A stretch of 45,221 nucleotides of DNA, taken from assembly GCA_017992555.1 (NCBI GenBank), contig JAGOOK010000011.1, forward strand, positions 1 to 45,221, written 5' to 3'. Shown piece by piece: positions 1 to 45,221 of the stretch. The position numbers and the translations under genes are program-made. Positions within the stretch are counted from its first letter, which is position 1. Each line of letters starts with the position of its first letter. Origin of the DNA: Caldisericia bacterium (GTDB lineage: Bacteria > Caldisericota > Caldisericia > JAAYUI01). The notes under the pieces were generated by a model. That model had not been told where the DNA came from, did no database searches, and was given only the letters and a program-made list of their open reading frames with translations.

Positions 1-2
1 CA

Positions 3-260
3 GACACCATTAGGGAACACCGAAGGGGCATCGCAAAAACCTATGAGGAACTCCTCGGAACTAGCAAATTTGACCCTACAAACCCAAAGCATGCCACATA
101 CGCCCAAGCAATCAACCTTGAAAACTACCTCTATGTTGGAATGCTCTCCCTTGGCGTTTCACTCTCGATGATTGGCATCGGACTCTTCATGGTAATGATG
201 GCCATTGCAATGCTTTTGACAGGGCTTGCGCTTTTGCCGGAAAAAGCCAAGGTAGCCTAA
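3..260 (+). CDS. C-terminal end of a membrane protein (5' truncated)
   Basis: An open frame enters from the left edge and ends at TAA 258-260, giving 85 residues. The first half is polar and tyrosine-containing (it includes AKTYEELLGTSKFDPTNP). The second half contains one long hydrophobic stretch, from about residue 45 to 75, rich in Gly, Met, Leu and Ile, which should cross the membrane, followed by a short tail EKAKVA. A perfect terminator follows 13 bases later, so this is the last gene of its transcript. The missing N-terminus prevents a family assignment. Confidence 0.7.
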   Translation, partial: DTIREHRRGIAKTYEELLGTSKFDPTNPKHATYAQAINLENYLYVGMLSLGVSLSMIGIGLFMVMMAIAMLLTGLALLPEKAKVA

Positions 261-272
261 AAACCTCTTTCT

Positions 273-316
273 AACTCGTCTGGCTAGTGTTTCGTCGGTC
301 AGACGAGTTTTTCTTA
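273..316 (+). terminator. Rho-independent terminator
   Basis: A perfect 10-bp stem (AACTCGTCTG at 273-282 pairing with CAGACGAGTT at 300-309) is followed by a T-rich tract (TTTTTCTT). It lies just after the stop of the truncated membrane protein gene and should end that transcript. Confidence 0.85.
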
Positions 317-491
317 TTTGTGACGCAATGACCCGAAGGCCGGCAACCCGGCCGATTTCCCAAGGGCCCGCGGCCCGCAGGGCGATGTTGTCAGGATAAA
401 CAATTTTGTGAGGCTGGTGCGAGGTGGGGACAAGAAAACCGTTTAAGTTTAAATAACATCGGCTCCCTCTTTTTGAATTCTGGTGCATTGT
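317..491. other. Non-coding stretch with a GC-rich palindromic core
   Basis: No gene is supported here. The part from about 331 to 385 is much richer in G+C than its surroundings. It contains a perfect 6-bp hairpin (GGCCGG 338-343, loop CAAC, CCGGCC 348-353) and a run of short GGGCCC/GCGGCCCGC elements at 363-382. A reading frame crosses it on the minus strand, but it has no recognisable domain and runs through the terminator and into the start of the next gene, so it is not called. Confidence 0.4.
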
Positions 492-519
492 TTGCATGCA
501 GATGCTCTTCGGGTATAAT
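492..519 (+). promoter_or_regulatory. Promoter of the 528 gene, leaderless type
   Basis: TTGCAT at 492-497, a 16-nt spacer and a perfect TATAAT at 514-519. The ATG of the next gene begins 8 nt after the -10 box, so the predicted transcription start falls on or within about two bases of the start codon. No Shine-Dalgarno sequence lies between. Confidence 0.6.
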
Positions 520-527
520 GGCAACCT

Positions 528-2261
528 ATGGGAAGGGCAGAAAAAATCGCAAGCTGGACAAAAGAAAACAGGTTTTTTGTTGTTGCCGGTGTTTTGATCG
601 TACTTTGTGTGATAATTGTTATCCCAATCTTTGCCCAATCATTGAATCGATCTGATGGCGATTATTCCACACCTGCGCTTTACCTGTTTTCCACGATAGC
701 CCAGACAATGGGTGCAATCCTGGGGATTGTTTGCGCGGCATTCTTTGCCATTTTCGCAAATATGCGCGCATCAAAAGATGATCCAACGCTTGAGGTATCA
801 AAAAGATTGCTGGTGAGGGACCAAAGTTTCTTGTCTGCTTTGGGTTTTGGCTTGATTACGATTCTGGTTGCCGTTGTTTCACTCATTATTTTATATTTTT
901 CTTCGAACAGCCAAAACCTTTCGGGATTTTTTCTAACAAACGTAGCTTTGATCAATTTTACGCTTGGTCTTTTGTCAATAGCATTTTTGCTGGATTTTGT
1001 AATCAATAAAATTCGTCTTTATATGCACCCAGTTCATCTATTTGATTATTTGTATGAAAAACACAAGGACACTAGAGATATTAATAAAGCAATTGATATT
1101 GCAGAACTTGGATTGTTGTTGGTCGGAATGGCTATAGACAATAAAAATGCTGAAAATAGCTTGATTTATATAAGTAGTGTTATAAATTTAAATATGGATA
1201 ATCATAAAGCTTTTTTAGATAGTGATACTTATGAACATTTGAAAAATAAAATCGAAGAAGATATTTGTCACCTCCAAAATGAAGATCAGGCTTATTATTG
1301 GAGTAATATGATAAAACCAATCACATTGTTTATTCGTAATAACATTATAACATCCTTTATCAATAATAAAGATATCGCTTGTATTTATCTTGATTATGTA
1401 ATAAATATTGGAAAATTCGATTTTATTCTGAAAAAAGCATACATCCATGATAAATATTATTGTTATTATGATAAAATTGTTGAAAATTTAGATGATTTCT
1501 TATGTGAACCTATTAAAGAATTTCCTGAATACAATTCATTAAATAATCTAGATAAGCAAACCTTAATAAATATAATAGATAGAATTTCTGATTATAACTA
1601 TAAGTTTTTATATGATTTATTACATAAATATTATTATCTGTATAATTATACATCTATGATGTGCAATATTAAATTCCCCAATTTAAGAACTGAAGATATA
1701 GAATTTGATAACCCAGTTGCAATAAAATTCAAGCTCCTATTCACTAATTCATTTTATACCTTAATGCTACTCCACTCATTGTTTAGAGTCGAATCGGAAA
1801 TTTATCAAAAAGTATATGTTTATTTTAAAAGGATTACAGATATTATAAATGAACATTTTAGAGAAATAAATAATAATAATTCATTAAAAAGTGTATGCGA
1901 TACAATCTTATATAATATTATATACAGTTACAAAATGGAGACAAGATTTGATTACTCTTATATGCTTCTATTATTACTAAATATATGTGAAACTTTACCC
2001 CCTGGGCTGATTCAAATGTACGAATATGAAGATATTGCTAATAAATTTGATATTACTTTTGCTTATTTTCTTTTTGTGAAAATTGACAAAGAAAATAATG
2101 ATAAAAGCTTCTCATTTTTCATGGATAAACGTCTGAGTGAATTTCTTGGTGGGAGCATGAGTCCTAACATTTATGAAAAGATAAGAGAGAAATACGAGAA
2201 GAACAAACCATTTATAGATCAATATGTTTCTAATATGTACCTGAAGAATATGTTCTATTAG
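528..2261 (+). CDS. AT-rich membrane protein of unknown function, 577 aa
   Basis: The protein begins with four predicted membrane helices, at about residues 17-38, 50-77, 103-127 and 133-158. The remaining 420 residues are soluble, rich in Tyr, Asn, Ile, Lys and Asp, and look largely helical. I do not recognise a family. Composition is uneven: the part coding for the membrane domain resembles neighbouring genes, whereas from about base 1020 the gene becomes extremely AT-rich. That suggests a fusion or transfer of the soluble part. The start ATG 528 has no Shine-Dalgarno sequence but sits 8 nt after a TATAAT box, implying a leaderless message. The gene stops five bases before the 86-bp copy of the EamA gene. 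A membrane-anchored sensor or effector is possible, but nothing in the sequence proves it. Confidence 0.75.
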   Translation: MGRAEKIASWTKENRFFVVAGVLIVLCVIIVIPIFAQSLNRSDGDYSTPALYLFSTIAQTMGAILGIVCAAFFAIFANMRASKDDPTLEVSKRLLVRDQSFLSALGFGLITILVAVVSLIILYFSSNSQNLSGFFLTNVALINFTLGLLSIAFLLDFVINKIRLYMHPVHLFDYLYEKHKDTRDINKAIDIAELGLLLVGMAIDNKNAENSLIYISSVINLNMDNHKAFLDSDTYEHLKNKIEEDICHLQNEDQAYYWSNMIKPITLFIRNNIITSFINNKDIACIYLDYVINIGKFDFILKKAYIHDKYYCYYDKIVENLDDFLCEPIKEFPEYNSLNNLDKQTLINIIDRISDYNYKFLYDLLHKYYYLYNYTSMMCNIKFPNLRTEDIEFDNPVAIKFKLLFTNSFYTLMLLHSLFRVESEIYQKVYVYFKRITDIINEHFREINNNNSLKSVCDTILYNIIYSYKMETRFDYSYMLLLLLNICETLPPGLIQMYEYEDIANKFDITFAYFLFVKIDKENNDKSFSFFMDKRLSEFLGGSMSPNIYEKIREKYEKNKPFIDQYVSNMYLKNMFY

Positions 2262-2266
2262 AAACT

Positions 2267-2352
2267 CCCGTTACCACCACCCCGGCAAAAATCAGCAGTC
2301 CGCCAACAAGCACGTTCAGACCTATCGGGTCGCCAAGGAATGCCCAGGCGAT
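2267..2352 (-). pseudogene. Fragment of EamA permease gene (duplicate 3' part)
   Basis: These 86 bases match 14464-14549, inside the intact EamA gene, with about five differences and in the same orientation. Read on the minus strand they encode the last membrane helix (IAWAFLGDPIGLNVL... then LLIFAGVVVTG), corresponding to residues 260-288 of the intact protein. Beyond the repeat the frame continues into unrelated sequence (VSNRTYSSGTY, then stop, inside the end of the 577-aa gene). There is no 5' part, so it is a dead remnant or one arm of a recombination event. Confidence 0.85.
2267..2352 (+). repeat. 86-bp direct repeat, left copy
   Basis: It is about 94% identical to 14464-14549, in direct orientation and 12,197 bp away. 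The left borders of both copies adjoin unrelated AT-rich sequence; the right border is where the left copy ends and the right copy continues into the intact EamA gene. The pair encloses five exported-protein genes. Confidence 0.85.
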
Positions 2353-2462
2353 AGGTTAATTTTCGTCTTCTTTGGCCACTCTTCAGATTTTATTAGTTTA
2401 TTGAAGATTTGCAGATATTGGATTGGGGGAGATGAAGCAATTTACTGCGTTTATGTTGTAAC

Positions 2463-2540
2463 CTATCTCCCCCACACAGTCACAACAATGGCCTTCTGCT
2501 GGTCAAGAGCAACAGGAGTACCATCAAAAAGAGGTCTGGG
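2463..2540 (+). repeat. 3'-end gene repeat, copy 1
   Basis: The last roughly 75 bases of the 823-aa gene match the last roughly 75 bases of the 904-aa gene (4935-5012) with only about six differences. They encode 24 identical residues. Upstream of this the two genes have diverged strongly, so the terminal segment is either under strong constraint or was recently homogenised. Confidence 0.8.
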
Positions 2541-4934
2541 GATTCCATCATATTCGGATAGTGTAGACTTCTCTATGTCAAGTAGTCCGTTTGATTCGAT
2601 GATGAGCGCAAAGCAGTCATCCCCTTCTTTTTGGTCCTCATACAGGATTGCTGTTTCGGGTTGTGGCCCTGGAAAACTGAATTCTTTTGATTCTCCAGGT
2701 TCAAGTGAAATATCAATCTGATTTCCATTTGCGGCCGCCAGGAGTGGCGGTGAGCCATTTTTGCCCCATCCTGTCAGGTAACCTTTGCCGGAAAATGTTT
2801 TGTCGGAGGTGTTGGAGATCAGGAAAGAAGAGCTGCCCGTCCTTTTTATGGAAAAAGTGGAGCATGGCAAAATCTGGCAATAAACTCCATCTCCAAGTTT
2901 TTTGGGGCTTGTATCCTTAAGTGAAAAAATGTTGCTGGTCTTTTTTTTAAAAGGGCCAAAATATCTTTGAAGATATTTCCCGTCAGGGCTGAAAATCCCT
3001 GTGTCAGTAATTACAACATCACCATAAGAGTAGATTCTTGAAAATTCTTTTTCAAAATACTGGATTTTTGTGTCTTCCCTGGTCTTAAGGTTACGCTTGT
3101 AAAGCCAGTATTTATTGTTGACATCATATTTGGCAAATGTCAGAAACTCGTCCTCAAGTTCAATAAAGGTACCATCCATGTTGTATCTTACCCCGTAGTT
3201 CTCAACTACATGGATTTTTTTCTCGTTTCGCAGAATCAGGTATTCAGAGCCAGGCTCAATGTATGCCTCTCCTTTATATGCAATCTTTTGCACCATCCTT
3301 CCGCTTACAGCATCCAACCATGCCACTTCTATATTACCACTCCTTTTTGCAATAAATACTGATTTCCCGCATGCGTATATTTCTAGGGAATCCTTGTAAT
3401 CTTTGCTAAAATCATTGTCATATCTCCAGAGTTCGTGCCCAGTCATGCTGTTTAGGCACACAAAAGTTTTGTCGCCAAGAAAATATGACGTATTACCATA
3501 CATGAAAGTTTTTTTGGGGTGGAATTCCAGTGACGCGACATTCTCCTGCCCCTGCTCGAGCTTCTCCATGTCAAAATATGAGAACGAAATTTGACCATCT
3601 TTTGGTAATGTGCCTATCAGCATCTTGTTTTTATCATAAAAATTGTAATTTTCACACTTTGTTATTTGTGTCGACCAGGTCACATCCATTTTTGGTCCAA
3701 ATTCCTCAAGGATCGCCTTCTCCGGGTTGTTGATATCGGGTATCACTGCCCAAATGTTGTTATCGTATACAAACGAAAAGAACTTCTTTTTGTCAGGACA
3801 GCTTGCACTTTTTATGATCTTTCTTGTGTTTGTGTCAAACAACATAAGGCCTTCATCTGGCCAGACAAAGAGCCTGTTGCCTTCCAGATCAAAATTCTTT
3901 ATGCCATACCAATCTTCTTCGTCTAGTCTGTATAATACTTCACCAGTATCTGGATCAAAAAGACAATAATTGTATCTGCCTCTCCCATTGTACTCGCATG
4001 TTGCATAGTCTCCGTTGAATTTTAGAATATGACATGTTGTCATGATGGATATTACCTCTTTTGGCAGAACAATGTTGCAAGAGGAAACATATTCTCCATC
4101 AATAGTAATTTTTGTGGTCCTGAAATCATGGCTTAGTGGGGATGGAGAGATGATATAGTAATAGTCGCCGTCCCCGAATATCTGACTATAGGTAACTATC
4201 TTGTCAGTGTTTGAATAATTAAAGAACCTGCTTACATCGGCAATAACTTTGCCAGTTGCCAGAGAAAAAATTACCCTGCCATCGATAAGCCTGTCGTTGT
4301 TTATATCAAAATAGTGACCAGCGTAGAAATCAAAGCTTTGCCCTGTGGTGATATTATACAGATAATTAGCCTTGTACCCTGGCCCCTCCAGGATTATTTC
4401 AATCCAACTTTTTGCAATCCAGATTGCATCTACATAATAGTATTGCTTGTCAAGCTCCAGCTTGCCCAGACTCTGGATTGTGCCTTTTTGCAGCTTGTAG
4501 AAATAAATGGTTTTGGTTTTTATGTTTTCTATTGCATATACGCCATCACCCAGTGAAATCACCTTCTTTTCTAAATCCACGTTCCTTTTGTAAGGGCTAT
4601 CGCCAAGAAAATATTGTGTTTCACCATTGAGCTGAAAGAGATCAATATGCCGATATTCTTGTTCTGATAGGCTATATTCGGTGTTTTGATAATAGAAGTC
4701 CAGAGAAATTCTTAATTCTCCTTCCTTGTCGTACCCTCCACCAAGGGGGTTCCTGTTGGAAGTGAAGTTGATGTCTTTGTCAAAATATTTCCATCTCTCA
4801 TGGCCGTTTTTTGAAATATGGACAGATAGGTCGCATGGAAGGACCGGCTTGGTATTCTCCACAGAGTTCGCTTTGTATGTTTGGTTGCTAGCAACACACG
4901 CCAGGCATGACAGTATTGCAAAAAATTTCTTCAT
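2463..4934 (-). CDS. Exported beta-propeller-like protein, 823 aa
   Basis: The N-terminus (MKKFFAILSCLACVAS) is a typical signal peptide. The body, about residues 30-690, is a series of beta-rich blades with repeated phrases such as 'G..Y.I.N..T...YFY' and 'LNSMTGHELWRYDND', the latter a PQQ-like blade. From about residue 700 comes an Ig-like module ending in a tail (PRPLFDGTPVALDQQ through VWGR) that is identical to the tail of the upstream gene product. The start codon directly abuts the upstream stop (TAGATG). Its ribosome-binding site GGGGGAGG lies inside the last codons of that gene, so the two are translationally coupled. Probably a surface or periplasmic binding or scaffold protein; the ligand is unknown. 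Confidence 0.85.
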   Translation of the reverse strand: MKKFFAILSCLACVASNQTYKANSVENTKPVLPCDLSVHISKNGHERWKYFDKDINFTSNRNPLGGGYDKEGELRISLDFYYQNTEYSLSEQEYRHIDLFQLNGETQYFLGDSPYKRNVDLEKKVISLGDGVYAIENIKTKTIYFYKLQKGTIQSLGKLELDKQYYYVDAIWIAKSWIEIILEGPGYKANYLYNITTGQSFDFYAGHYFDINNDRLIDGRVIFSLATGKVIADVSRFFNYSNTDKIVTYSQIFGDGDYYYIISPSPLSHDFRTTKITIDGEYVSSCNIVLPKEVISIMTTCHILKFNGDYATCEYNGRGRYNYCLFDPDTGEVLYRLDEEDWYGIKNFDLEGNRLFVWPDEGLMLFDTNTRKIIKSASCPDKKKFFSFVYDNNIWAVIPDINNPEKAILEEFGPKMDVTWSTQITKCENYNFYDKNKMLIGTLPKDGQISFSYFDMEKLEQGQENVASLEFHPKKTFMYGNTSYFLGDKTFVCLNSMTGHELWRYDNDFSKDYKDSLEIYACGKSVFIAKRSGNIEVAWLDAVSGRMVQKIAYKGEAYIEPGSEYLILRNEKKIHVVENYGVRYNMDGTFIELEDEFLTFAKYDVNNKYWLYKRNLKTREDTKIQYFEKEFSRIYSYGDVVITDTGIFSPDGKYLQRYFGPFKKKTSNIFSLKDTSPKKLGDGVYCQILPCSTFSIKRTGSSSFLISNTSDKTFSGKGYLTGWGKNGSPPLLAAANGNQIDISLEPGESKEFSFPGPQPETAILYEDQKEGDDCFALIIESNGLLDIEKSTLSEYDGIPRPLFDGTPVALDQQKAIVVTVWGR

Positions 4935-5012
4935 CTACCTCCCCCACACAGTCACAACAATGGCCTTTTGCTGATCAAGAGCAACAGGAGTCCCATCAAA
5001 AAGAGGCCTTGG
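4935..5012 (+). repeat. 3'-end gene repeat, copy 2
   Basis: Partner of 2463-2540. On the minus strand this copy also supplies the ribosome-binding site (GGGGGAGG) of the 823-aa gene, which starts immediately after its stop codon. Confidence 0.8.
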
Positions 5013-7649
5013 GTCTTTATCATACTCAGACAAAACAGACTTCTCCCTATCCATCAGCCCATTAGACTCCACAACAAGAGCAAAATACTTCCCTTCACCC
5101 TTCTGATTATGCTCCATCAAAGGTGGTTCAGGAAGCTTAAAGCTAATCTCCTGTGACATCCCAGGAAGCAGAGGCCCTAACTTATGCCTTGGTTCATTTA
5201 GCTTCGCAAACACAGGTGCCTTTCCATCATCCCCCCAAGAAACCAGATACGCCTCTCCCTTTAGCACAAGGTCTCTTTCATCCTCCCTTGTATTCCTGAA
5301 CTCAAAGCTAACCTCATCCACCTCACCTGCTCCACCCTTGCCATCACCTCCACCCTTCCCGGTCCTTTTGACCGAGAATGACGGGCATGGGGAGAGCTTA
5401 CCGATTAAACCGCTTGGGATTTCGGCGATAGTGGAAGGAACGTATGCGGTTGCAGAAGGCTGGATATATTTTTCAGTGATACCAAGGATTGGGTAAAAAG
5501 CTTGCCCATGCCTTGGGAGAGCAAGCCAGGACCCAAGGCCGCTCTGGACAAGATCTCCTCCAAGCGTGCAAAGTTTGCCACCAAAAAGATGGTAATCATC
5601 AAATTTTGCTTGTCGCTGATACACTCCTTCAGGGAAGAGCATGTATTTTCTATTTTTTGTTTTCACATCAAACAATAGTAATCTGTTGTCATCCTCCCCG
5701 CTGTAATTATGGCAATAAAGGTACAACAAGCCGTTCTCGAAGGCAATAAAACTGCTGTCCTTGATAACATCTGGTTGTGACCCATTAAAGTAATTGACAT
5801 AAGTGTCAGAAGAATTGTTCAATACAATCATGCTGGAATCAAAGCAATCTACTTTTATTCTTAGTCTGTTTGCTTTTTCTTGTGCACTCACATGAGCCTC
5901 GTAAAGACGTGTCATTTTTTGTACATCGATACAGGTGATGTAGGCCAGCAAACCTTTTTGTGTTCCATAGCGGACAATTGTCAAAACGTTGTTTTCCAGG
6001 AGCAGTTCCGTTCTTGTTGTTTCCCAGCCGGCAGTTTTTATGCCCTCTATGCTTGCTAACAATTTCCCGTCATTCAAATCAAAACATTCTATGCTGCTAA
6101 ATCCTTTGCAAACATATATTTTCCCATCATAAACCTTGAATTGCCCAGTATTTTCCATAAAAGATTCTGTATTGATAGTCAATTCTTTATAGTAATCGCC
6201 TTTGGACCCTATTTTATAGCTTCTCTTTTTTATTTCTGTGTCAAATATCCCTTTTTCGTTCTTTTTTGAGACAAGACTAATTCCCACTATGTCACCATTA
6301 TCAATTACATACTGATCCATTGTGCCCACAATTGTGTTGGTGAATGTCTCCGGCGAGTAATTGCCATCCAATTTGTAGAAACATGATTGTCCATCGTCTG
6401 TCCTGTAGCCAAAGAATATTTTGCCCCCAGCATCCAGAAATATTGACTCTTTTGGGAAATGTATCTCTTTCACAAGCTTGATAGGGTCTGTGCTCCATAT
6501 TTTTATCAGATTCGAGATTGTTGCCACACGAGTTGGATCTGAAACTGCAACTGCATAGTTGTTTACGGTGAAAACATTCTCGCCAACTTGGAATTCGTGT
6601 TTTATTTCAAGCGTATCAATGTCGCGTATTGAATAGCGCAATATGTGGGATTCCTCCGTTCTGCCAATTATCAGAAGGTTTTTCACAAAAGTGTCATTGA
6701 TTGTCACTGGAACCTTGAAATCAAACTCTTTTCTAAACAGCAGTTTGCCATCAAAAGAAACTCTTGTAAGGGATGGTTTTGGGTTTTTTACCTGGGTTGG
6801 ATACACCGGGTTGAATATATAGTCGACATAGCCGTCCTTTATCTTGGTTATGTTTGCTTTGATTCCAAGCCTGGAAAGATTGGCTGTGACCTTCCTCTCC
6901 TTGATGCTGTAAATTTCTTGTGTTGAGGCCATATATTCGTCATTAAATGCGACAGGAGGGCCATATAAGGGGGAATATATCACCTTCATGGTTTTGACGT
7001 CTACAAGCCCTGATAGCTTGCCAACTTCACCCCAAAAGATGTCTTTTGAAATACTGGTTATGGAACTAGTTGCAGGTGTTTTCAAACTTGAGACTGTATT
7101 GCCAGTGTCCATGTCAATGAAGCCAAGATTGATCTGGCCATCACTCAATGGTTCTTGCTGGATGGCATATCCCAATTTTGGGCTATAGCCACACCATTCT
7201 CCAATCAGGAACGATTTGTCTTGTAGCTTTATTATCTGTGGATTGCCAGAAAAGAATGTGTCCCAGGAAAAATCTCTGTGCAATACATTGTAAGGGTATG
7301 GGATACTTGATGGTTTTTTGACTGGCAAATTGATGATTTGTGTCTGCCCATAATATGGATCGTAATATTCCATCATTGCCTGATTCAGTGTTTCTTTTAT
7401 ATTTGTAACTTCACAAAGCTGGCAGTCCATCACCAGGCCGGATGGATATTTGTCCTTACCAATGATAGAAAAGTTGCCACCAAGAGCATTGCAGTCTGAT
7501 GGCAAGAATGGCGGCAGGATTTTTTGGTTTGGTTCATCCAGGTAGCCAGCCGTTGCATTTTGGCTACCAAACGAGAATGGCGCAAGAAATATCACCAGTG
7601 CAAGCAGTATTGATGTTGTTTTTGGTGAAAAAAGGACCAATTTACGCAT
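4935..7649 (-). CDS. Exported beta-propeller-like protein, 904 aa
   Basis: Residues 1-35 are a signal peptide (MRKLVLFSP... ILLALVIFLAPFSFG). The body, about residues 40-745, is beta-rich with propeller-like repeats, for example 'YDGKIYVCKGFSSIECFDL' and 'DLNDGKLLASI'. The C-terminal 150 residues form a module shared with the next gene: a 'SFSVKRTG' entry, a glycine-rich insert here (GKGGGDGKGGAG), a beta-sandwich with 'KGEAYLVSWGDDGKAPVF' and 'LLPGMSQEISF', then the invariant tail ending VWGR. A good Shine-Dalgarno (GGAGAGGGG) precedes the ATG. First gene of a two-gene unit with the 823-aa gene, from which it arose or which arose from it by duplication. Function unknown. Confidence 0.85.
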   Translation of the reverse strand: MRKLVLFSPKTTSILLALVIFLAPFSFGSQNATAGYLDEPNQKILPPFLPSDCNALGGNFSIIGKDKYPSGLVMDCQLCEVTNIKETLNQAMMEYYDPYYGQTQIINLPVKKPSSIPYPYNVLHRDFSWDTFFSGNPQIIKLQDKSFLIGEWCGYSPKLGYAIQQEPLSDGQINLGFIDMDTGNTVSSLKTPATSSITSISKDIFWGEVGKLSGLVDVKTMKVIYSPLYGPPVAFNDEYMASTQEIYSIKERKVTANLSRLGIKANITKIKDGYVDYIFNPVYPTQVKNPKPSLTRVSFDGKLLFRKEFDFKVPVTINDTFVKNLLIIGRTEESHILRYSIRDIDTLEIKHEFQVGENVFTVNNYAVAVSDPTRVATISNLIKIWSTDPIKLVKEIHFPKESIFLDAGGKIFFGYRTDDGQSCFYKLDGNYSPETFTNTIVGTMDQYVIDNGDIVGISLVSKKNEKGIFDTEIKKRSYKIGSKGDYYKELTINTESFMENTGQFKVYDGKIYVCKGFSSIECFDLNDGKLLASIEGIKTAGWETTRTELLLENNVLTIVRYGTQKGLLAYITCIDVQKMTRLYEAHVSAQEKANRLRIKVDCFDSSMIVLNNSSDTYVNYFNGSQPDVIKDSSFIAFENGLLYLYCHNYSGEDDNRLLLFDVKTKNRKYMLFPEGVYQRQAKFDDYHLFGGKLCTLGGDLVQSGLGSWLALPRHGQAFYPILGITEKYIQPSATAYVPSTIAEIPSGLIGKLSPCPSFSVKRTGKGGGDGKGGAGEVDEVSFEFRNTREDERDLVLKGEAYLVSWGDDGKAPVFAKLNEPRHKLGPLLPGMSQEISFKLPEPPLMEHNQKGEGKYFALVVESNGLMDREKSVLSEYDKDPRPLFDGTPVALDQQKAIVVTVWGR

Positions 7650-7855
7650 TTCCCCTCTCCATTTTCAAAATGACCAAAAGCCTGTTTGCCTTTGGCACAA
7701 CTCATACCATTGTGATTTTTGCTTCCTATCACTAATACCCTTCGGGCTTTTTTCTGGTTTAAGTAGAGACAATCTCTAGCAATTATATCGGACAATTAAT
7801 GATTATTATTCATCGCATTCTTCCGGGAATATTTTAGTAGCCCACTCCTTTTATG

Positions 7856-7894
7856 AAATGTGAATTTATAAAATAATAAGCTAAATTCACATTT
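7856..7894. promoter_or_regulatory. Perfect 13-bp inverted repeat, possible operator
   Basis: AAATGTGAATTTA (7856-7868) and TAAATTCACATTT (7882-7894) are perfect reverse complements separated by 13 AT-rich bases. Neither side has a T-tract suggesting a terminator. The location between two divergent genes and the TGTGA...TCACA half-sites favour a regulator-binding site, though the spacing is much wider than a CRP or FNR site, so the regulator is unknown. A cruciform or RNA hairpin is an alternative. Confidence 0.45.
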
Positions 7895-7967
7895 AGTTCA
7901 TTATTGATTTACTTTAGTCGTTTATTTTTTTTCTTAATATGTTAATTTTGCTGTGGCATAATAAAAA

Positions 7968-7995
7968 TGAAAACCATAATCCGAAGAAGTATAAT
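7968..7995 (+). promoter_or_regulatory. Possible promoter of the 8053 gene
   Basis: A perfect TATAAT at 7990-7995 with only a weak -35 (TGAAAA at 7968-7973, spacer 16). It would give a leader of about 50 nt carrying the GGGAGGAG ribosome-binding site. Confidence 0.3.
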
Positions 7996-8052
7996 TTTAT
8001 GGGCATTATTTTTTTGTGGGGACATTGATGAATGGATGGGAGGAGAAAAATT

Positions 8053-9423
8053 ATGAAGCTGGAATATGTGCTGGCGTATTTTTTGGTTGTGGCTATTATG
8101 GTGAGTTGCGGAGTAAAGGAAGATTCTTCCAAACCTGAAACCATGCAAGAAACACAAAAAACACAACCTGAAAAGGAACATGAGAAAGGAACCAATACCC
8201 AAGAACTCCCATATGAAGAGATTCCATTCATATCTTCTTATGGAGAAAAAATTGAGCCTAAAAAATCAGAAGAGATCAAGTCTAAAGACAAATACTGGAA
8301 GTTCGAGAGAAAATATGAACCCAAATCTAATGAGAAGAAAACCTCACTTTACAATGCTCCAGGTTTTGAAGGAAAGGGAGAATTGGCGAAAAAATGGACA
8401 ACTACTCTCGAAGAGCTAAAGGCTTGGCATATAGGCGCATATCCCCAATCATGGCAATTTGACCGCTCAATCATAGACCCAAAAACAGGAAACATCCTTC
8501 AACATAATGCTCCCCCCGCTGGTGAAACCGATGGCAAACGAGTGTATGGAATTGATTACAATAGGGGCTTTTTGCCTTTGGATTGCTGGGAGCTTGATAA
8601 CTATAAGCATTTATGGGATGGTCCCTGGGCTCTTGCTGGTGAACATCATATATCTACCATCAAAGGTGCTCTGTTGCATGCCAGTCGGCCAGGGCCAGCT
8701 TTCATCTACAGATTAGATCCGGAAACTGGTCAAACACTCTGGCAGCTAAAAAGCTCTGGTGATTCCGGATATGCCAAGTGGTGTTCTTCTGATAACTATT
8801 TCATTGCCTCAATCAACTTCACAGAAATAGATTCAGACTCGAAGATGATTAAATCCTATGTTTTCAGAATAGATCCAATCACGGGGAAAAATGACAGCAT
8901 TGAACTGTCACGCAAGGGTGTCCAAGGAATGGCTTGCATCGGCAACAACCTTTGGATCCAAACAGTAGATGCCCACCTTTTGTGTGTCGATTTGACAACC
9001 ATGAAGGAGACAAAGGACATAAAAATCAATCATAGCTCATCTAATCTAGATAAATCATTAATTTCTTGGATTGAAAACTTGACCTATCAAACTGGGAATA
9101 AGTTATTGTTGGTAATCTATTCAAATTCAGATAGAATTCCATCCGAGTACATCTTATTTGATACCCTCAGTGGTCGCCAAACAGTTCTCAGCAAGCCTGC
9201 TCCAGAAACATCCAACTACATCCCAAAAGTTAGCATAATAAATGGCTCTCTGATATATCAGGATTCCCCCACCCAACTCCGTGGTGTAGACCCTGACACA
9301 CTGGAAACCCTATGGTGGATAGACAAGAAAAACCTTGGAGAGAATGCCCATGTTGCCTGGCTTGACTGGCGTGGAGTGTGCGTCATCTCTGACACCAAAA
9401 TAATGTGTTTCGGGCCAAAATGA
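8053..9423 (+). CDS. Beta-propeller (PQQ-like) lipoprotein, 456 aa
   Basis: The start chosen is ATG 8053, preceded by GGGAGGAG at 8038-8045. An in-frame ATG at 8032 lies upstream of that site and is unlikely. The N-terminus is a lipoprotein signal with a lipobox-like MVSC (Cys19). A charged, Lys/Glu-rich linker of about 100 residues follows. From about residue 100 come propeller blades with PQQ-type phrases such as 'YRLDPETGQTLWQLKSSG', 'FRIDPITGKND', 'LRGVDPDTLETLWWIDKKN' and a last blade ending 'VISDTKIMCFGPK'. The design resembles BamB-like scaffold lipoproteins but the linker is longer. It probably sits on the outer face of a membrane; its partner is unknown. Confidence 0.8.
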   Translation: MKLEYVLAYFLVVAIMVSCGVKEDSSKPETMQETQKTQPEKEHEKGTNTQELPYEEIPFISSYGEKIEPKKSEEIKSKDKYWKFERKYEPKSNEKKTSLYNAPGFEGKGELAKKWTTTLEELKAWHIGAYPQSWQFDRSIIDPKTGNILQHNAPPAGETDGKRVYGIDYNRGFLPLDCWELDNYKHLWDGPWALAGEHHISTIKGALLHASRPGPAFIYRLDPETGQTLWQLKSSGDSGYAKWCSSDNYFIASINFTEIDSDSKMIKSYVFRIDPITGKNDSIELSRKGVQGMACIGNNLWIQTVDAHLLCVDLTTMKETKDIKINHSSSNLDKSLISWIENLTYQTGNKLLLVIYSNSDRIPSEYILFDTLSGRQTVLSKPAPETSNYIPKVSIINGSLIYQDSPTQLRGVDPDTLETLWWIDKKNLGENAHVAWLDWRGVCVISDTKIMCFGPK

Positions 9424-9569
9424 TTAATAATCCCTGTTTTCGTACTTTTCCAATCTCAATATGAATTTATCCCAAGCTGAACAATAGACACGTCATAAAA
9501 TTCAGAAATCCAAACCGAACCCTAGACACTCCCTAAACGTTAGGTAAATGGAAGGAGAGGCAATCGGGT

Positions 9570-9598
9570 TTGGATAAAAGTATCAGAGCAAATATGCT
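9570..9598 (+). promoter_or_regulatory. Possible promoter of the 9662 gene
   Basis: TTGGAT at 9570-9575, a 17-nt spacer and TATGCT at 9593-9598. A short palindrome (CCTAA-ACG-TTAGG at 9532-9544) lies about 25 bases upstream of the -35 and could be an operator. Confidence 0.4.
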
Positions 9599-9661
9599 AG
9601 AATGAAGAATAGCATTGAAATCAAATAAAATCATTTGCATAAATTGAAGCAAGGGGAAAAT

Positions 9662-12523
9662 ATGATAGCAAAGCGGGTCATGCTCACAGTGGTTCTAATA
9701 ACAGTATTTGTTCTGGGTGGTCCGAGCCAGGTTGTGAAAAACATGGAACCGGCCTGTGACTGGCCCTGCTACAGAGGCAACCCCCAGAGAACAGGCGCAT
9801 CAGAATGTGGTCCCAGGAGCAGTGAGTTGGAGATTGCCTGGACACATGACAATGGAGAGTGGGGATACAATGACCCTTCTGTCTCAGGTGGAAGGGTCAT
9901 AACCCCATTCAAACATGGGGAAGAACGTGGCCTGGTTTGCCTTGATGCAAAAAACGGCTCGGAGATATGGAAGAAGCAGTTCACTGGCAAAGGTGACATC
10001 GAGACGCCACTGATTGTTGGAGACAAACTGTTTTGCTCGGTATATGACAGGTTCGTGTGTATGAATGCCACAAATGGTGATTTGCTGTGGGGGTACGAAG
10101 ACAGCTTTTGCATGCCCCCTTTATACCTCAACGGTTCTGTCTTTGGCTGCAGCAGCTCCAAGGATCTGTGCTCCATTGATGCGCAGAATGGAACATTGAA
10201 CTGGAGCAAATCACTTGACGGAGGCTGTTGTGTATCGGCACCATCCGTATTCAACAACCAAATATACATCTCTGATGGCTTTGGAGTATTACATTGTCTT
10301 GAGATAGAAAAGGGCAACACAATATGGACAAAGAAGTTCGGTGAATTGGGATTGACAACCCCAGCCTTCTATGATGGCAAGCTATTTGTTTGTGGTGCGA
10401 CAGACCTGTACTGTCTTGACCCTGCAACAGGCAACCAGATATGGAATGTGGTAGCAGACACTGACATCTTTGATCCCACATTCTCTGATGGCAAGATGGT
10501 GTTTAGTTGTTACGATGGACACCTCCACTGTCTGGAGGCAAGATCTGGTAAAGAGCTCTGGATAAATGACACTATCACAAAATACCCAATCACCATAGAA
10601 GAATTTACACCCACGATCTCCAATGGAATGATATTCATCGGGACCACTGCAAGAGACCTGGCAATTGTTGATCTGGCAAGCGGAAAAGAGATAAAAAGAA
10701 TTAGAATAGACAGTGGTGCAGCAAATGAGGTTGTAGTTGCTTGCGGCAATCTCTACGTTAATACCTACTCAAAGACTATCTGTCTGAGACAAAAACCTGT
10801 TATTTCAAGTATAACCATCGAGAAGCCCGACCACACCTTAAAGGTTGGTGAACGGTACCAGTTCAGGGCAAAGGCGTATGATGAGGATTCGGAAGAGATT
10901 GTTAACCCATACCTCACTTGGTCTGTGGAACCAGAGGATGCAGGCATCATGTCCAGTGACGGCTTCTTCTTGTGCAGAAAACAAGGAACATGCAAGATCA
11001 TTGTCACATCACAGGATAAGGCAGCATCTATAGAGATATCTATCGACAAGGGAGTGGACATTGGGTTGCTCTCCGATTCTGGTTGTGACTGGCAAATGGA
11101 CAGAGGAGACCTGCAAAGAACCGGATCATCGAATGGTGGACCAAAAACAGCAAAGCTGGGATTGCTGTGGAAAAAAGACAAGCATAGGATATTTACCATC
11201 TGCTCAGGGAGAATATTGGGTGATGGCCCAGGTCCTGGGTTGATTTGTTTTGACGAAGACTTGAACATAATTTGGAAATATATCACTGAAAAGGGTGTTG
11301 TAGATGCTGGGGTAATTGATAAAAGAGTTATTTTTTCATCACCAGGTGAAGGAGTAATCTACTGCTGCGATTTTGAAAATGGAAGTCTAATTTGGAAGGC
11401 AAATAAAATTGTTTGGGAATTTAATATTTCATCTGACAAAGTATTCCTTAAGGTTTCCCCGTCCATTTTTTCTGATCGATACACAATTGAATGTATAAGC
11501 TTATCAGATGGCAAAACACTGTGGACCTCCAGAGAGTATGGAGATGGTTACTATCTTGCATATGCCAACAAGAAGGTATATTTGAGTTCTCTGTACTCAA
11601 TAATCTGTCTTGACAGCTCGGATGGCAGCCAAAGCTGGGAATACAAGACAGACACTGTCATTGAAGGTTCTCTAGTTGTTTCAGATGGAAAGGTATATTG
11701 CACAAATCAAAAGGGCCATGTGTACTGCCTTGATGCTGACAGTGGGAAGAAAATCTGGTATGCAAGCTTTGAGGAAGATAACGATGGAGTTGTCAACATC
11801 ATTTCATGCTCGCCTGCAATATATGAAAATAAGCTATATTGTTGTGCACAATATGGCTCAGTGTTCTGCTTTGATGCAAAGACAGGCGCCACACTCTGGG
11901 AGTTTGAAACTGATGGCAAACTTGAATATATGAACCCTGTCGCATCAAATGGGATGGTTTATTTTGGATCCTATAGCTATCTTTACTGTGTTTCTGCAAA
12001 TGAGGGCAAGCTCCTCTGGCAATACAGGCTTGATGATGCGATTGGTACACTTATACCTGCACTGGGAAAGCTGTATCTTTGGGTACATGATAAAGATGTG
12101 TTGCTATGTTTCGGTGAAAAACAGGTTACTGAAACGAAACTCTCGTTTACACTTGGTTCCAGCATATACGATGTGAATGGTCAAAAGATGTCCATGGATA
12201 CTGAACCTGTAAATATCGGAGGAAGAATATTTCTACCGGCAAGGTATGCTGTGGAACCTCTTGGAGGTACAATCAGTTATGACAGCTCAAAGAAAATGGT
12301 TGTCATCTCTTTTGGAACAATCGAGATCCAGATGACCATTGGCAACAATATTGCCAAAATCAATGGTTCGGATGTCAAGATTGATTTGGAAAACCCTGGC
12401 ATCGTCCCTGTTATTCGAAATGGCAGGACTATGTTGCCCTTGAGGTTTATTGGTGAGTCACTTGGGTGCAGTGTCACCTGGGACGATGCCACAAAAACAG
12501 CGACGCTGATTAAGGCTAGCTGA
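9662..12523 (+). CDS. Secreted double PQQ-propeller protein with Big and stalk domains, 953 aa
   Basis: ATG 9662 is chosen because AAGGGG lies 5 nt upstream; the in-frame ATG at 9635 has no such site. After a signal peptide come two PQQ-type beta-propellers. The first begins at about residue 32 (CDWPCYRGNPQRTGAS), the second at about residue 475 (CDWQMDRGDLQRTGSS). Blades carry the usual 'CLD...G...W' signature, for example 'VYCLDADSGKKIWYASFE'. Between the propellers, at about residues 382-465, lies a bacterial Ig-like (Big) domain ('KVGERYQFRAKAYDEDSEEI'). From about residue 826 to the end there are two halves of the copper amine oxidase N-like stalk domain ('GRIFLPARYAVEPLGGTISYD', 'GRTMLPLRFIGESLGCSVTWD'). 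Probably a cell-surface protein held by the stalk domain. Confidence 0.9.
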   Translation: MIAKRVMLTVVLITVFVLGGPSQVVKNMEPACDWPCYRGNPQRTGASECGPRSSELEIAWTHDNGEWGYNDPSVSGGRVITPFKHGEERGLVCLDAKNGSEIWKKQFTGKGDIETPLIVGDKLFCSVYDRFVCMNATNGDLLWGYEDSFCMPPLYLNGSVFGCSSSKDLCSIDAQNGTLNWSKSLDGGCCVSAPSVFNNQIYISDGFGVLHCLEIEKGNTIWTKKFGELGLTTPAFYDGKLFVCGATDLYCLDPATGNQIWNVVADTDIFDPTFSDGKMVFSCYDGHLHCLEARSGKELWINDTITKYPITIEEFTPTISNGMIFIGTTARDLAIVDLASGKEIKRIRIDSGAANEVVVACGNLYVNTYSKTICLRQKPVISSITIEKPDHTLKVGERYQFRAKAYDEDSEEIVNPYLTWSVEPEDAGIMSSDGFFLCRKQGTCKIIVTSQDKAASIEISIDKGVDIGLLSDSGCDWQMDRGDLQRTGSSNGGPKTAKLGLLWKKDKHRIFTICSGRILGDGPGPGLICFDEDLNIIWKYITEKGVVDAGVIDKRVIFSSPGEGVIYCCDFENGSLIWKANKIVWEFNISSDKVFLKVSPSIFSDRYTIECISLSDGKTLWTSREYGDGYYLAYANKKVYLSSLYSIICLDSSDGSQSWEYKTDTVIEGSLVVSDGKVYCTNQKGHVYCLDADSGKKIWYASFEEDNDGVVNIISCSPAIYENKLYCCAQYGSVFCFDAKTGATLWEFETDGKLEYMNPVASNGMVYFGSYSYLYCVSANEGKLLWQYRLDDAIGTLIPALGKLYLWVHDKDVLLCFGEKQVTETKLSFTLGSSIYDVNGQKMSMDTEPVNIGGRIFLPARYAVEPLGGTISYDSSKKMVVISFGTIEIQMTIGNNIAKINGSDVKIDLENPGIVPVIRNGRTMLPLRFIGESLGCSVTWDDATKTATLIKAS

Positions 12524-12677
12524 CTTTTTGGCTGCTTTTCAAAAGGACTCAAAAGAATGCTGGCCGGCATACCCTCAAAGAGGGCAGGGGAGTGGCAAAA
12601 GTATGGTATTTACAAGATAATTTCAAACTGTGACCGAATACCTAGTGATAATTAATTAATTTATCAATTAATCCAAT

Positions 12678-14285
12678 TTATTGATTACCAAACGATGGGA
12701 TTTGAGTTTTAGCAACATTTTGAACAATACCCTCTTTTATATCAAGAATAAGATTCATCTTCAATTCGGAACATTCGATATTAAGGAAGCGGCCATCTTC
12801 GCTTAGTTTATATGAAGATATGAAAAACAAAGGATTTTTCAATATACTGTATGAGGGTTGCTTGTGCCCGTATTTATAAAGTCTTATGCCGAAACCTTTA
12901 TATTTGTCTGAAAAAGGTATAGATAATAACCCGTATTTTGTTGGCAGTATCGTTCTGTTAGATAATGTAGAATTATAATCCGTTAAGCCAGGATTTATCT
13001 CAAATGTAAAACTATCTATATTATGTTTCATAAGGTTGATGATCCTTACCTTTTGGACAACGTTGGTCAGACTTTCCTGATCATATATAGCACCAACAAC
13101 ATACAAATTATTATCATTAACAATCGTGTTTTTCGAGGTAACAGTTTCAAAGCTGTTTATCATCTGGCAGTCCTTATCAAATATGCTGGTATTTGATAAG
13201 GATACTATTAAAAATAAATCTTTATATATTTTAATGTATGGATTCATAATTGATAGAACATAGCTGTTTGTTTTGGATTTAGTATTGTAAATATAAGTCT
13301 CGCATTTCAATGTTGACCACAAAACAACATTATCATCTAAAATTGCCTTTACAGGTAATTGTAATATGCTGTTGTAATCGCAAGGTAAATCGATCTCATT
13401 CTCCTCGAGTTTATCGCAATTATTTGCATATTTCATTACATATATCTTTGTATTGTAGTTGTCATTTTTATTATTTTGTGTGCTATACCACACATACATA
13501 TTATTGCGAAAAACGTTGCTATATGCATAGCTTGGAGTTGTAATCATAACATCTTTCAAATCTTTGAAAGAAAATATTTTCATAAAGAACTTGCCATCAG
13601 TGCTTTTTTGTGGTTGAGGTGGTCTCAGTACAGCAAAATCATCCAGTCGAAAATTTAAATACCAGATCCCTTCCATTGTTTTTATGGGGTCGCCGGTTAA
13701 TGGATCAACGACTGATGTAGTGTTTTCATTATAGTCACATATCAGAAAATACCTGTCAAAATAAAACAAGCATATATCGGATTTACTCCACATTTTTTTA
13801 TTGTCTAGATAAATTTCGAATATTCTATCATTCGAATTATCGGAAAACTTGGTAACTACTGAAACATATTTATCGATCCCAGTGAAAAAAACTAAGGAAC
13901 TTTTTGATTCGTAATGCTTTACATCAAGATTGGCGTCTATAACAACAGTATCATATTTATCTTTGTTTTTGGTAATATAATAAATTCTATTAAACAAGCG
14001 ATCATATGTTACATCCCCAGTATTAGTAAAACTGATATTTAGTGTTAAAGCGGGAATGTTAGACATCACATCTCTAAATTCAATAATGTCAGAATATCTG
14101 TATATGAGGTATCCCCCACCATCATTAGAATTAGATGGAAGATATGCACATGGTGGGTTATTGAATAATCCTGATTTTTCGGCGCATGTAATGATTTCAT
14201 CATCATAATAACATCTTGCAGTTTGTATATTTGGCAGAAACATACAGAAACACAAGAGGATTATGTATATCTTAACTGGTTTCAT
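12678..14285 (-). CDS. AT-rich exported propeller-like protein, 535 aa
   Basis: The start is ATG 14285, preceded by GAGGAGGTAG. A longer frame beginning at 14312 is rejected because that codon lies inside the predicted -10 box. Residues 1-24 form a signal peptide (MKPVKIYIILLCFCMFLPNI). The rest is beta-rich with loosely repeated segments such as 'TYDRLFNRIYYITKNKDKYD' and 'VVDPLTGDPIKTMEGIWYLN', consistent with a degenerate propeller. I recognise no named domain. Composition is much more AT-rich than the flanking propeller genes and resembles the 3' part of the 577-aa gene at the other end of this block, suggesting a separate origin. Confidence 0.75.
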   Translation of the reverse strand: MKPVKIYIILLCFCMFLPNIQTARCYYDDEIITCAEKSGLFNNPPCAYLPSNSNDGGGYLIYRYSDIIEFRDVMSNIPALTLNISFTNTGDVTYDRLFNRIYYITKNKDKYDTVVIDANLDVKHYESKSSLVFFTGIDKYVSVVTKFSDNSNDRIFEIYLDNKKMWSKSDICLFYFDRYFLICDYNENTTSVVDPLTGDPIKTMEGIWYLNFRLDDFAVLRPPQPQKSTDGKFFMKIFSFKDLKDVMITTPSYAYSNVFRNNMYVWYSTQNNKNDNYNTKIYVMKYANNCDKLEENEIDLPCDYNSILQLPVKAILDDNVVLWSTLKCETYIYNTKSKTNSYVLSIMNPYIKIYKDLFLIVSLSNTSIFDKDCQMINSFETVTSKNTIVNDNNLYVVGAIYDQESLTNVVQKVRIINLMKHNIDSFTFEINPGLTDYNSTLSNRTILPTKYGLLSIPFSDKYKGFGIRLYKYGHKQPSYSILKNPLFFISSYKLSEDGRFLNIECSELKMNLILDIKEGIVQNVAKTQIPSFGNQ

Positions 14286-14311
14286 GCTACCTCCTCGATA
14301 TTTGCACCTCA

Positions 14312-14340
14312 TTCATAATATGCCCTCTTAGTTTTGACAA
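14312..14340 (-). promoter_or_regulatory. Promoter of the 535-aa protein gene
   Basis: On the minus strand TTGTCA (14340-14335) and TATGAA (14317-14312) are 17 nt apart. The predicted start of transcription lies about 20 nt upstream of the chosen ATG, leaving room for its GAGGAGG site. Confidence 0.5.
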
Positions 14341-14405
14341 CAATATTCTATTCATAAAAATAGTTAATCGAGTATAGAAAGTATAGTTAATATGTAAAAT
14401 ATCAG

Positions 14406-15326
14406 CTAATAAGATATGTGTTGGTTAACAAATATTGAGTTGCTTTGAGAATTACATTTTAACCCCGTCACCGTCACCCCGGCAAAAATCAACAATCCGC
14501 CAACAAGCACGTTCAGACCTATCGGGTCGCCAAGGAATGCCCAGGCGATGATCGATGCCCCGACTGGCTCAAAGAGGTTTGTGGTTGTCGTGATGATCGG
14601 CGTCAGGTATTTGACACCCATGTTTAGCGCGGTGTGGCCAATCACCTGTGGGAAAAGCGCCATGCCGGCGATAGAGAGCCAGGACGCTCCGGAATAGCCC
14701 CAGAGCTGTTCACCAGTCAATAAAGCGCCTGCAAGCAGGAGCAGGCTTGCGACTGGATACGAGACAGAGACTGTCTGCAGGAGAGGCGCCCTTTCCTGTG
14801 CTATCTTTGATGTGATCAGGTAGCACGAGCCGAACAGTGCGCCAAGCAGTGACAGGACGACGCCAAGCGTTGTTCCTTCCATCTTTGTTCCCCAGAGCGC
14901 AATCACTGCCGCACCGCCTATTGCCAGAAAAATGCCGAGGATTGCAAAGGGGGTTGGTTTTTTCCTCCAGACCAGGTATTCGAGCATTGCTATGAATATC
15001 GGCGCTGTGGTAACAAGTACTGCTGTTGCCGATACCGAGATGTAGCGAAAAGAGCTTATCCATACGGCAAAGTGCATTGCCAGAAAAAGCCCGGACAGCA
15101 CTGACCAGAACAGGGCTTTTTTGTCATGGAACATTTTCCACGGTGCGCCAAAAGGGACCATGATTATTGAGGCAATCAGGAGCCTCCAGAAAGCCATTGA
15201 GAATGGACCAACATCTGCTGATGCAATTTTGACAAGGGGCGCCGCAGATGACATCGAAAGCACACCAAGTGCCAGGAAGGCGTAGTATTTGCCCTTGCCG
15301 TCGGCTCCAGTCTCTTTGTGCGTCAT
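14406..15326 (-). CDS. EamA/DMT-superfamily permease, 306 aa
   Basis: A ten-helix drug/metabolite transporter made of two EamA repeats. The first repeat includes 'LGVLSMSSAAPLVKIASAD' and 'PFSMAFWRLLIASIIMVPFG'; the second includes 'LSLLGALFGSCYLITSKIAQ' and ends with the helix 'GLNVLVGGLLIFAGVTVTG'. Such proteins exchange small metabolites across the inner membrane; the substrate cannot be read from sequence. The last 18 residues (LKCNSQSNSIFVNQHISY) lie beyond the 86-bp repeat, are encoded by AT-rich DNA and look like a replaced tail. No Shine-Dalgarno sequence precedes the ATG; a TACACT hexamer ends 8 nt before it, but no good -35 is seen, so the start is moderately certain. It begins 47 bp after the 780-aa gene and may also be read through from it. 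Confidence 0.85.
   Translation of the reverse strand: MTHKETGADGKGKYYAFLALGVLSMSSAAPLVKIASADVGPFSMAFWRLLIASIIMVPFGAPWKMFHDKKALFWSVLSGLFLAMHFAVWISSFRYISVSATAVLVTTAPIFIAMLEYLVWRKKPTPFAILGIFLAIGGAAVIALWGTKMEGTTLGVVLSLLGALFGSCYLITSKIAQERAPLLQTVSVSYPVASLLLLAGALLTGEQLWGYSGASWLSIAGMALFPQVIGHTALNMGVKYLTPIITTTTNLFEPVGASIIAWAFLGDPIGLNVLVGGLLIFAGVTVTGLKCNSQSNSIFVNQHISY
14464..14549 (+). repeat. 86-bp direct repeat, right copy (within EamA gene)
   Basis: Parent copy of 2267-2352. It covers codons 260-288 of the intact permease. Its left edge marks the point where the gene's coding sequence changes to an AT-rich tail. Confidence 0.85.
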
Positions 15327-15373
15327 TGGGGCAAAGTGTATTTGGGTTTTCCAGTTTTGTGGTTAAAGGTGTG

Positions 15374-17716
15374 CTACTTTTTGCAGGGTGGTGCTTCCCA
15401 CTCTTCCTCGCCTGGCACTTCGTCCGGATTGTAAAGGTATGCCAGAGCTTTCCCTGCATCACCGTCCATTATCAGCCTTATGATTTTACCCCCTGTGATT
15501 TCTGACACATCAACCAGGCGTACGACCCTTTCATATTTTTCGGCCCAGGAGACATATTTTGAAAGCATGTTGGGGCTGGTCTTCAGGAATTCCTCATTGA
15601 ATATGACACTTTTGTCGTCAGGGTACAACGGGAGGTAATAAATGCCTGTTTCTACAAGGTCTTGGAAGAAGTGCGTTCCGAAACTCACCTCCGGCACGTA
15701 CCCACCCTTGTTTCTTGCAATCTCGATAAGTGCTGATGACCTGTTAATATCGCTGTATGTCACTCTGACGCCAAGTTTTATGTCCCCCCTGCTTCCCCAT
15801 CGCCCGGGGCCCATCAGTATGAAGCTGTTTTTTGGCAGGGTTGAATTTATTGCACTGATGACCCTTGCAATGTCTGTCATTTCCTCAATGGTTTCAAGCG
15901 CGTCATATTCGGCAGGATCAACGTAAACGATGTATTCCACCTCGACAAGGCCGTCACTGACGTATTTGTGGGCAGTGAAAATTTTGTTTTCATCAGGCAC
16001 ATCATCCGGGATGCTTATGTTTGCCCTGTCTCTTGGTTGTGCCTGTGGCCTGCATTGGAGGACATAGAGATGTAGTCCATTTGAGGCAAATTCTATATCT
16101 ACCGGGGCGCAAAGCGCTTCGGAAAGTATTTGCAGGAGCAATTTTATTTGCTCTACGAAAGGTGTTCTGGTCAGAAGATTATCAAAAGTTATCAGCAGAT
16201 CTGATTTTTTTGGATCAAAGCTTGCCACCGAAGGTGGAAGGAGCTGGCCGTGATCATACACTTGGACGAGCTTTGTAAGGCTTGGGTATTCCTCGCCATG
16301 TTCGTGCAGGAGTTCGTTGAATACAAGCGTCTTAAAATTTAATTCATGAAGATCTATGACATCGATGTGTTTCTGGCTATATCTGATAATATCCTCGGGG
16401 TTTGTATTGACCCTGAGGTTTGGCTGTCCTGGTGCAATGAGCATTGGATAGTCGTCACTTACCCTATCAACAGCCCTTGTTCCGAGACCAGCCACTAGCC
16501 TTATTACGCCATCTCTTCGCTTTATTCTTGGTGACCATCTGAATTCATTGTTTGAAAAAGCCACGCCAGCAAAGGTTGGCATATAGTATCTTGCGTCGAC
16601 CTCGACCCCGACGACTTCTTGTATAAGACAGCCCATCTGTTCCTGGAAGTCCAGCAAATCGCGTTCAATGCGGTATTGGACGGCATCCGGACTGAATGTA
16701 GAGGCATAAACCTCAGCGACTGCATCCATGAGTGCTTCCATTCTCTGCCTTTTGGTTCCCTTGTTCGCAAGGAAGAGGCTCTTGTATTTGCCGGAGAAGG
16801 CCGCGCCAAAACTATCTTCAAGCAAGCTTGAAGAACGCACTATTATTGGTTTCCCCTCCAGGTCATCAAGCGCAAGGCTCAAACCCTGCATTATTTCCGA
16901 GGAAAACTGTGATTGTTTGAAGACCTGCTGGAAATATGAATATTCCTGCCTTATTTCATCAAGCGTCCTGTATTTGAGGTTTATTATTTCTTCGAGAGCG
17001 TTGTAGTGGAGAAAATCTAGTATTCCATCGGAGAGTAAATACCAGGTTTTTGGCACCCTAACGTTTTGCAGGACAGGATATTTCCTCTGGGCCTCTTCGA
17101 TTATTCTCCGTGCCAGGAAGAGTCCTGATCCTTTTCCGCCAAGTCTGCCTGTTCCACTGCCTGGGCCGATGGATTTCTGGATCATCTTGGAAATGTCGCC
17201 AATTCTTATGTACTTTTTTGCGACATTGATGAATTGTGGATTGTCTGTGAGGAAGCGCCTGACCAGCGAAACCCTTATACCGTTTTCCTCGGCTTCTGAG
17301 AGTAGTCTTTCATTCTCTGGCAACATGCAGAAGCGGTTGAGATTTTCAGTTATTTCCAAAAGTGAGATACCCTGTTTTTCAGTCGCGAGGGTCAAAAACA
17401 TTGTCCTGCCCTCTGATACCCACTTCATGATCATTGATGACAATTCGTCTTCGCTAAGGCATGTTTTGGCTATTTTAAATGTTTCTTCAAAAATAAGTTC
17501 TATTTCGCCAAGATTCGTTTTTTGCGATGGCTGGTTTTCATCGCCCCTTGTGTTCATGTACGCCTGGTCAAAGCGCTCAAGAAGGTCGATGGCTCCCTTG
17601 ACCTCCATCCTCACCAGCTTGTTGAGGAGTTTCCTGGAGATGCGGTTCAATTCCCTTGAGTCTGTGGCCCTCAAGAGGTCGATAATTACCTGCCACTCTG
17701 GTTTTCTTTCCGGCAT
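15374..17716 (-). CDS. PEP/pyruvate-binding (PPDK N-domain) protein, 780 aa
   Basis: From about residue 180 on the protein matches the ATP-binding PEP/pyruvate-binding domain of pyruvate phosphate dikinase and PEP synthase. Visible are a glycine loop (GRLGGKGSGLFLARRI), 'IIVRSSSLLEDSFGAAFSGK', and the closing 'VDIEFASNGLHLYVLQCRPQ' strand. The phosphohistidine swivel domain and the C-terminal PEP-binding TIM barrel of those enzymes are absent. The C-terminal 180 residues (with 'MGPGRWGSRGDIKLGV') and the N-terminal 180 are family-specific. It may therefore be an ATP-dependent phosphotransferase with another acceptor, or a sensor, rather than a dikinase. The ATG has no Shine-Dalgarno sequence; a TAAAAT box ends 6 nt before it with TTGCCA 17 nt further up, indicating a leaderless message. 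Confidence 0.85.
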   Translation of the reverse strand: MPERKPEWQVIIDLLRATDSRELNRISRKLLNKLVRMEVKGAIDLLERFDQAYMNTRGDENQPSQKTNLGEIELIFEETFKIAKTCLSEDELSSMIMKWVSEGRTMFLTLATEKQGISLLEITENLNRFCMLPENERLLSEAEENGIRVSLVRRFLTDNPQFINVAKKYIRIGDISKMIQKSIGPGSGTGRLGGKGSGLFLARRIIEEAQRKYPVLQNVRVPKTWYLLSDGILDFLHYNALEEIINLKYRTLDEIRQEYSYFQQVFKQSQFSSEIMQGLSLALDDLEGKPIIVRSSSLLEDSFGAAFSGKYKSLFLANKGTKRQRMEALMDAVAEVYASTFSPDAVQYRIERDLLDFQEQMGCLIQEVVGVEVDARYYMPTFAGVAFSNNEFRWSPRIKRRDGVIRLVAGLGTRAVDRVSDDYPMLIAPGQPNLRVNTNPEDIIRYSQKHIDVIDLHELNFKTLVFNELLHEHGEEYPSLTKLVQVYDHGQLLPPSVASFDPKKSDLLITFDNLLTRTPFVEQIKLLLQILSEALCAPVDIEFASNGLHLYVLQCRPQAQPRDRANISIPDDVPDENKIFTAHKYVSDGLVEVEYIVYVDPAEYDALETIEEMTDIARVISAINSTLPKNSFILMGPGRWGSRGDIKLGVRVTYSDINRSSALIEIARNKGGYVPEVSFGTHFFQDLVETGIYYLPLYPDDKSVIFNEEFLKTSPNMLSKYVSWAEKYERVVRLVDVSEITGGKIIRLIMDGDAGKALAYLYNPDEVPGEEEWEAPPCKK

Positions 17717-17722
17717 GGAGAC

Positions 17723-17751
17723 ATTTTAGCTTTTTTGTCTTTTTTTGGCAA
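17723..17751 (-). promoter_or_regulatory. Promoter of the PEP/pyruvate-binding gene, leaderless type
   Basis: On the minus strand TTGCCA (17751-17746), spacer 17, TAAAAT (17728-17723). The ATG follows after 6 nt. Confidence 0.6.
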
Positions 17752-17794
17752 TGATTTGAGAAATGCTGGATATTACCATTTTTGCTGAAAAATC

Positions 17795-17833
17795 TGAAAG
17801 AAATTGCTGTGGGCTGTTAAGCCCACAGCAATT
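17795..17833 (-). terminator. Terminator of the marR-ABC operon
   Basis: A perfect 14-bp stem (17802-17815 with 17820-17833) closed by a 4-base loop. On the minus strand it is followed by TCTTTC and, a little later, TTTTT. It starts 13 bases after the stop codon of the second ABC gene. Confidence 0.85.
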
Positions 17834-17845
17834 CTAAGACAGAAC

Positions 17846-19756
17846 CTATTCGAGCTGGTTCTGCCCAGTGTAGAGTTGGTAGTATCTTCCTTTTAAGGCA
17901 AGGAGTTCCTCGTGGTTGCCTCTTTCAATAATCTCCCCGTGCTCCAGGACCATAATGGCTTTGGAGTTTCGGACTGTTGAGAGTCTGTGGGCGATCACAA
18001 AGACTGTCCTGTTTTCCATCAGAGCATCCAAGCCCTTTTCTATCAGTCTTTCGGTGCGGGTATCAATTGAGCTGGTTGCCTCATCAAGGATCATGACTGG
18101 AGGGGATGCCACGTTGGCGCGGGCTATGGCGATAAGCTGCCTTTGCCCCTGCGATAGGTTGGCCCCGTCTCCTTCAATCATGGTGTGATATCCTTGTGGC
18201 AAACGGGTGATGAAAGAGTCTGCGCTTGCGATTTCCGCGGCCCTTATACATTCCTCGTCTGTAGCATTGAGTCGTCCATAGCGGATGTTATCCATGACTG
18301 TGCCGGTAAAAAGATGGGTATCCTGCAATACCATTCCAAGGGAGCGGCGCAAGTCGGCCTTTTTGATTTCAGTTATATTGATCCCGTCATAATGGATTTT
18401 TCCTTCGGGCACATCATAAAAGCGGTTGATGAGGTTGGTAATGGTGGTTTTTCCAGCACCTGTTGAACCAACAAAGGCAATTTTTTGGCCTGGTTTTGCG
18501 TAAAGACTTATGTCTTTGAGTACCGGCACATTGGGTTCATAACTAAAACTTACATCAAAGAACCGCACATCTCCCTTCAATTCGGTATAAGTTGATGTGC
18601 CATCTTCGCGTGGATACTTCCATGCCCAGAGGCCAGTACGTTCTTGGCGTTCTTCAATGGCCCCGTCTATTGTGCGATGAACATTGACCAGGGTCACATG
18701 CCCGTTATCAACCTCTGGTTTCTGGTCCATGACCTCGAAGATTCGCTCTGCGCCTGCGAGAGCTGCCAAAATATTGTTTATTTGGCTTGTGATCATGGTG
18801 ATTGGTTGGCCAACTTGGCGGGAATATTGCAAAAAGGCGGCAAGAGAACCAATATCAAACATGTTCATGAGTGTCAGTATTCCACCAAAAACTGCCGTTG
18901 CAGCGTAGCAGACGTTGTTCAAGTTCACCATTATTGGCATGATGATGCCGGCAAGAAAATTAGCCTTTGACGCTGTATGGTAGAATTGCTCGTTTAGTTT
19001 GTAAAACGATCGTTTGGCGGCTTCTTCATGATTGAATACTTTTATTTCTCTCAGTCCGCTAATGGTCTCTTCAATGTTTCCATTGAGTTTGCCTAGTATG
19101 ATCTGCTGGTTTTTGAAGTGCGCCTGGCTTTTAACGCCTATTTTCATCGTGATAAAAACCATCAGCACCAGTATGACAGCCGTGATCAAAAACAAAATTG
19201 GGCTGAGTACCAACATCATTATAATTGTGCCAACAAAGTTGATTGCGCTTGAGAAAAGTTGTATGAGGCTTTGTTCGAGCATCAACTGCACGTTGTCAAC
19301 ATCGTTTGTGTAGCGGCTCATTAGTTCGCCATGCGTATGCGCATCAAAATAACGCAGTTCCAGCCCCTGCATTTTGTCAAACAGGTCTTTGCGTATCGCA
19401 TTTATGGTTTTTTGTGACATCTGGACCGAAAACCGGTTTTGCAGGTAGGAAGCGATAATTCCAACCAGATAAATCATGCCAAGGAAAACTAGTGCGATTG
19501 CCAGGCCTTTGAAGTTTCCAGGCAGGATATAATTATTGATCAGTGGTTTGAGGAAATATGATCCTGCGAGCATGCTTGCCGAGTTGAGCAGGAGAAAGAT
19601 CAATATTGCCCCGATAAGCAGTTTGCTTTTCCCAAGATACCCAAAAATGCGGGCAATCGTATTTTTAGGGTTTTTGGGTTTCTCGAAACCTCTAGGCCCA
19701 GGGCCTCCTGGTCCTGGGCCTCTCATCATATTTGGCGCCCTTTTTTGCTCTGCCAT
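17846..19756 (-). CDS. ABC exporter half-transporter, catalytically complete subunit, 636 aa
   Basis: An N-terminal six-helix exporter domain (about residues 40-330) is followed by a nucleotide-binding domain. Motifs: Walker A GSTGAGKTT, Walker B VMILDEATSS with the catalytic Glu, and an H-loop His in VIAHRLST. The signature reads LSQGQ instead of LSGGQ. This combination is typical of one partner of heterodimeric multidrug or lipid exporters (TM287/288 type), in which this subunit supplies the competent catalytic residues. An unusual Pro/Gly-rich stretch (residues 8-25, GPGPGGPGPRG) precedes the first helix. The start ATG 19756 overlaps the upstream stop (TAATG), so the two subunits are translationally coupled. 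Confidence 0.93.
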   Translation of the reverse strand: MAEQKRAPNMMRGPGPGGPGPRGFEKPKNPKNTIARIFGYLGKSKLLIGAILIFLLLNSASMLAGSYFLKPLINNYILPGNFKGLAIALVFLGMIYLVGIIASYLQNRFSVQMSQKTINAIRKDLFDKMQGLELRYFDAHTHGELMSRYTNDVDNVQLMLEQSLIQLFSSAINFVGTIIMMLVLSPILFLITAVILVLMVFITMKIGVKSQAHFKNQQIILGKLNGNIEETISGLREIKVFNHEEAAKRSFYKLNEQFYHTASKANFLAGIIMPIMVNLNNVCYAATAVFGGILTLMNMFDIGSLAAFLQYSRQVGQPITMITSQINNILAALAGAERIFEVMDQKPEVDNGHVTLVNVHRTIDGAIEERQERTGLWAWKYPREDGTSTYTELKGDVRFFDVSFSYEPNVPVLKDISLYAKPGQKIAFVGSTGAGKTTITNLINRFYDVPEGKIHYDGINITEIKKADLRRSLGMVLQDTHLFTGTVMDNIRYGRLNATDEECIRAAEIASADSFITRLPQGYHTMIEGDGANLSQGQRQLIAIARANVASPPVMILDEATSSIDTRTERLIEKGLDALMENRTVFVIAHRLSTVRNSKAIMVLEHGEIIERGNHEELLALKGRYYQLYTGQNQLE

Positions 19757-21501
19757 TATGAGGCCAGCCCTTCTTGCTGAGAATTGCATATTTCACGGTA
19801 TATCGTGTTGGTCGCAAAGAGAGTTTCATGTGTGCCCATGCCAGAGATTTTGCCATCATCAAGCACGATAATTTTGTTTGCGTCTTTTACCGAACTGATG
19901 CGTTGTGCTACGATCAAAACAGTTGTCCCATTCAGATTTTTATAGAACGATTGCCTGATTTTTGCCTCTGTTGCGGTATCAACGGCGCTGGTGCTGTCAT
20001 CGAGAATCAAAATGCGTGGTTTTTTCATCATTGCTCTTGCAATACACAACCTTTGCTTTTGACCACCTGATACATTTACACCACCCTGGCCAAGCTCTGT
20101 CTCATAGCCATTTGGAAAGCTCGTAATGAAATCGTGGGCTTGTGCGTCATGAGCGGCTTCCTCAATCTCTGCCTGTGAGGCATTTTCATTTCCCCAAAGA
20201 AGGTTCTCTCTTATAGTTCCGGAAAATAGCACATTTTTTTGGAGTACCATTCCAATGCCATCGCGAAGTGTTTTTAGACTATAATCTCGAACGTCATTTC
20301 CATCCACCAGTACCTGTCCGGCTGTCGTATCGTAAAGGCGCGGAATCAGGCTGAGGAGCGAGGTTTTGCCTGAACCTGTGCCACCTACGATGGCAACAAT
20401 TTCACCAGGTTCAATGGTAAAGGTAATTTTTGAGAGGACATCTTTACCCTCCCCAACGGTGCTATATCGGAAATCGACACCCCTAAACTCAATCTTGCCT
20501 CTAGATATGGCAGGAGCAATTTTACCTGCCAAGGAATTTGGTTTGTCTACAATGTCAATCTTTGTGTCGAGGACTTCCAAAACTCTTTTCCCGCATGCTT
20601 CTGCACGGGCGGACAGAATAAAGACCATCGAGAACATCATGACACTTATCAAAATCTGCATCATATAGCTAATAAAGCTGATCAATTCACCTGCTCCCAT
20701 GGTGTGGGTGCCAACCATCTTGCCGCCAAACCAGATAACGCTTATGGTGGCAAAACTTAATATGAAAATCATGATTGGCATAATCAGGCTTATTAAATAA
20801 CCAGCTTTCATGGCTGCTTTTGTGAGATCATCGTTTACTTTCTTAAACTTTAGTTTTTCGTGAGCTTCACGAACAAAAGCTTTTACTACACGAACTGCAA
20901 TCAGGTTTTCCTGTACAGTGCCATTTAGGGCGTCAAGGCGCTGCTGCATGATGGTGAATAGCTTGTCGGCTGACCTGAAGACCAGTATGACACCAAAGGC
21001 CAGTGCTGGGACTGCCACGAAAATGATGGTTGATAGCTTCAAGTTGATGCTCATGGCAAAAACTATGGCCGAAATTAACATCAATGGTGCACGAAGCAAC
21101 ATGCGCAGGGTCATCAATACCGTGGTTTGCAATTGTGTCACATCACTGGTCAGGCGGGTCACAAGAGAAGCGGTGCTGAATTCATCTATATTGGAGAATG
21201 AAAAAGATTGCACTTTGTCAAACAATGCCTTACGGAGATTTGCTGCAAACCCCTGGCTGGCATCAGCTGAAAATTTCATGTTGATTATGCCAAATCCAAT
21301 AGCAACCATTGCAAGCAAAACCATAATCCCACCCATTCCGGCAATAAAGCCAATGTCCTTTTGCGGAATGCCATTGTCCACGATTTTTGCCATTAAAAGC
21401 GGTATCATCATTTCACAAACCACATCAACCGTCACTGCCAAAAAGCAGTACAAGATGTTCTTTTTATACTGCCCGACATAAGCGTATAGCCTTTTTATCA
21501 C
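19756..21501 (-). CDS. ABC exporter half-transporter, degenerate-site subunit, 581 aa
   Basis: Six membrane helices (about residues 15-300) and a nucleotide-binding domain with Walker A GGTGSGKTS (373-381) and a canonical signature VSGGQ. The residue after Walker B is Asp502 (ILILDDST) instead of Glu, and the H-loop His is replaced by Gln533 (VAQR). This subunit therefore carries the degenerate ATP site and its partner the consensus one, as in TM287/288-type heterodimers. Start is GTG 21501, six bases after the marR stop, with AGGAAGGAG 9 nt upstream. Drug, peptide or lipid export under MarR control is likely; the substrate is unknown. Confidence 0.93.
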   Translation of the reverse strand: MIKRLYAYVGQYKKNILYCFLAVTVDVVCEMMIPLLMAKIVDNGIPQKDIGFIAGMGGIMVLLAMVAIGFGIINMKFSADASQGFAANLRKALFDKVQSFSFSNIDEFSTASLVTRLTSDVTQLQTTVLMTLRMLLRAPLMLISAIVFAMSINLKLSTIIFVAVPALAFGVILVFRSADKLFTIMQQRLDALNGTVQENLIAVRVVKAFVREAHEKLKFKKVNDDLTKAAMKAGYLISLIMPIMIFILSFATISVIWFGGKMVGTHTMGAGELISFISYMMQILISVMMFSMVFILSARAEACGKRVLEVLDTKIDIVDKPNSLAGKIAPAISRGKIEFRGVDFRYSTVGEGKDVLSKITFTIEPGEIVAIVGGTGSGKTSLLSLIPRLYDTTAGQVLVDGNDVRDYSLKTLRDGIGMVLQKNVLFSGTIRENLLWGNENASQAEIEEAAHDAQAHDFITSFPNGYETELGQGGVNVSGGQKQRLCIARAMMKKPRILILDDSTSAVDTATEAKIRQSFYKNLNGTTVLIVAQRISSVKDANKIIVLDDGKISGMGTHETLFATNTIYREICNSQQEGLAS

Positions 21502-21507
21502 CCTTGC

Positions 21508-21981
21508 TCACTCCTTCCTTTTTAGTTGGTTAGGCAATCGCGCACCCATTGTTTCGAGGTTCTTGATCATGCGAAGATAAAACCTTTTAAGTTGTTCCCG
21601 TTCCAGTTCCGAGAACCCATCAAATACGCTCCTGTCTGTTTTGTCGAATATACTGAGGCATTCTTCTATATACTCCACACCCTTTTTTGTGAGTGTAATA
21701 ACATTGCGCCGCAGATCTTTTTCATCTGATATTTTGCATAACAGCCCTGCTTTTTCCATGCGCTTGACTGAGATCGCAACAGTGGGTGGGCTGATTCCAA
21801 TGGCATCGCCAAGTTCTTTTTGGGAAGCTTTCATACCCTTTATCTTGTGCAATGCAACTAGGATGTAAGGGTGGGTTACTTTGAGTCCTTGCTTTTCTAG
21901 CGCCGATTTTAGGTAAGTGTGATGCATACGGTCAAATACGCGAAGCAGCCATTCAAGATTGTTTTGGTCGTATTCCGCCAT
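21508..21981 (-). CDS. MarR-family transcriptional regulator, 157 aa
   Basis: A winged-helix MarR protein. The helix-turn-helix lies at about residues 50-80 ('SQKELGDAIGISPPTVAISV' then KRMEKAGLL), followed by the wing with 'DEKDLRRNVITLTKKG', which contains the conserved D-x-R of the family. A strong GGAGGT site is 3 nt before the ATG. It is the first gene of a marR-ABC-ABC operon and should repress the exporter genes and itself by binding the palindrome at 22009-22022, releasing it when a ligand, probably an exported toxic compound, binds. Confidence 0.93.
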   Translation of the reverse strand: MAEYDQNNLEWLLRVFDRMHHTYLKSALEKQGLKVTHPYILVALHKIKGMKASQKELGDAIGISPPTVAISVKRMEKAGLLCKISDEKDLRRNVITLTKKGVEYIEECLSIFDKTDRSVFDGFSELEREQLKRFYLRMIKNLETMGARLPNQLKRKE

Positions 21982-22008
21982 TCGACCTCCTTTGTTTTAT
22001 ATAAAATA

Positions 22009-22022
22009 ATTTGTCGACAAAT
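22009..22022. promoter_or_regulatory. MarR operator (palindrome)
   Basis: A perfect 14-bp palindrome ATTTGTCGACAAAT that overlaps the last two bases of the marR -10 box and covers the transcription start. Partial symmetry extends to about 26 bp. Size and place fit a MarR dimer site, implying autoregulation. Confidence 0.7.
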
Positions 22023-22049
22023 AATATTATGGCATTTTTATTATGTCAA
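22021..22049 (-). promoter_or_regulatory. Promoter of the marR-ABC operon
   Basis: On the minus strand a perfect TTGACA (22049-22044), a 17-nt spacer and TATTAT (22026-22021). The leader of about 33 nt carries the GGAGGT site of marR. Confidence 0.8.
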
Positions 22050-22110
22050 TAAACAATTTCAAACATTCAGCCAAAAATTTTAAGGAAGGGAAGGAGAAAT
22101 TTTGAGGAGT

Positions 22111-22605
22111 TTACTCGATAAGATTCCTCATTCGGCCATCTTTCCCCAGGATCTGAATGACAGGGTTGTCGTTTTCGTCCAGTCCAATGATTATCCTTGG
22201 TCTGCCATCCTTTCCTGAAAATGTGAGAACAGGTGAGTCATTCTCAATTTTAAGCTCTGCCTTGCTATATTTTTTTGATCCCATTACTTCTGCTTTTTTA
22301 TCCTTGCCATTGATAAAGATGCAAGCCCCACCAGCTTCTGGTGTATCAAAAGCGTACATGCCAACCGCCTCATGCCTCGAATAGTCCAATGCAAACACAG
22401 CCGCTCTCTGGTTATCCATAACACCGATGCCACCCAATTCGTTCCCGTTGCAGTCCATCAGCTGGATGCCTGTGATGGCTGTATCTCTCTTGTAAATGGT
22501 ACCGTCAACTTTTGGGTCTGGCGCCGGTGAGGCAATGCATATCCTTGATACCATATTTTTATCTGACACCGTGATTCTTTGAATGTTTATTTCGCTCTCG
22601 TTCAT
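22111..22605 (-). CDS. Small beta-rich protein of unknown function, 164 aa
   Basis: No signal peptide or membrane helix. The sequence is a succession of short beta-strand and turn units, most regular at the C-terminus, where 'GKDGRPRIIIGLDENDNPVI' is followed by 'QILGKDGRMR'. An AGAGGG site lies 9 nt before the ATG. Proteins with such 'GxPRIxLGxDxxGxP' units form long beta-prism or solenoid sheets, but I cannot name a family. It lies alone, downstream of gdhA's terminator and upstream of the marR operon, all on the same strand. Confidence 0.7.
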   Translation of the reverse strand: MNESEINIQRITVSDKNMVSRICIASPAPDPKVDGTIYKRDTAITGIQLMDCNGNELGGIGVMDNQRAAVFALDYSRHEAVGMYAFDTPEAGGACIFINGKDKKAEVMGSKKYSKAELKIENDSPVLTFSGKDGRPRIIIGLDENDNPVIQILGKDGRMRNLIE

Positions 22606-22674
22606 TGCAGTTTTCCCTCTCTGGCCTGAAAAAGTTTTTGAGTATTTCTATCATACGGCATGAAATGAATACAG

Positions 22675-22710
22675 GAAAATAAAAAAGCCGCTCTTTTTGG
22701 AGCGGCTTTT
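22675..22710 (-). terminator. Terminator of gdhA
   Basis: An 11-bp perfect stem (22683-22693 with 22700-22710), core GCCGCTC/GAGCGGC, loop of 6. On the minus strand it runs into TTTTTTATTTT. It lies about 30 bases after the gdhA stop. Confidence 0.9.
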
Positions 22711-22741
22711 GATTGCTTAAATTTTTATTTGGGGGAGGTTA

Positions 22742-24028
22742 TCACACCCAGCCACGAAGCCTGCAGGCTTCAGCGACTCTGGAGACAGCGATCATGTAGG
22801 CTGCGTCTCTCATGTAGATTTTCTTCTTGGAGGCAAGCGATGCAACTTCGTGGAATGCGCTGGTCATCTTGGTGTCGAGCTTGTTGAGGACTTCATCCTT
22901 TTCCCAGAAGTAGTTCATGTTGCACTGGACCTGTTCGAAATAGGAGCAGGTGACTCCACCGGCGTTGGCAAGGAAGTCCGGGATCACGAAAATGCCGCGT
23001 TCGTGGATGACCTTGTCTGCTTCTGGAGTGGTTGGGCCATTGGCGCCTTCGCCGATGATTTTGACTTTCTTGGAAATCCTATTTACGTTTTCGCCAGTGA
23101 TCTGGTTTTCAAGTGCTGCTGGGATGAGTATGTCAACTTCCTGTTCGATCCATGCATCACCTGCAAGTACCTGATACCCGAGGTCTTGGGCTTTCTTCTT
23201 GTCGATTCCGCCGAACCTGTCGGTGATTTTCCTGAGTTCATCAAGGCTTACACCAGTTGACTTTTTGAAAGTGTATGAAGTCTGGTCTTCCTGGCTCCAG
23301 CAGGAAACGCAGATGACTGTTCCGCCGAGTTTTGTGTAGAGATCAACAGCGTACTGGGCAACGTTTCCGAAACCCTGAACTGCTGCTGTTGTGTTCTTTG
23401 GGTCGATTCCCATGAGCTTGAGGGCTTCCCTAATTGTGTATACAACGCCATAACCTGTTGCTTCGGTTCTGCCCTTTGATCCGCCCATGCCAACTGGTTT
23501 TCCGGTAATGACTCCCGGATACCTGGCGCCTGTGATCTTCTCATACTCATCCATCATCCAGAGCATGTGCTGACCATTGGTCATCACGTCTGGTGCCGGG
23601 ACGTCCTGGAGCGGTCCGATATTGATGGCAACCTGGCGAACCCAGCCCCTACAAATCTGTTCCTGTTCCCTCATGCTGAGATTGTGTGGATCGCAGATGA
23701 CTCCACCTTTTCCGCCACCAAGAGGAATATCTACAACTGAACACTTCCAGGTCATCCATGTGGCAAGTGCCCTTACTGTGTCTGCAGTTTCCTGCGGATG
23801 GAAGCGAATTCCACCCTTGCATGGTCCACGAGCATCATTGTGCTGAACCCTGTATCCCTGAAAAACTTTGACTGAACCATCGTCCATGCGGACTGGAATG
23901 CGGATGTGGTACTCTCTCTGCGGAAAGCGGAGAAGCTGCCTGGTGCCCTCATCCAGATCAAGCATGTCGGCTACCTTGTCAAACTGCTCCTGGGCCATCT
24001 TGAATGCATTGAAACCCTTCTCTGACAT
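22742..24028 (-). CDS. gdhA: Glutamate dehydrogenase, 428 aa
   Basis: A Glu/Leu/Phe/Val dehydrogenase of the hexameric short type (usual length about 420). It catalyses reversible oxidative deamination of glutamate to 2-oxoglutarate with NAD(P). The substrate domain contains 'GYRVQHNDARGPCKGGIRFH' and the catalytic lysine region 'DIPLGGGKGG' (Lys107). The Rossmann fold begins with 'TAAVQGFGNVAQYAVDLY'. 'MTNGQHMLWMMDEYEKITG' and 'VQCNMNYFW' are family blocks. GGAG lies 8 nt before the ATG. It is monocistronic, with its own terminator. In an anaerobe it would link amino-acid fermentation or ammonia assimilation to the 2-oxoglutarate pool. Confidence 0.97.
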   Translation of the reverse strand: MSEKGFNAFKMAQEQFDKVADMLDLDEGTRQLLRFPQREYHIRIPVRMDDGSVKVFQGYRVQHNDARGPCKGGIRFHPQETADTVRALATWMTWKCSVVDIPLGGGKGGVICDPHNLSMREQEQICRGWVRQVAINIGPLQDVPAPDVMTNGQHMLWMMDEYEKITGARYPGVITGKPVGMGGSKGRTEATGYGVVYTIREALKLMGIDPKNTTAAVQGFGNVAQYAVDLYTKLGGTVICVSCWSQEDQTSYTFKKSTGVSLDELRKITDRFGGIDKKKAQDLGYQVLAGDAWIEQEVDILIPAALENQITGENVNRISKKVKIIGEGANGPTTPEADKVIHERGIFVIPDFLANAGGVTCSYFEQVQCNMNYFWEKDEVLNKLDTKMTSAFHEVASLASKKKIYMRDAAYMIAVSRVAEACRLRGWV

Positions 24029-24414
24029 TTTACAACTCCTTTTTTATTTTAGCCCCCTCATTTCTTTGGAGGCAATGATACCTTTTAAACCCGAGTCTTT
24101 ATTAGTCCAATGGTACAAAGAGTCAAGGCCTATTTTGTTGGCAAATGGTTCTTTTGCAAACCTTCCACATAAATATTGTACATGCCTTGTAGTACTTTAT
24201 GTTAAATATTTTTATGGGCATTGACAAAAATATATTATTGAGTGTCGCTGTGAATCCTCGGATTTGTGAAACTGGTAACAATCTGTAAAATACTGCCCAT
24301 CTGAGTTTGGGAAGTATGACACAATTAAAATCGTGAAAACTGTTTTAATCACTTTTTAAAGTTGCCGCCTGATGAAAACCGAGAAAAAACCTCTTGAAAA
24401 CGCTTGGGTGTCAA
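24029..24414. other. Intergenic region between gdhA and the stalk-domain gene
   Basis: 386 bases, AT-rich, with no gene I can support. It holds a possible leftward promoter for gdhA (24099-24126). A TTGACA at 24221-24226 on the plus strand has no matching -10. I see no clear terminator for the 494-aa gene, which reads into this region. Confidence 0.5.
24099..24126 (-). promoter_or_regulatory. Possible gdhA promoter
   Basis: On the minus strand TTGACT (24126-24121), spacer 16, and TAATAA (24104-24099). The -10 is weak, but the position, about 70 nt upstream of the ATG, is plausible. Confidence 0.35.
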
Positions 24415-25899
24415 TCAGTCCGGGTCCCAGTCAATTTTGGCAGTTTTTGTCTGGCTGTTCCAGCCGGTTGTTGCGCCAAAGAAATCAGATATTGCCCTTA
24501 TTGGGACAAGCGTCCTCCCATCTGTAACAGATGGGGTTATATCGAGATTCACCTGTTTGCCATCTACTGTGGCTGTGTTTTCCCCAAGCTTCATGATGAT
24601 CGTTTTTGAGAGCCTTGCTATGGTTATCGTTTTTATTTTCTGGTTCCAAACAACACTGGCCCCAAAGGCGTCAGAAATGAACCTGAGCGGGACCATGACC
24701 CTGGAGTTTATTATTCTTGCTGGTGAATCAAGTTGAAAGGTTTTTGAATTTATTGTTGCCTGTTTCGATCCGGCAACCAACGATACTGAAATGCTTGGGT
24801 CTGTACTGATAGAAATAGGAACAAAGACGAGCTGGCAAGCACCCTTGGGGAGCGCAACCAGTTTTGTATCGTGTGATTTGCCATATGGAAGGAGGCTTGC
24901 ATTGATGGTTACCAAAATCTCCCTGCCCTCTTCTGTGGACCTTGGATCAAATTTTAGCCAACCGTCATTGCATACCATATCAAACTTTGGAGAACCAAGC
25001 AAAATCAGTTTTTTTGTGAAAGAGGTTCCCCTTGGAGCGTATCCAAAATCAATACTTTGCGGTAAGGATTTTGCGCAAACCGGCATGTCGGCCAGGATCG
25101 TTGCCCCAATAGGAAATTCGTGTTTTATTCCCTTGCCGTACAGGGTTATTCTTGACTGGACAACCTGGTCTGGTTTGGCGAAATTCCAGTTAATGCCGAA
25201 TTTTATTGTGATTGATCCCCCTGATTGCAGAGAGAACTGGGGGCCATTTTGAATAACTACCCAAGGTTGACTTGAGCTTGCGGTAAAAAAGATATCAGAT
25301 TCGGTATTATTTGTTGCGACGACGCTCGCATAAGCTTGTGATGCTGGTATTATGTTTTCGAAATCGACAACGAGGGGAACAGTTGTTATGTCGTTGCAAG
25401 CATTGCATTCCTGGACGATCTTGTCTACTGAAATGTAATATCTGGTCCTTTTCACGTACAAATCTGCTTCACCGATGATTTGTCCGGAATCATCGATTGC
25501 CTGGGCCTTGATTATGGATTTTCCAAAAGGGACATCATTTTTATCAAAAGCAGTTCTGAAATTTCCCTTTCCTGTGTTTGCAGTTGTGGGTGTAATGTTC
25601 CCTCCATCAACCGATAGCTTGAGTGTACACAGAGGCGGGTCTTTTTCCCTGGTTCTTACTTGCACTATGAATGTTAGGGATTGCGGATTTATGAAATCCA
25701 GGTCAGGATGTATGCAGTAGGTACATCTTCTGGGTTTGGCATTCAGGGGGGCTTGAAAAGTATTGGCAAATTTGCCAATATTAATAGCTATGCTGTTATC
25801 AGGCAAAGCATTTGCTATAACAGCGTTGATTGACAACACAGCAATGATAAGCGCCGTGGCCAGATGAAATCTCTTTGGTTCTTTGCTCACCGCTAGCAT
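24415..25899 (-). CDS. Secreted protein with C-terminal stalk domain, 494 aa
   Basis: The start ATG 25899 is chosen because GAGGTG lies 6-8 nt upstream; a GTG three codons earlier overlaps that site. Residues 1-32 are a signal peptide. The next 340 residues are beta-sandwich-like repeats. One carries two Cys-containing segments ('KPRRCTYCIHPD' and 'QECNACND') that could bind a metal or form disulfides. One block, 'ASVVATNNTESDIFFTASSS' with 'QPWVVI', resembles BACON-type Ig modules. The C-terminal 120 residues are two halves of the copper amine oxidase N-like stalk domain ('SRVMVPLRFISDAFGASVVW', 'GRTLVPIRAISDFFGATTGW'). Probably surface-located; role unknown. Confidence 0.85.
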   Translation of the reverse strand: MLAVSKEPKRFHLATALIIAVLSINAVIANALPDNSIAINIGKFANTFQAPLNAKPRRCTYCIHPDLDFINPQSLTFIVQVRTREKDPPLCTLKLSVDGGNITPTTANTGKGNFRTAFDKNDVPFGKSIIKAQAIDDSGQIIGEADLYVKRTRYYISVDKIVQECNACNDITTVPLVVDFENIIPASQAYASVVATNNTESDIFFTASSSQPWVVIQNGPQFSLQSGGSITIKFGINWNFAKPDQVVQSRITLYGKGIKHEFPIGATILADMPVCAKSLPQSIDFGYAPRGTSFTKKLILLGSPKFDMVCNDGWLKFDPRSTEEGREILVTINASLLPYGKSHDTKLVALPKGACQLVFVPISISTDPSISVSLVAGSKQATINSKTFQLDSPARIINSRVMVPLRFISDAFGASVVWNQKIKTITIARLSKTIIMKLGENTATVDGKQVNLDITPSVTDGRTLVPIRAISDFFGATTGWNSQTKTAKIDWDPD

Positions 25900-25950
25900 T
25901 TTATACACCTCGATGCTGTTGTGGTCAACACAAAGTTTTTTGGAGGCTTC

Positions 25951-26736
25951 ATGAAAATTGCAGTTTGCATAAAACAGGTCCCTGATCCTGAAAAATTCTC
26001 GGCGGGCTCTTTTGAGAAAGACTGGAGACTTTCGAGAGGCTCATATCCAAAAACCACCAATCCGGTTGACAAGAATGCGCTGGAGCTTGCTCTCCAGCTG
26101 GCTGGCCAAGATCCTGTGGAAATAATTACGGTTGGTCCGGAAAGTGCCAAGGAGGCGCTGCGAGAGATGCTTTCGATTGGCGCATCATCAGCAGTCCACA
26201 TCAAAGACCCAGCCCTTGAAGGAGCTGATCTGCTCTCAACCACCATTGCACTTTCTGCAGCAATCAAAAGGAGGGGCCCTTTTGATGTAATAATCTGTGG
26301 CAAGCAATCCACGGATGCCGGAAATGCTTCTATCCCTTCCATGCTTGCAGAGATGCTTGGGCTACCTTCATCCACAGGATGCGAGAAGGTTGAATTCGTG
26401 GATGGAAAACTTTTTGCTTACCAACCAGGCGACCTTGGGATGGTGGTCTGGAAAATTGAGCTTCCATGCGTTTTATCTGTTACAAAAAACATCAATACGC
26501 CAAGGCTCCCATCACTTAGGGGAATGACCAAAGCGATGCAGACTGAAATAGTGATGTATGACTTGCAAAGTTTGGGAATAGAAAGTTTGCCGGAGGGCAG
26601 GTTGCAACCCGGCAACATTATAAGCTCAAAACAAATCACCAGGGAAATAACCACCCAGATTTTTGAAGGTGAAACATCGCAGATTAAAGCTGCCGCGCTT
26701 TTGATGTCGCTTAGAGAAAAGGGGTTGATCCAGTGA
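25951..26736 (+). CDS. etfB: Electron transfer flavoprotein beta subunit, 261 aa
   Basis: Begins 'MKIAVCIKQVPDPEKF', typical for EtfB. 'TNPVDKNALELALQLAGQDP' and 'CGKQSTDAGNASIPSMLAE' are conserved adenine-nucleotide fold segments; 'PRLPSLRGMTKAM' is the conserved C-terminal block. Length is normal (about 260). The start ATG 25951 has TGGAGG five bases upstream; an in-frame ATG at 25921 has none. EtfB pairs with EtfA to shuttle electrons between acyl-CoA or other dehydrogenases and an electron acceptor. No dehydrogenase gene is adjacent, so the partner enzyme, and whether it is a bifurcating Etf, cannot be told here. Confidence 0.95.
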   Translation: MKIAVCIKQVPDPEKFSAGSFEKDWRLSRGSYPKTTNPVDKNALELALQLAGQDPVEIITVGPESAKEALREMLSIGASSAVHIKDPALEGADLLSTTIALSAAIKRRGPFDVIICGKQSTDAGNASIPSMLAEMLGLPSSTGCEKVEFVDGKLFAYQPGDLGMVVWKIELPCVLSVTKNINTPRLPSLRGMTKAMQTEIVMYDLQSLGIESLPEGRLQPGNIISSKQITREITTQIFEGETSQIKAAALLMSLREKGLIQ

Positions 26737-27698
26737 AGTACATGTGGACGATAGGCGAGTTTGAGAATGGCGTTCTCTCTGAAGCGACAGCAGAGGTTTT
26801 AGGGTGTCTCTCCCCGGTGCAGGACAACCAGCTTGCAGAATCTAATCTTGTTCTGGTTGGTTCCAACCTACTGATGCATGGTTCGGTTTTTGGAAGGCTT
26901 GGCCAACCGGTTACCATCCTCATTGAATCGGATGATCTTGCTGATCTCGAGCCAGGAATTGTCGCCAGAGAAGTTGCTGATCTGGCCCAGAACAGAAAAC
27001 CATCGATTATCGCACTCCCTTGCACAGTTTGGGGCTCTGATGTTGCAGCTAGAGTAGCAGCAAGGCTGAATTATCCTCTTGTCACTGACGTGGTTGGACT
27101 TGATGCCACAGAAGACATGATAACTATTGAAAGACTCTCATTCGGTGGCCAGAACAAGGCAATGATCAGCCTCCCGGCAGAGTGTGTTGTGACAATCCAC
27201 AAGAGGGTTTTCAGCCAACCAAGACCAGCAGATATAACAGCAACACTTGAAAGGCTGGAGGCCGCCACATCAAAAGCTGATATCAAGAAGGTTATTGAGA
27301 AGGTACTTCCACTCTCTTCTGAAGGTCCGGCACTCATTGACTCACCAGTCATTGTTTCGGGCGGCAGGGGTATGGGGTCTCCGGAGAACTTCAAGCTGAT
27401 AAAAGAACTTGCCAAAAAACTCGGTGCTGCATACGGTGCTTCCAGGGCAGTTGTCGATTCCGGATGGATAGACTCCTCCCACCAGGTCGGCTTGACCGGC
27501 AAGGTTGTCTCTCCAAGGCTCTACATTGCATGTGGAATATCAGGTGCTGACCAGCACCTTGCCGGGATGAGGACATCTGATGTCATCGTTGCAATAAATC
27601 GTGATCCGGATGCACCAATCTTCAAGGTGGCCTCCTATGGCATTGTTGGAGATTGCGTCGAAACCCTTACGCAGTTGATTGAACAGCTTGGCAAGTAG
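26733..27698 (+). CDS. etfA: Electron transfer flavoprotein alpha subunit, 321 aa
   Basis: Starts with GTG 26733, overlapping the etfB stop (GTGA), with AAAGGGG about 10 nt upstream; ATG 26742 is an alternative. The C-terminal FAD-binding domain is intact: 'VSGGRGMGSPENFKLIKELA', 'GASRAVVDSGWIDSSHQVGL', 'YIACGISGADQHLAGMRTSD' and 'VAINRDPDAPIFKVASYGIV'. Length and motif order are normal. It forms the FAD-carrying heterodimer with EtfB. A strong terminator follows. Confidence 0.96.
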   Translation: MKYMWTIGEFENGVLSEATAEVLGCLSPVQDNQLAESNLVLVGSNLLMHGSVFGRLGQPVTILIESDDLADLEPGIVAREVADLAQNRKPSIIALPCTVWGSDVAARVAARLNYPLVTDVVGLDATEDMITIERLSFGGQNKAMISLPAECVVTIHKRVFSQPRPADITATLERLEAATSKADIKKVIEKVLPLSSEGPALIDSPVIVSGGRGMGSPENFKLIKELAKKLGAAYGASRAVVDSGWIDSSHQVGLTGKVVSPRLYIACGISGADQHLAGMRTSDVIVAINRDPDAPIFKVASYGIVGDCVETLTQLIEQLGK

Positions 27699-27719
27699 CA
27701 AATAAAAGAACCAGTAAAA

Positions 27720-27757
27720 AGCAAACGGGCCAGCACAAAACTGGCCCGTTTTTATTT
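27720..27757. terminator. Bidirectional terminator between etfA and fumarase genes
   Basis: A perfect 10-bp stem (AACGGGCCAG 27724-27733 with CTGGCCCGTT 27741-27750), loop of 7, then TTTATTTT on the plus strand. The minus strand has TTTGC after the stem, so termination is stronger for etfBA but could also serve the fumarase operon ending at 27772. Confidence 0.85.
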
Positions 27758-27771
27758 TGGGGAGGGAAATA

Positions 27772-28302
27772 TTATCTTTTGAAAATATTGTTTCCTTTGC
27801 TGTCTATTGCAACTATAGCTGGAAAATCCTCCACTTCCAGTTCATAGACTGCCTCTGGGCCAAGCTCTGGAAATGCAAGCAGTCTCGCTTTCTTCACCTT
27901 TTCTGCAAGCAGTGCCCCTGCCCCTCCGAGCGCCACAAGGTAAACACCACCGAAATCAACAAGGGTTTTTGTGACCTCTTGTTCCCTTGGCCCCTTCCCA
28001 AGTTGTGCTGCAATGCCAAGCTCGAACATTGTCCTTGTAAAGGGGTCCATCCTTGAAGATGTTGTTGGCCCGCAGGACCCAACTGGAAAACCGGGTGGCG
28101 CTGGTGATGGGCCTGCAAAGTAAATTATTGCTCCTTTTGGGTCAAATGGGAGCCTTCCCCCTTCTTGCACCATTTTCAACATGGCTTTGTGTGCCGCGTC
28201 CCTGGCCGTGTAGATTGTTCCAGTGATCAGAACTTCGTCACCAAAAACAAGATCAGCAAGAAATTCTTTTGAGACAGGTGTTGTCAGCTTGTGCTCCTTC
28301 AC
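27772..28302 (-). CDS. Class I fumarate hydratase, beta subunit, 176 aa
   Basis: Matches the C-terminal (beta) domain of [4Fe-4S] fumarases and tartrate dehydratases: 'VLITGTIYTARDAAHKAMLK', 'GAIIYFAGPSPAPPGFPVGS', 'CGPTTSSRMDPFTRTMFELG' and 'VALGGAGALLAEKVKKARLL'. Length is normal for the separate subunit. The start is GTG 28302, overlapping the stop of the alpha gene (GTGA). With the alpha subunit it interconverts fumarate and malate in the cytoplasm. The closely related L(+)-tartrate dehydratase cannot be excluded from sequence alone. Confidence 0.93.
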   Translation of the reverse strand: MKEHKLTTPVSKEFLADLVFGDEVLITGTIYTARDAAHKAMLKMVQEGGRLPFDPKGAIIYFAGPSPAPPGFPVGSCGPTTSSRMDPFTRTMFELGIAAQLGKGPREQEVTKTLVDFGGVYLVALGGAGALLAEKVKKARLLAFPELGPEAVYELEVEDFPAIVAIDSKGNNIFKR

Positions 28303-29126
28303 ATCTCACCCGTTGCCTTTCTTGCGGCATGGCATTGGATGTTGATTGCAACTGGCATTGTCGCAATATGACAGCCTGTTGATAGTATGTGTACATCCAG
28401 GACTGAAATTTTGCCACCAAGCCCTGCCGGGCCGAAGCCGAGATTGTTGCACAAGTCCAGTATCTCTTTCTCCATGTCGCCCAGCTCTTCAGAGCGGTTA
28501 TCTTCCAGCAGGGCCTTTTTTGCCAGCAGGGCACATTCTTCCATTGTTCCGCCGAGACCTATACCAACTGTTACTGGTGGGCAGGCCGAAGGACCATTCT
28601 CCCTGACTGTTTTGACAACAAAATCGATGATGCCCTGTTTTCCTTCGTATGGTTTGAGCATTGCCAGCCTGCTTGCGTTCTCGGAGCCGCCACCTTTGGG
28701 TGCAACAGTGAGTTTTATCTTGTTACCATCAACAATTTGCGTGTGAATTATTGCCGGCGTGTTGGTTTTTGTGTTTGTTCGGTCAACGCATGAATGCAAA
28801 ACAGAGGGCCTCAAATGGCCTTCGCTGTACCCCTTGGCAACGCCCTCATTTATTGCCTCATAGATATCAAAATCAAGGTGGACATCTCTGCCTGCCTCAA
28901 GAAAAACAACTGCAAGGCCGCAGTCTTGGCAGATTGCCAGGCCGGTTTTTTCAGCAATTTTATAATTTTCGATTATCTGCGATATGAGCTTTTTCCCCAG
29001 TGGGGATGTTTCATTCTCAAGTGCCCATTCGAGTTTCTCTTTTTGGTGTTTCGGGAGCACGAGATTGGCCCTTATACACAAACTGGCAACCAGATCAACG
29101 AGCTCTTCCCTTTTTATCGACTTCAT
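28299..29126 (-). CDS. Class I fumarate hydratase, alpha subunit, 275 aa
   Basis: Iron-sulfur domain of class I fumarase. It contains 'GLAICQDCGLAVVFLEAG', 'VLHSCVDRTNTKTNTPAIIH', 'LTVAPKGGGSENASRLAMLK' and 'GIGLGGTMEECALLAKKALL', with the cluster-binding cysteines present. The start chosen is ATG 29126 rather than 29144. Neither has a Shine-Dalgarno sequence, but a TATCAT hexamer ends 8 nt before 29126, the spacing seen at other leaderless starts in this window, and this residue begins the conserved part (MKSIKREELVDL). The -35 (TTGCAA, spacer 15) is weak. Operon with the beta subunit; oxygen-labile cluster, consistent with an anaerobe. Confidence 0.93.
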   Translation of the reverse strand: MKSIKREELVDLVASLCIRANLVLPKHQKEKLEWALENETSPLGKKLISQIIENYKIAEKTGLAICQDCGLAVVFLEAGRDVHLDFDIYEAINEGVAKGYSEGHLRPSVLHSCVDRTNTKTNTPAIIHTQIVDGNKIKLTVAPKGGGSENASRLAMLKPYEGKQGIIDFVVKTVRENGPSACPPVTVGIGLGGTMEECALLAKKALLEDNRSEELGDMEKEILDLCNNLGFGPAGLGGKISVLDVHILSTGCHIATMPVAINIQCHAARKATGEM

Positions 29127-29134
29127 CAGGTCAA

Positions 29135-29161
29135 ATGATAGCATGTTTTGGCTTTTTGCAA
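29135..29161 (-). promoter_or_regulatory. Possible fumarase operon promoter, leaderless type
   Basis: On the minus strand TTGCAA (29161-29156), a short 15-nt spacer and TATCAT (29140-29135), 8 nt before ATG 29126. It sits between the fumarase operon and the end of smc. Confidence 0.4.
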
Positions 29162-29179
29162 GCCACCAGCGAACTGTGG

Positions 29180-32100
29180 TCAGCTGTTTTCGACACCGTC
29201 AAGCTTGACTGAAACTACCCTGGAGGTTCCGGTGGTGTCCAGTGTTATGCCATAAAGCGCATCACACCAGCGCATGGTTTCCTTGTTGTGGGTTATGACA
29301 ACGAACTGTGTTTGTTCTGCCTCGTTCCGGAGTAACCTCGTAAACCTTTCTATGTTGCTGTCGTCGAGGGCCGCATCCACCTCGTCCAGGACGCAGAACG
29401 GCGAGCTTTTTGTCTTGAAGAAGGCAAACAGCAATGCAAGGGCGGCGAGGGTTTTCTCGCCCCCTGAAAGAGCGTGGAGCGTTTTGAGCTTCCTGCCTGG
29501 CAGGATAAATTCGACCTCAATCCCCTCGGTTTGTCCGTTTTCCCCGGTGATCCTGCGCAGGTTGCCTATCGCACCAGCAAAGAGCACGTCCGCAAGTGTC
29601 CTGAAATGGCTTTCCACCGAGCGGTAGGTTTCTTCAAAAGTCTTTTTTATCCTCGTTTCCACTTCGGACAGCGATGATCTCAGATTTGCTTCGGTTTGCG
29701 CGAGATCAGAGAGCTGGCCGTTCAGGAAATCTAGCCTCTCTTTGGCTTTCACCGCCTCATCTTTGGCAGCCATGTTCACGGCGCCGTATTGGGCGAGTTT
29801 TTGTGCCGTAATTGACAATTCGGTTTTGGTTTCTTCAATACCGCAATCATCAATGGGATCAGATGGTTTTCCACCCAACTCGGCTATTTTTGAAAGGAGG
29901 TCTTCCCTTCTCACTTTCAGCTCCACCTGTGAGAGCTCTATCTGGTGGAGATCATTATTGTACCTTGCAAGTCTTGCCCTGACATTTTTTGTCTGGTTTT
30001 GCCTTTTTTCCTGCTCTTCAAGTATCTCGCCCTTTGATCCCTGTATCTGTTTTTCAATGTTTTCCGTGTGAAGAATGGTCATTTTGGCGGTGTTAAGTTC
30101 TCTTTCAGCCTCGATTATCCCAGTCTCTAGCTCCCTTGCTTCTTTTTCTGCCCGGGTGGTGGATTCTGAAAGCTTGAGCAGCCTTGTTTTCCCCTGTTCA
30201 AGCTCTGATGCCAGCTTCTCTTTTTCCCTCTGGGAATCTTCGAGGTTTTTTTGGGCCTGCATTTTGGTTTCTCTTGTCCCTGCAAGTTTTCTTTCAAACC
30301 CAACCTGCTCTTCCTGGGTCCTGAGTCTTGTTGCGTCAAACTCGGAAAGTTTTGTCCCGTTGGCTCTTGCTTCCTCGACGCAGGTCCTGAGTCTTTCGGC
30401 AAAATCATCCTTGTCTTTTTCGCATGCAGCCATTTCTTTTTCGTACTGGGTGAGAGACTCTACCAATTTTGCGAGTTCAGAAGCCCTTGCCTCGGCCTGC
30501 TTTGCCTCGGCCTCTTTTTTTGCCCTGAGTGCTGCCATCTGGTTTGACAGCTCCAGTTCTTTTCTGGACAGTTCAGATATTTCTTTCTGAACCAGTGCCT
30601 GTTTTTTCCTGGCCTCTTTGAGGTTTGTTTCCAGTGCTGTTTCCTTTTTTGCGAGCCTGTCCAGGTTTTCAGCTGAAAATTGCATTTGGGTCTCTATTTG
30701 TGCTTCGCCGGTCTTTTCGTCGAATTGCAGGAAGAATGTGCCTTCAAGACATATAAACCCGTCTTTTGAGACCACGATGCCGGCGTCCTTTTCCAGTGCT
30801 TCCAGGACGTTTTCTGAAACTGCAACCGTCTTGTTGCCTACCGTTATGGTTGTTCCTGAATTTGGAGGCAGTTTGTTTGCCACCTCAAGCAGATCGTCCT
30901 TGCTGGCGATGATCCAGTCCAACTGAGACCTTGCGAGGTCTGCGTCCTCTTTTGAGAGTCCGGAGAAATCTGATGTTTTTGAAAGAATGGGTTTTCCAAG
31001 TTTTGACGGCTTGAAGGCCATCCCATCAAGTGCTTTTTTTAATTTCTCAACTTCTTTGGCTGTCTGGGTTTTTTCAGCCTGCACAGACATCAGTTCGCCC
31101 TGAATTTTCTGTGCATTATCAACGAATGATGCAAACTGACCCTCCAGCCTTGATCTTGAAATTCTTATTTCCTCAAGCTCCCTGTCAAGATTTCTGTCAT
31201 CTTGCGTTTGAGGCAAGATTGTCTCTTCAAGCTCCCTTGTTCTTGATTGCGCCTGCCTCTTGCGCTCGGCGAGGAGCACCAGTTTTGATTGTGTCTCCTG
31301 GAGCCTTGATCTTGCATCGTCGGCCTGCCTTTTTGACTGGTCGAGTTTTGTCTGGATGTTCTGGCGTTCTTTCTTGAAATCTGTCAGTTCTGGTCTTGCT
31401 TTTTCGGTCTCTTCCAGTTCTTTTTCGCATTTTGCGAGGTGGGCGGAGCGTTTTTCGATTTCCTCCTCAAACTGTGAAAGATCGTAAGTGAGCTGTCTTT
31501 CGCGCCTTTTCAGTGATTCTTCCTCAAGGGTTGAATTGCGCAATGTCTCCTGTGTTGTGGCAAGGCTTGCCCTCATGTGTTCCAGCTGGGCCGTTGCCCT
31601 GGTTGAGTTGACAATGGCGCTTTCCCTTGTTGCCAATGCCGCAGACCTTTCTTTCTCGAGCTCGTCCAGTTTTGCAGAAAAATCCTCAACTTCCTCAAGT
31701 TTGTCTATCTCGGCCTGGGTCTCCTTGCGCTTCAGTTCCAGCACCTTTGATTTAGACTCAAGTGAGTTTGATTCGAAGACGTTTTCTCTAAGGTCGACAA
31801 GATGGAGCTGGAGTTTGAGGTGGCCCAGCCTGTCCGTCAGGACCTGGTATTTTTCCAGCACCTCCGCCTGGCGGGCAAGGTTTTCGTACTGGTATTCCGA
31901 TTCACTTGCATGGGCAGAGATTTTCTCCATCTGGATTTTGGCTTGGTCGAGTTTTGATTCGACAGAACGTTTCGTTGTCCTTAGGACATCGACCCCTGCA
32001 AGCTCCTCGAGCACTTTCAGCCTTTCGGCGGGTGTTGCTGAGATTACCTGTTCGACTTCTCCCTGCCCAACAACCGAGTAGGTCTGTTTTCCCAGTCCGG

Positions 32101-32491
32101 TTCCCCTGAAGAGGTCTTCAATGTCTTTCAGCCTGCATTTTGTATCATTTATCAGGTACTCGTTTTCACCGTCCCTGTAGCACCTTCTGATTATCTGGAC
32201 AAGCGGCTGTTCAATCGGATACTTGCCTTCCCTGTTGTCAAGCGATATTGCAACTTCGGCCATGCCGAGGGGCTTTCTTGCTCCGAAACCAGCAAAAATT
32301 ATGTCGGTAGGATTTGATATCCTCAACAGCCTTGCCGTGTGCTCTCCTATCCCCCACCTTACCGCGTCGACAAGGTTGCTTTTGCCGGAGCCATTTGGGC
32401 CAACCACGGCGGTCAATCTGTGGGAAAGCCTTATTTCAACGCCTTCGGCAAAGGTCTTGAACCCTTTTATTTTTACCGACTTGATAGACAT
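29180..32491 (-). CDS. smc: Chromosome segregation protein SMC, compact hinge, 1103 aa
   Basis: An ATPase that organises and condenses the chromosome as a dimer. The N-terminal head has Walker A GPNGSGKSN; the C-terminal head has the signature LHALSGGEKTLAALALLFAF and Walker B FCVLDEVDAALDD. Between them are two long coiled coils. The central hinge is short: it keeps a part resembling the second half of a normal hinge (from 'LDWIIASKDDLLEVANKL' to 'GIVVSKDGFICLEGTFFL'), but the usual first half with its conserved GxxGxVxDLI block is replaced by about 35 residues. Total length is below the usual 1150-1190. The start is ATG 32491, with TAAAAT ending 8 nt upstream and no Shine-Dalgarno sequence, so probably leaderless. 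Confidence 0.95.
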   Translation of the reverse strand: MSIKSVKIKGFKTFAEGVEIRLSHRLTAVVGPNGSGKSNLVDAVRWGIGEHTARLLRISNPTDIIFAGFGARKPLGMAEVAISLDNREGKYPIEQPLVQIIRRCYRDGENEYLINDTKCRLKDIEDLFRGTGLGKQTYSVVGQGEVEQVISATPAERLKVLEELAGVDVLRTTKRSVESKLDQAKIQMEKISAHASESEYQYENLARQAEVLEKYQVLTDRLGHLKLQLHLVDLRENVFESNSLESKSKVLELKRKETQAEIDKLEEVEDFSAKLDELEKERSAALATRESAIVNSTRATAQLEHMRASLATTQETLRNSTLEEESLKRRERQLTYDLSQFEEEIEKRSAHLAKCEKELEETEKARPELTDFKKERQNIQTKLDQSKRQADDARSRLQETQSKLVLLAERKRQAQSRTRELEETILPQTQDDRNLDRELEEIRISRSRLEGQFASFVDNAQKIQGELMSVQAEKTQTAKEVEKLKKALDGMAFKPSKLGKPILSKTSDFSGLSKEDADLARSQLDWIIASKDDLLEVANKLPPNSGTTITVGNKTVAVSENVLEALEKDAGIVVSKDGFICLEGTFFLQFDEKTGEAQIETQMQFSAENLDRLAKKETALETNLKEARKKQALVQKEISELSRKELELSNQMAALRAKKEAEAKQAEARASELAKLVESLTQYEKEMAACEKDKDDFAERLRTCVEEARANGTKLSEFDATRLRTQEEQVGFERKLAGTRETKMQAQKNLEDSQREKEKLASELEQGKTRLLKLSESTTRAEKEARELETGIIEAERELNTAKMTILHTENIEKQIQGSKGEILEEQEKRQNQTKNVRARLARYNNDLHQIELSQVELKVRREDLLSKIAELGGKPSDPIDDCGIEETKTELSITAQKLAQYGAVNMAAKDEAVKAKERLDFLNGQLSDLAQTEANLRSSLSEVETRIKKTFEETYRSVESHFRTLADVLFAGAIGNLRRITGENGQTEGIEVEFILPGRKLKTLHALSGGEKTLAALALLFAFFKTKSSPFCVLDEVDAALDDSNIERFTRLLRNEAEQTQFVVITHNKETMRWCDALYGITLDTTGTSRVVSVKLDGVENS

Positions 32492-32499
32492 CAGAAAGC

Positions 32500-32528
32500 A
32501 TTTTAGGGTCTGGCCGCTTTTCAATCAA
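32500..32528 (-). promoter_or_regulatory. smc promoter, leaderless type
   Basis: On the minus strand TTGATT (32528-32523), spacer 17, TAAAAT (32505-32500), then 8 nt to ATG 32491. Confidence 0.55.
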
Positions 32529-32618
32529 TGCTTGATTAGGTTTGGCAGTTTTGGTACGATCTAGGCGTGTTTAGAACAAACATTTTCACTGTTCATTCTG
32601 TCCTCAAGGAGGGGAGCA

Positions 32619-33731
32619 GTGCCAATTTACCTTGACAATGCAGCTACCAGCTTTCCCAAGCCAAAAGGAGTGCTGGACCAGGTAACCGATTACATGAAAA
32701 ATGTTGGTGGTGTACCAACGACAGGCTATGCCTGCAAGCCACATGCCAACGCAATGGAAGTTGTAAATGAGTGTAGAATAGCACTTTCCAGACTCATCAC
32801 TGGCTCGGCCCCAGAACAGATATATCTGTGTAAATCTGCGAGCGAAGCCATTTCTGCAATTATGCGCGGTGTTGTGGAAATTGGCGACAAGATATCTATA
32901 AGTGATGGTGATCCGTGGCCCATTCAGGCCCCGGCAAGAGAACTGGAGCAAAAAGGCATAAATGTTGCAAGGCTTCCATTTGACCATGAGCTTTTTGTTA
33001 ACCCCAAACATCTCGCAAAGGTTGCCCAGAAAGTAAGAGCCGTTTTTGTTTCCCATGCTTCAAACATCACTGGCACTCTTGCGCCAATGGGCGAGATATC
33101 AAAGGTCTGCCAGGAAGCTGATACAATGTTTGTTCTTGATGCTTCCCACACGATGGGTGTTTGTCCAATAGATCTGAAACATATAAAAGCGGATGCAATA
33201 ATTTTCTCAGGCCACAAGGGCCTTTATGGCCCAACTGGAACTGCGGGCGTTTATGTTTCTCAAAGGCTATCGGAAAAATTGACAAAACTCTCGAAGACCA
33301 ATCTTTCTGTTCATCAAATACTGGAAGTTGGAACACCCAACATGGCTGGATTGTATGGGCTACTGGCAGGAGCGAGATTTGTTGATATGGAAGGTGTTGA
33401 GAAGATATGGTGTCACCATAAATTATTGAGAGAAAGTTTGGTGGATTCGCTTGAGACAGTTAAAAAAGTGAAGGTAGTTGCACCTGAAACGTGGGATGGG
33501 ATTGGCATATTGTCTTTTTCTGCAGGTGACCTTCCAATCAACACCACGGCCAGGCTACTAGAGGAAAGATACGGACTGGTGGTTGGAAATGGTCTCTTTG
33601 CAAATGAAGGCGCCATGAGGACACTCAATCTTTACCCGCAGGGCACGCTCAGGGCATCGGTTGGCTATTTCAATACGGTATCCGATATGGAGTATCTTGC
33701 CACTTCACTTGCCAGAATAGTTGGAGGTTGA
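32619..33731 (+). CDS. Class V aminotransferase-fold PLP enzyme lacking the desulfurase cysteine, 370 aa
   Basis: The overall fold is that of the cysteine-desulfurase/selenocysteine-lyase family: 'YLDNAATSFPKPKGVLDQV', the PLP lysine Lys200 in 'FSGHKGLYGPTG', and a C-terminal 'LYPQGTLRASVGYFNT'. Active-site differences are striking. The loop that carries the catalytic Cys in relatives (GLHCAP) reads GLFANE, with Ala328 in the Cys position. The usual 'EHNS' block with the PLP-stacking His reads 'GDPWPI' around Trp100. The Gln of 'DAAQ' is His177. It is therefore unlikely to be an ordinary cysteine desulfurase; another PLP-dependent elimination or transamination reaction is possible. GTG start with AAGGAGG 4-5 nt upstream. 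Probable operon with the next lipoprotein gene. Confidence 0.85.
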   Translation: MPIYLDNAATSFPKPKGVLDQVTDYMKNVGGVPTTGYACKPHANAMEVVNECRIALSRLITGSAPEQIYLCKSASEAISAIMRGVVEIGDKISISDGDPWPIQAPARELEQKGINVARLPFDHELFVNPKHLAKVAQKVRAVFVSHASNITGTLAPMGEISKVCQEADTMFVLDASHTMGVCPIDLKHIKADAIIFSGHKGLYGPTGTAGVYVSQRLSEKLTKLSKTNLSVHQILEVGTPNMAGLYGLLAGARFVDMEGVEKIWCHHKLLRESLVDSLETVKKVKVVAPETWDGIGILSFSAGDLPINTTARLLEERYGLVVGNGLFANEGAMRTLNLYPQGTLRASVGYFNTVSDMEYLATSLARIVGG

Positions 33732-33734
33732 TCC

Positions 33735-34901
33735 GTGAAATCCATAAAAATTATATCTATGGCCACATTATTGGCAACACTAGTTTTATTTTGTGGCTGC
33801 CAGAGCGCCATGCTAATTGATACTGAGACAATGCCAAGCTGGAAGTCACCAAGAGGTGGTTTCTACAATAACTCCGGTACGATGCTTGCCCCAAAACAGC
33901 CACTCAAGGTTGTTTGGGAAACGAAAATCCCCAACCAGACGCATTGCAATCCGGTGGCCGCAGGCGGCATGGTTGTTCTCTCAGATGACAAGGGCATCAT
34001 TTACTGCATTGATGGTGAAAATGGAAACCATATCTGGGAAAAACAGTTTTATGTTGGCCAGATAAACCCTGTTATTTCCAAGGGAAGAGTTTTGTTTGGT
34101 GACCAAAGTGGTTTTTTCTACTCACTAAACCTTGCAGATGGCAAACAGGTCTGGTCAAAAACACTTTCTTCACCAGTTGTTGGCTGGCCAACCATTGATG
34201 GTGACAGGGTTTGGGTTGCAACCCGAGACGATCTGTATTGTCTTGAAGAGGTCCAGGGAACCGAAATCTTCAAAAAAAGTTATGGAGTTCAGTTGACGCA
34301 GACCCCTTCACTCCAGAGATACATCAACCTTGTTGCATCTGACACAATCATTGCGGTTGTTCCCGAGGATGGCGAGGAAGTATGGCGTAAGAAGCTGGAA
34401 TATCCAATAATTGGTCCTGCTGTGTGCATGAGAGACGAATTGTTGGTGACCAGCGGAAAACTTCTTAAAATAAATGCCCTCAATGGTGAAATTGTAGAGT
34501 CTTATGAATTTGATACGGGTTCGAAAGACAAAAAATATAAAGTGGATATAGTCTCCCCTCCATCTGTATATGTAAGCATGGTGGCAATTGGGTTGAGCAA
34601 CAACATGGTTGTTGTTGTCAGGCAGATAGACCTTAAACCAGTCTGGGGTTTTGGCACTAACAAGCCAGTGACATCAAGCACAATAATTACTAAGGAATCA
34701 GCTTTTCTCGCGGCAGATGACGGCAAATTATATGTCATTGATGTGAAGAATGGCAACTGGCAGTGGCACAATAACTTCCAATCGCCTGTTGTTGGTGCGG
34801 CGATACTGGACACCCACCTCTTTGCCGTGTCAGAGAGTGGCATTTTGCGTCGAATGGATCAGGGTGGCGAGCCACTCACTCAGGAAGAGATGAACAAATA
34901 A
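33735..34901 (+). CDS. PQQ-like beta-propeller lipoprotein (BamB-like), 388 aa
   Basis: The N-terminus is a lipoprotein signal with Cys22 in 'LVLFCGCQS'. The mature protein is one PQQ propeller: 'GIIYCIDGENGNHIWEKQF', 'FFYSLNLADGKQVWSKTL', 'DLYCLEEVQGTEIFKKSY', 'KLYVIDVKNGNWQWHNNF'. This is the layout of BamB and of YvrL-type surface propellers; an outer-membrane assembly role cannot be claimed because no Bam partner is nearby. It starts with GTG 33735, three bases after the PLP-enzyme stop, and its GGAGG overlaps that gene's last codons, so the two are co-translated. The gene converges with the MFS gene, with only three bases between the stop codons. Confidence 0.88.
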   Translation: MKSIKIISMATLLATLVLFCGCQSAMLIDTETMPSWKSPRGGFYNNSGTMLAPKQPLKVVWETKIPNQTHCNPVAAGGMVVLSDDKGIIYCIDGENGNHIWEKQFYVGQINPVISKGRVLFGDQSGFFYSLNLADGKQVWSKTLSSPVVGWPTIDGDRVWVATRDDLYCLEEVQGTEIFKKSYGVQLTQTPSLQRYINLVASDTIIAVVPEDGEEVWRKKLEYPIIGPAVCMRDELLVTSGKLLKINALNGEIVESYEFDTGSKDKKYKVDIVSPPSVYVSMVAIGLSNNMVVVVRQIDLKPVWGFGTNKPVTSSTIITKESAFLAADDGKLYVIDVKNGNWQWHNNFQSPVVGAAILDTHLFAVSESGILRRMDQGGEPLTQEEMNK

Positions 34902-34904
34902 GGA

Positions 34905-36170
34905 TCAGAGCTTCCTGACAAAAGGTGCTTTAAAGAACCACACGACCCCAAAAACTAACGCTATAGCTTCGCCTGTTATTGAGGCAATCGGTGTTCCAAC
35001 TATTTCAGCAAATGATGTTGTAAGCAATGAGCCCACTGGGAAGAATCCTTGGAAAACAAGTGTATAGATGCTCATCACCCTTCCTCTCTTGGAGTCTTCT
35101 GAGTTTAGCTGGATGAGGGTGTTGATGGTTGCATTCTGTATCATGAAGCCCATGCCAACAAATATCAGAAGGAAAGCTGAAATGGGAAGGTATTTTGACA
35201 ACGAAAACAGGAGTGCGGCCAGTGGGAAACCAATATTGCCAAGTGTAAGCATGAAACCCTTGTTTGTACTCGTTGATTTTATGGATGCCATCAACAGTGC
35301 ACCCATCAATGCCCCAATGCCCACAAAGCTCTGTAGAAGTCCAAACCCCACCTCACCAGCGTTAAGAACATCTTTTGCGAAAGAAGGCATCAGAGCTGAG
35401 TAGGAGAAAGCAAACAGGTTGGACACTGCTATGACCAGGATAAGCATGCTTATCGTCTTGTTTGATTTCACGTAGACAAGCCCTTCAACTATCTGCTTAA
35501 ATGGATGCGCTTTTGTTGGTTCGGCGATGCGGTCTTCAAGCTTCATGGACATGAGCGCAAAAATGACAGCAATGAAGCTGATACCATTCAGTGCAAAACA
35601 CCACCCAGCACCTAGCCAAGCTAGTGTCAAACCAGCCAGCGATGGACCAATGATTCTTGCAGTATTGAAGATCGTCGAATTGAGAGTGATTGCGTTCATG
35701 AGGTTTTCTCTGTCGACCATCTCTATTACAAACGATTGTCTTGCTGGCATGTCTATAGCATTGACACATCCTAGCAGAAAAGACAAGACAATGATATGCC
35801 ATGGTTGGATTGTTTTGAAAAACACATCAAATGCCAGGGTGAACGCCAGAATCATTGATGCAACCTGGGTGTATATGATTACCTTGCGTTTAGGGAGCCT
35901 GTCCAGGAGAACACCTGCCCAAAGAGACACCAGAAATATTGGAATAGATGAAGCAAAACTTACGTATCCAAGATATACTTTTGAATTTGTAATGTCATAT
36001 ATGAGCCAGCTTTGGGCAACGTTTTGCATCCACGTTCCGATAAGTGATACAAGTTGTCCAAAGAAAAAAAGCCTGTAATTTCTATGCTTAAGCGCCACAA
36101 ATGTTTCACCGAGGTTGATTTTAGGGAGTTTTGCCCCGCTTTTTGCTGGATAGTTCGGGATGTTTTCCAC
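34905..36170 (-). CDS. MFS exporter (EntS/MFS_3-like), 421 aa
   Basis: A 12-helix major facilitator of the group containing enterobactin exporters and macrolide efflux proteins. The first helix region 'NYRLFFFGQLVSLIGTWMQN' followed by 'VAQSWLIYDIT' is diagnostic, and the loop-2/3 motif is 'GVLLDRLPKRKVIIYTQ'. 'INAIDMPARQSFVIEMVDR' type segments (here CVNAIDMPARQSF) are also typical. Substrate unknown. No ATG is available near the N-terminus. I chose GTG 36170 because TTGACG and a -10-like TATTCA (spacer 17) end 8 nt before it. A TTG seven codons upstream (36191) would lie inside that promoter. Confidence 0.88.
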   Translation of the reverse strand: MENIPNYPAKSGAKLPKINLGETFVALKHRNYRLFFFGQLVSLIGTWMQNVAQSWLIYDITNSKVYLGYVSFASSIPIFLVSLWAGVLLDRLPKRKVIIYTQVASMILAFTLAFDVFFKTIQPWHIIVLSFLLGCVNAIDMPARQSFVIEMVDRENLMNAITLNSTIFNTARIIGPSLAGLTLAWLGAGWCFALNGISFIAVIFALMSMKLEDRIAEPTKAHPFKQIVEGLVYVKSNKTISMLILVIAVSNLFAFSYSALMPSFAKDVLNAGEVGFGLLQSFVGIGALMGALLMASIKSTSTNKGFMLTLGNIGFPLAALLFSLSKYLPISAFLLIFVGMGFMIQNATINTLIQLNSEDSKRGRVMSIYTLVFQGFFPVGSLLTTSFAEIVGTPIASITGEAIALVFGVVWFFKAPFVRKL

Positions 36171-36178
36171 AATAAGAA

Positions 36179-36207
36179 TGAATATCCCCAACCTTGGGGC
36201 ACGTCAA
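36179..36207 (-). promoter_or_regulatory. MFS gene promoter, leaderless type
   Basis: On the minus strand TTGACG (36207-36202), spacer 17, TATTCA (36184-36179), then 8 nt to GTG 36170. The spacer contains a short palindrome (CCCCAA-CC-TTGGGG on the plus strand at 36186-36199) that could be an operator. Confidence 0.45.
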
Positions 36208-36319
36208 GAAACCAGGCCAATCGTGTATATTAAACAAGCGGGATTGGCCCATTAGCTAAAATGTTGTTTTTATACTTAGAAAAAATTCATAATTGCTGGA
36301 TTTTAATTTTATCGGGCCA

Positions 36320-36347
36320 TTGTGGTTTGAAAGTTACATTGTAAAAT
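36320..36347 (+). promoter_or_regulatory. Possible copA promoter
   Basis: TTGTGG (36320-36325), spacer 16, TAAAAT (36342-36347). The leader is about 10 nt and includes AAGGAGGT at 36353-36360. Confidence 0.4.
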
Positions 36348-36364
36348 ATCGCAAGGAGGTCATG

Positions 36365-38662
36365 ATGGTACAACAGGTTCTTGTTGTCAGTATTTCAATT
36401 GTCTTCCTCACATTGCTGTGGATATTCTTTGCCCCCAGAAAAGTTCGTTCCAGCAGCCTGGAAAAAGGTGGAGAAGTCCACACCAAACTCATAATAACAG
36501 GAATGCATTGCACTGGTTGCGCCCTGAACATCGAAAATACCCTCAAGGACCTTAAGGGCACAAAAAATATCGGGGTCAATTTTTCAACGGGGCTTGCCGA
36601 TGTCGCCTATGATCCGTCAAAAGTTGCCATTGGTGACATAGTCAAATCAGTCTCGGGCATTGGATATGGTGCAAGGCTGGCCACCGATCAGGCCTCTGCC
36701 CTCAAGCAGGCAAGGCTGGCAAAAGAATCTGATGTAAGAAAGATCAGAAACAATCTTCTCATCGGGCTTCCGTTTGCCATCTATGTAACAGTTGGAACCA
36801 TGCTCATGATGTTCTACCACTTCCCGATGTGGTTCGTGTGGACGCTTGTTGCCGCCGCTGTTCCTGTAATGTTCTGGACTGGCTGGCATTTCTTCATTTC
36901 CGCATGGAAGATTGCCCTCCACAGGCAAACAGACATGAACACCCTTGTTGCGCTTGGGGTGCTGGCTTCTTTTGTTTATTCGATAGTCGCCATCCTCTAT
37001 CCCGGGATTGGCGAACACCAGCTCTATCTGGACGGCTCTGTTGTTATTGTAATGCTTGTTCTGCTTGGAAACTACCTCAGGGGCAGGGCCGAGTTGTCGG
37101 CCATGAAGGAGATATTTGATGTTGCATCTCTCCTGCCTGAAAAGGCCCATAGGATCAAAGATGGTATTGTGGAAGATGTTCCAATATCCGAGCTTGCAGC
37201 AGGCGATATTGTACAAATAAAAGCCACTGAAAGGGCACCTGCCGATTGCACCATTGTGAAAGGTTCCTCCGAATTCAACAATGCCCATATAACTGGCGAG
37301 AGCATGCCTGTGCCAGTTAGTGTTGGCGACAGCGTTTATGCTGGAGCGATCAACGGATTCGGGCTCGTGGAAGCAAAGTGCGACAAGGTTGGCGAGAGCA
37401 CTGTCCTTTCAAGGGTCATCGAGCTGATCGGTGCTGCCATACAGACAAAGCCGAAAATACAGGGGCTTGTTGACAGGATTGCCTCAATTTTTGTGCCTAC
37501 CTCGATAACAATTTCAGTCACAGCTTTTGTGGTGTGGTTTCTCCTTGGCCATACAAACGTTGGCCTCAATTCAGCAATTTCTGTACTTGTCATTTCCTGC
37601 CCCTGTGCGCTCGGACTTGCCACCCCCACATCAATCTCTATAGCTTTGGGTATTTCGGCAAAATCCGGCATGCTCATTAAAAATGCCAGGTCGCTAGAGG
37701 CGCTTGAAGAGGTCAAAACGTTTGTTTTTGACAAAACAGGCACCCTGACAGCCGGCAGACCGGAAGTGACATCTATCCACCCGGAATCGGTCTCTGAGGG
37801 CGAACTAATAAAATTGACAGCAATGGCCGAGTCTGGCTCCGAGCATACGCTTGCCCAGGCCATAAAAAATCTTGCCATTTCAAGGAACATCCCTATAGAA
37901 AGCCCGCAAAACTTTGAAGCTGTACCTGGACTTGGCGTAAAGGCAACTTTTGCCGGTGGCGAGCTGGTTGTTGGCGGGCCGAGGATGGTGGAAAAACTTG
38001 AGCTGAAAATTCCGCTTGTGTTATTGGGTACATTCAGGCCTGAAGAGGCGGCATTTTACGTGTCGCTGAACAACAAGATAATTGGTGGTTTCGGACTCTC
38101 TGACCCTTTGAGGCCGGAGGCCCTCCAGGCCATGAAAGAACTGATCGAGCTGGGCATTGAGCCTGTTCTGGTTTCCGGAGACCGCAAGGAAGTTTGTGAA
38201 TCTGTGGCATCCCAGCTAGGCATAAAGAGGGTTTATTCGCAAACTCTCCCAGAGGAAAAGGTGCAGATCGTTGAAGCGCTAAGGGGTGATGGTTTTGTGG
38301 CCATGATGGGTGACGGTGTCAATGATGCTGCTGCGCTGGCGATGGCTGATGCTTCCTTTGCACCAAGGCAGGGCACCGGTATGGCGCTGGACACCGCTGA
38401 TGTCACCGTGATGAATGAGAACCTACTGCTTGTTCCCCAGACCGTGAGACTGGCCAGGGCGACGAAGAAAAATATCCAATGGAACCTCTTCTGGGCATTC
38501 ATCTACAACACGCTTGCCATTCCTGTTGCGGCAGGCGTTCTCTATCCCGTCGGGATACAGCTAAATCCCATGATCGCCTCGGCAGCGATGGCCGCTTCAT
38601 CCATAACCGTTGTCATGAATGCCCTCAGGCTAAAACTGTTCAAAATCACAACTGCAAAATAA
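36365..38662 (+). CDS. copA: Cu(+)-transporting P-type ATPase with extra N-terminal helix, 765 aa
   Basis: A P1B-type ATPase that exports copper using ATP. In order: an extra hydrophobic helix at residues 4-24 (ending LLWIFFAP), a heavy-metal-associated domain with GMHCTGC at about residue 45, the actuator TGES at about 308, the membrane metal site CPC at about 410, DKTGTLT at about 455, and the hinge GDGVND at about 648. Tyr-Asn in 'FIYNTLAIPV' and 'MAASSITVVMNALRL' match the P1B-1 signature for Cu(+). The helix before the metal-binding domain is unusual; the 'W-FF-PRK' end resembles membrane anchors of small cupredoxins. Two ATGs (36362, 36365) follow AAGGAGGT; 36365 has the better spacing. 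No copper regulator is adjacent. Confidence 0.94.
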   Translation: MVQQVLVVSISIVFLTLLWIFFAPRKVRSSSLEKGGEVHTKLIITGMHCTGCALNIENTLKDLKGTKNIGVNFSTGLADVAYDPSKVAIGDIVKSVSGIGYGARLATDQASALKQARLAKESDVRKIRNNLLIGLPFAIYVTVGTMLMMFYHFPMWFVWTLVAAAVPVMFWTGWHFFISAWKIALHRQTDMNTLVALGVLASFVYSIVAILYPGIGEHQLYLDGSVVIVMLVLLGNYLRGRAELSAMKEIFDVASLLPEKAHRIKDGIVEDVPISELAAGDIVQIKATERAPADCTIVKGSSEFNNAHITGESMPVPVSVGDSVYAGAINGFGLVEAKCDKVGESTVLSRVIELIGAAIQTKPKIQGLVDRIASIFVPTSITISVTAFVVWFLLGHTNVGLNSAISVLVISCPCALGLATPTSISIALGISAKSGMLIKNARSLEALEEVKTFVFDKTGTLTAGRPEVTSIHPESVSEGELIKLTAMAESGSEHTLAQAIKNLAISRNIPIESPQNFEAVPGLGVKATFAGGELVVGGPRMVEKLELKIPLVLLGTFRPEEAAFYVSLNNKIIGGFGLSDPLRPEALQAMKELIELGIEPVLVSGDRKEVCESVASQLGIKRVYSQTLPEEKVQIVEALRGDGFVAMMGDGVNDAAALAMADASFAPRQGTGMALDTADVTVMNENLLLVPQTVRLARATKKNIQWNLFWAFIYNTLAIPVAAGVLYPVGIQLNPMIASAAMAASSITVVMNALRLKLFKITTAK

Positions 38663-38692
38663 AAAAAGCCCCGAAAAAACGGAGCTTTTTTG
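38662..38692. terminator. Bidirectional terminator between copA and the response regulator
   Basis: AAAAAAGC...GCTTTTTT with an inner CCG/CGG stem and one mismatch, loop of six A. Both strands end in T-runs, so it can stop copA from the left and the beta-helix/response-regulator transcript from the right. Confidence 0.8.
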
Positions 38693-38711
38693 ACTTCTAT
38701 GAAAACCTTGA

Positions 38712-39380
38712 TCAGAATTCAGGTTTTTTGTCCACAGGTTCTGCGATTATCTCGAATTCCCCGGACATTGTTGATGCTGTTTTATATGCTTCATGCCCCT
38801 TTGCGGCCATCGGGCCACCTTCTGCGGCTATTGCCCTACCCCTTTTGTATGTAATGTTCAGGGGCTCTCTTGTTTCAGAGCCAAGGATGAGCTTCCCTGT
38901 AAATTTTATTGCATCAAGCACTTTCTCTATTTTTTCAAATTCGATGTTGTCGAGGGTGCCTTCAATTAGGACCCTGTCCAGCAGTTTGAATCTGGCCTCA
39001 TAAATGTTGTCCATTATCCTTCCCACGTGGTTGAGGAACTCTTTTGGCTGGATAGGCTTCATGATGTAGTCCTGGATTCCAGCCGAGAGGCCCTCGATCA
39101 TCAGCATCAGGTCGTCCTTCCCTGTCAAAAGAAGAAATGGAATGTGCGAGGTGCGCTGGTCTTCGACGAGCGCCCTCCTGAATTCGAAGCCGTCCATCTC
39201 TGGCATGAGTATGTCGCAAATGATGAGGTCGGGGTTGCCGTTGATAAGGTCCATGAGTGCGTCCCGTGCCCTGAGGAATTGCCTTACTTCGTATCCTGCA
39301 CCCTCGAGCATCGCCGTGACGACTTCAAGCACCGGTTTTGAGTCGTCGATGACCATAATCTGGCCTTTGCCCAGCAGCAT
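38712..39380 (-). CDS. Response regulator, REC domain plus DUF4388/PATAN domain, 222 aa
   Basis: Residues 7-125 are a receiver domain with the acidic pair in VIDDS, phospho-acceptor Asp56 (IICDILMPEMDG), Thr86 (LLLTGKDD) and Lys108 (YIMKPIQP). Residues 135-215 resemble the DUF4388/PATAN domain ('LIEGTLDNIEFEKIEKVLDA', 'FTGKLILGS', 'YKRGRAIAAEGG'), a protein-interaction module found in PatA-type regulators. There is no DNA-binding domain, so output is by protein contact. A good GGAGG lies 5 nt before the ATG. It begins 21 bases after the giant beta-helix gene and is probably co-transcribed with it. No histidine kinase is in the window. Confidence 0.9.
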   Translation of the reverse strand: MLLGKGQIMVIDDSKPVLEVVTAMLEGAGYEVRQFLRARDALMDLINGNPDLIICDILMPEMDGFEFRRALVEDQRTSHIPFLLLTGKDDLMLMIEGLSAGIQDYIMKPIQPKEFLNHVGRIMDNIYEARFKLLDRVLIEGTLDNIEFEKIEKVLDAIKFTGKLILGSETREPLNITYKRGRAIAAEGGPMAAKGHEAYKTASTMSGEFEIIAEPVDKKPEF

Positions 39381-39401
39381 TTTTGCCTCCTTATTGTGTG
39401 C

Positions 39402-42400
39402 TTACCACCAGAGATGCCATGGTTTCTTGTAGTTGATTGTAATCTTTTTTGTTTTTGCTTCGTAGGCCACTTTTGCGCCCAGGAGCTCGGATGCGGCCCT
39501 GAGCGGGATGACCACTCTTCCAGATATGTTTTGTGGCGGAGGATTTATCGTCACTTGCGCGCCAAAATTATAGCCAGTTTTTGAACCCACGGTCATTTGC
39601 AGGAAGGCATTTGGTGTCCAGAATGAGGCCTCCCTCTTTGAGTTGTCCCAGCCAACATCGGCCCCAAATGCCTCTCCCAGGAAGCGGAATGGCACATAGG
39701 TGCTGTTTGAAAGGATTTGTGGAGGGACGGTCAGTTTCGTTTTCTTTCCATTTATGTAGGCATCGGTTTTTCCAATCCAGAGCTCGAGTTTGATGTCCAG
39801 CGGGCCAGTCGTGCATGATGCCGCGACCTTCTGTCCCCCTTGCGGGACAATCTCGAATTTGTATGTTACGCCAGTTGCAAGACCTGTTACCTGCAGTGAT
39901 GCAGCATCGGGGCCAAGCTCGGTGAGTTTTTTCCCATCCAGAGTTACTGAAAGTCCTTTGAAGGAGTCACGTTGCACATTTGGAAGTTTCCAGACCAGCC
40001 TTGCTGATTTTGTTCCTGGTATCGCATGGAAATCATAAACTGAAGGAGACTCTGGTCCATCATCGGCGAAGCAGAACAGTTTGCAGGTCGCAGTTTCGCC
40101 TGATGGCGAGGTGATTGTCAGCAATTCTTCACCGCGTGCAAATGCGTAGACCAAAACCTCATTGTCATCAATATTTTTGACGATTGCCGATTTGCCTGGT
40201 GTTAGTATTGCTTTTACGGCTTCATCGGTGCTCGCAAGGATTGTACCTGTTGTGCCGACTTTTATGGGGAGCGCCGCAGGATTGACAATCAGTGGCAGTT
40301 TTGGCAGCTGGAAGTTCTTTGAGACGACCCAAACCTGCACTTCCTGATCGCCATTGTCCATTACCCTTATGGTTGTTGCCTCAGGCCCTGTCAGAGTGAA
40401 AGTTGCTTTGTTAAAATTCTGGGAAACCATCTTGCAGACTTTTTCGTCCATAGAGACGAATTTGTAGGGTGCAGTTCCATCCATGGCCGTTATCTCGAAA
40501 GTTTCGCCAACATTTAGCTCTACAAAAGTGGGATCAACAGAAAGGAGGACTGCCGCACCAGTTGGCGACGGGAAGCTGACTTCCGGCCTCTTGTATGGTG
40601 GCAGTTCTCCACCATTTCCGCCTGCTCCGCCTGTCGGGTTTGGCTCCTGTGCGAACGGGTTGTAATTGACTGGACCAAATACTTTGAGCCCGTTTCCATT
40701 CGGGTTGCCTGTTTCATCCTTTGGTCCCGATACATCACCAAAGTAGCAGTTTCCAAGAACAACCTCTGTTCCCTGCATGTTGTTGTAGACTGCATAATCG
40801 CAATCCTGGAACGTAACACCCTGGATCTCCGGGTTGCATTTGCCAGTGAGGTAGATGCCGTGGCCCCTGTCGGTTGTTTTGCAGTTCCTGATGATACAAT
40901 CCTTTATGTAGGGTGAAGAATTTATCATGTAGAGGCCGGCACTGTTGCTGTTTTCTATGGTGCAGTTGATGAATTTCACCCTTCCATCAACACCGGTGAA
41001 TGCACCAAATTTGACCGAGCCCATGCGCCTGGTTTTTCCTCCACTGTACCTGATGACAGTGTGTTCAAAGGTGCATGCCGTTACTGACCCTTCAAACTCG
41101 ATCTCGTCAAAATCGCCAGGCATTGGTTTTGTCAGTTGTCCGTTGTTGTTTGTGTCGCCAGCGACAGTGTCGTCGGAGAATGATGTTATGTAGACGGGGT
41201 TGTTTTGCGTTCCCTTGCAAGACATCGAGCCATTCACATAGAAGGCGCCCTTAACGACCTTGATGATATTTCCGGCCGCAACAGTGAGGTTGGCCCCCTT
41301 GTCTATCGTGAAATCGTCCTCGATGATGTATGGGAATTCAGAGTCCCAGACCTTGTCTTCCCTGAGCCTGCCCTTGTAGATGTGGATTCCAACGAAACTC
41401 TCTTCCAGCTCCACTCCGATGTTTTTTGCCGTGTTGCCCTGTGTTTTCAGCTCCACTTCAGGAGTGATACTGAAAAGGTGCCTGCAACGCTGGATGAGTG
41501 AGTCAACGAGTCTTATCTTTGCGCCTGCCTCTGCAATAATTGCAAAACCATTTTGCTTGTTCATGCAGTCGAGGAGGGAGCACCTTATAAGATCGACCTG
41601 ACCACCCCTTACTTTCACTGCCTGGCCAAGCGATTTCTCGATTATGGTGTCTTCAATTATCTGCTCGTTTTTTGTGTTGGTTGCCTGCCCGAGGTAGATA
41701 TTTCCGTTGCCACCCGAACCACCATATCTTACGACGCAATTTTTCATTACAGATCTGCCAAAAGACTCGGTCAGTTGTATACCCTGGTTGTCGCCGGGGA
41801 GTGGGTCCTTGACACCACTGTCACCGTTGCTGTCGCCACCCACACTGTCATCATTCAAGGAGGTGAAATAAATTGGCTTGTCTTTTGTGCCGATTGCTAT
41901 GAGCTTGCCGTCAACCCTTATCATTTCGCCGTACTTGATGATGACGCCGGGGAGGAGGTGGAGTGTCACGCCTGGTTTGATGCCGACCGTTTTTGGGATG
42001 TAATGGACAAGATCAGCGCCCCAGACTGCATCTTCTTCAAGGAGTGGGCTCTCAAAATAGATGTTGTTGTATTTATTGCCAGAAATGGTGAGTTTTTGCG
42101 ATTTTGGGTATGAATACCCGTCACAATATATTGCCCATTCGGAATCTGTGAGCTCGCAGTTGTAGATGATTGGCTTGCTTCTGCTCTGGAGCCAGACACA
42201 TGCCCCCAGCTTGTCGTTCTTGTTGTCGGTTATCTTGCAGTTGTAGATGCTTGGGCTTGATGCTTGCATGTAGAGGCCGGCAGTTTCCGAGTGTTCAATG
42301 GTGCAGTTGTACAGTTTTACCCTGTTGTCAACGCCACCTGCAGCGCCAAACTTCAGGATGGCGTAGCCGCCACCTTTTTCAGCCTGACCGCCACCCCATA

Positions 42401-43454
42401 AGAATTTTGCGTATGTTATCGTGCATGTTCCAGCTTCGCCGGTGAACTCGATCCCGCCCCAGTCACCTGGCTGTGGCGAGGTTTTATCCTGATCATTGTT
42501 TGTGTCGCCACCAACGCTGTCATCGGTCAGTGATGTGAATATGACTGGTTTTTCTGCAGTCCCCCTTATTTCCAGGCGACCGGAAACCCCGAGCTGGCCG
42601 GTGCTTTTCACCACAACACCTGGCTGGATTCTCAGGAGGCCTTTGTTGCCGATTACAAACTTGTCAAAAACATAAGGCATGGAGGCGTCCCAGACCACTT
42701 CTTTGTCCAGAGAACCAGTGATAACCTTTATCCCGTTTGTACCGCAGTTTTTTATGATGTTTCCAAGGAGTTTTGGCGAACAGGAAAGGTCGATCTGGAT
42801 GCCAATAGTGCACCTTTCAACCGTGCAACCGGAGATTGATGGGTTTGAATCTTCCTGTATCCAGATGCCTGCGCCTGTCTTTGGGTCCTGGCAGTCGGTT
42901 ATGACACACTCCCTCAGCACCGACGTGGAGTTTGCAAACCATGCGCCCATTGAAGCCGATTTGGATATCATGCAGTGGGAGATTCTTATTCTATCGTCAG
43001 AGCCTTTTCCGGATGAAAACTTAAGTGTCCCGAAACCACCCCTGCCACCATAGAGGAATTGCACCTGATAAAGCTCGCAGACACCGCAGTTGTCCGGAAA
43101 TTCAACGTTGCCCCAGTCACCTGGTGATGGCTTTGATGAGTCTCCATCCTTGTTCGAATCTTCCTTCATGTCATCTTTGAGCGATGTGAATATTATCGGT
43201 TCATTTTGGGTTCCGATGGCTTTTATCCTGCCTTTTACGCCAATATTGCCACCCAGTTTGACCACTGTCCCTGGCATTAATGTCAGGGTGGCATCAGGAG
43301 CTATATAAAAACCTTCTGGCATAGTGATTGTTCCTGACCAGACGGTATTTTTCAAAACAGTAAAGGGTACCGCCCCGGCTTGTGGAAGACCATAAATGGC
43401 GGGTATCGTAAGACTAAACACCAATGTAAGAAAAAGAGCAAAAAACTTCCTCAT
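39402..43454 (-). CDS. Giant secreted beta-helix protein with stalk domain, 1350 aa
   Basis: A signal peptide (residues 1-28) is followed by four tandem modules of about 220-235 residues, each with the same plan. They open with a 'PGVVVK...G.L...GT..KPVIFTSL.DD' strand, then a DxNxDG-like, possibly calcium-binding loop ('EDSNKDGDSSKPSPGDW', 'GDTNNDQDKTSPQPGDW', 'GDSNGDSGVKDPLPGD', 'GDTNNNGQLTKPMPGD'). Right-handed parallel beta-helix turns follow, with phrases such as 'NCTIEHSETAGLYMQASSPS' and 'CVITDCQDP'. After about residue 930 come Ig-like domains, a fibronectin-III-like domain ('ARLVWKLPN') and a C-terminal copper amine oxidase N-like stalk domain. GGAGG precedes the ATG. Such architecture suits a surface polysaccharide-binding or adhesive protein; no lyase catalytic residues can be identified. 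Confidence 0.92.
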   Translation of the reverse strand: MRKFFALFLTLVFSLTIPAIYGLPQAGAVPFTVLKNTVWSGTITMPEGFYIAPDATLTLMPGTVVKLGGNIGVKGRIKAIGTQNEPIIFTSLKDDMKEDSNKDGDSSKPSPGDWGNVEFPDNCGVCELYQVQFLYGGRGGFGTLKFSSGKGSDDRIRISHCMISKSASMGAWFANSTSVLRECVITDCQDPKTGAGIWIQEDSNPSISGCTVERCTIGIQIDLSCSPKLLGNIIKNCGTNGIKVITGSLDKEVVWDASMPYVFDKFVIGNKGLLRIQPGVVVKSTGQLGVSGRLEIRGTAEKPVIFTSLTDDSVGGDTNNDQDKTSPQPGDWGGIEFTGEAGTCTITYAKFLWGGGQAEKGGGYAILKFGAAGGVDNRVKLYNCTIEHSETAGLYMQASSPSIYNCKITDNKNDKLGACVWLQSRSKPIIYNCELTDSEWAIYCDGYSYPKSQKLTISGNKYNNIYFESPLLEEDAVWGADLVHYIPKTVGIKPGVTLHLLPGVIIKYGEMIRVDGKLIAIGTKDKPIYFTSLNDDSVGGDSNGDSGVKDPLPGDNQGIQLTESFGRSVMKNCVVRYGGSGGNGNIYLGQATNTKNEQIIEDTIIEKSLGQAVKVRGGQVDLIRCSLLDCMNKQNGFAIIAEAGAKIRLVDSLIQRCRHLFSITPEVELKTQGNTAKNIGVELEESFVGIHIYKGRLREDKVWDSEFPYIIEDDFTIDKGANLTVAAGNIIKVVKGAFYVNGSMSCKGTQNNPVYITSFSDDTVAGDTNNNGQLTKPMPGDFDEIEFEGSVTACTFEHTVIRYSGGKTRRMGSVKFGAFTGVDGRVKFINCTIENSNSAGLYMINSSPYIKDCIIRNCKTTDRGHGIYLTGKCNPEIQGVTFQDCDYAVYNNMQGTEVVLGNCYFGDVSGPKDETGNPNGNGLKVFGPVNYNPFAQEPNPTGGAGGNGGELPPYKRPEVSFPSPTGAAVLLSVDPTFVELNVGETFEITAMDGTAPYKFVSMDEKVCKMVSQNFNKATFTLTGPEATTIRVMDNGDQEVQVWVVSKNFQLPKLPLIVNPAALPIKVGTTGTILASTDEAVKAILTPGKSAIVKNIDDNEVLVYAFARGEELLTITSPSGETATCKLFCFADDGPESPSVYDFHAIPGTKSARLVWKLPNVQRDSFKGLSVTLDGKKLTELGPDAASLQVTGLATGVTYKFEIVPQGGQKVAASCTTGPLDIKLELWIGKTDAYINGKKTKLTVPPQILSNSTYVPFRFLGEAFGADVGWDNSKREASFWTPNAFLQMTVGSKTGYNFGAQVTINPPPQNISGRVVIPLRAASELLGAKVAYEAKTKKITINYKKPWHLWW

Positions 43455-43711
43455 TCCAATCCTCCTTTAGTTCTCTAGTTTACTCCTGGTCTCAAAGTCT
43501 TCAAGTGAACATGAACAGTGAGTTCATCCAGAACTCTTGGAAATAAAAATCTGATTGCTACGAGAAAATATTATATCATTATGTAAATTGATTGTATGTA
43601 AATATTTTTTGTTCGGGTTTGTTCTTATGGATTGTTTGCTTATAGGATAAGCTCAACTTTAACAGTAGAAATTAGTTTCGTATTGCCAAATGCATCGCTA
43701 TGATTGTTCTT
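43455..43711. other. Divergent intergenic region
   Basis: 257 AT-rich bases between the beta-helix gene and the phosphatase gene. Apart from the GGAGG of the beta-helix gene at the left edge and the TATGAT hexamer at 43699-43704, I see no clear element. Confidence 0.4.
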
Positions 43712-44176
43712 ATGGAACACATTTTTTGGGTGCTTGAAAATAGGCTTGCTGGGAGACCGGGTCCCGATGAGGTGCCGTGGGATTTGGGGAAGATATATGG
43801 GGCTGGTTTCAGGGCGATGCTCTCCCTGGAGAACAACGTTGATCCGGCAGAGATCAAAAGATTTGGTTTTGAACATCTCCTTGCCCCAATGCCTGATGAG
43901 ATACCGCCAGACAGCAATAGCATTTCGGCGTACAAAAAGCTCCTTCCCGGTGCTATTGATTTCATTCAAACGCAGTTTTCAAAAGGGTTGCCCGTACTTG
44001 TCCACTGTCATGCAGGAATGGACAGAACAGGGATGGCAATAGCGTGTTTTTTGGTGCGACATCACAACATGGCCCCTGAAGAAGCCCTTTCAAAAGTAAG
44101 AAGAACGAGGCCTGTTGCTCTTACTAGCGCCGGCTACGAGGCGGCCTATTTTGCTGTGGTCTCATCCCTAGTCTAA
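43712..44176 (+). CDS. Small dual-specificity/tyrosine-type protein phosphatase, 154 aa
   Basis: A single cysteine-phosphatase domain. The P-loop is HCHAGMDRTG with nucleophile Cys99 and Arg105 (CX5R), and 'PMPDEIPPD' at about residues 59-67 offers the general-acid Asp62. Length is near the minimum for the fold, as in atypical dual-specificity phosphatases that act on phosphoproteins, inositol phosphates or RNA 5' ends. The start ATG 43712 is preferred over 43700: a TATGAT hexamer overlapping the earlier ATG ends 7 nt before it, and neither has a Shine-Dalgarno sequence. The -35 is poor. Single gene, convergent with the next. The substrate is unknown. Confidence 0.87.
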   Translation: MEHIFWVLENRLAGRPGPDEVPWDLGKIYGAGFRAMLSLENNVDPAEIKRFGFEHLLAPMPDEIPPDSNSISAYKKLLPGAIDFIQTQFSKGLPVLVHCHAGMDRTGMAIACFLVRHHNMAPEEALSKVRRTRPVALTSAGYEAAYFAVVSSLV

Positions 44177-44312
44177 TTGTGTTTTGATTTGCCATTGATG
44201 GAAAACATTAGATTTATCTTGCCAAGGCGTATTTTCATCAGAGTTGCTCCCTAAAAGATGCAATAAAAATCAATTGTTCTCATAATTTGGAAGCAGATTT
44301 TTTGGCGAAAAA

Positions 44313-44897
44313 TTATTTGTTATTGTTTCTTGGTTTGTTATTGAATTTGCCGTATTTGTTGTAGTTCGTTCTGGCAATTGGTGGAAGATCAACCTCCATT
44401 TTTATTGGTTTGAGGTCCTGTTTTTGCTGGTGGTGTTGATGATACTGCTGGGGTTTTTGTTGCTGGCTGCCCTGTTTCCCCTTAAAGTATTTTTTGTTTT
44501 GGTTGCCATACCTGTTTTGTTGAGGCCTGTCTTGTGGTGGTCGCCATTCTTCGCGTTGTGGTGATGAGATGCCAGGCCTCCAGCTGAGCATGTCCTCGTT
44601 TCCACCGGAACGCCTTTGCCTGTCGTCTGACATTGGCAGTCTTCGCCTGCCTGGCTGGAAGTTTTTTTGATACCATGTGAAGGTTGTTTCGGATTCTAGG
44701 TAATCTTCTGCGATCGCTCCCTCATCTCTTCCGATTTCGAGATCAAAGTAGTAAGGGGCGCCCTGGAGTGCCTCAATGCCCTTCTCAGTGAGCGAGATTT
44801 CGTTGTCATCGAAATCATCTATGATTCCCTGAGACATGCAATATTCAGCAAAAAGCTTCCCCAAGTCAGCAATGCTTATTTTAAGTTCCGGTTTCAT
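44313..44897 (-). CDS. Q/N/R-rich protein with small folded N-terminus, 194 aa
   Basis: Residues 1-85 look folded and acidic ('ISIADLGKLFAEYCMSQGII', 'NEISLTEKGIEALQGAPYYF') and may form a small winged-helix-like or helical domain. From about residue 86 on the chain is disordered and basic, rich in Gln, Asn, Arg, Lys, Pro and Tyr (for example 'QQQKPQQYHQHHQQKQ'), ending KPRNNNK. Such tails occur in RNA-binding and phase-separating proteins. No family is recognised. It has a perfect TATAAT ending 8 nt before the ATG and TTGTCA 16 nt further up, with no Shine-Dalgarno sequence: a leaderless start. Confidence 0.75.
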   Translation of the reverse strand: MKPELKISIADLGKLFAEYCMSQGIIDDFDDNEISLTEKGIEALQGAPYYFDLEIGRDEGAIAEDYLESETTFTWYQKNFQPGRRRLPMSDDRQRRSGGNEDMLSWRPGISSPQREEWRPPQDRPQQNRYGNQNKKYFKGKQGSQQQKPQQYHQHHQQKQDLKPIKMEVDLPPIARTNYNKYGKFNNKPRNNNK

Positions 44898-44905
44898 CGC
44901 CAGAA

Positions 44906-44933
44906 ATTATATTTGTTTTGTGCCTTTTGACAA
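44906..44933 (-). promoter_or_regulatory. Promoter of the Q/N-rich protein gene, leaderless type
   Basis: On the minus strand TTGTCA (44933-44928), spacer 16, perfect TATAAT (44911-44906), then 8 nt to the ATG. Confidence 0.65.
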
Positions 44934-45081
44934 CATAATAAATTTTGTGGAATATATTGCAACACCATAAGAACCAGTAAAATACGATTTAAAGCAACTT
45001 TCATGTGAAAACTGGACCATTAAGAATGTTGTTTTCATGCGCTTTGCTAGTGGCAATCGAGCTATTTCTTGTCTTGGGGTA

Positions 45082-45109
45082 TTGACAAACCAGTAAAAAT
45101 GTATAAATA
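45082..45109 (+). promoter_or_regulatory. Possible promoter at the right edge
   Basis: A perfect TTGACA (45082-45087), spacer 16, TAAATA (45104-45109). An overlapping TATAAA at 45102-45107 would give a 14-nt spacer. A GTG follows after 7 nt. Confidence 0.45.
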
Positions 45110-45116
45110 CAAACTT

Positions 45117-45221
45117 GTGCTTGAAAACATATCTTTTGCCACAAGAAATTCAATAAGAACTCAAAACAATCACAAAACATCAAAGAACAGCTCTGGGGAA
45201 TCCATAAAACACACTTTTATA
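45117..45221 (+). CDS. Possible gene start running off the window (35 codons visible)
   Basis: From GTG 45117 a frame stays open to the last base. Its start lies 7 nt after a -10-like hexamer with a TTGACA upstream, the arrangement seen at other leaderless starts in this window. The visible product (VLENISFATRNSIRTQNNHK...) is polar with many Asn, Ser and Lys and has no recognisable feature. It is too short to judge coding potential; the promoter could equally serve a gene further right. Confidence 0.3.
   Translation, partial: MLENISFATRNSIRTQNNHKTSKNSSGESIKHTFI

Follow-up and report, generated by a model that had tools for sequence, protein, structure and literature searches.

Two apparently stacked occupants at a probable integrase-less gene-turnover hotspot in a Caldisericales genus

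Hotspots that lack integrases and recombine at the core genes beside them have been documented (Oliveira et al. 2017, PMC5635113), as have integrations in which one end is joined by homology and the other illegitimately (PMC3240628), and decayed islands that keep their end repeats, with tandem accretion at the 3′ end of a gene (PMC5704250). The locus described here, from a scarcely studied phylum, resembles the integrase-less hotspots of horizontal gene transfer in that the same flanks enclose differing content in each relative, with no integrase, defence-type cargo in one genome and possibly a recombination signal in a flanking gene (PMC5635113). It differs from them in that two occupants appear stacked and the remnant of a gene end marks their join, and the comparison covers four genomes only. 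Homology-facilitated illegitimate recombination (PMC3240628) would share with this locus homology at one end only and a one-sided scar, although it was described for small DNA introduced in the laboratory, whereas here it would account for a natural 12-kb insertion. We regard the event as an insertion stacked beside an earlier occupant of a hotspot. Events of this sort are known, and this one is unusually clear: it left a distinct scar of gene acquisition at an integrase-less site, and the empty site is kept in a sister species.

The window is the whole 45,221-nucleotide contig C25 of a 1.5-Mb Caldisericales metagenome-assembled genome, about 70% complete (G000). It was compared with three genomes of the same genus, G001 (about 74% complete), G002 and G003. 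The features of the locus are listed below by window position and strand.

1..259, + strand: small membrane-protein gene, 3′ part; left flank of the putative hotspot in all four congeners; 99.6% identical to G001 and 88-94% to G002/G003 over 250-438 bp
318..433, + strand: Lcl_C (DUF1566) gene, orphan 3′ end; whole gene kept in G001 and G003, truncated at the identical base in G002
528..2261, + strand: 577-aa membrane-anchored protein, putative resident occupant; N-terminus about 94% identical in DNA over 221 bp to the G001 homologue (587 aa), body diverged
2267..2352, − strand: left repeat, an orphan stretch of 86 bp left from the EamA 3′ end; its reading, GVVVTG, recurs in G001 and G003
2353..2462, no strand: left junction with a spacer of 110 bp that is unique; past the repeat nothing matches it in its own genome or in the array loci compared
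2463..4934, − strand: 823-aa exported protein of the array family; only its 3′ end matches elsewhere at the DNA level
4935..7649, − strand: 904-aa exported protein of the array family; full-length orthologues at other loci in G002 (92-94%) and G003 (85-86%)
7650..7763, − strand: conserved leader upstream of the 904-aa gene; about 89%, common to other array members
8032..9423, + strand: 463-aa putative lipoprotein; paralogue on contig C9 of its own genome, tandem array on contig C8 of G002
9635..12523, + strand: 962-aa exported PQQ-type beta-propeller with a C-terminal copper-amine-oxidase-N-like domain (PF13360 3.1e-58, PF07833 4.7e-30)
12678..14312, − strand: 544-aa exported protein; no relative in 60 other genomes
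14464..14549, − strand: right repeat, within the EamA gene; reads GVTVTG
14406..15326, − strand: EamA permease gene, intact, 306 aa (PF00892 E 5.6e-37); right flank of the putative hotspot

In G001 the gene order is small membrane gene, Lcl_C gene, 587-aa gene, EamA and a PPDK-like gene; the 587-aa gene stops exactly at the start of EamA homology, and the single EamA gene is uninterrupted, with no second fragment. An initial annotation, made from the window alone, had proposed a check for relatives with one uninterrupted EamA gene beside the 577-aa gene and without the block, and G001, with its homologue of 587 aa, is such a genome. The block is absent from the site in G001, G002 and G003, none of which carries it in place without a repeat. 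Identity between the 577-aa and 587-aa genes is lost abruptly after their first 221 bp; since these are 94% identical, we take the resident arrangement to be common to G000 and G001. Given the empty arrangement in G001 and the absence of the block from G002 and G003, the block is an addition that came to separate the 577-aa gene from EamA, and the simplest assumption places this event in the G000 lineage. Membrane-anchored proteins of this type, which match no known family (window 528-2261; L032 1697-3460; L077 755-2686), have a conserved N-terminal part and a fast-diverging C-terminal part.

The other two relatives carry further contents at the same place. The G002 occupant (L033 9577-11044) is a RhuM-like and Fic/Doc pair matching the candidate phage-defence families PDC-M59A/PDC-M59B, and that of G003 is an unrelated 211-aa protein for which no known family was matched, giving four different contents in four congeners between the small membrane gene or Lcl_C 3′ end and EamA. 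No EamA fragment or repeat was found beside the occupants of G001-G003, and a Pfam scan of ORFs in the interval of G000 and in these occupants returned no mobility domains. A search for RNA families in positions 1-16000 of the window found none. The EamA-PPDK neighbourhood extends to the next genus (G004) with other genes beyond EamA, at a distance too great to inform the junction.

The right flank of G000 is 94.9% identical to that of G001 over 12.3 kb and 90.7% identical to that of G002. The left flank is incongruent with this: G000 and G002 share the Lcl_C truncation, of which the last 110 or so bases remain in both (in G002, L033 reverse complement 8823-8935) behind a terminator common to the two, yet G001 is nearer overall. 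On the right, the EamA gene and the sequence just beyond it (14596-15642) share 50 informative sites with G002 and 52 with G001, whereas 16243-17891 shares 33 with G002 and 127 with G001 (Fisher p 3e-6, for four genomes and with both intervals picked after inspection of the profile). Such a mosaic pattern is as expected of a recombining flank gene, although the signal could reflect recombination in G001 or G002 instead of G000. Both flanks of the hotspot look recombined. The contigs of G000 (window 1) and G001 (L032 1) have an identical starting base within one gene, which makes a branch in the assembly graph immediately to the left of the hotspot probable.

The direct repeats were found where the initial annotation had placed them, at 2267-2352 and 14464-14549, and are identical at 81 of 86 positions (94%, E about 2e-32). 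As it had also read them, the right copy is part of an intact permease gene (PF00892, 5.6e-37) and the left is an orphan. A search of the 1.5 Mb assembly, about 70% complete, returned these two copies only, and we reject a widespread dispersed element, the possibility against which the annotation had set its reading. Its further claim, that the last 18 codons of the permease lie outside the repeat and look replaced, stands in part: the tail is without a counterpart in the relatives, but only over about 13 codons (14406-14445), since the similarity of the right copy to G001 continues for 18 bp past the repeat, to 14446. The C-terminal tail of EamA is different in each of the four genomes and is drawn from the adjoining sequence; a changing tail is therefore the rule at this site.

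All five differences between the repeat copies lie in the outer 32 bp, and the inner 54 bp are identical, with one private base that both copies share and that is absent from G001, G002 and G003. The chance that five random differences would all fall within the outer 32 of 86 positions is 0.006. Because the EamA end varies most between species in this same outer stretch, the clustering is only suggestive. At columns 28 and 31 the left copy matches G001 where the right copy does not.

We consider it probable that this genus has an integrase-less hotspot of gene turnover between the Lcl_C 3′ end and that of EamA. Two alternative occupants would have become stacked there when homologous recombination anchored in EamA joined one side and an illegitimate join closed the other. 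The right end of the block is continuous with EamA and its left end breaks inside EamA, at 2352; a single event would produce this structure if the right side recombined by a homologous crossover within EamA and the left side was joined without homology. The sequences themselves show the empty arrangement in the relatives, the varying occupants, the scar and the mosaic pattern of EamA; in what follows we infer the donor, the sequence of steps and the enzymology. The G000 ancestor would have held a single occupant, the 577-aa gene, abutting EamA as in G001 today, and the incoming DNA would have come from a relative with another occupant, the 12-kb block, beside its own EamA gene. On the right side, homologous recombination within EamA would have kept the gene intact while giving it the incoming 3′ end and tail; on the left, a non-homologous join at 2352/2353 would have fallen 86 bp inside the resident EamA copy. 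The outcome would be two tandem occupants, with the last 86 bp of the resident EamA gene trapped between them. The left copy would accordingly represent the resident EamA end beside the resident gene, and the outer part of the right copy would have arrived with the block. Which copy is resident is a judgement, as the two differ by five bases only and the relatives vary in the same stretch. The donor state, with the block alone beside EamA, was not found in the genomes examined. DNA uptake is possible via ComEC, present in all four genomes. ComEC is found also in species without known natural competence.

The initial annotation had allowed for site-specific integration, recombination or tandem duplication as the source of this geometry. 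An insertion is supported by the empty site in G001, and simple tandem duplication is rejected because the block is not a copy of its flanks, with which it has only the 86 bp in common; of what is left, EamA-anchored recombination fits best as the inferred route, and integration is without positive evidence beyond the geometry. Site-specific integration at the EamA 3′ end is the main rival, albeit an unlikely one. The block would then be an integrase-less remnant (a CIME-like island), or have been integrated by an enzyme acting in trans, with the repeats as attL and attR and the right one restoring the gene. An intact restored gene on one side, a 3′ fragment on the other and an identical inner part are the classical arrangement, and decayed elements that keep attL and attR without an integrase are documented, as is tandem accretion at a gene end (PMC5704250). 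The locus is like these CIMEs in being bordered by direct repeats of a 3′ gene end, in lacking an integrase and in lying in tandem with another occupant; it is unlike them in that att function and a site-specific recombinase are only putative here, and in that other occupants of the site are without repeats. The geometry produced by the one-sided event could equally result from a circular intermediate that recombined via EamA, or from a site-specific integrase.

Against site-specific integration, no integrase was found in the block, as the initial annotation had noted and the absence of mobility domains from the scanned block ORFs bears out. The one tyrosine recombinase found in G000, a 438-aa frame, has a counterpart of the same length in both G001 and G002, and no serine recombinase was found in G000 or G001; the missing integrase is weak evidence, since these genomes are about 70% and 74% complete. 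The occupants of the same interval in G001-G003 lack an EamA fragment, and several genes of the block are, by paralogy, members of chromosomal families in this genus and not genes of an element. The EamA 3′ end had no match in viral contigs or phages, and the 904-aa protein had none in plasmids; a viral or plasmid origin of the block is unsupported.

Less probable again is an intragenomic rearrangement: the genome's own exported-protein arrays would have supplied the inserted block, and a break in EamA would have been repaired with copying of the EamA fragment. Contig C9 carries a paralogue of the 463-aa gene (77% identical), the end of contig C55 points to an unassembled array of the family, and the 904-aa gene lies at different loci in G002 and G003. 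The paralogue of the 463-aa gene is, however, too divergent to be a recent source, no second 904-aa, 823-aa or 544-aa gene was found in G000, and the complete EamA end directly after the right end of the block fits import with an EamA flank better. A contig falsely joining two strains or loci via the EamA repeat is very improbable: the assembly is metagenomic, array genes break contigs elsewhere and the contig shares its first base with that of G001, but the left copy ends inside EamA and runs into unique sequence, where a join through shared k-mers would need a pre-existing fragment, the five differences in the outer 32 bp distinguish the copies, and the block is spanned without gaps.

The block itself (about 2353-14445) had been described in the initial annotation as holding only exported propeller-type genes. 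Its five long ORFs do have signal- or lipoprotein-like starts, as read by eye, but a clear propeller is present in the 962-aa protein alone (PQQ_2 3e-58), and a propeller in the other four is at best weakly supported. Structure models of the 904-aa and 544-aa proteins (mean pLDDT 29 and 32) were too poor and were not used.

The less ordinary part of the case is a family of exported proteins whose genes have constant 3′ ends and occupy different positions in different species. The 904-aa gene, with about 113 bp upstream of it, has orthologues elsewhere in G002 and G003, and its locus is different in each of the three species; in G002 it adjoins what is presumably a HydE-like gene and in G003 presumably one for S-adenosylmethionine synthetase, names that we read from the translations. 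Tandem arrays of its family are present in all three relatives, G001-G003, and the break at the end of contig C55 points to an unassembled one in G000. Family members have in common a C-terminal part of about 150 residues, in which nearly all of the invariant columns lie. Their 3′ DNA is mostly 82-97% identical, with lower values for the 823-aa gene and one G001 gene, and their bodies mostly share about 30% protein identity. The 823-aa gene is highly identical to the family over its last 130 bp or so only, and the 150-bp 3′ end of the 463-aa gene is 90-94% identical to those of copies with bodies about 30% identical. A tree of the array 3′ ends is largely unresolved, with one well-supported branch, and genomes cluster in it beyond most shuffles (2/200 as low), which suggests homogenisation of these ends within genomes.

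A tentative reading, to which we give only limited credence, is that a cassette system of exported-protein genes operates across the genus, with the block as one of its landing sites. The genes would recombine at their ends, which are a shared leader (about 110 bp) and a 3′ end that hardly varies (about 130-460 bp); whole genes could then move between arrays or to new sites and exposed bodies could be swapped, giving surface variation, in this instance in an uncultured anaerobic bacterium. Cassette-type surface-protein families such as Borrelia vls (PMC11499132) likewise comprise arrays of surface-protein genes or cassettes that differ between copies. In contrast to that system, the genes considered here are complete, with signal sequences, leaders of their own, a conserved 3′ end, bodies about 30% identical and no known expression site. 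A large exported-protein family with constant 3′ ends, highly divergent bodies and a position that shifts between species offers a testable case of surface diversification.

A 9-bp inverted match links the left junction (GATAGGTTA, 2350-2358) with the end of the 823-aa gene (2459-2467), and is treated as chance because no other array end continues like the junction. At the array loci (window 2463-7763; L066, L067, L068, L069, L070, L071), the stop codon directly adjoins the next start in several copies. Relatives of the 463-aa gene adjoin RHS-type genes in G003 and, by sequence, in G002. These lipoprotein-like relatives (L074 9034-18584; L075 477-7372; L073 1014-2294) form arrays behind RHS-repeat genes and displaced RHS-like ends, and their 150-bp 3′ end is nearly identical.
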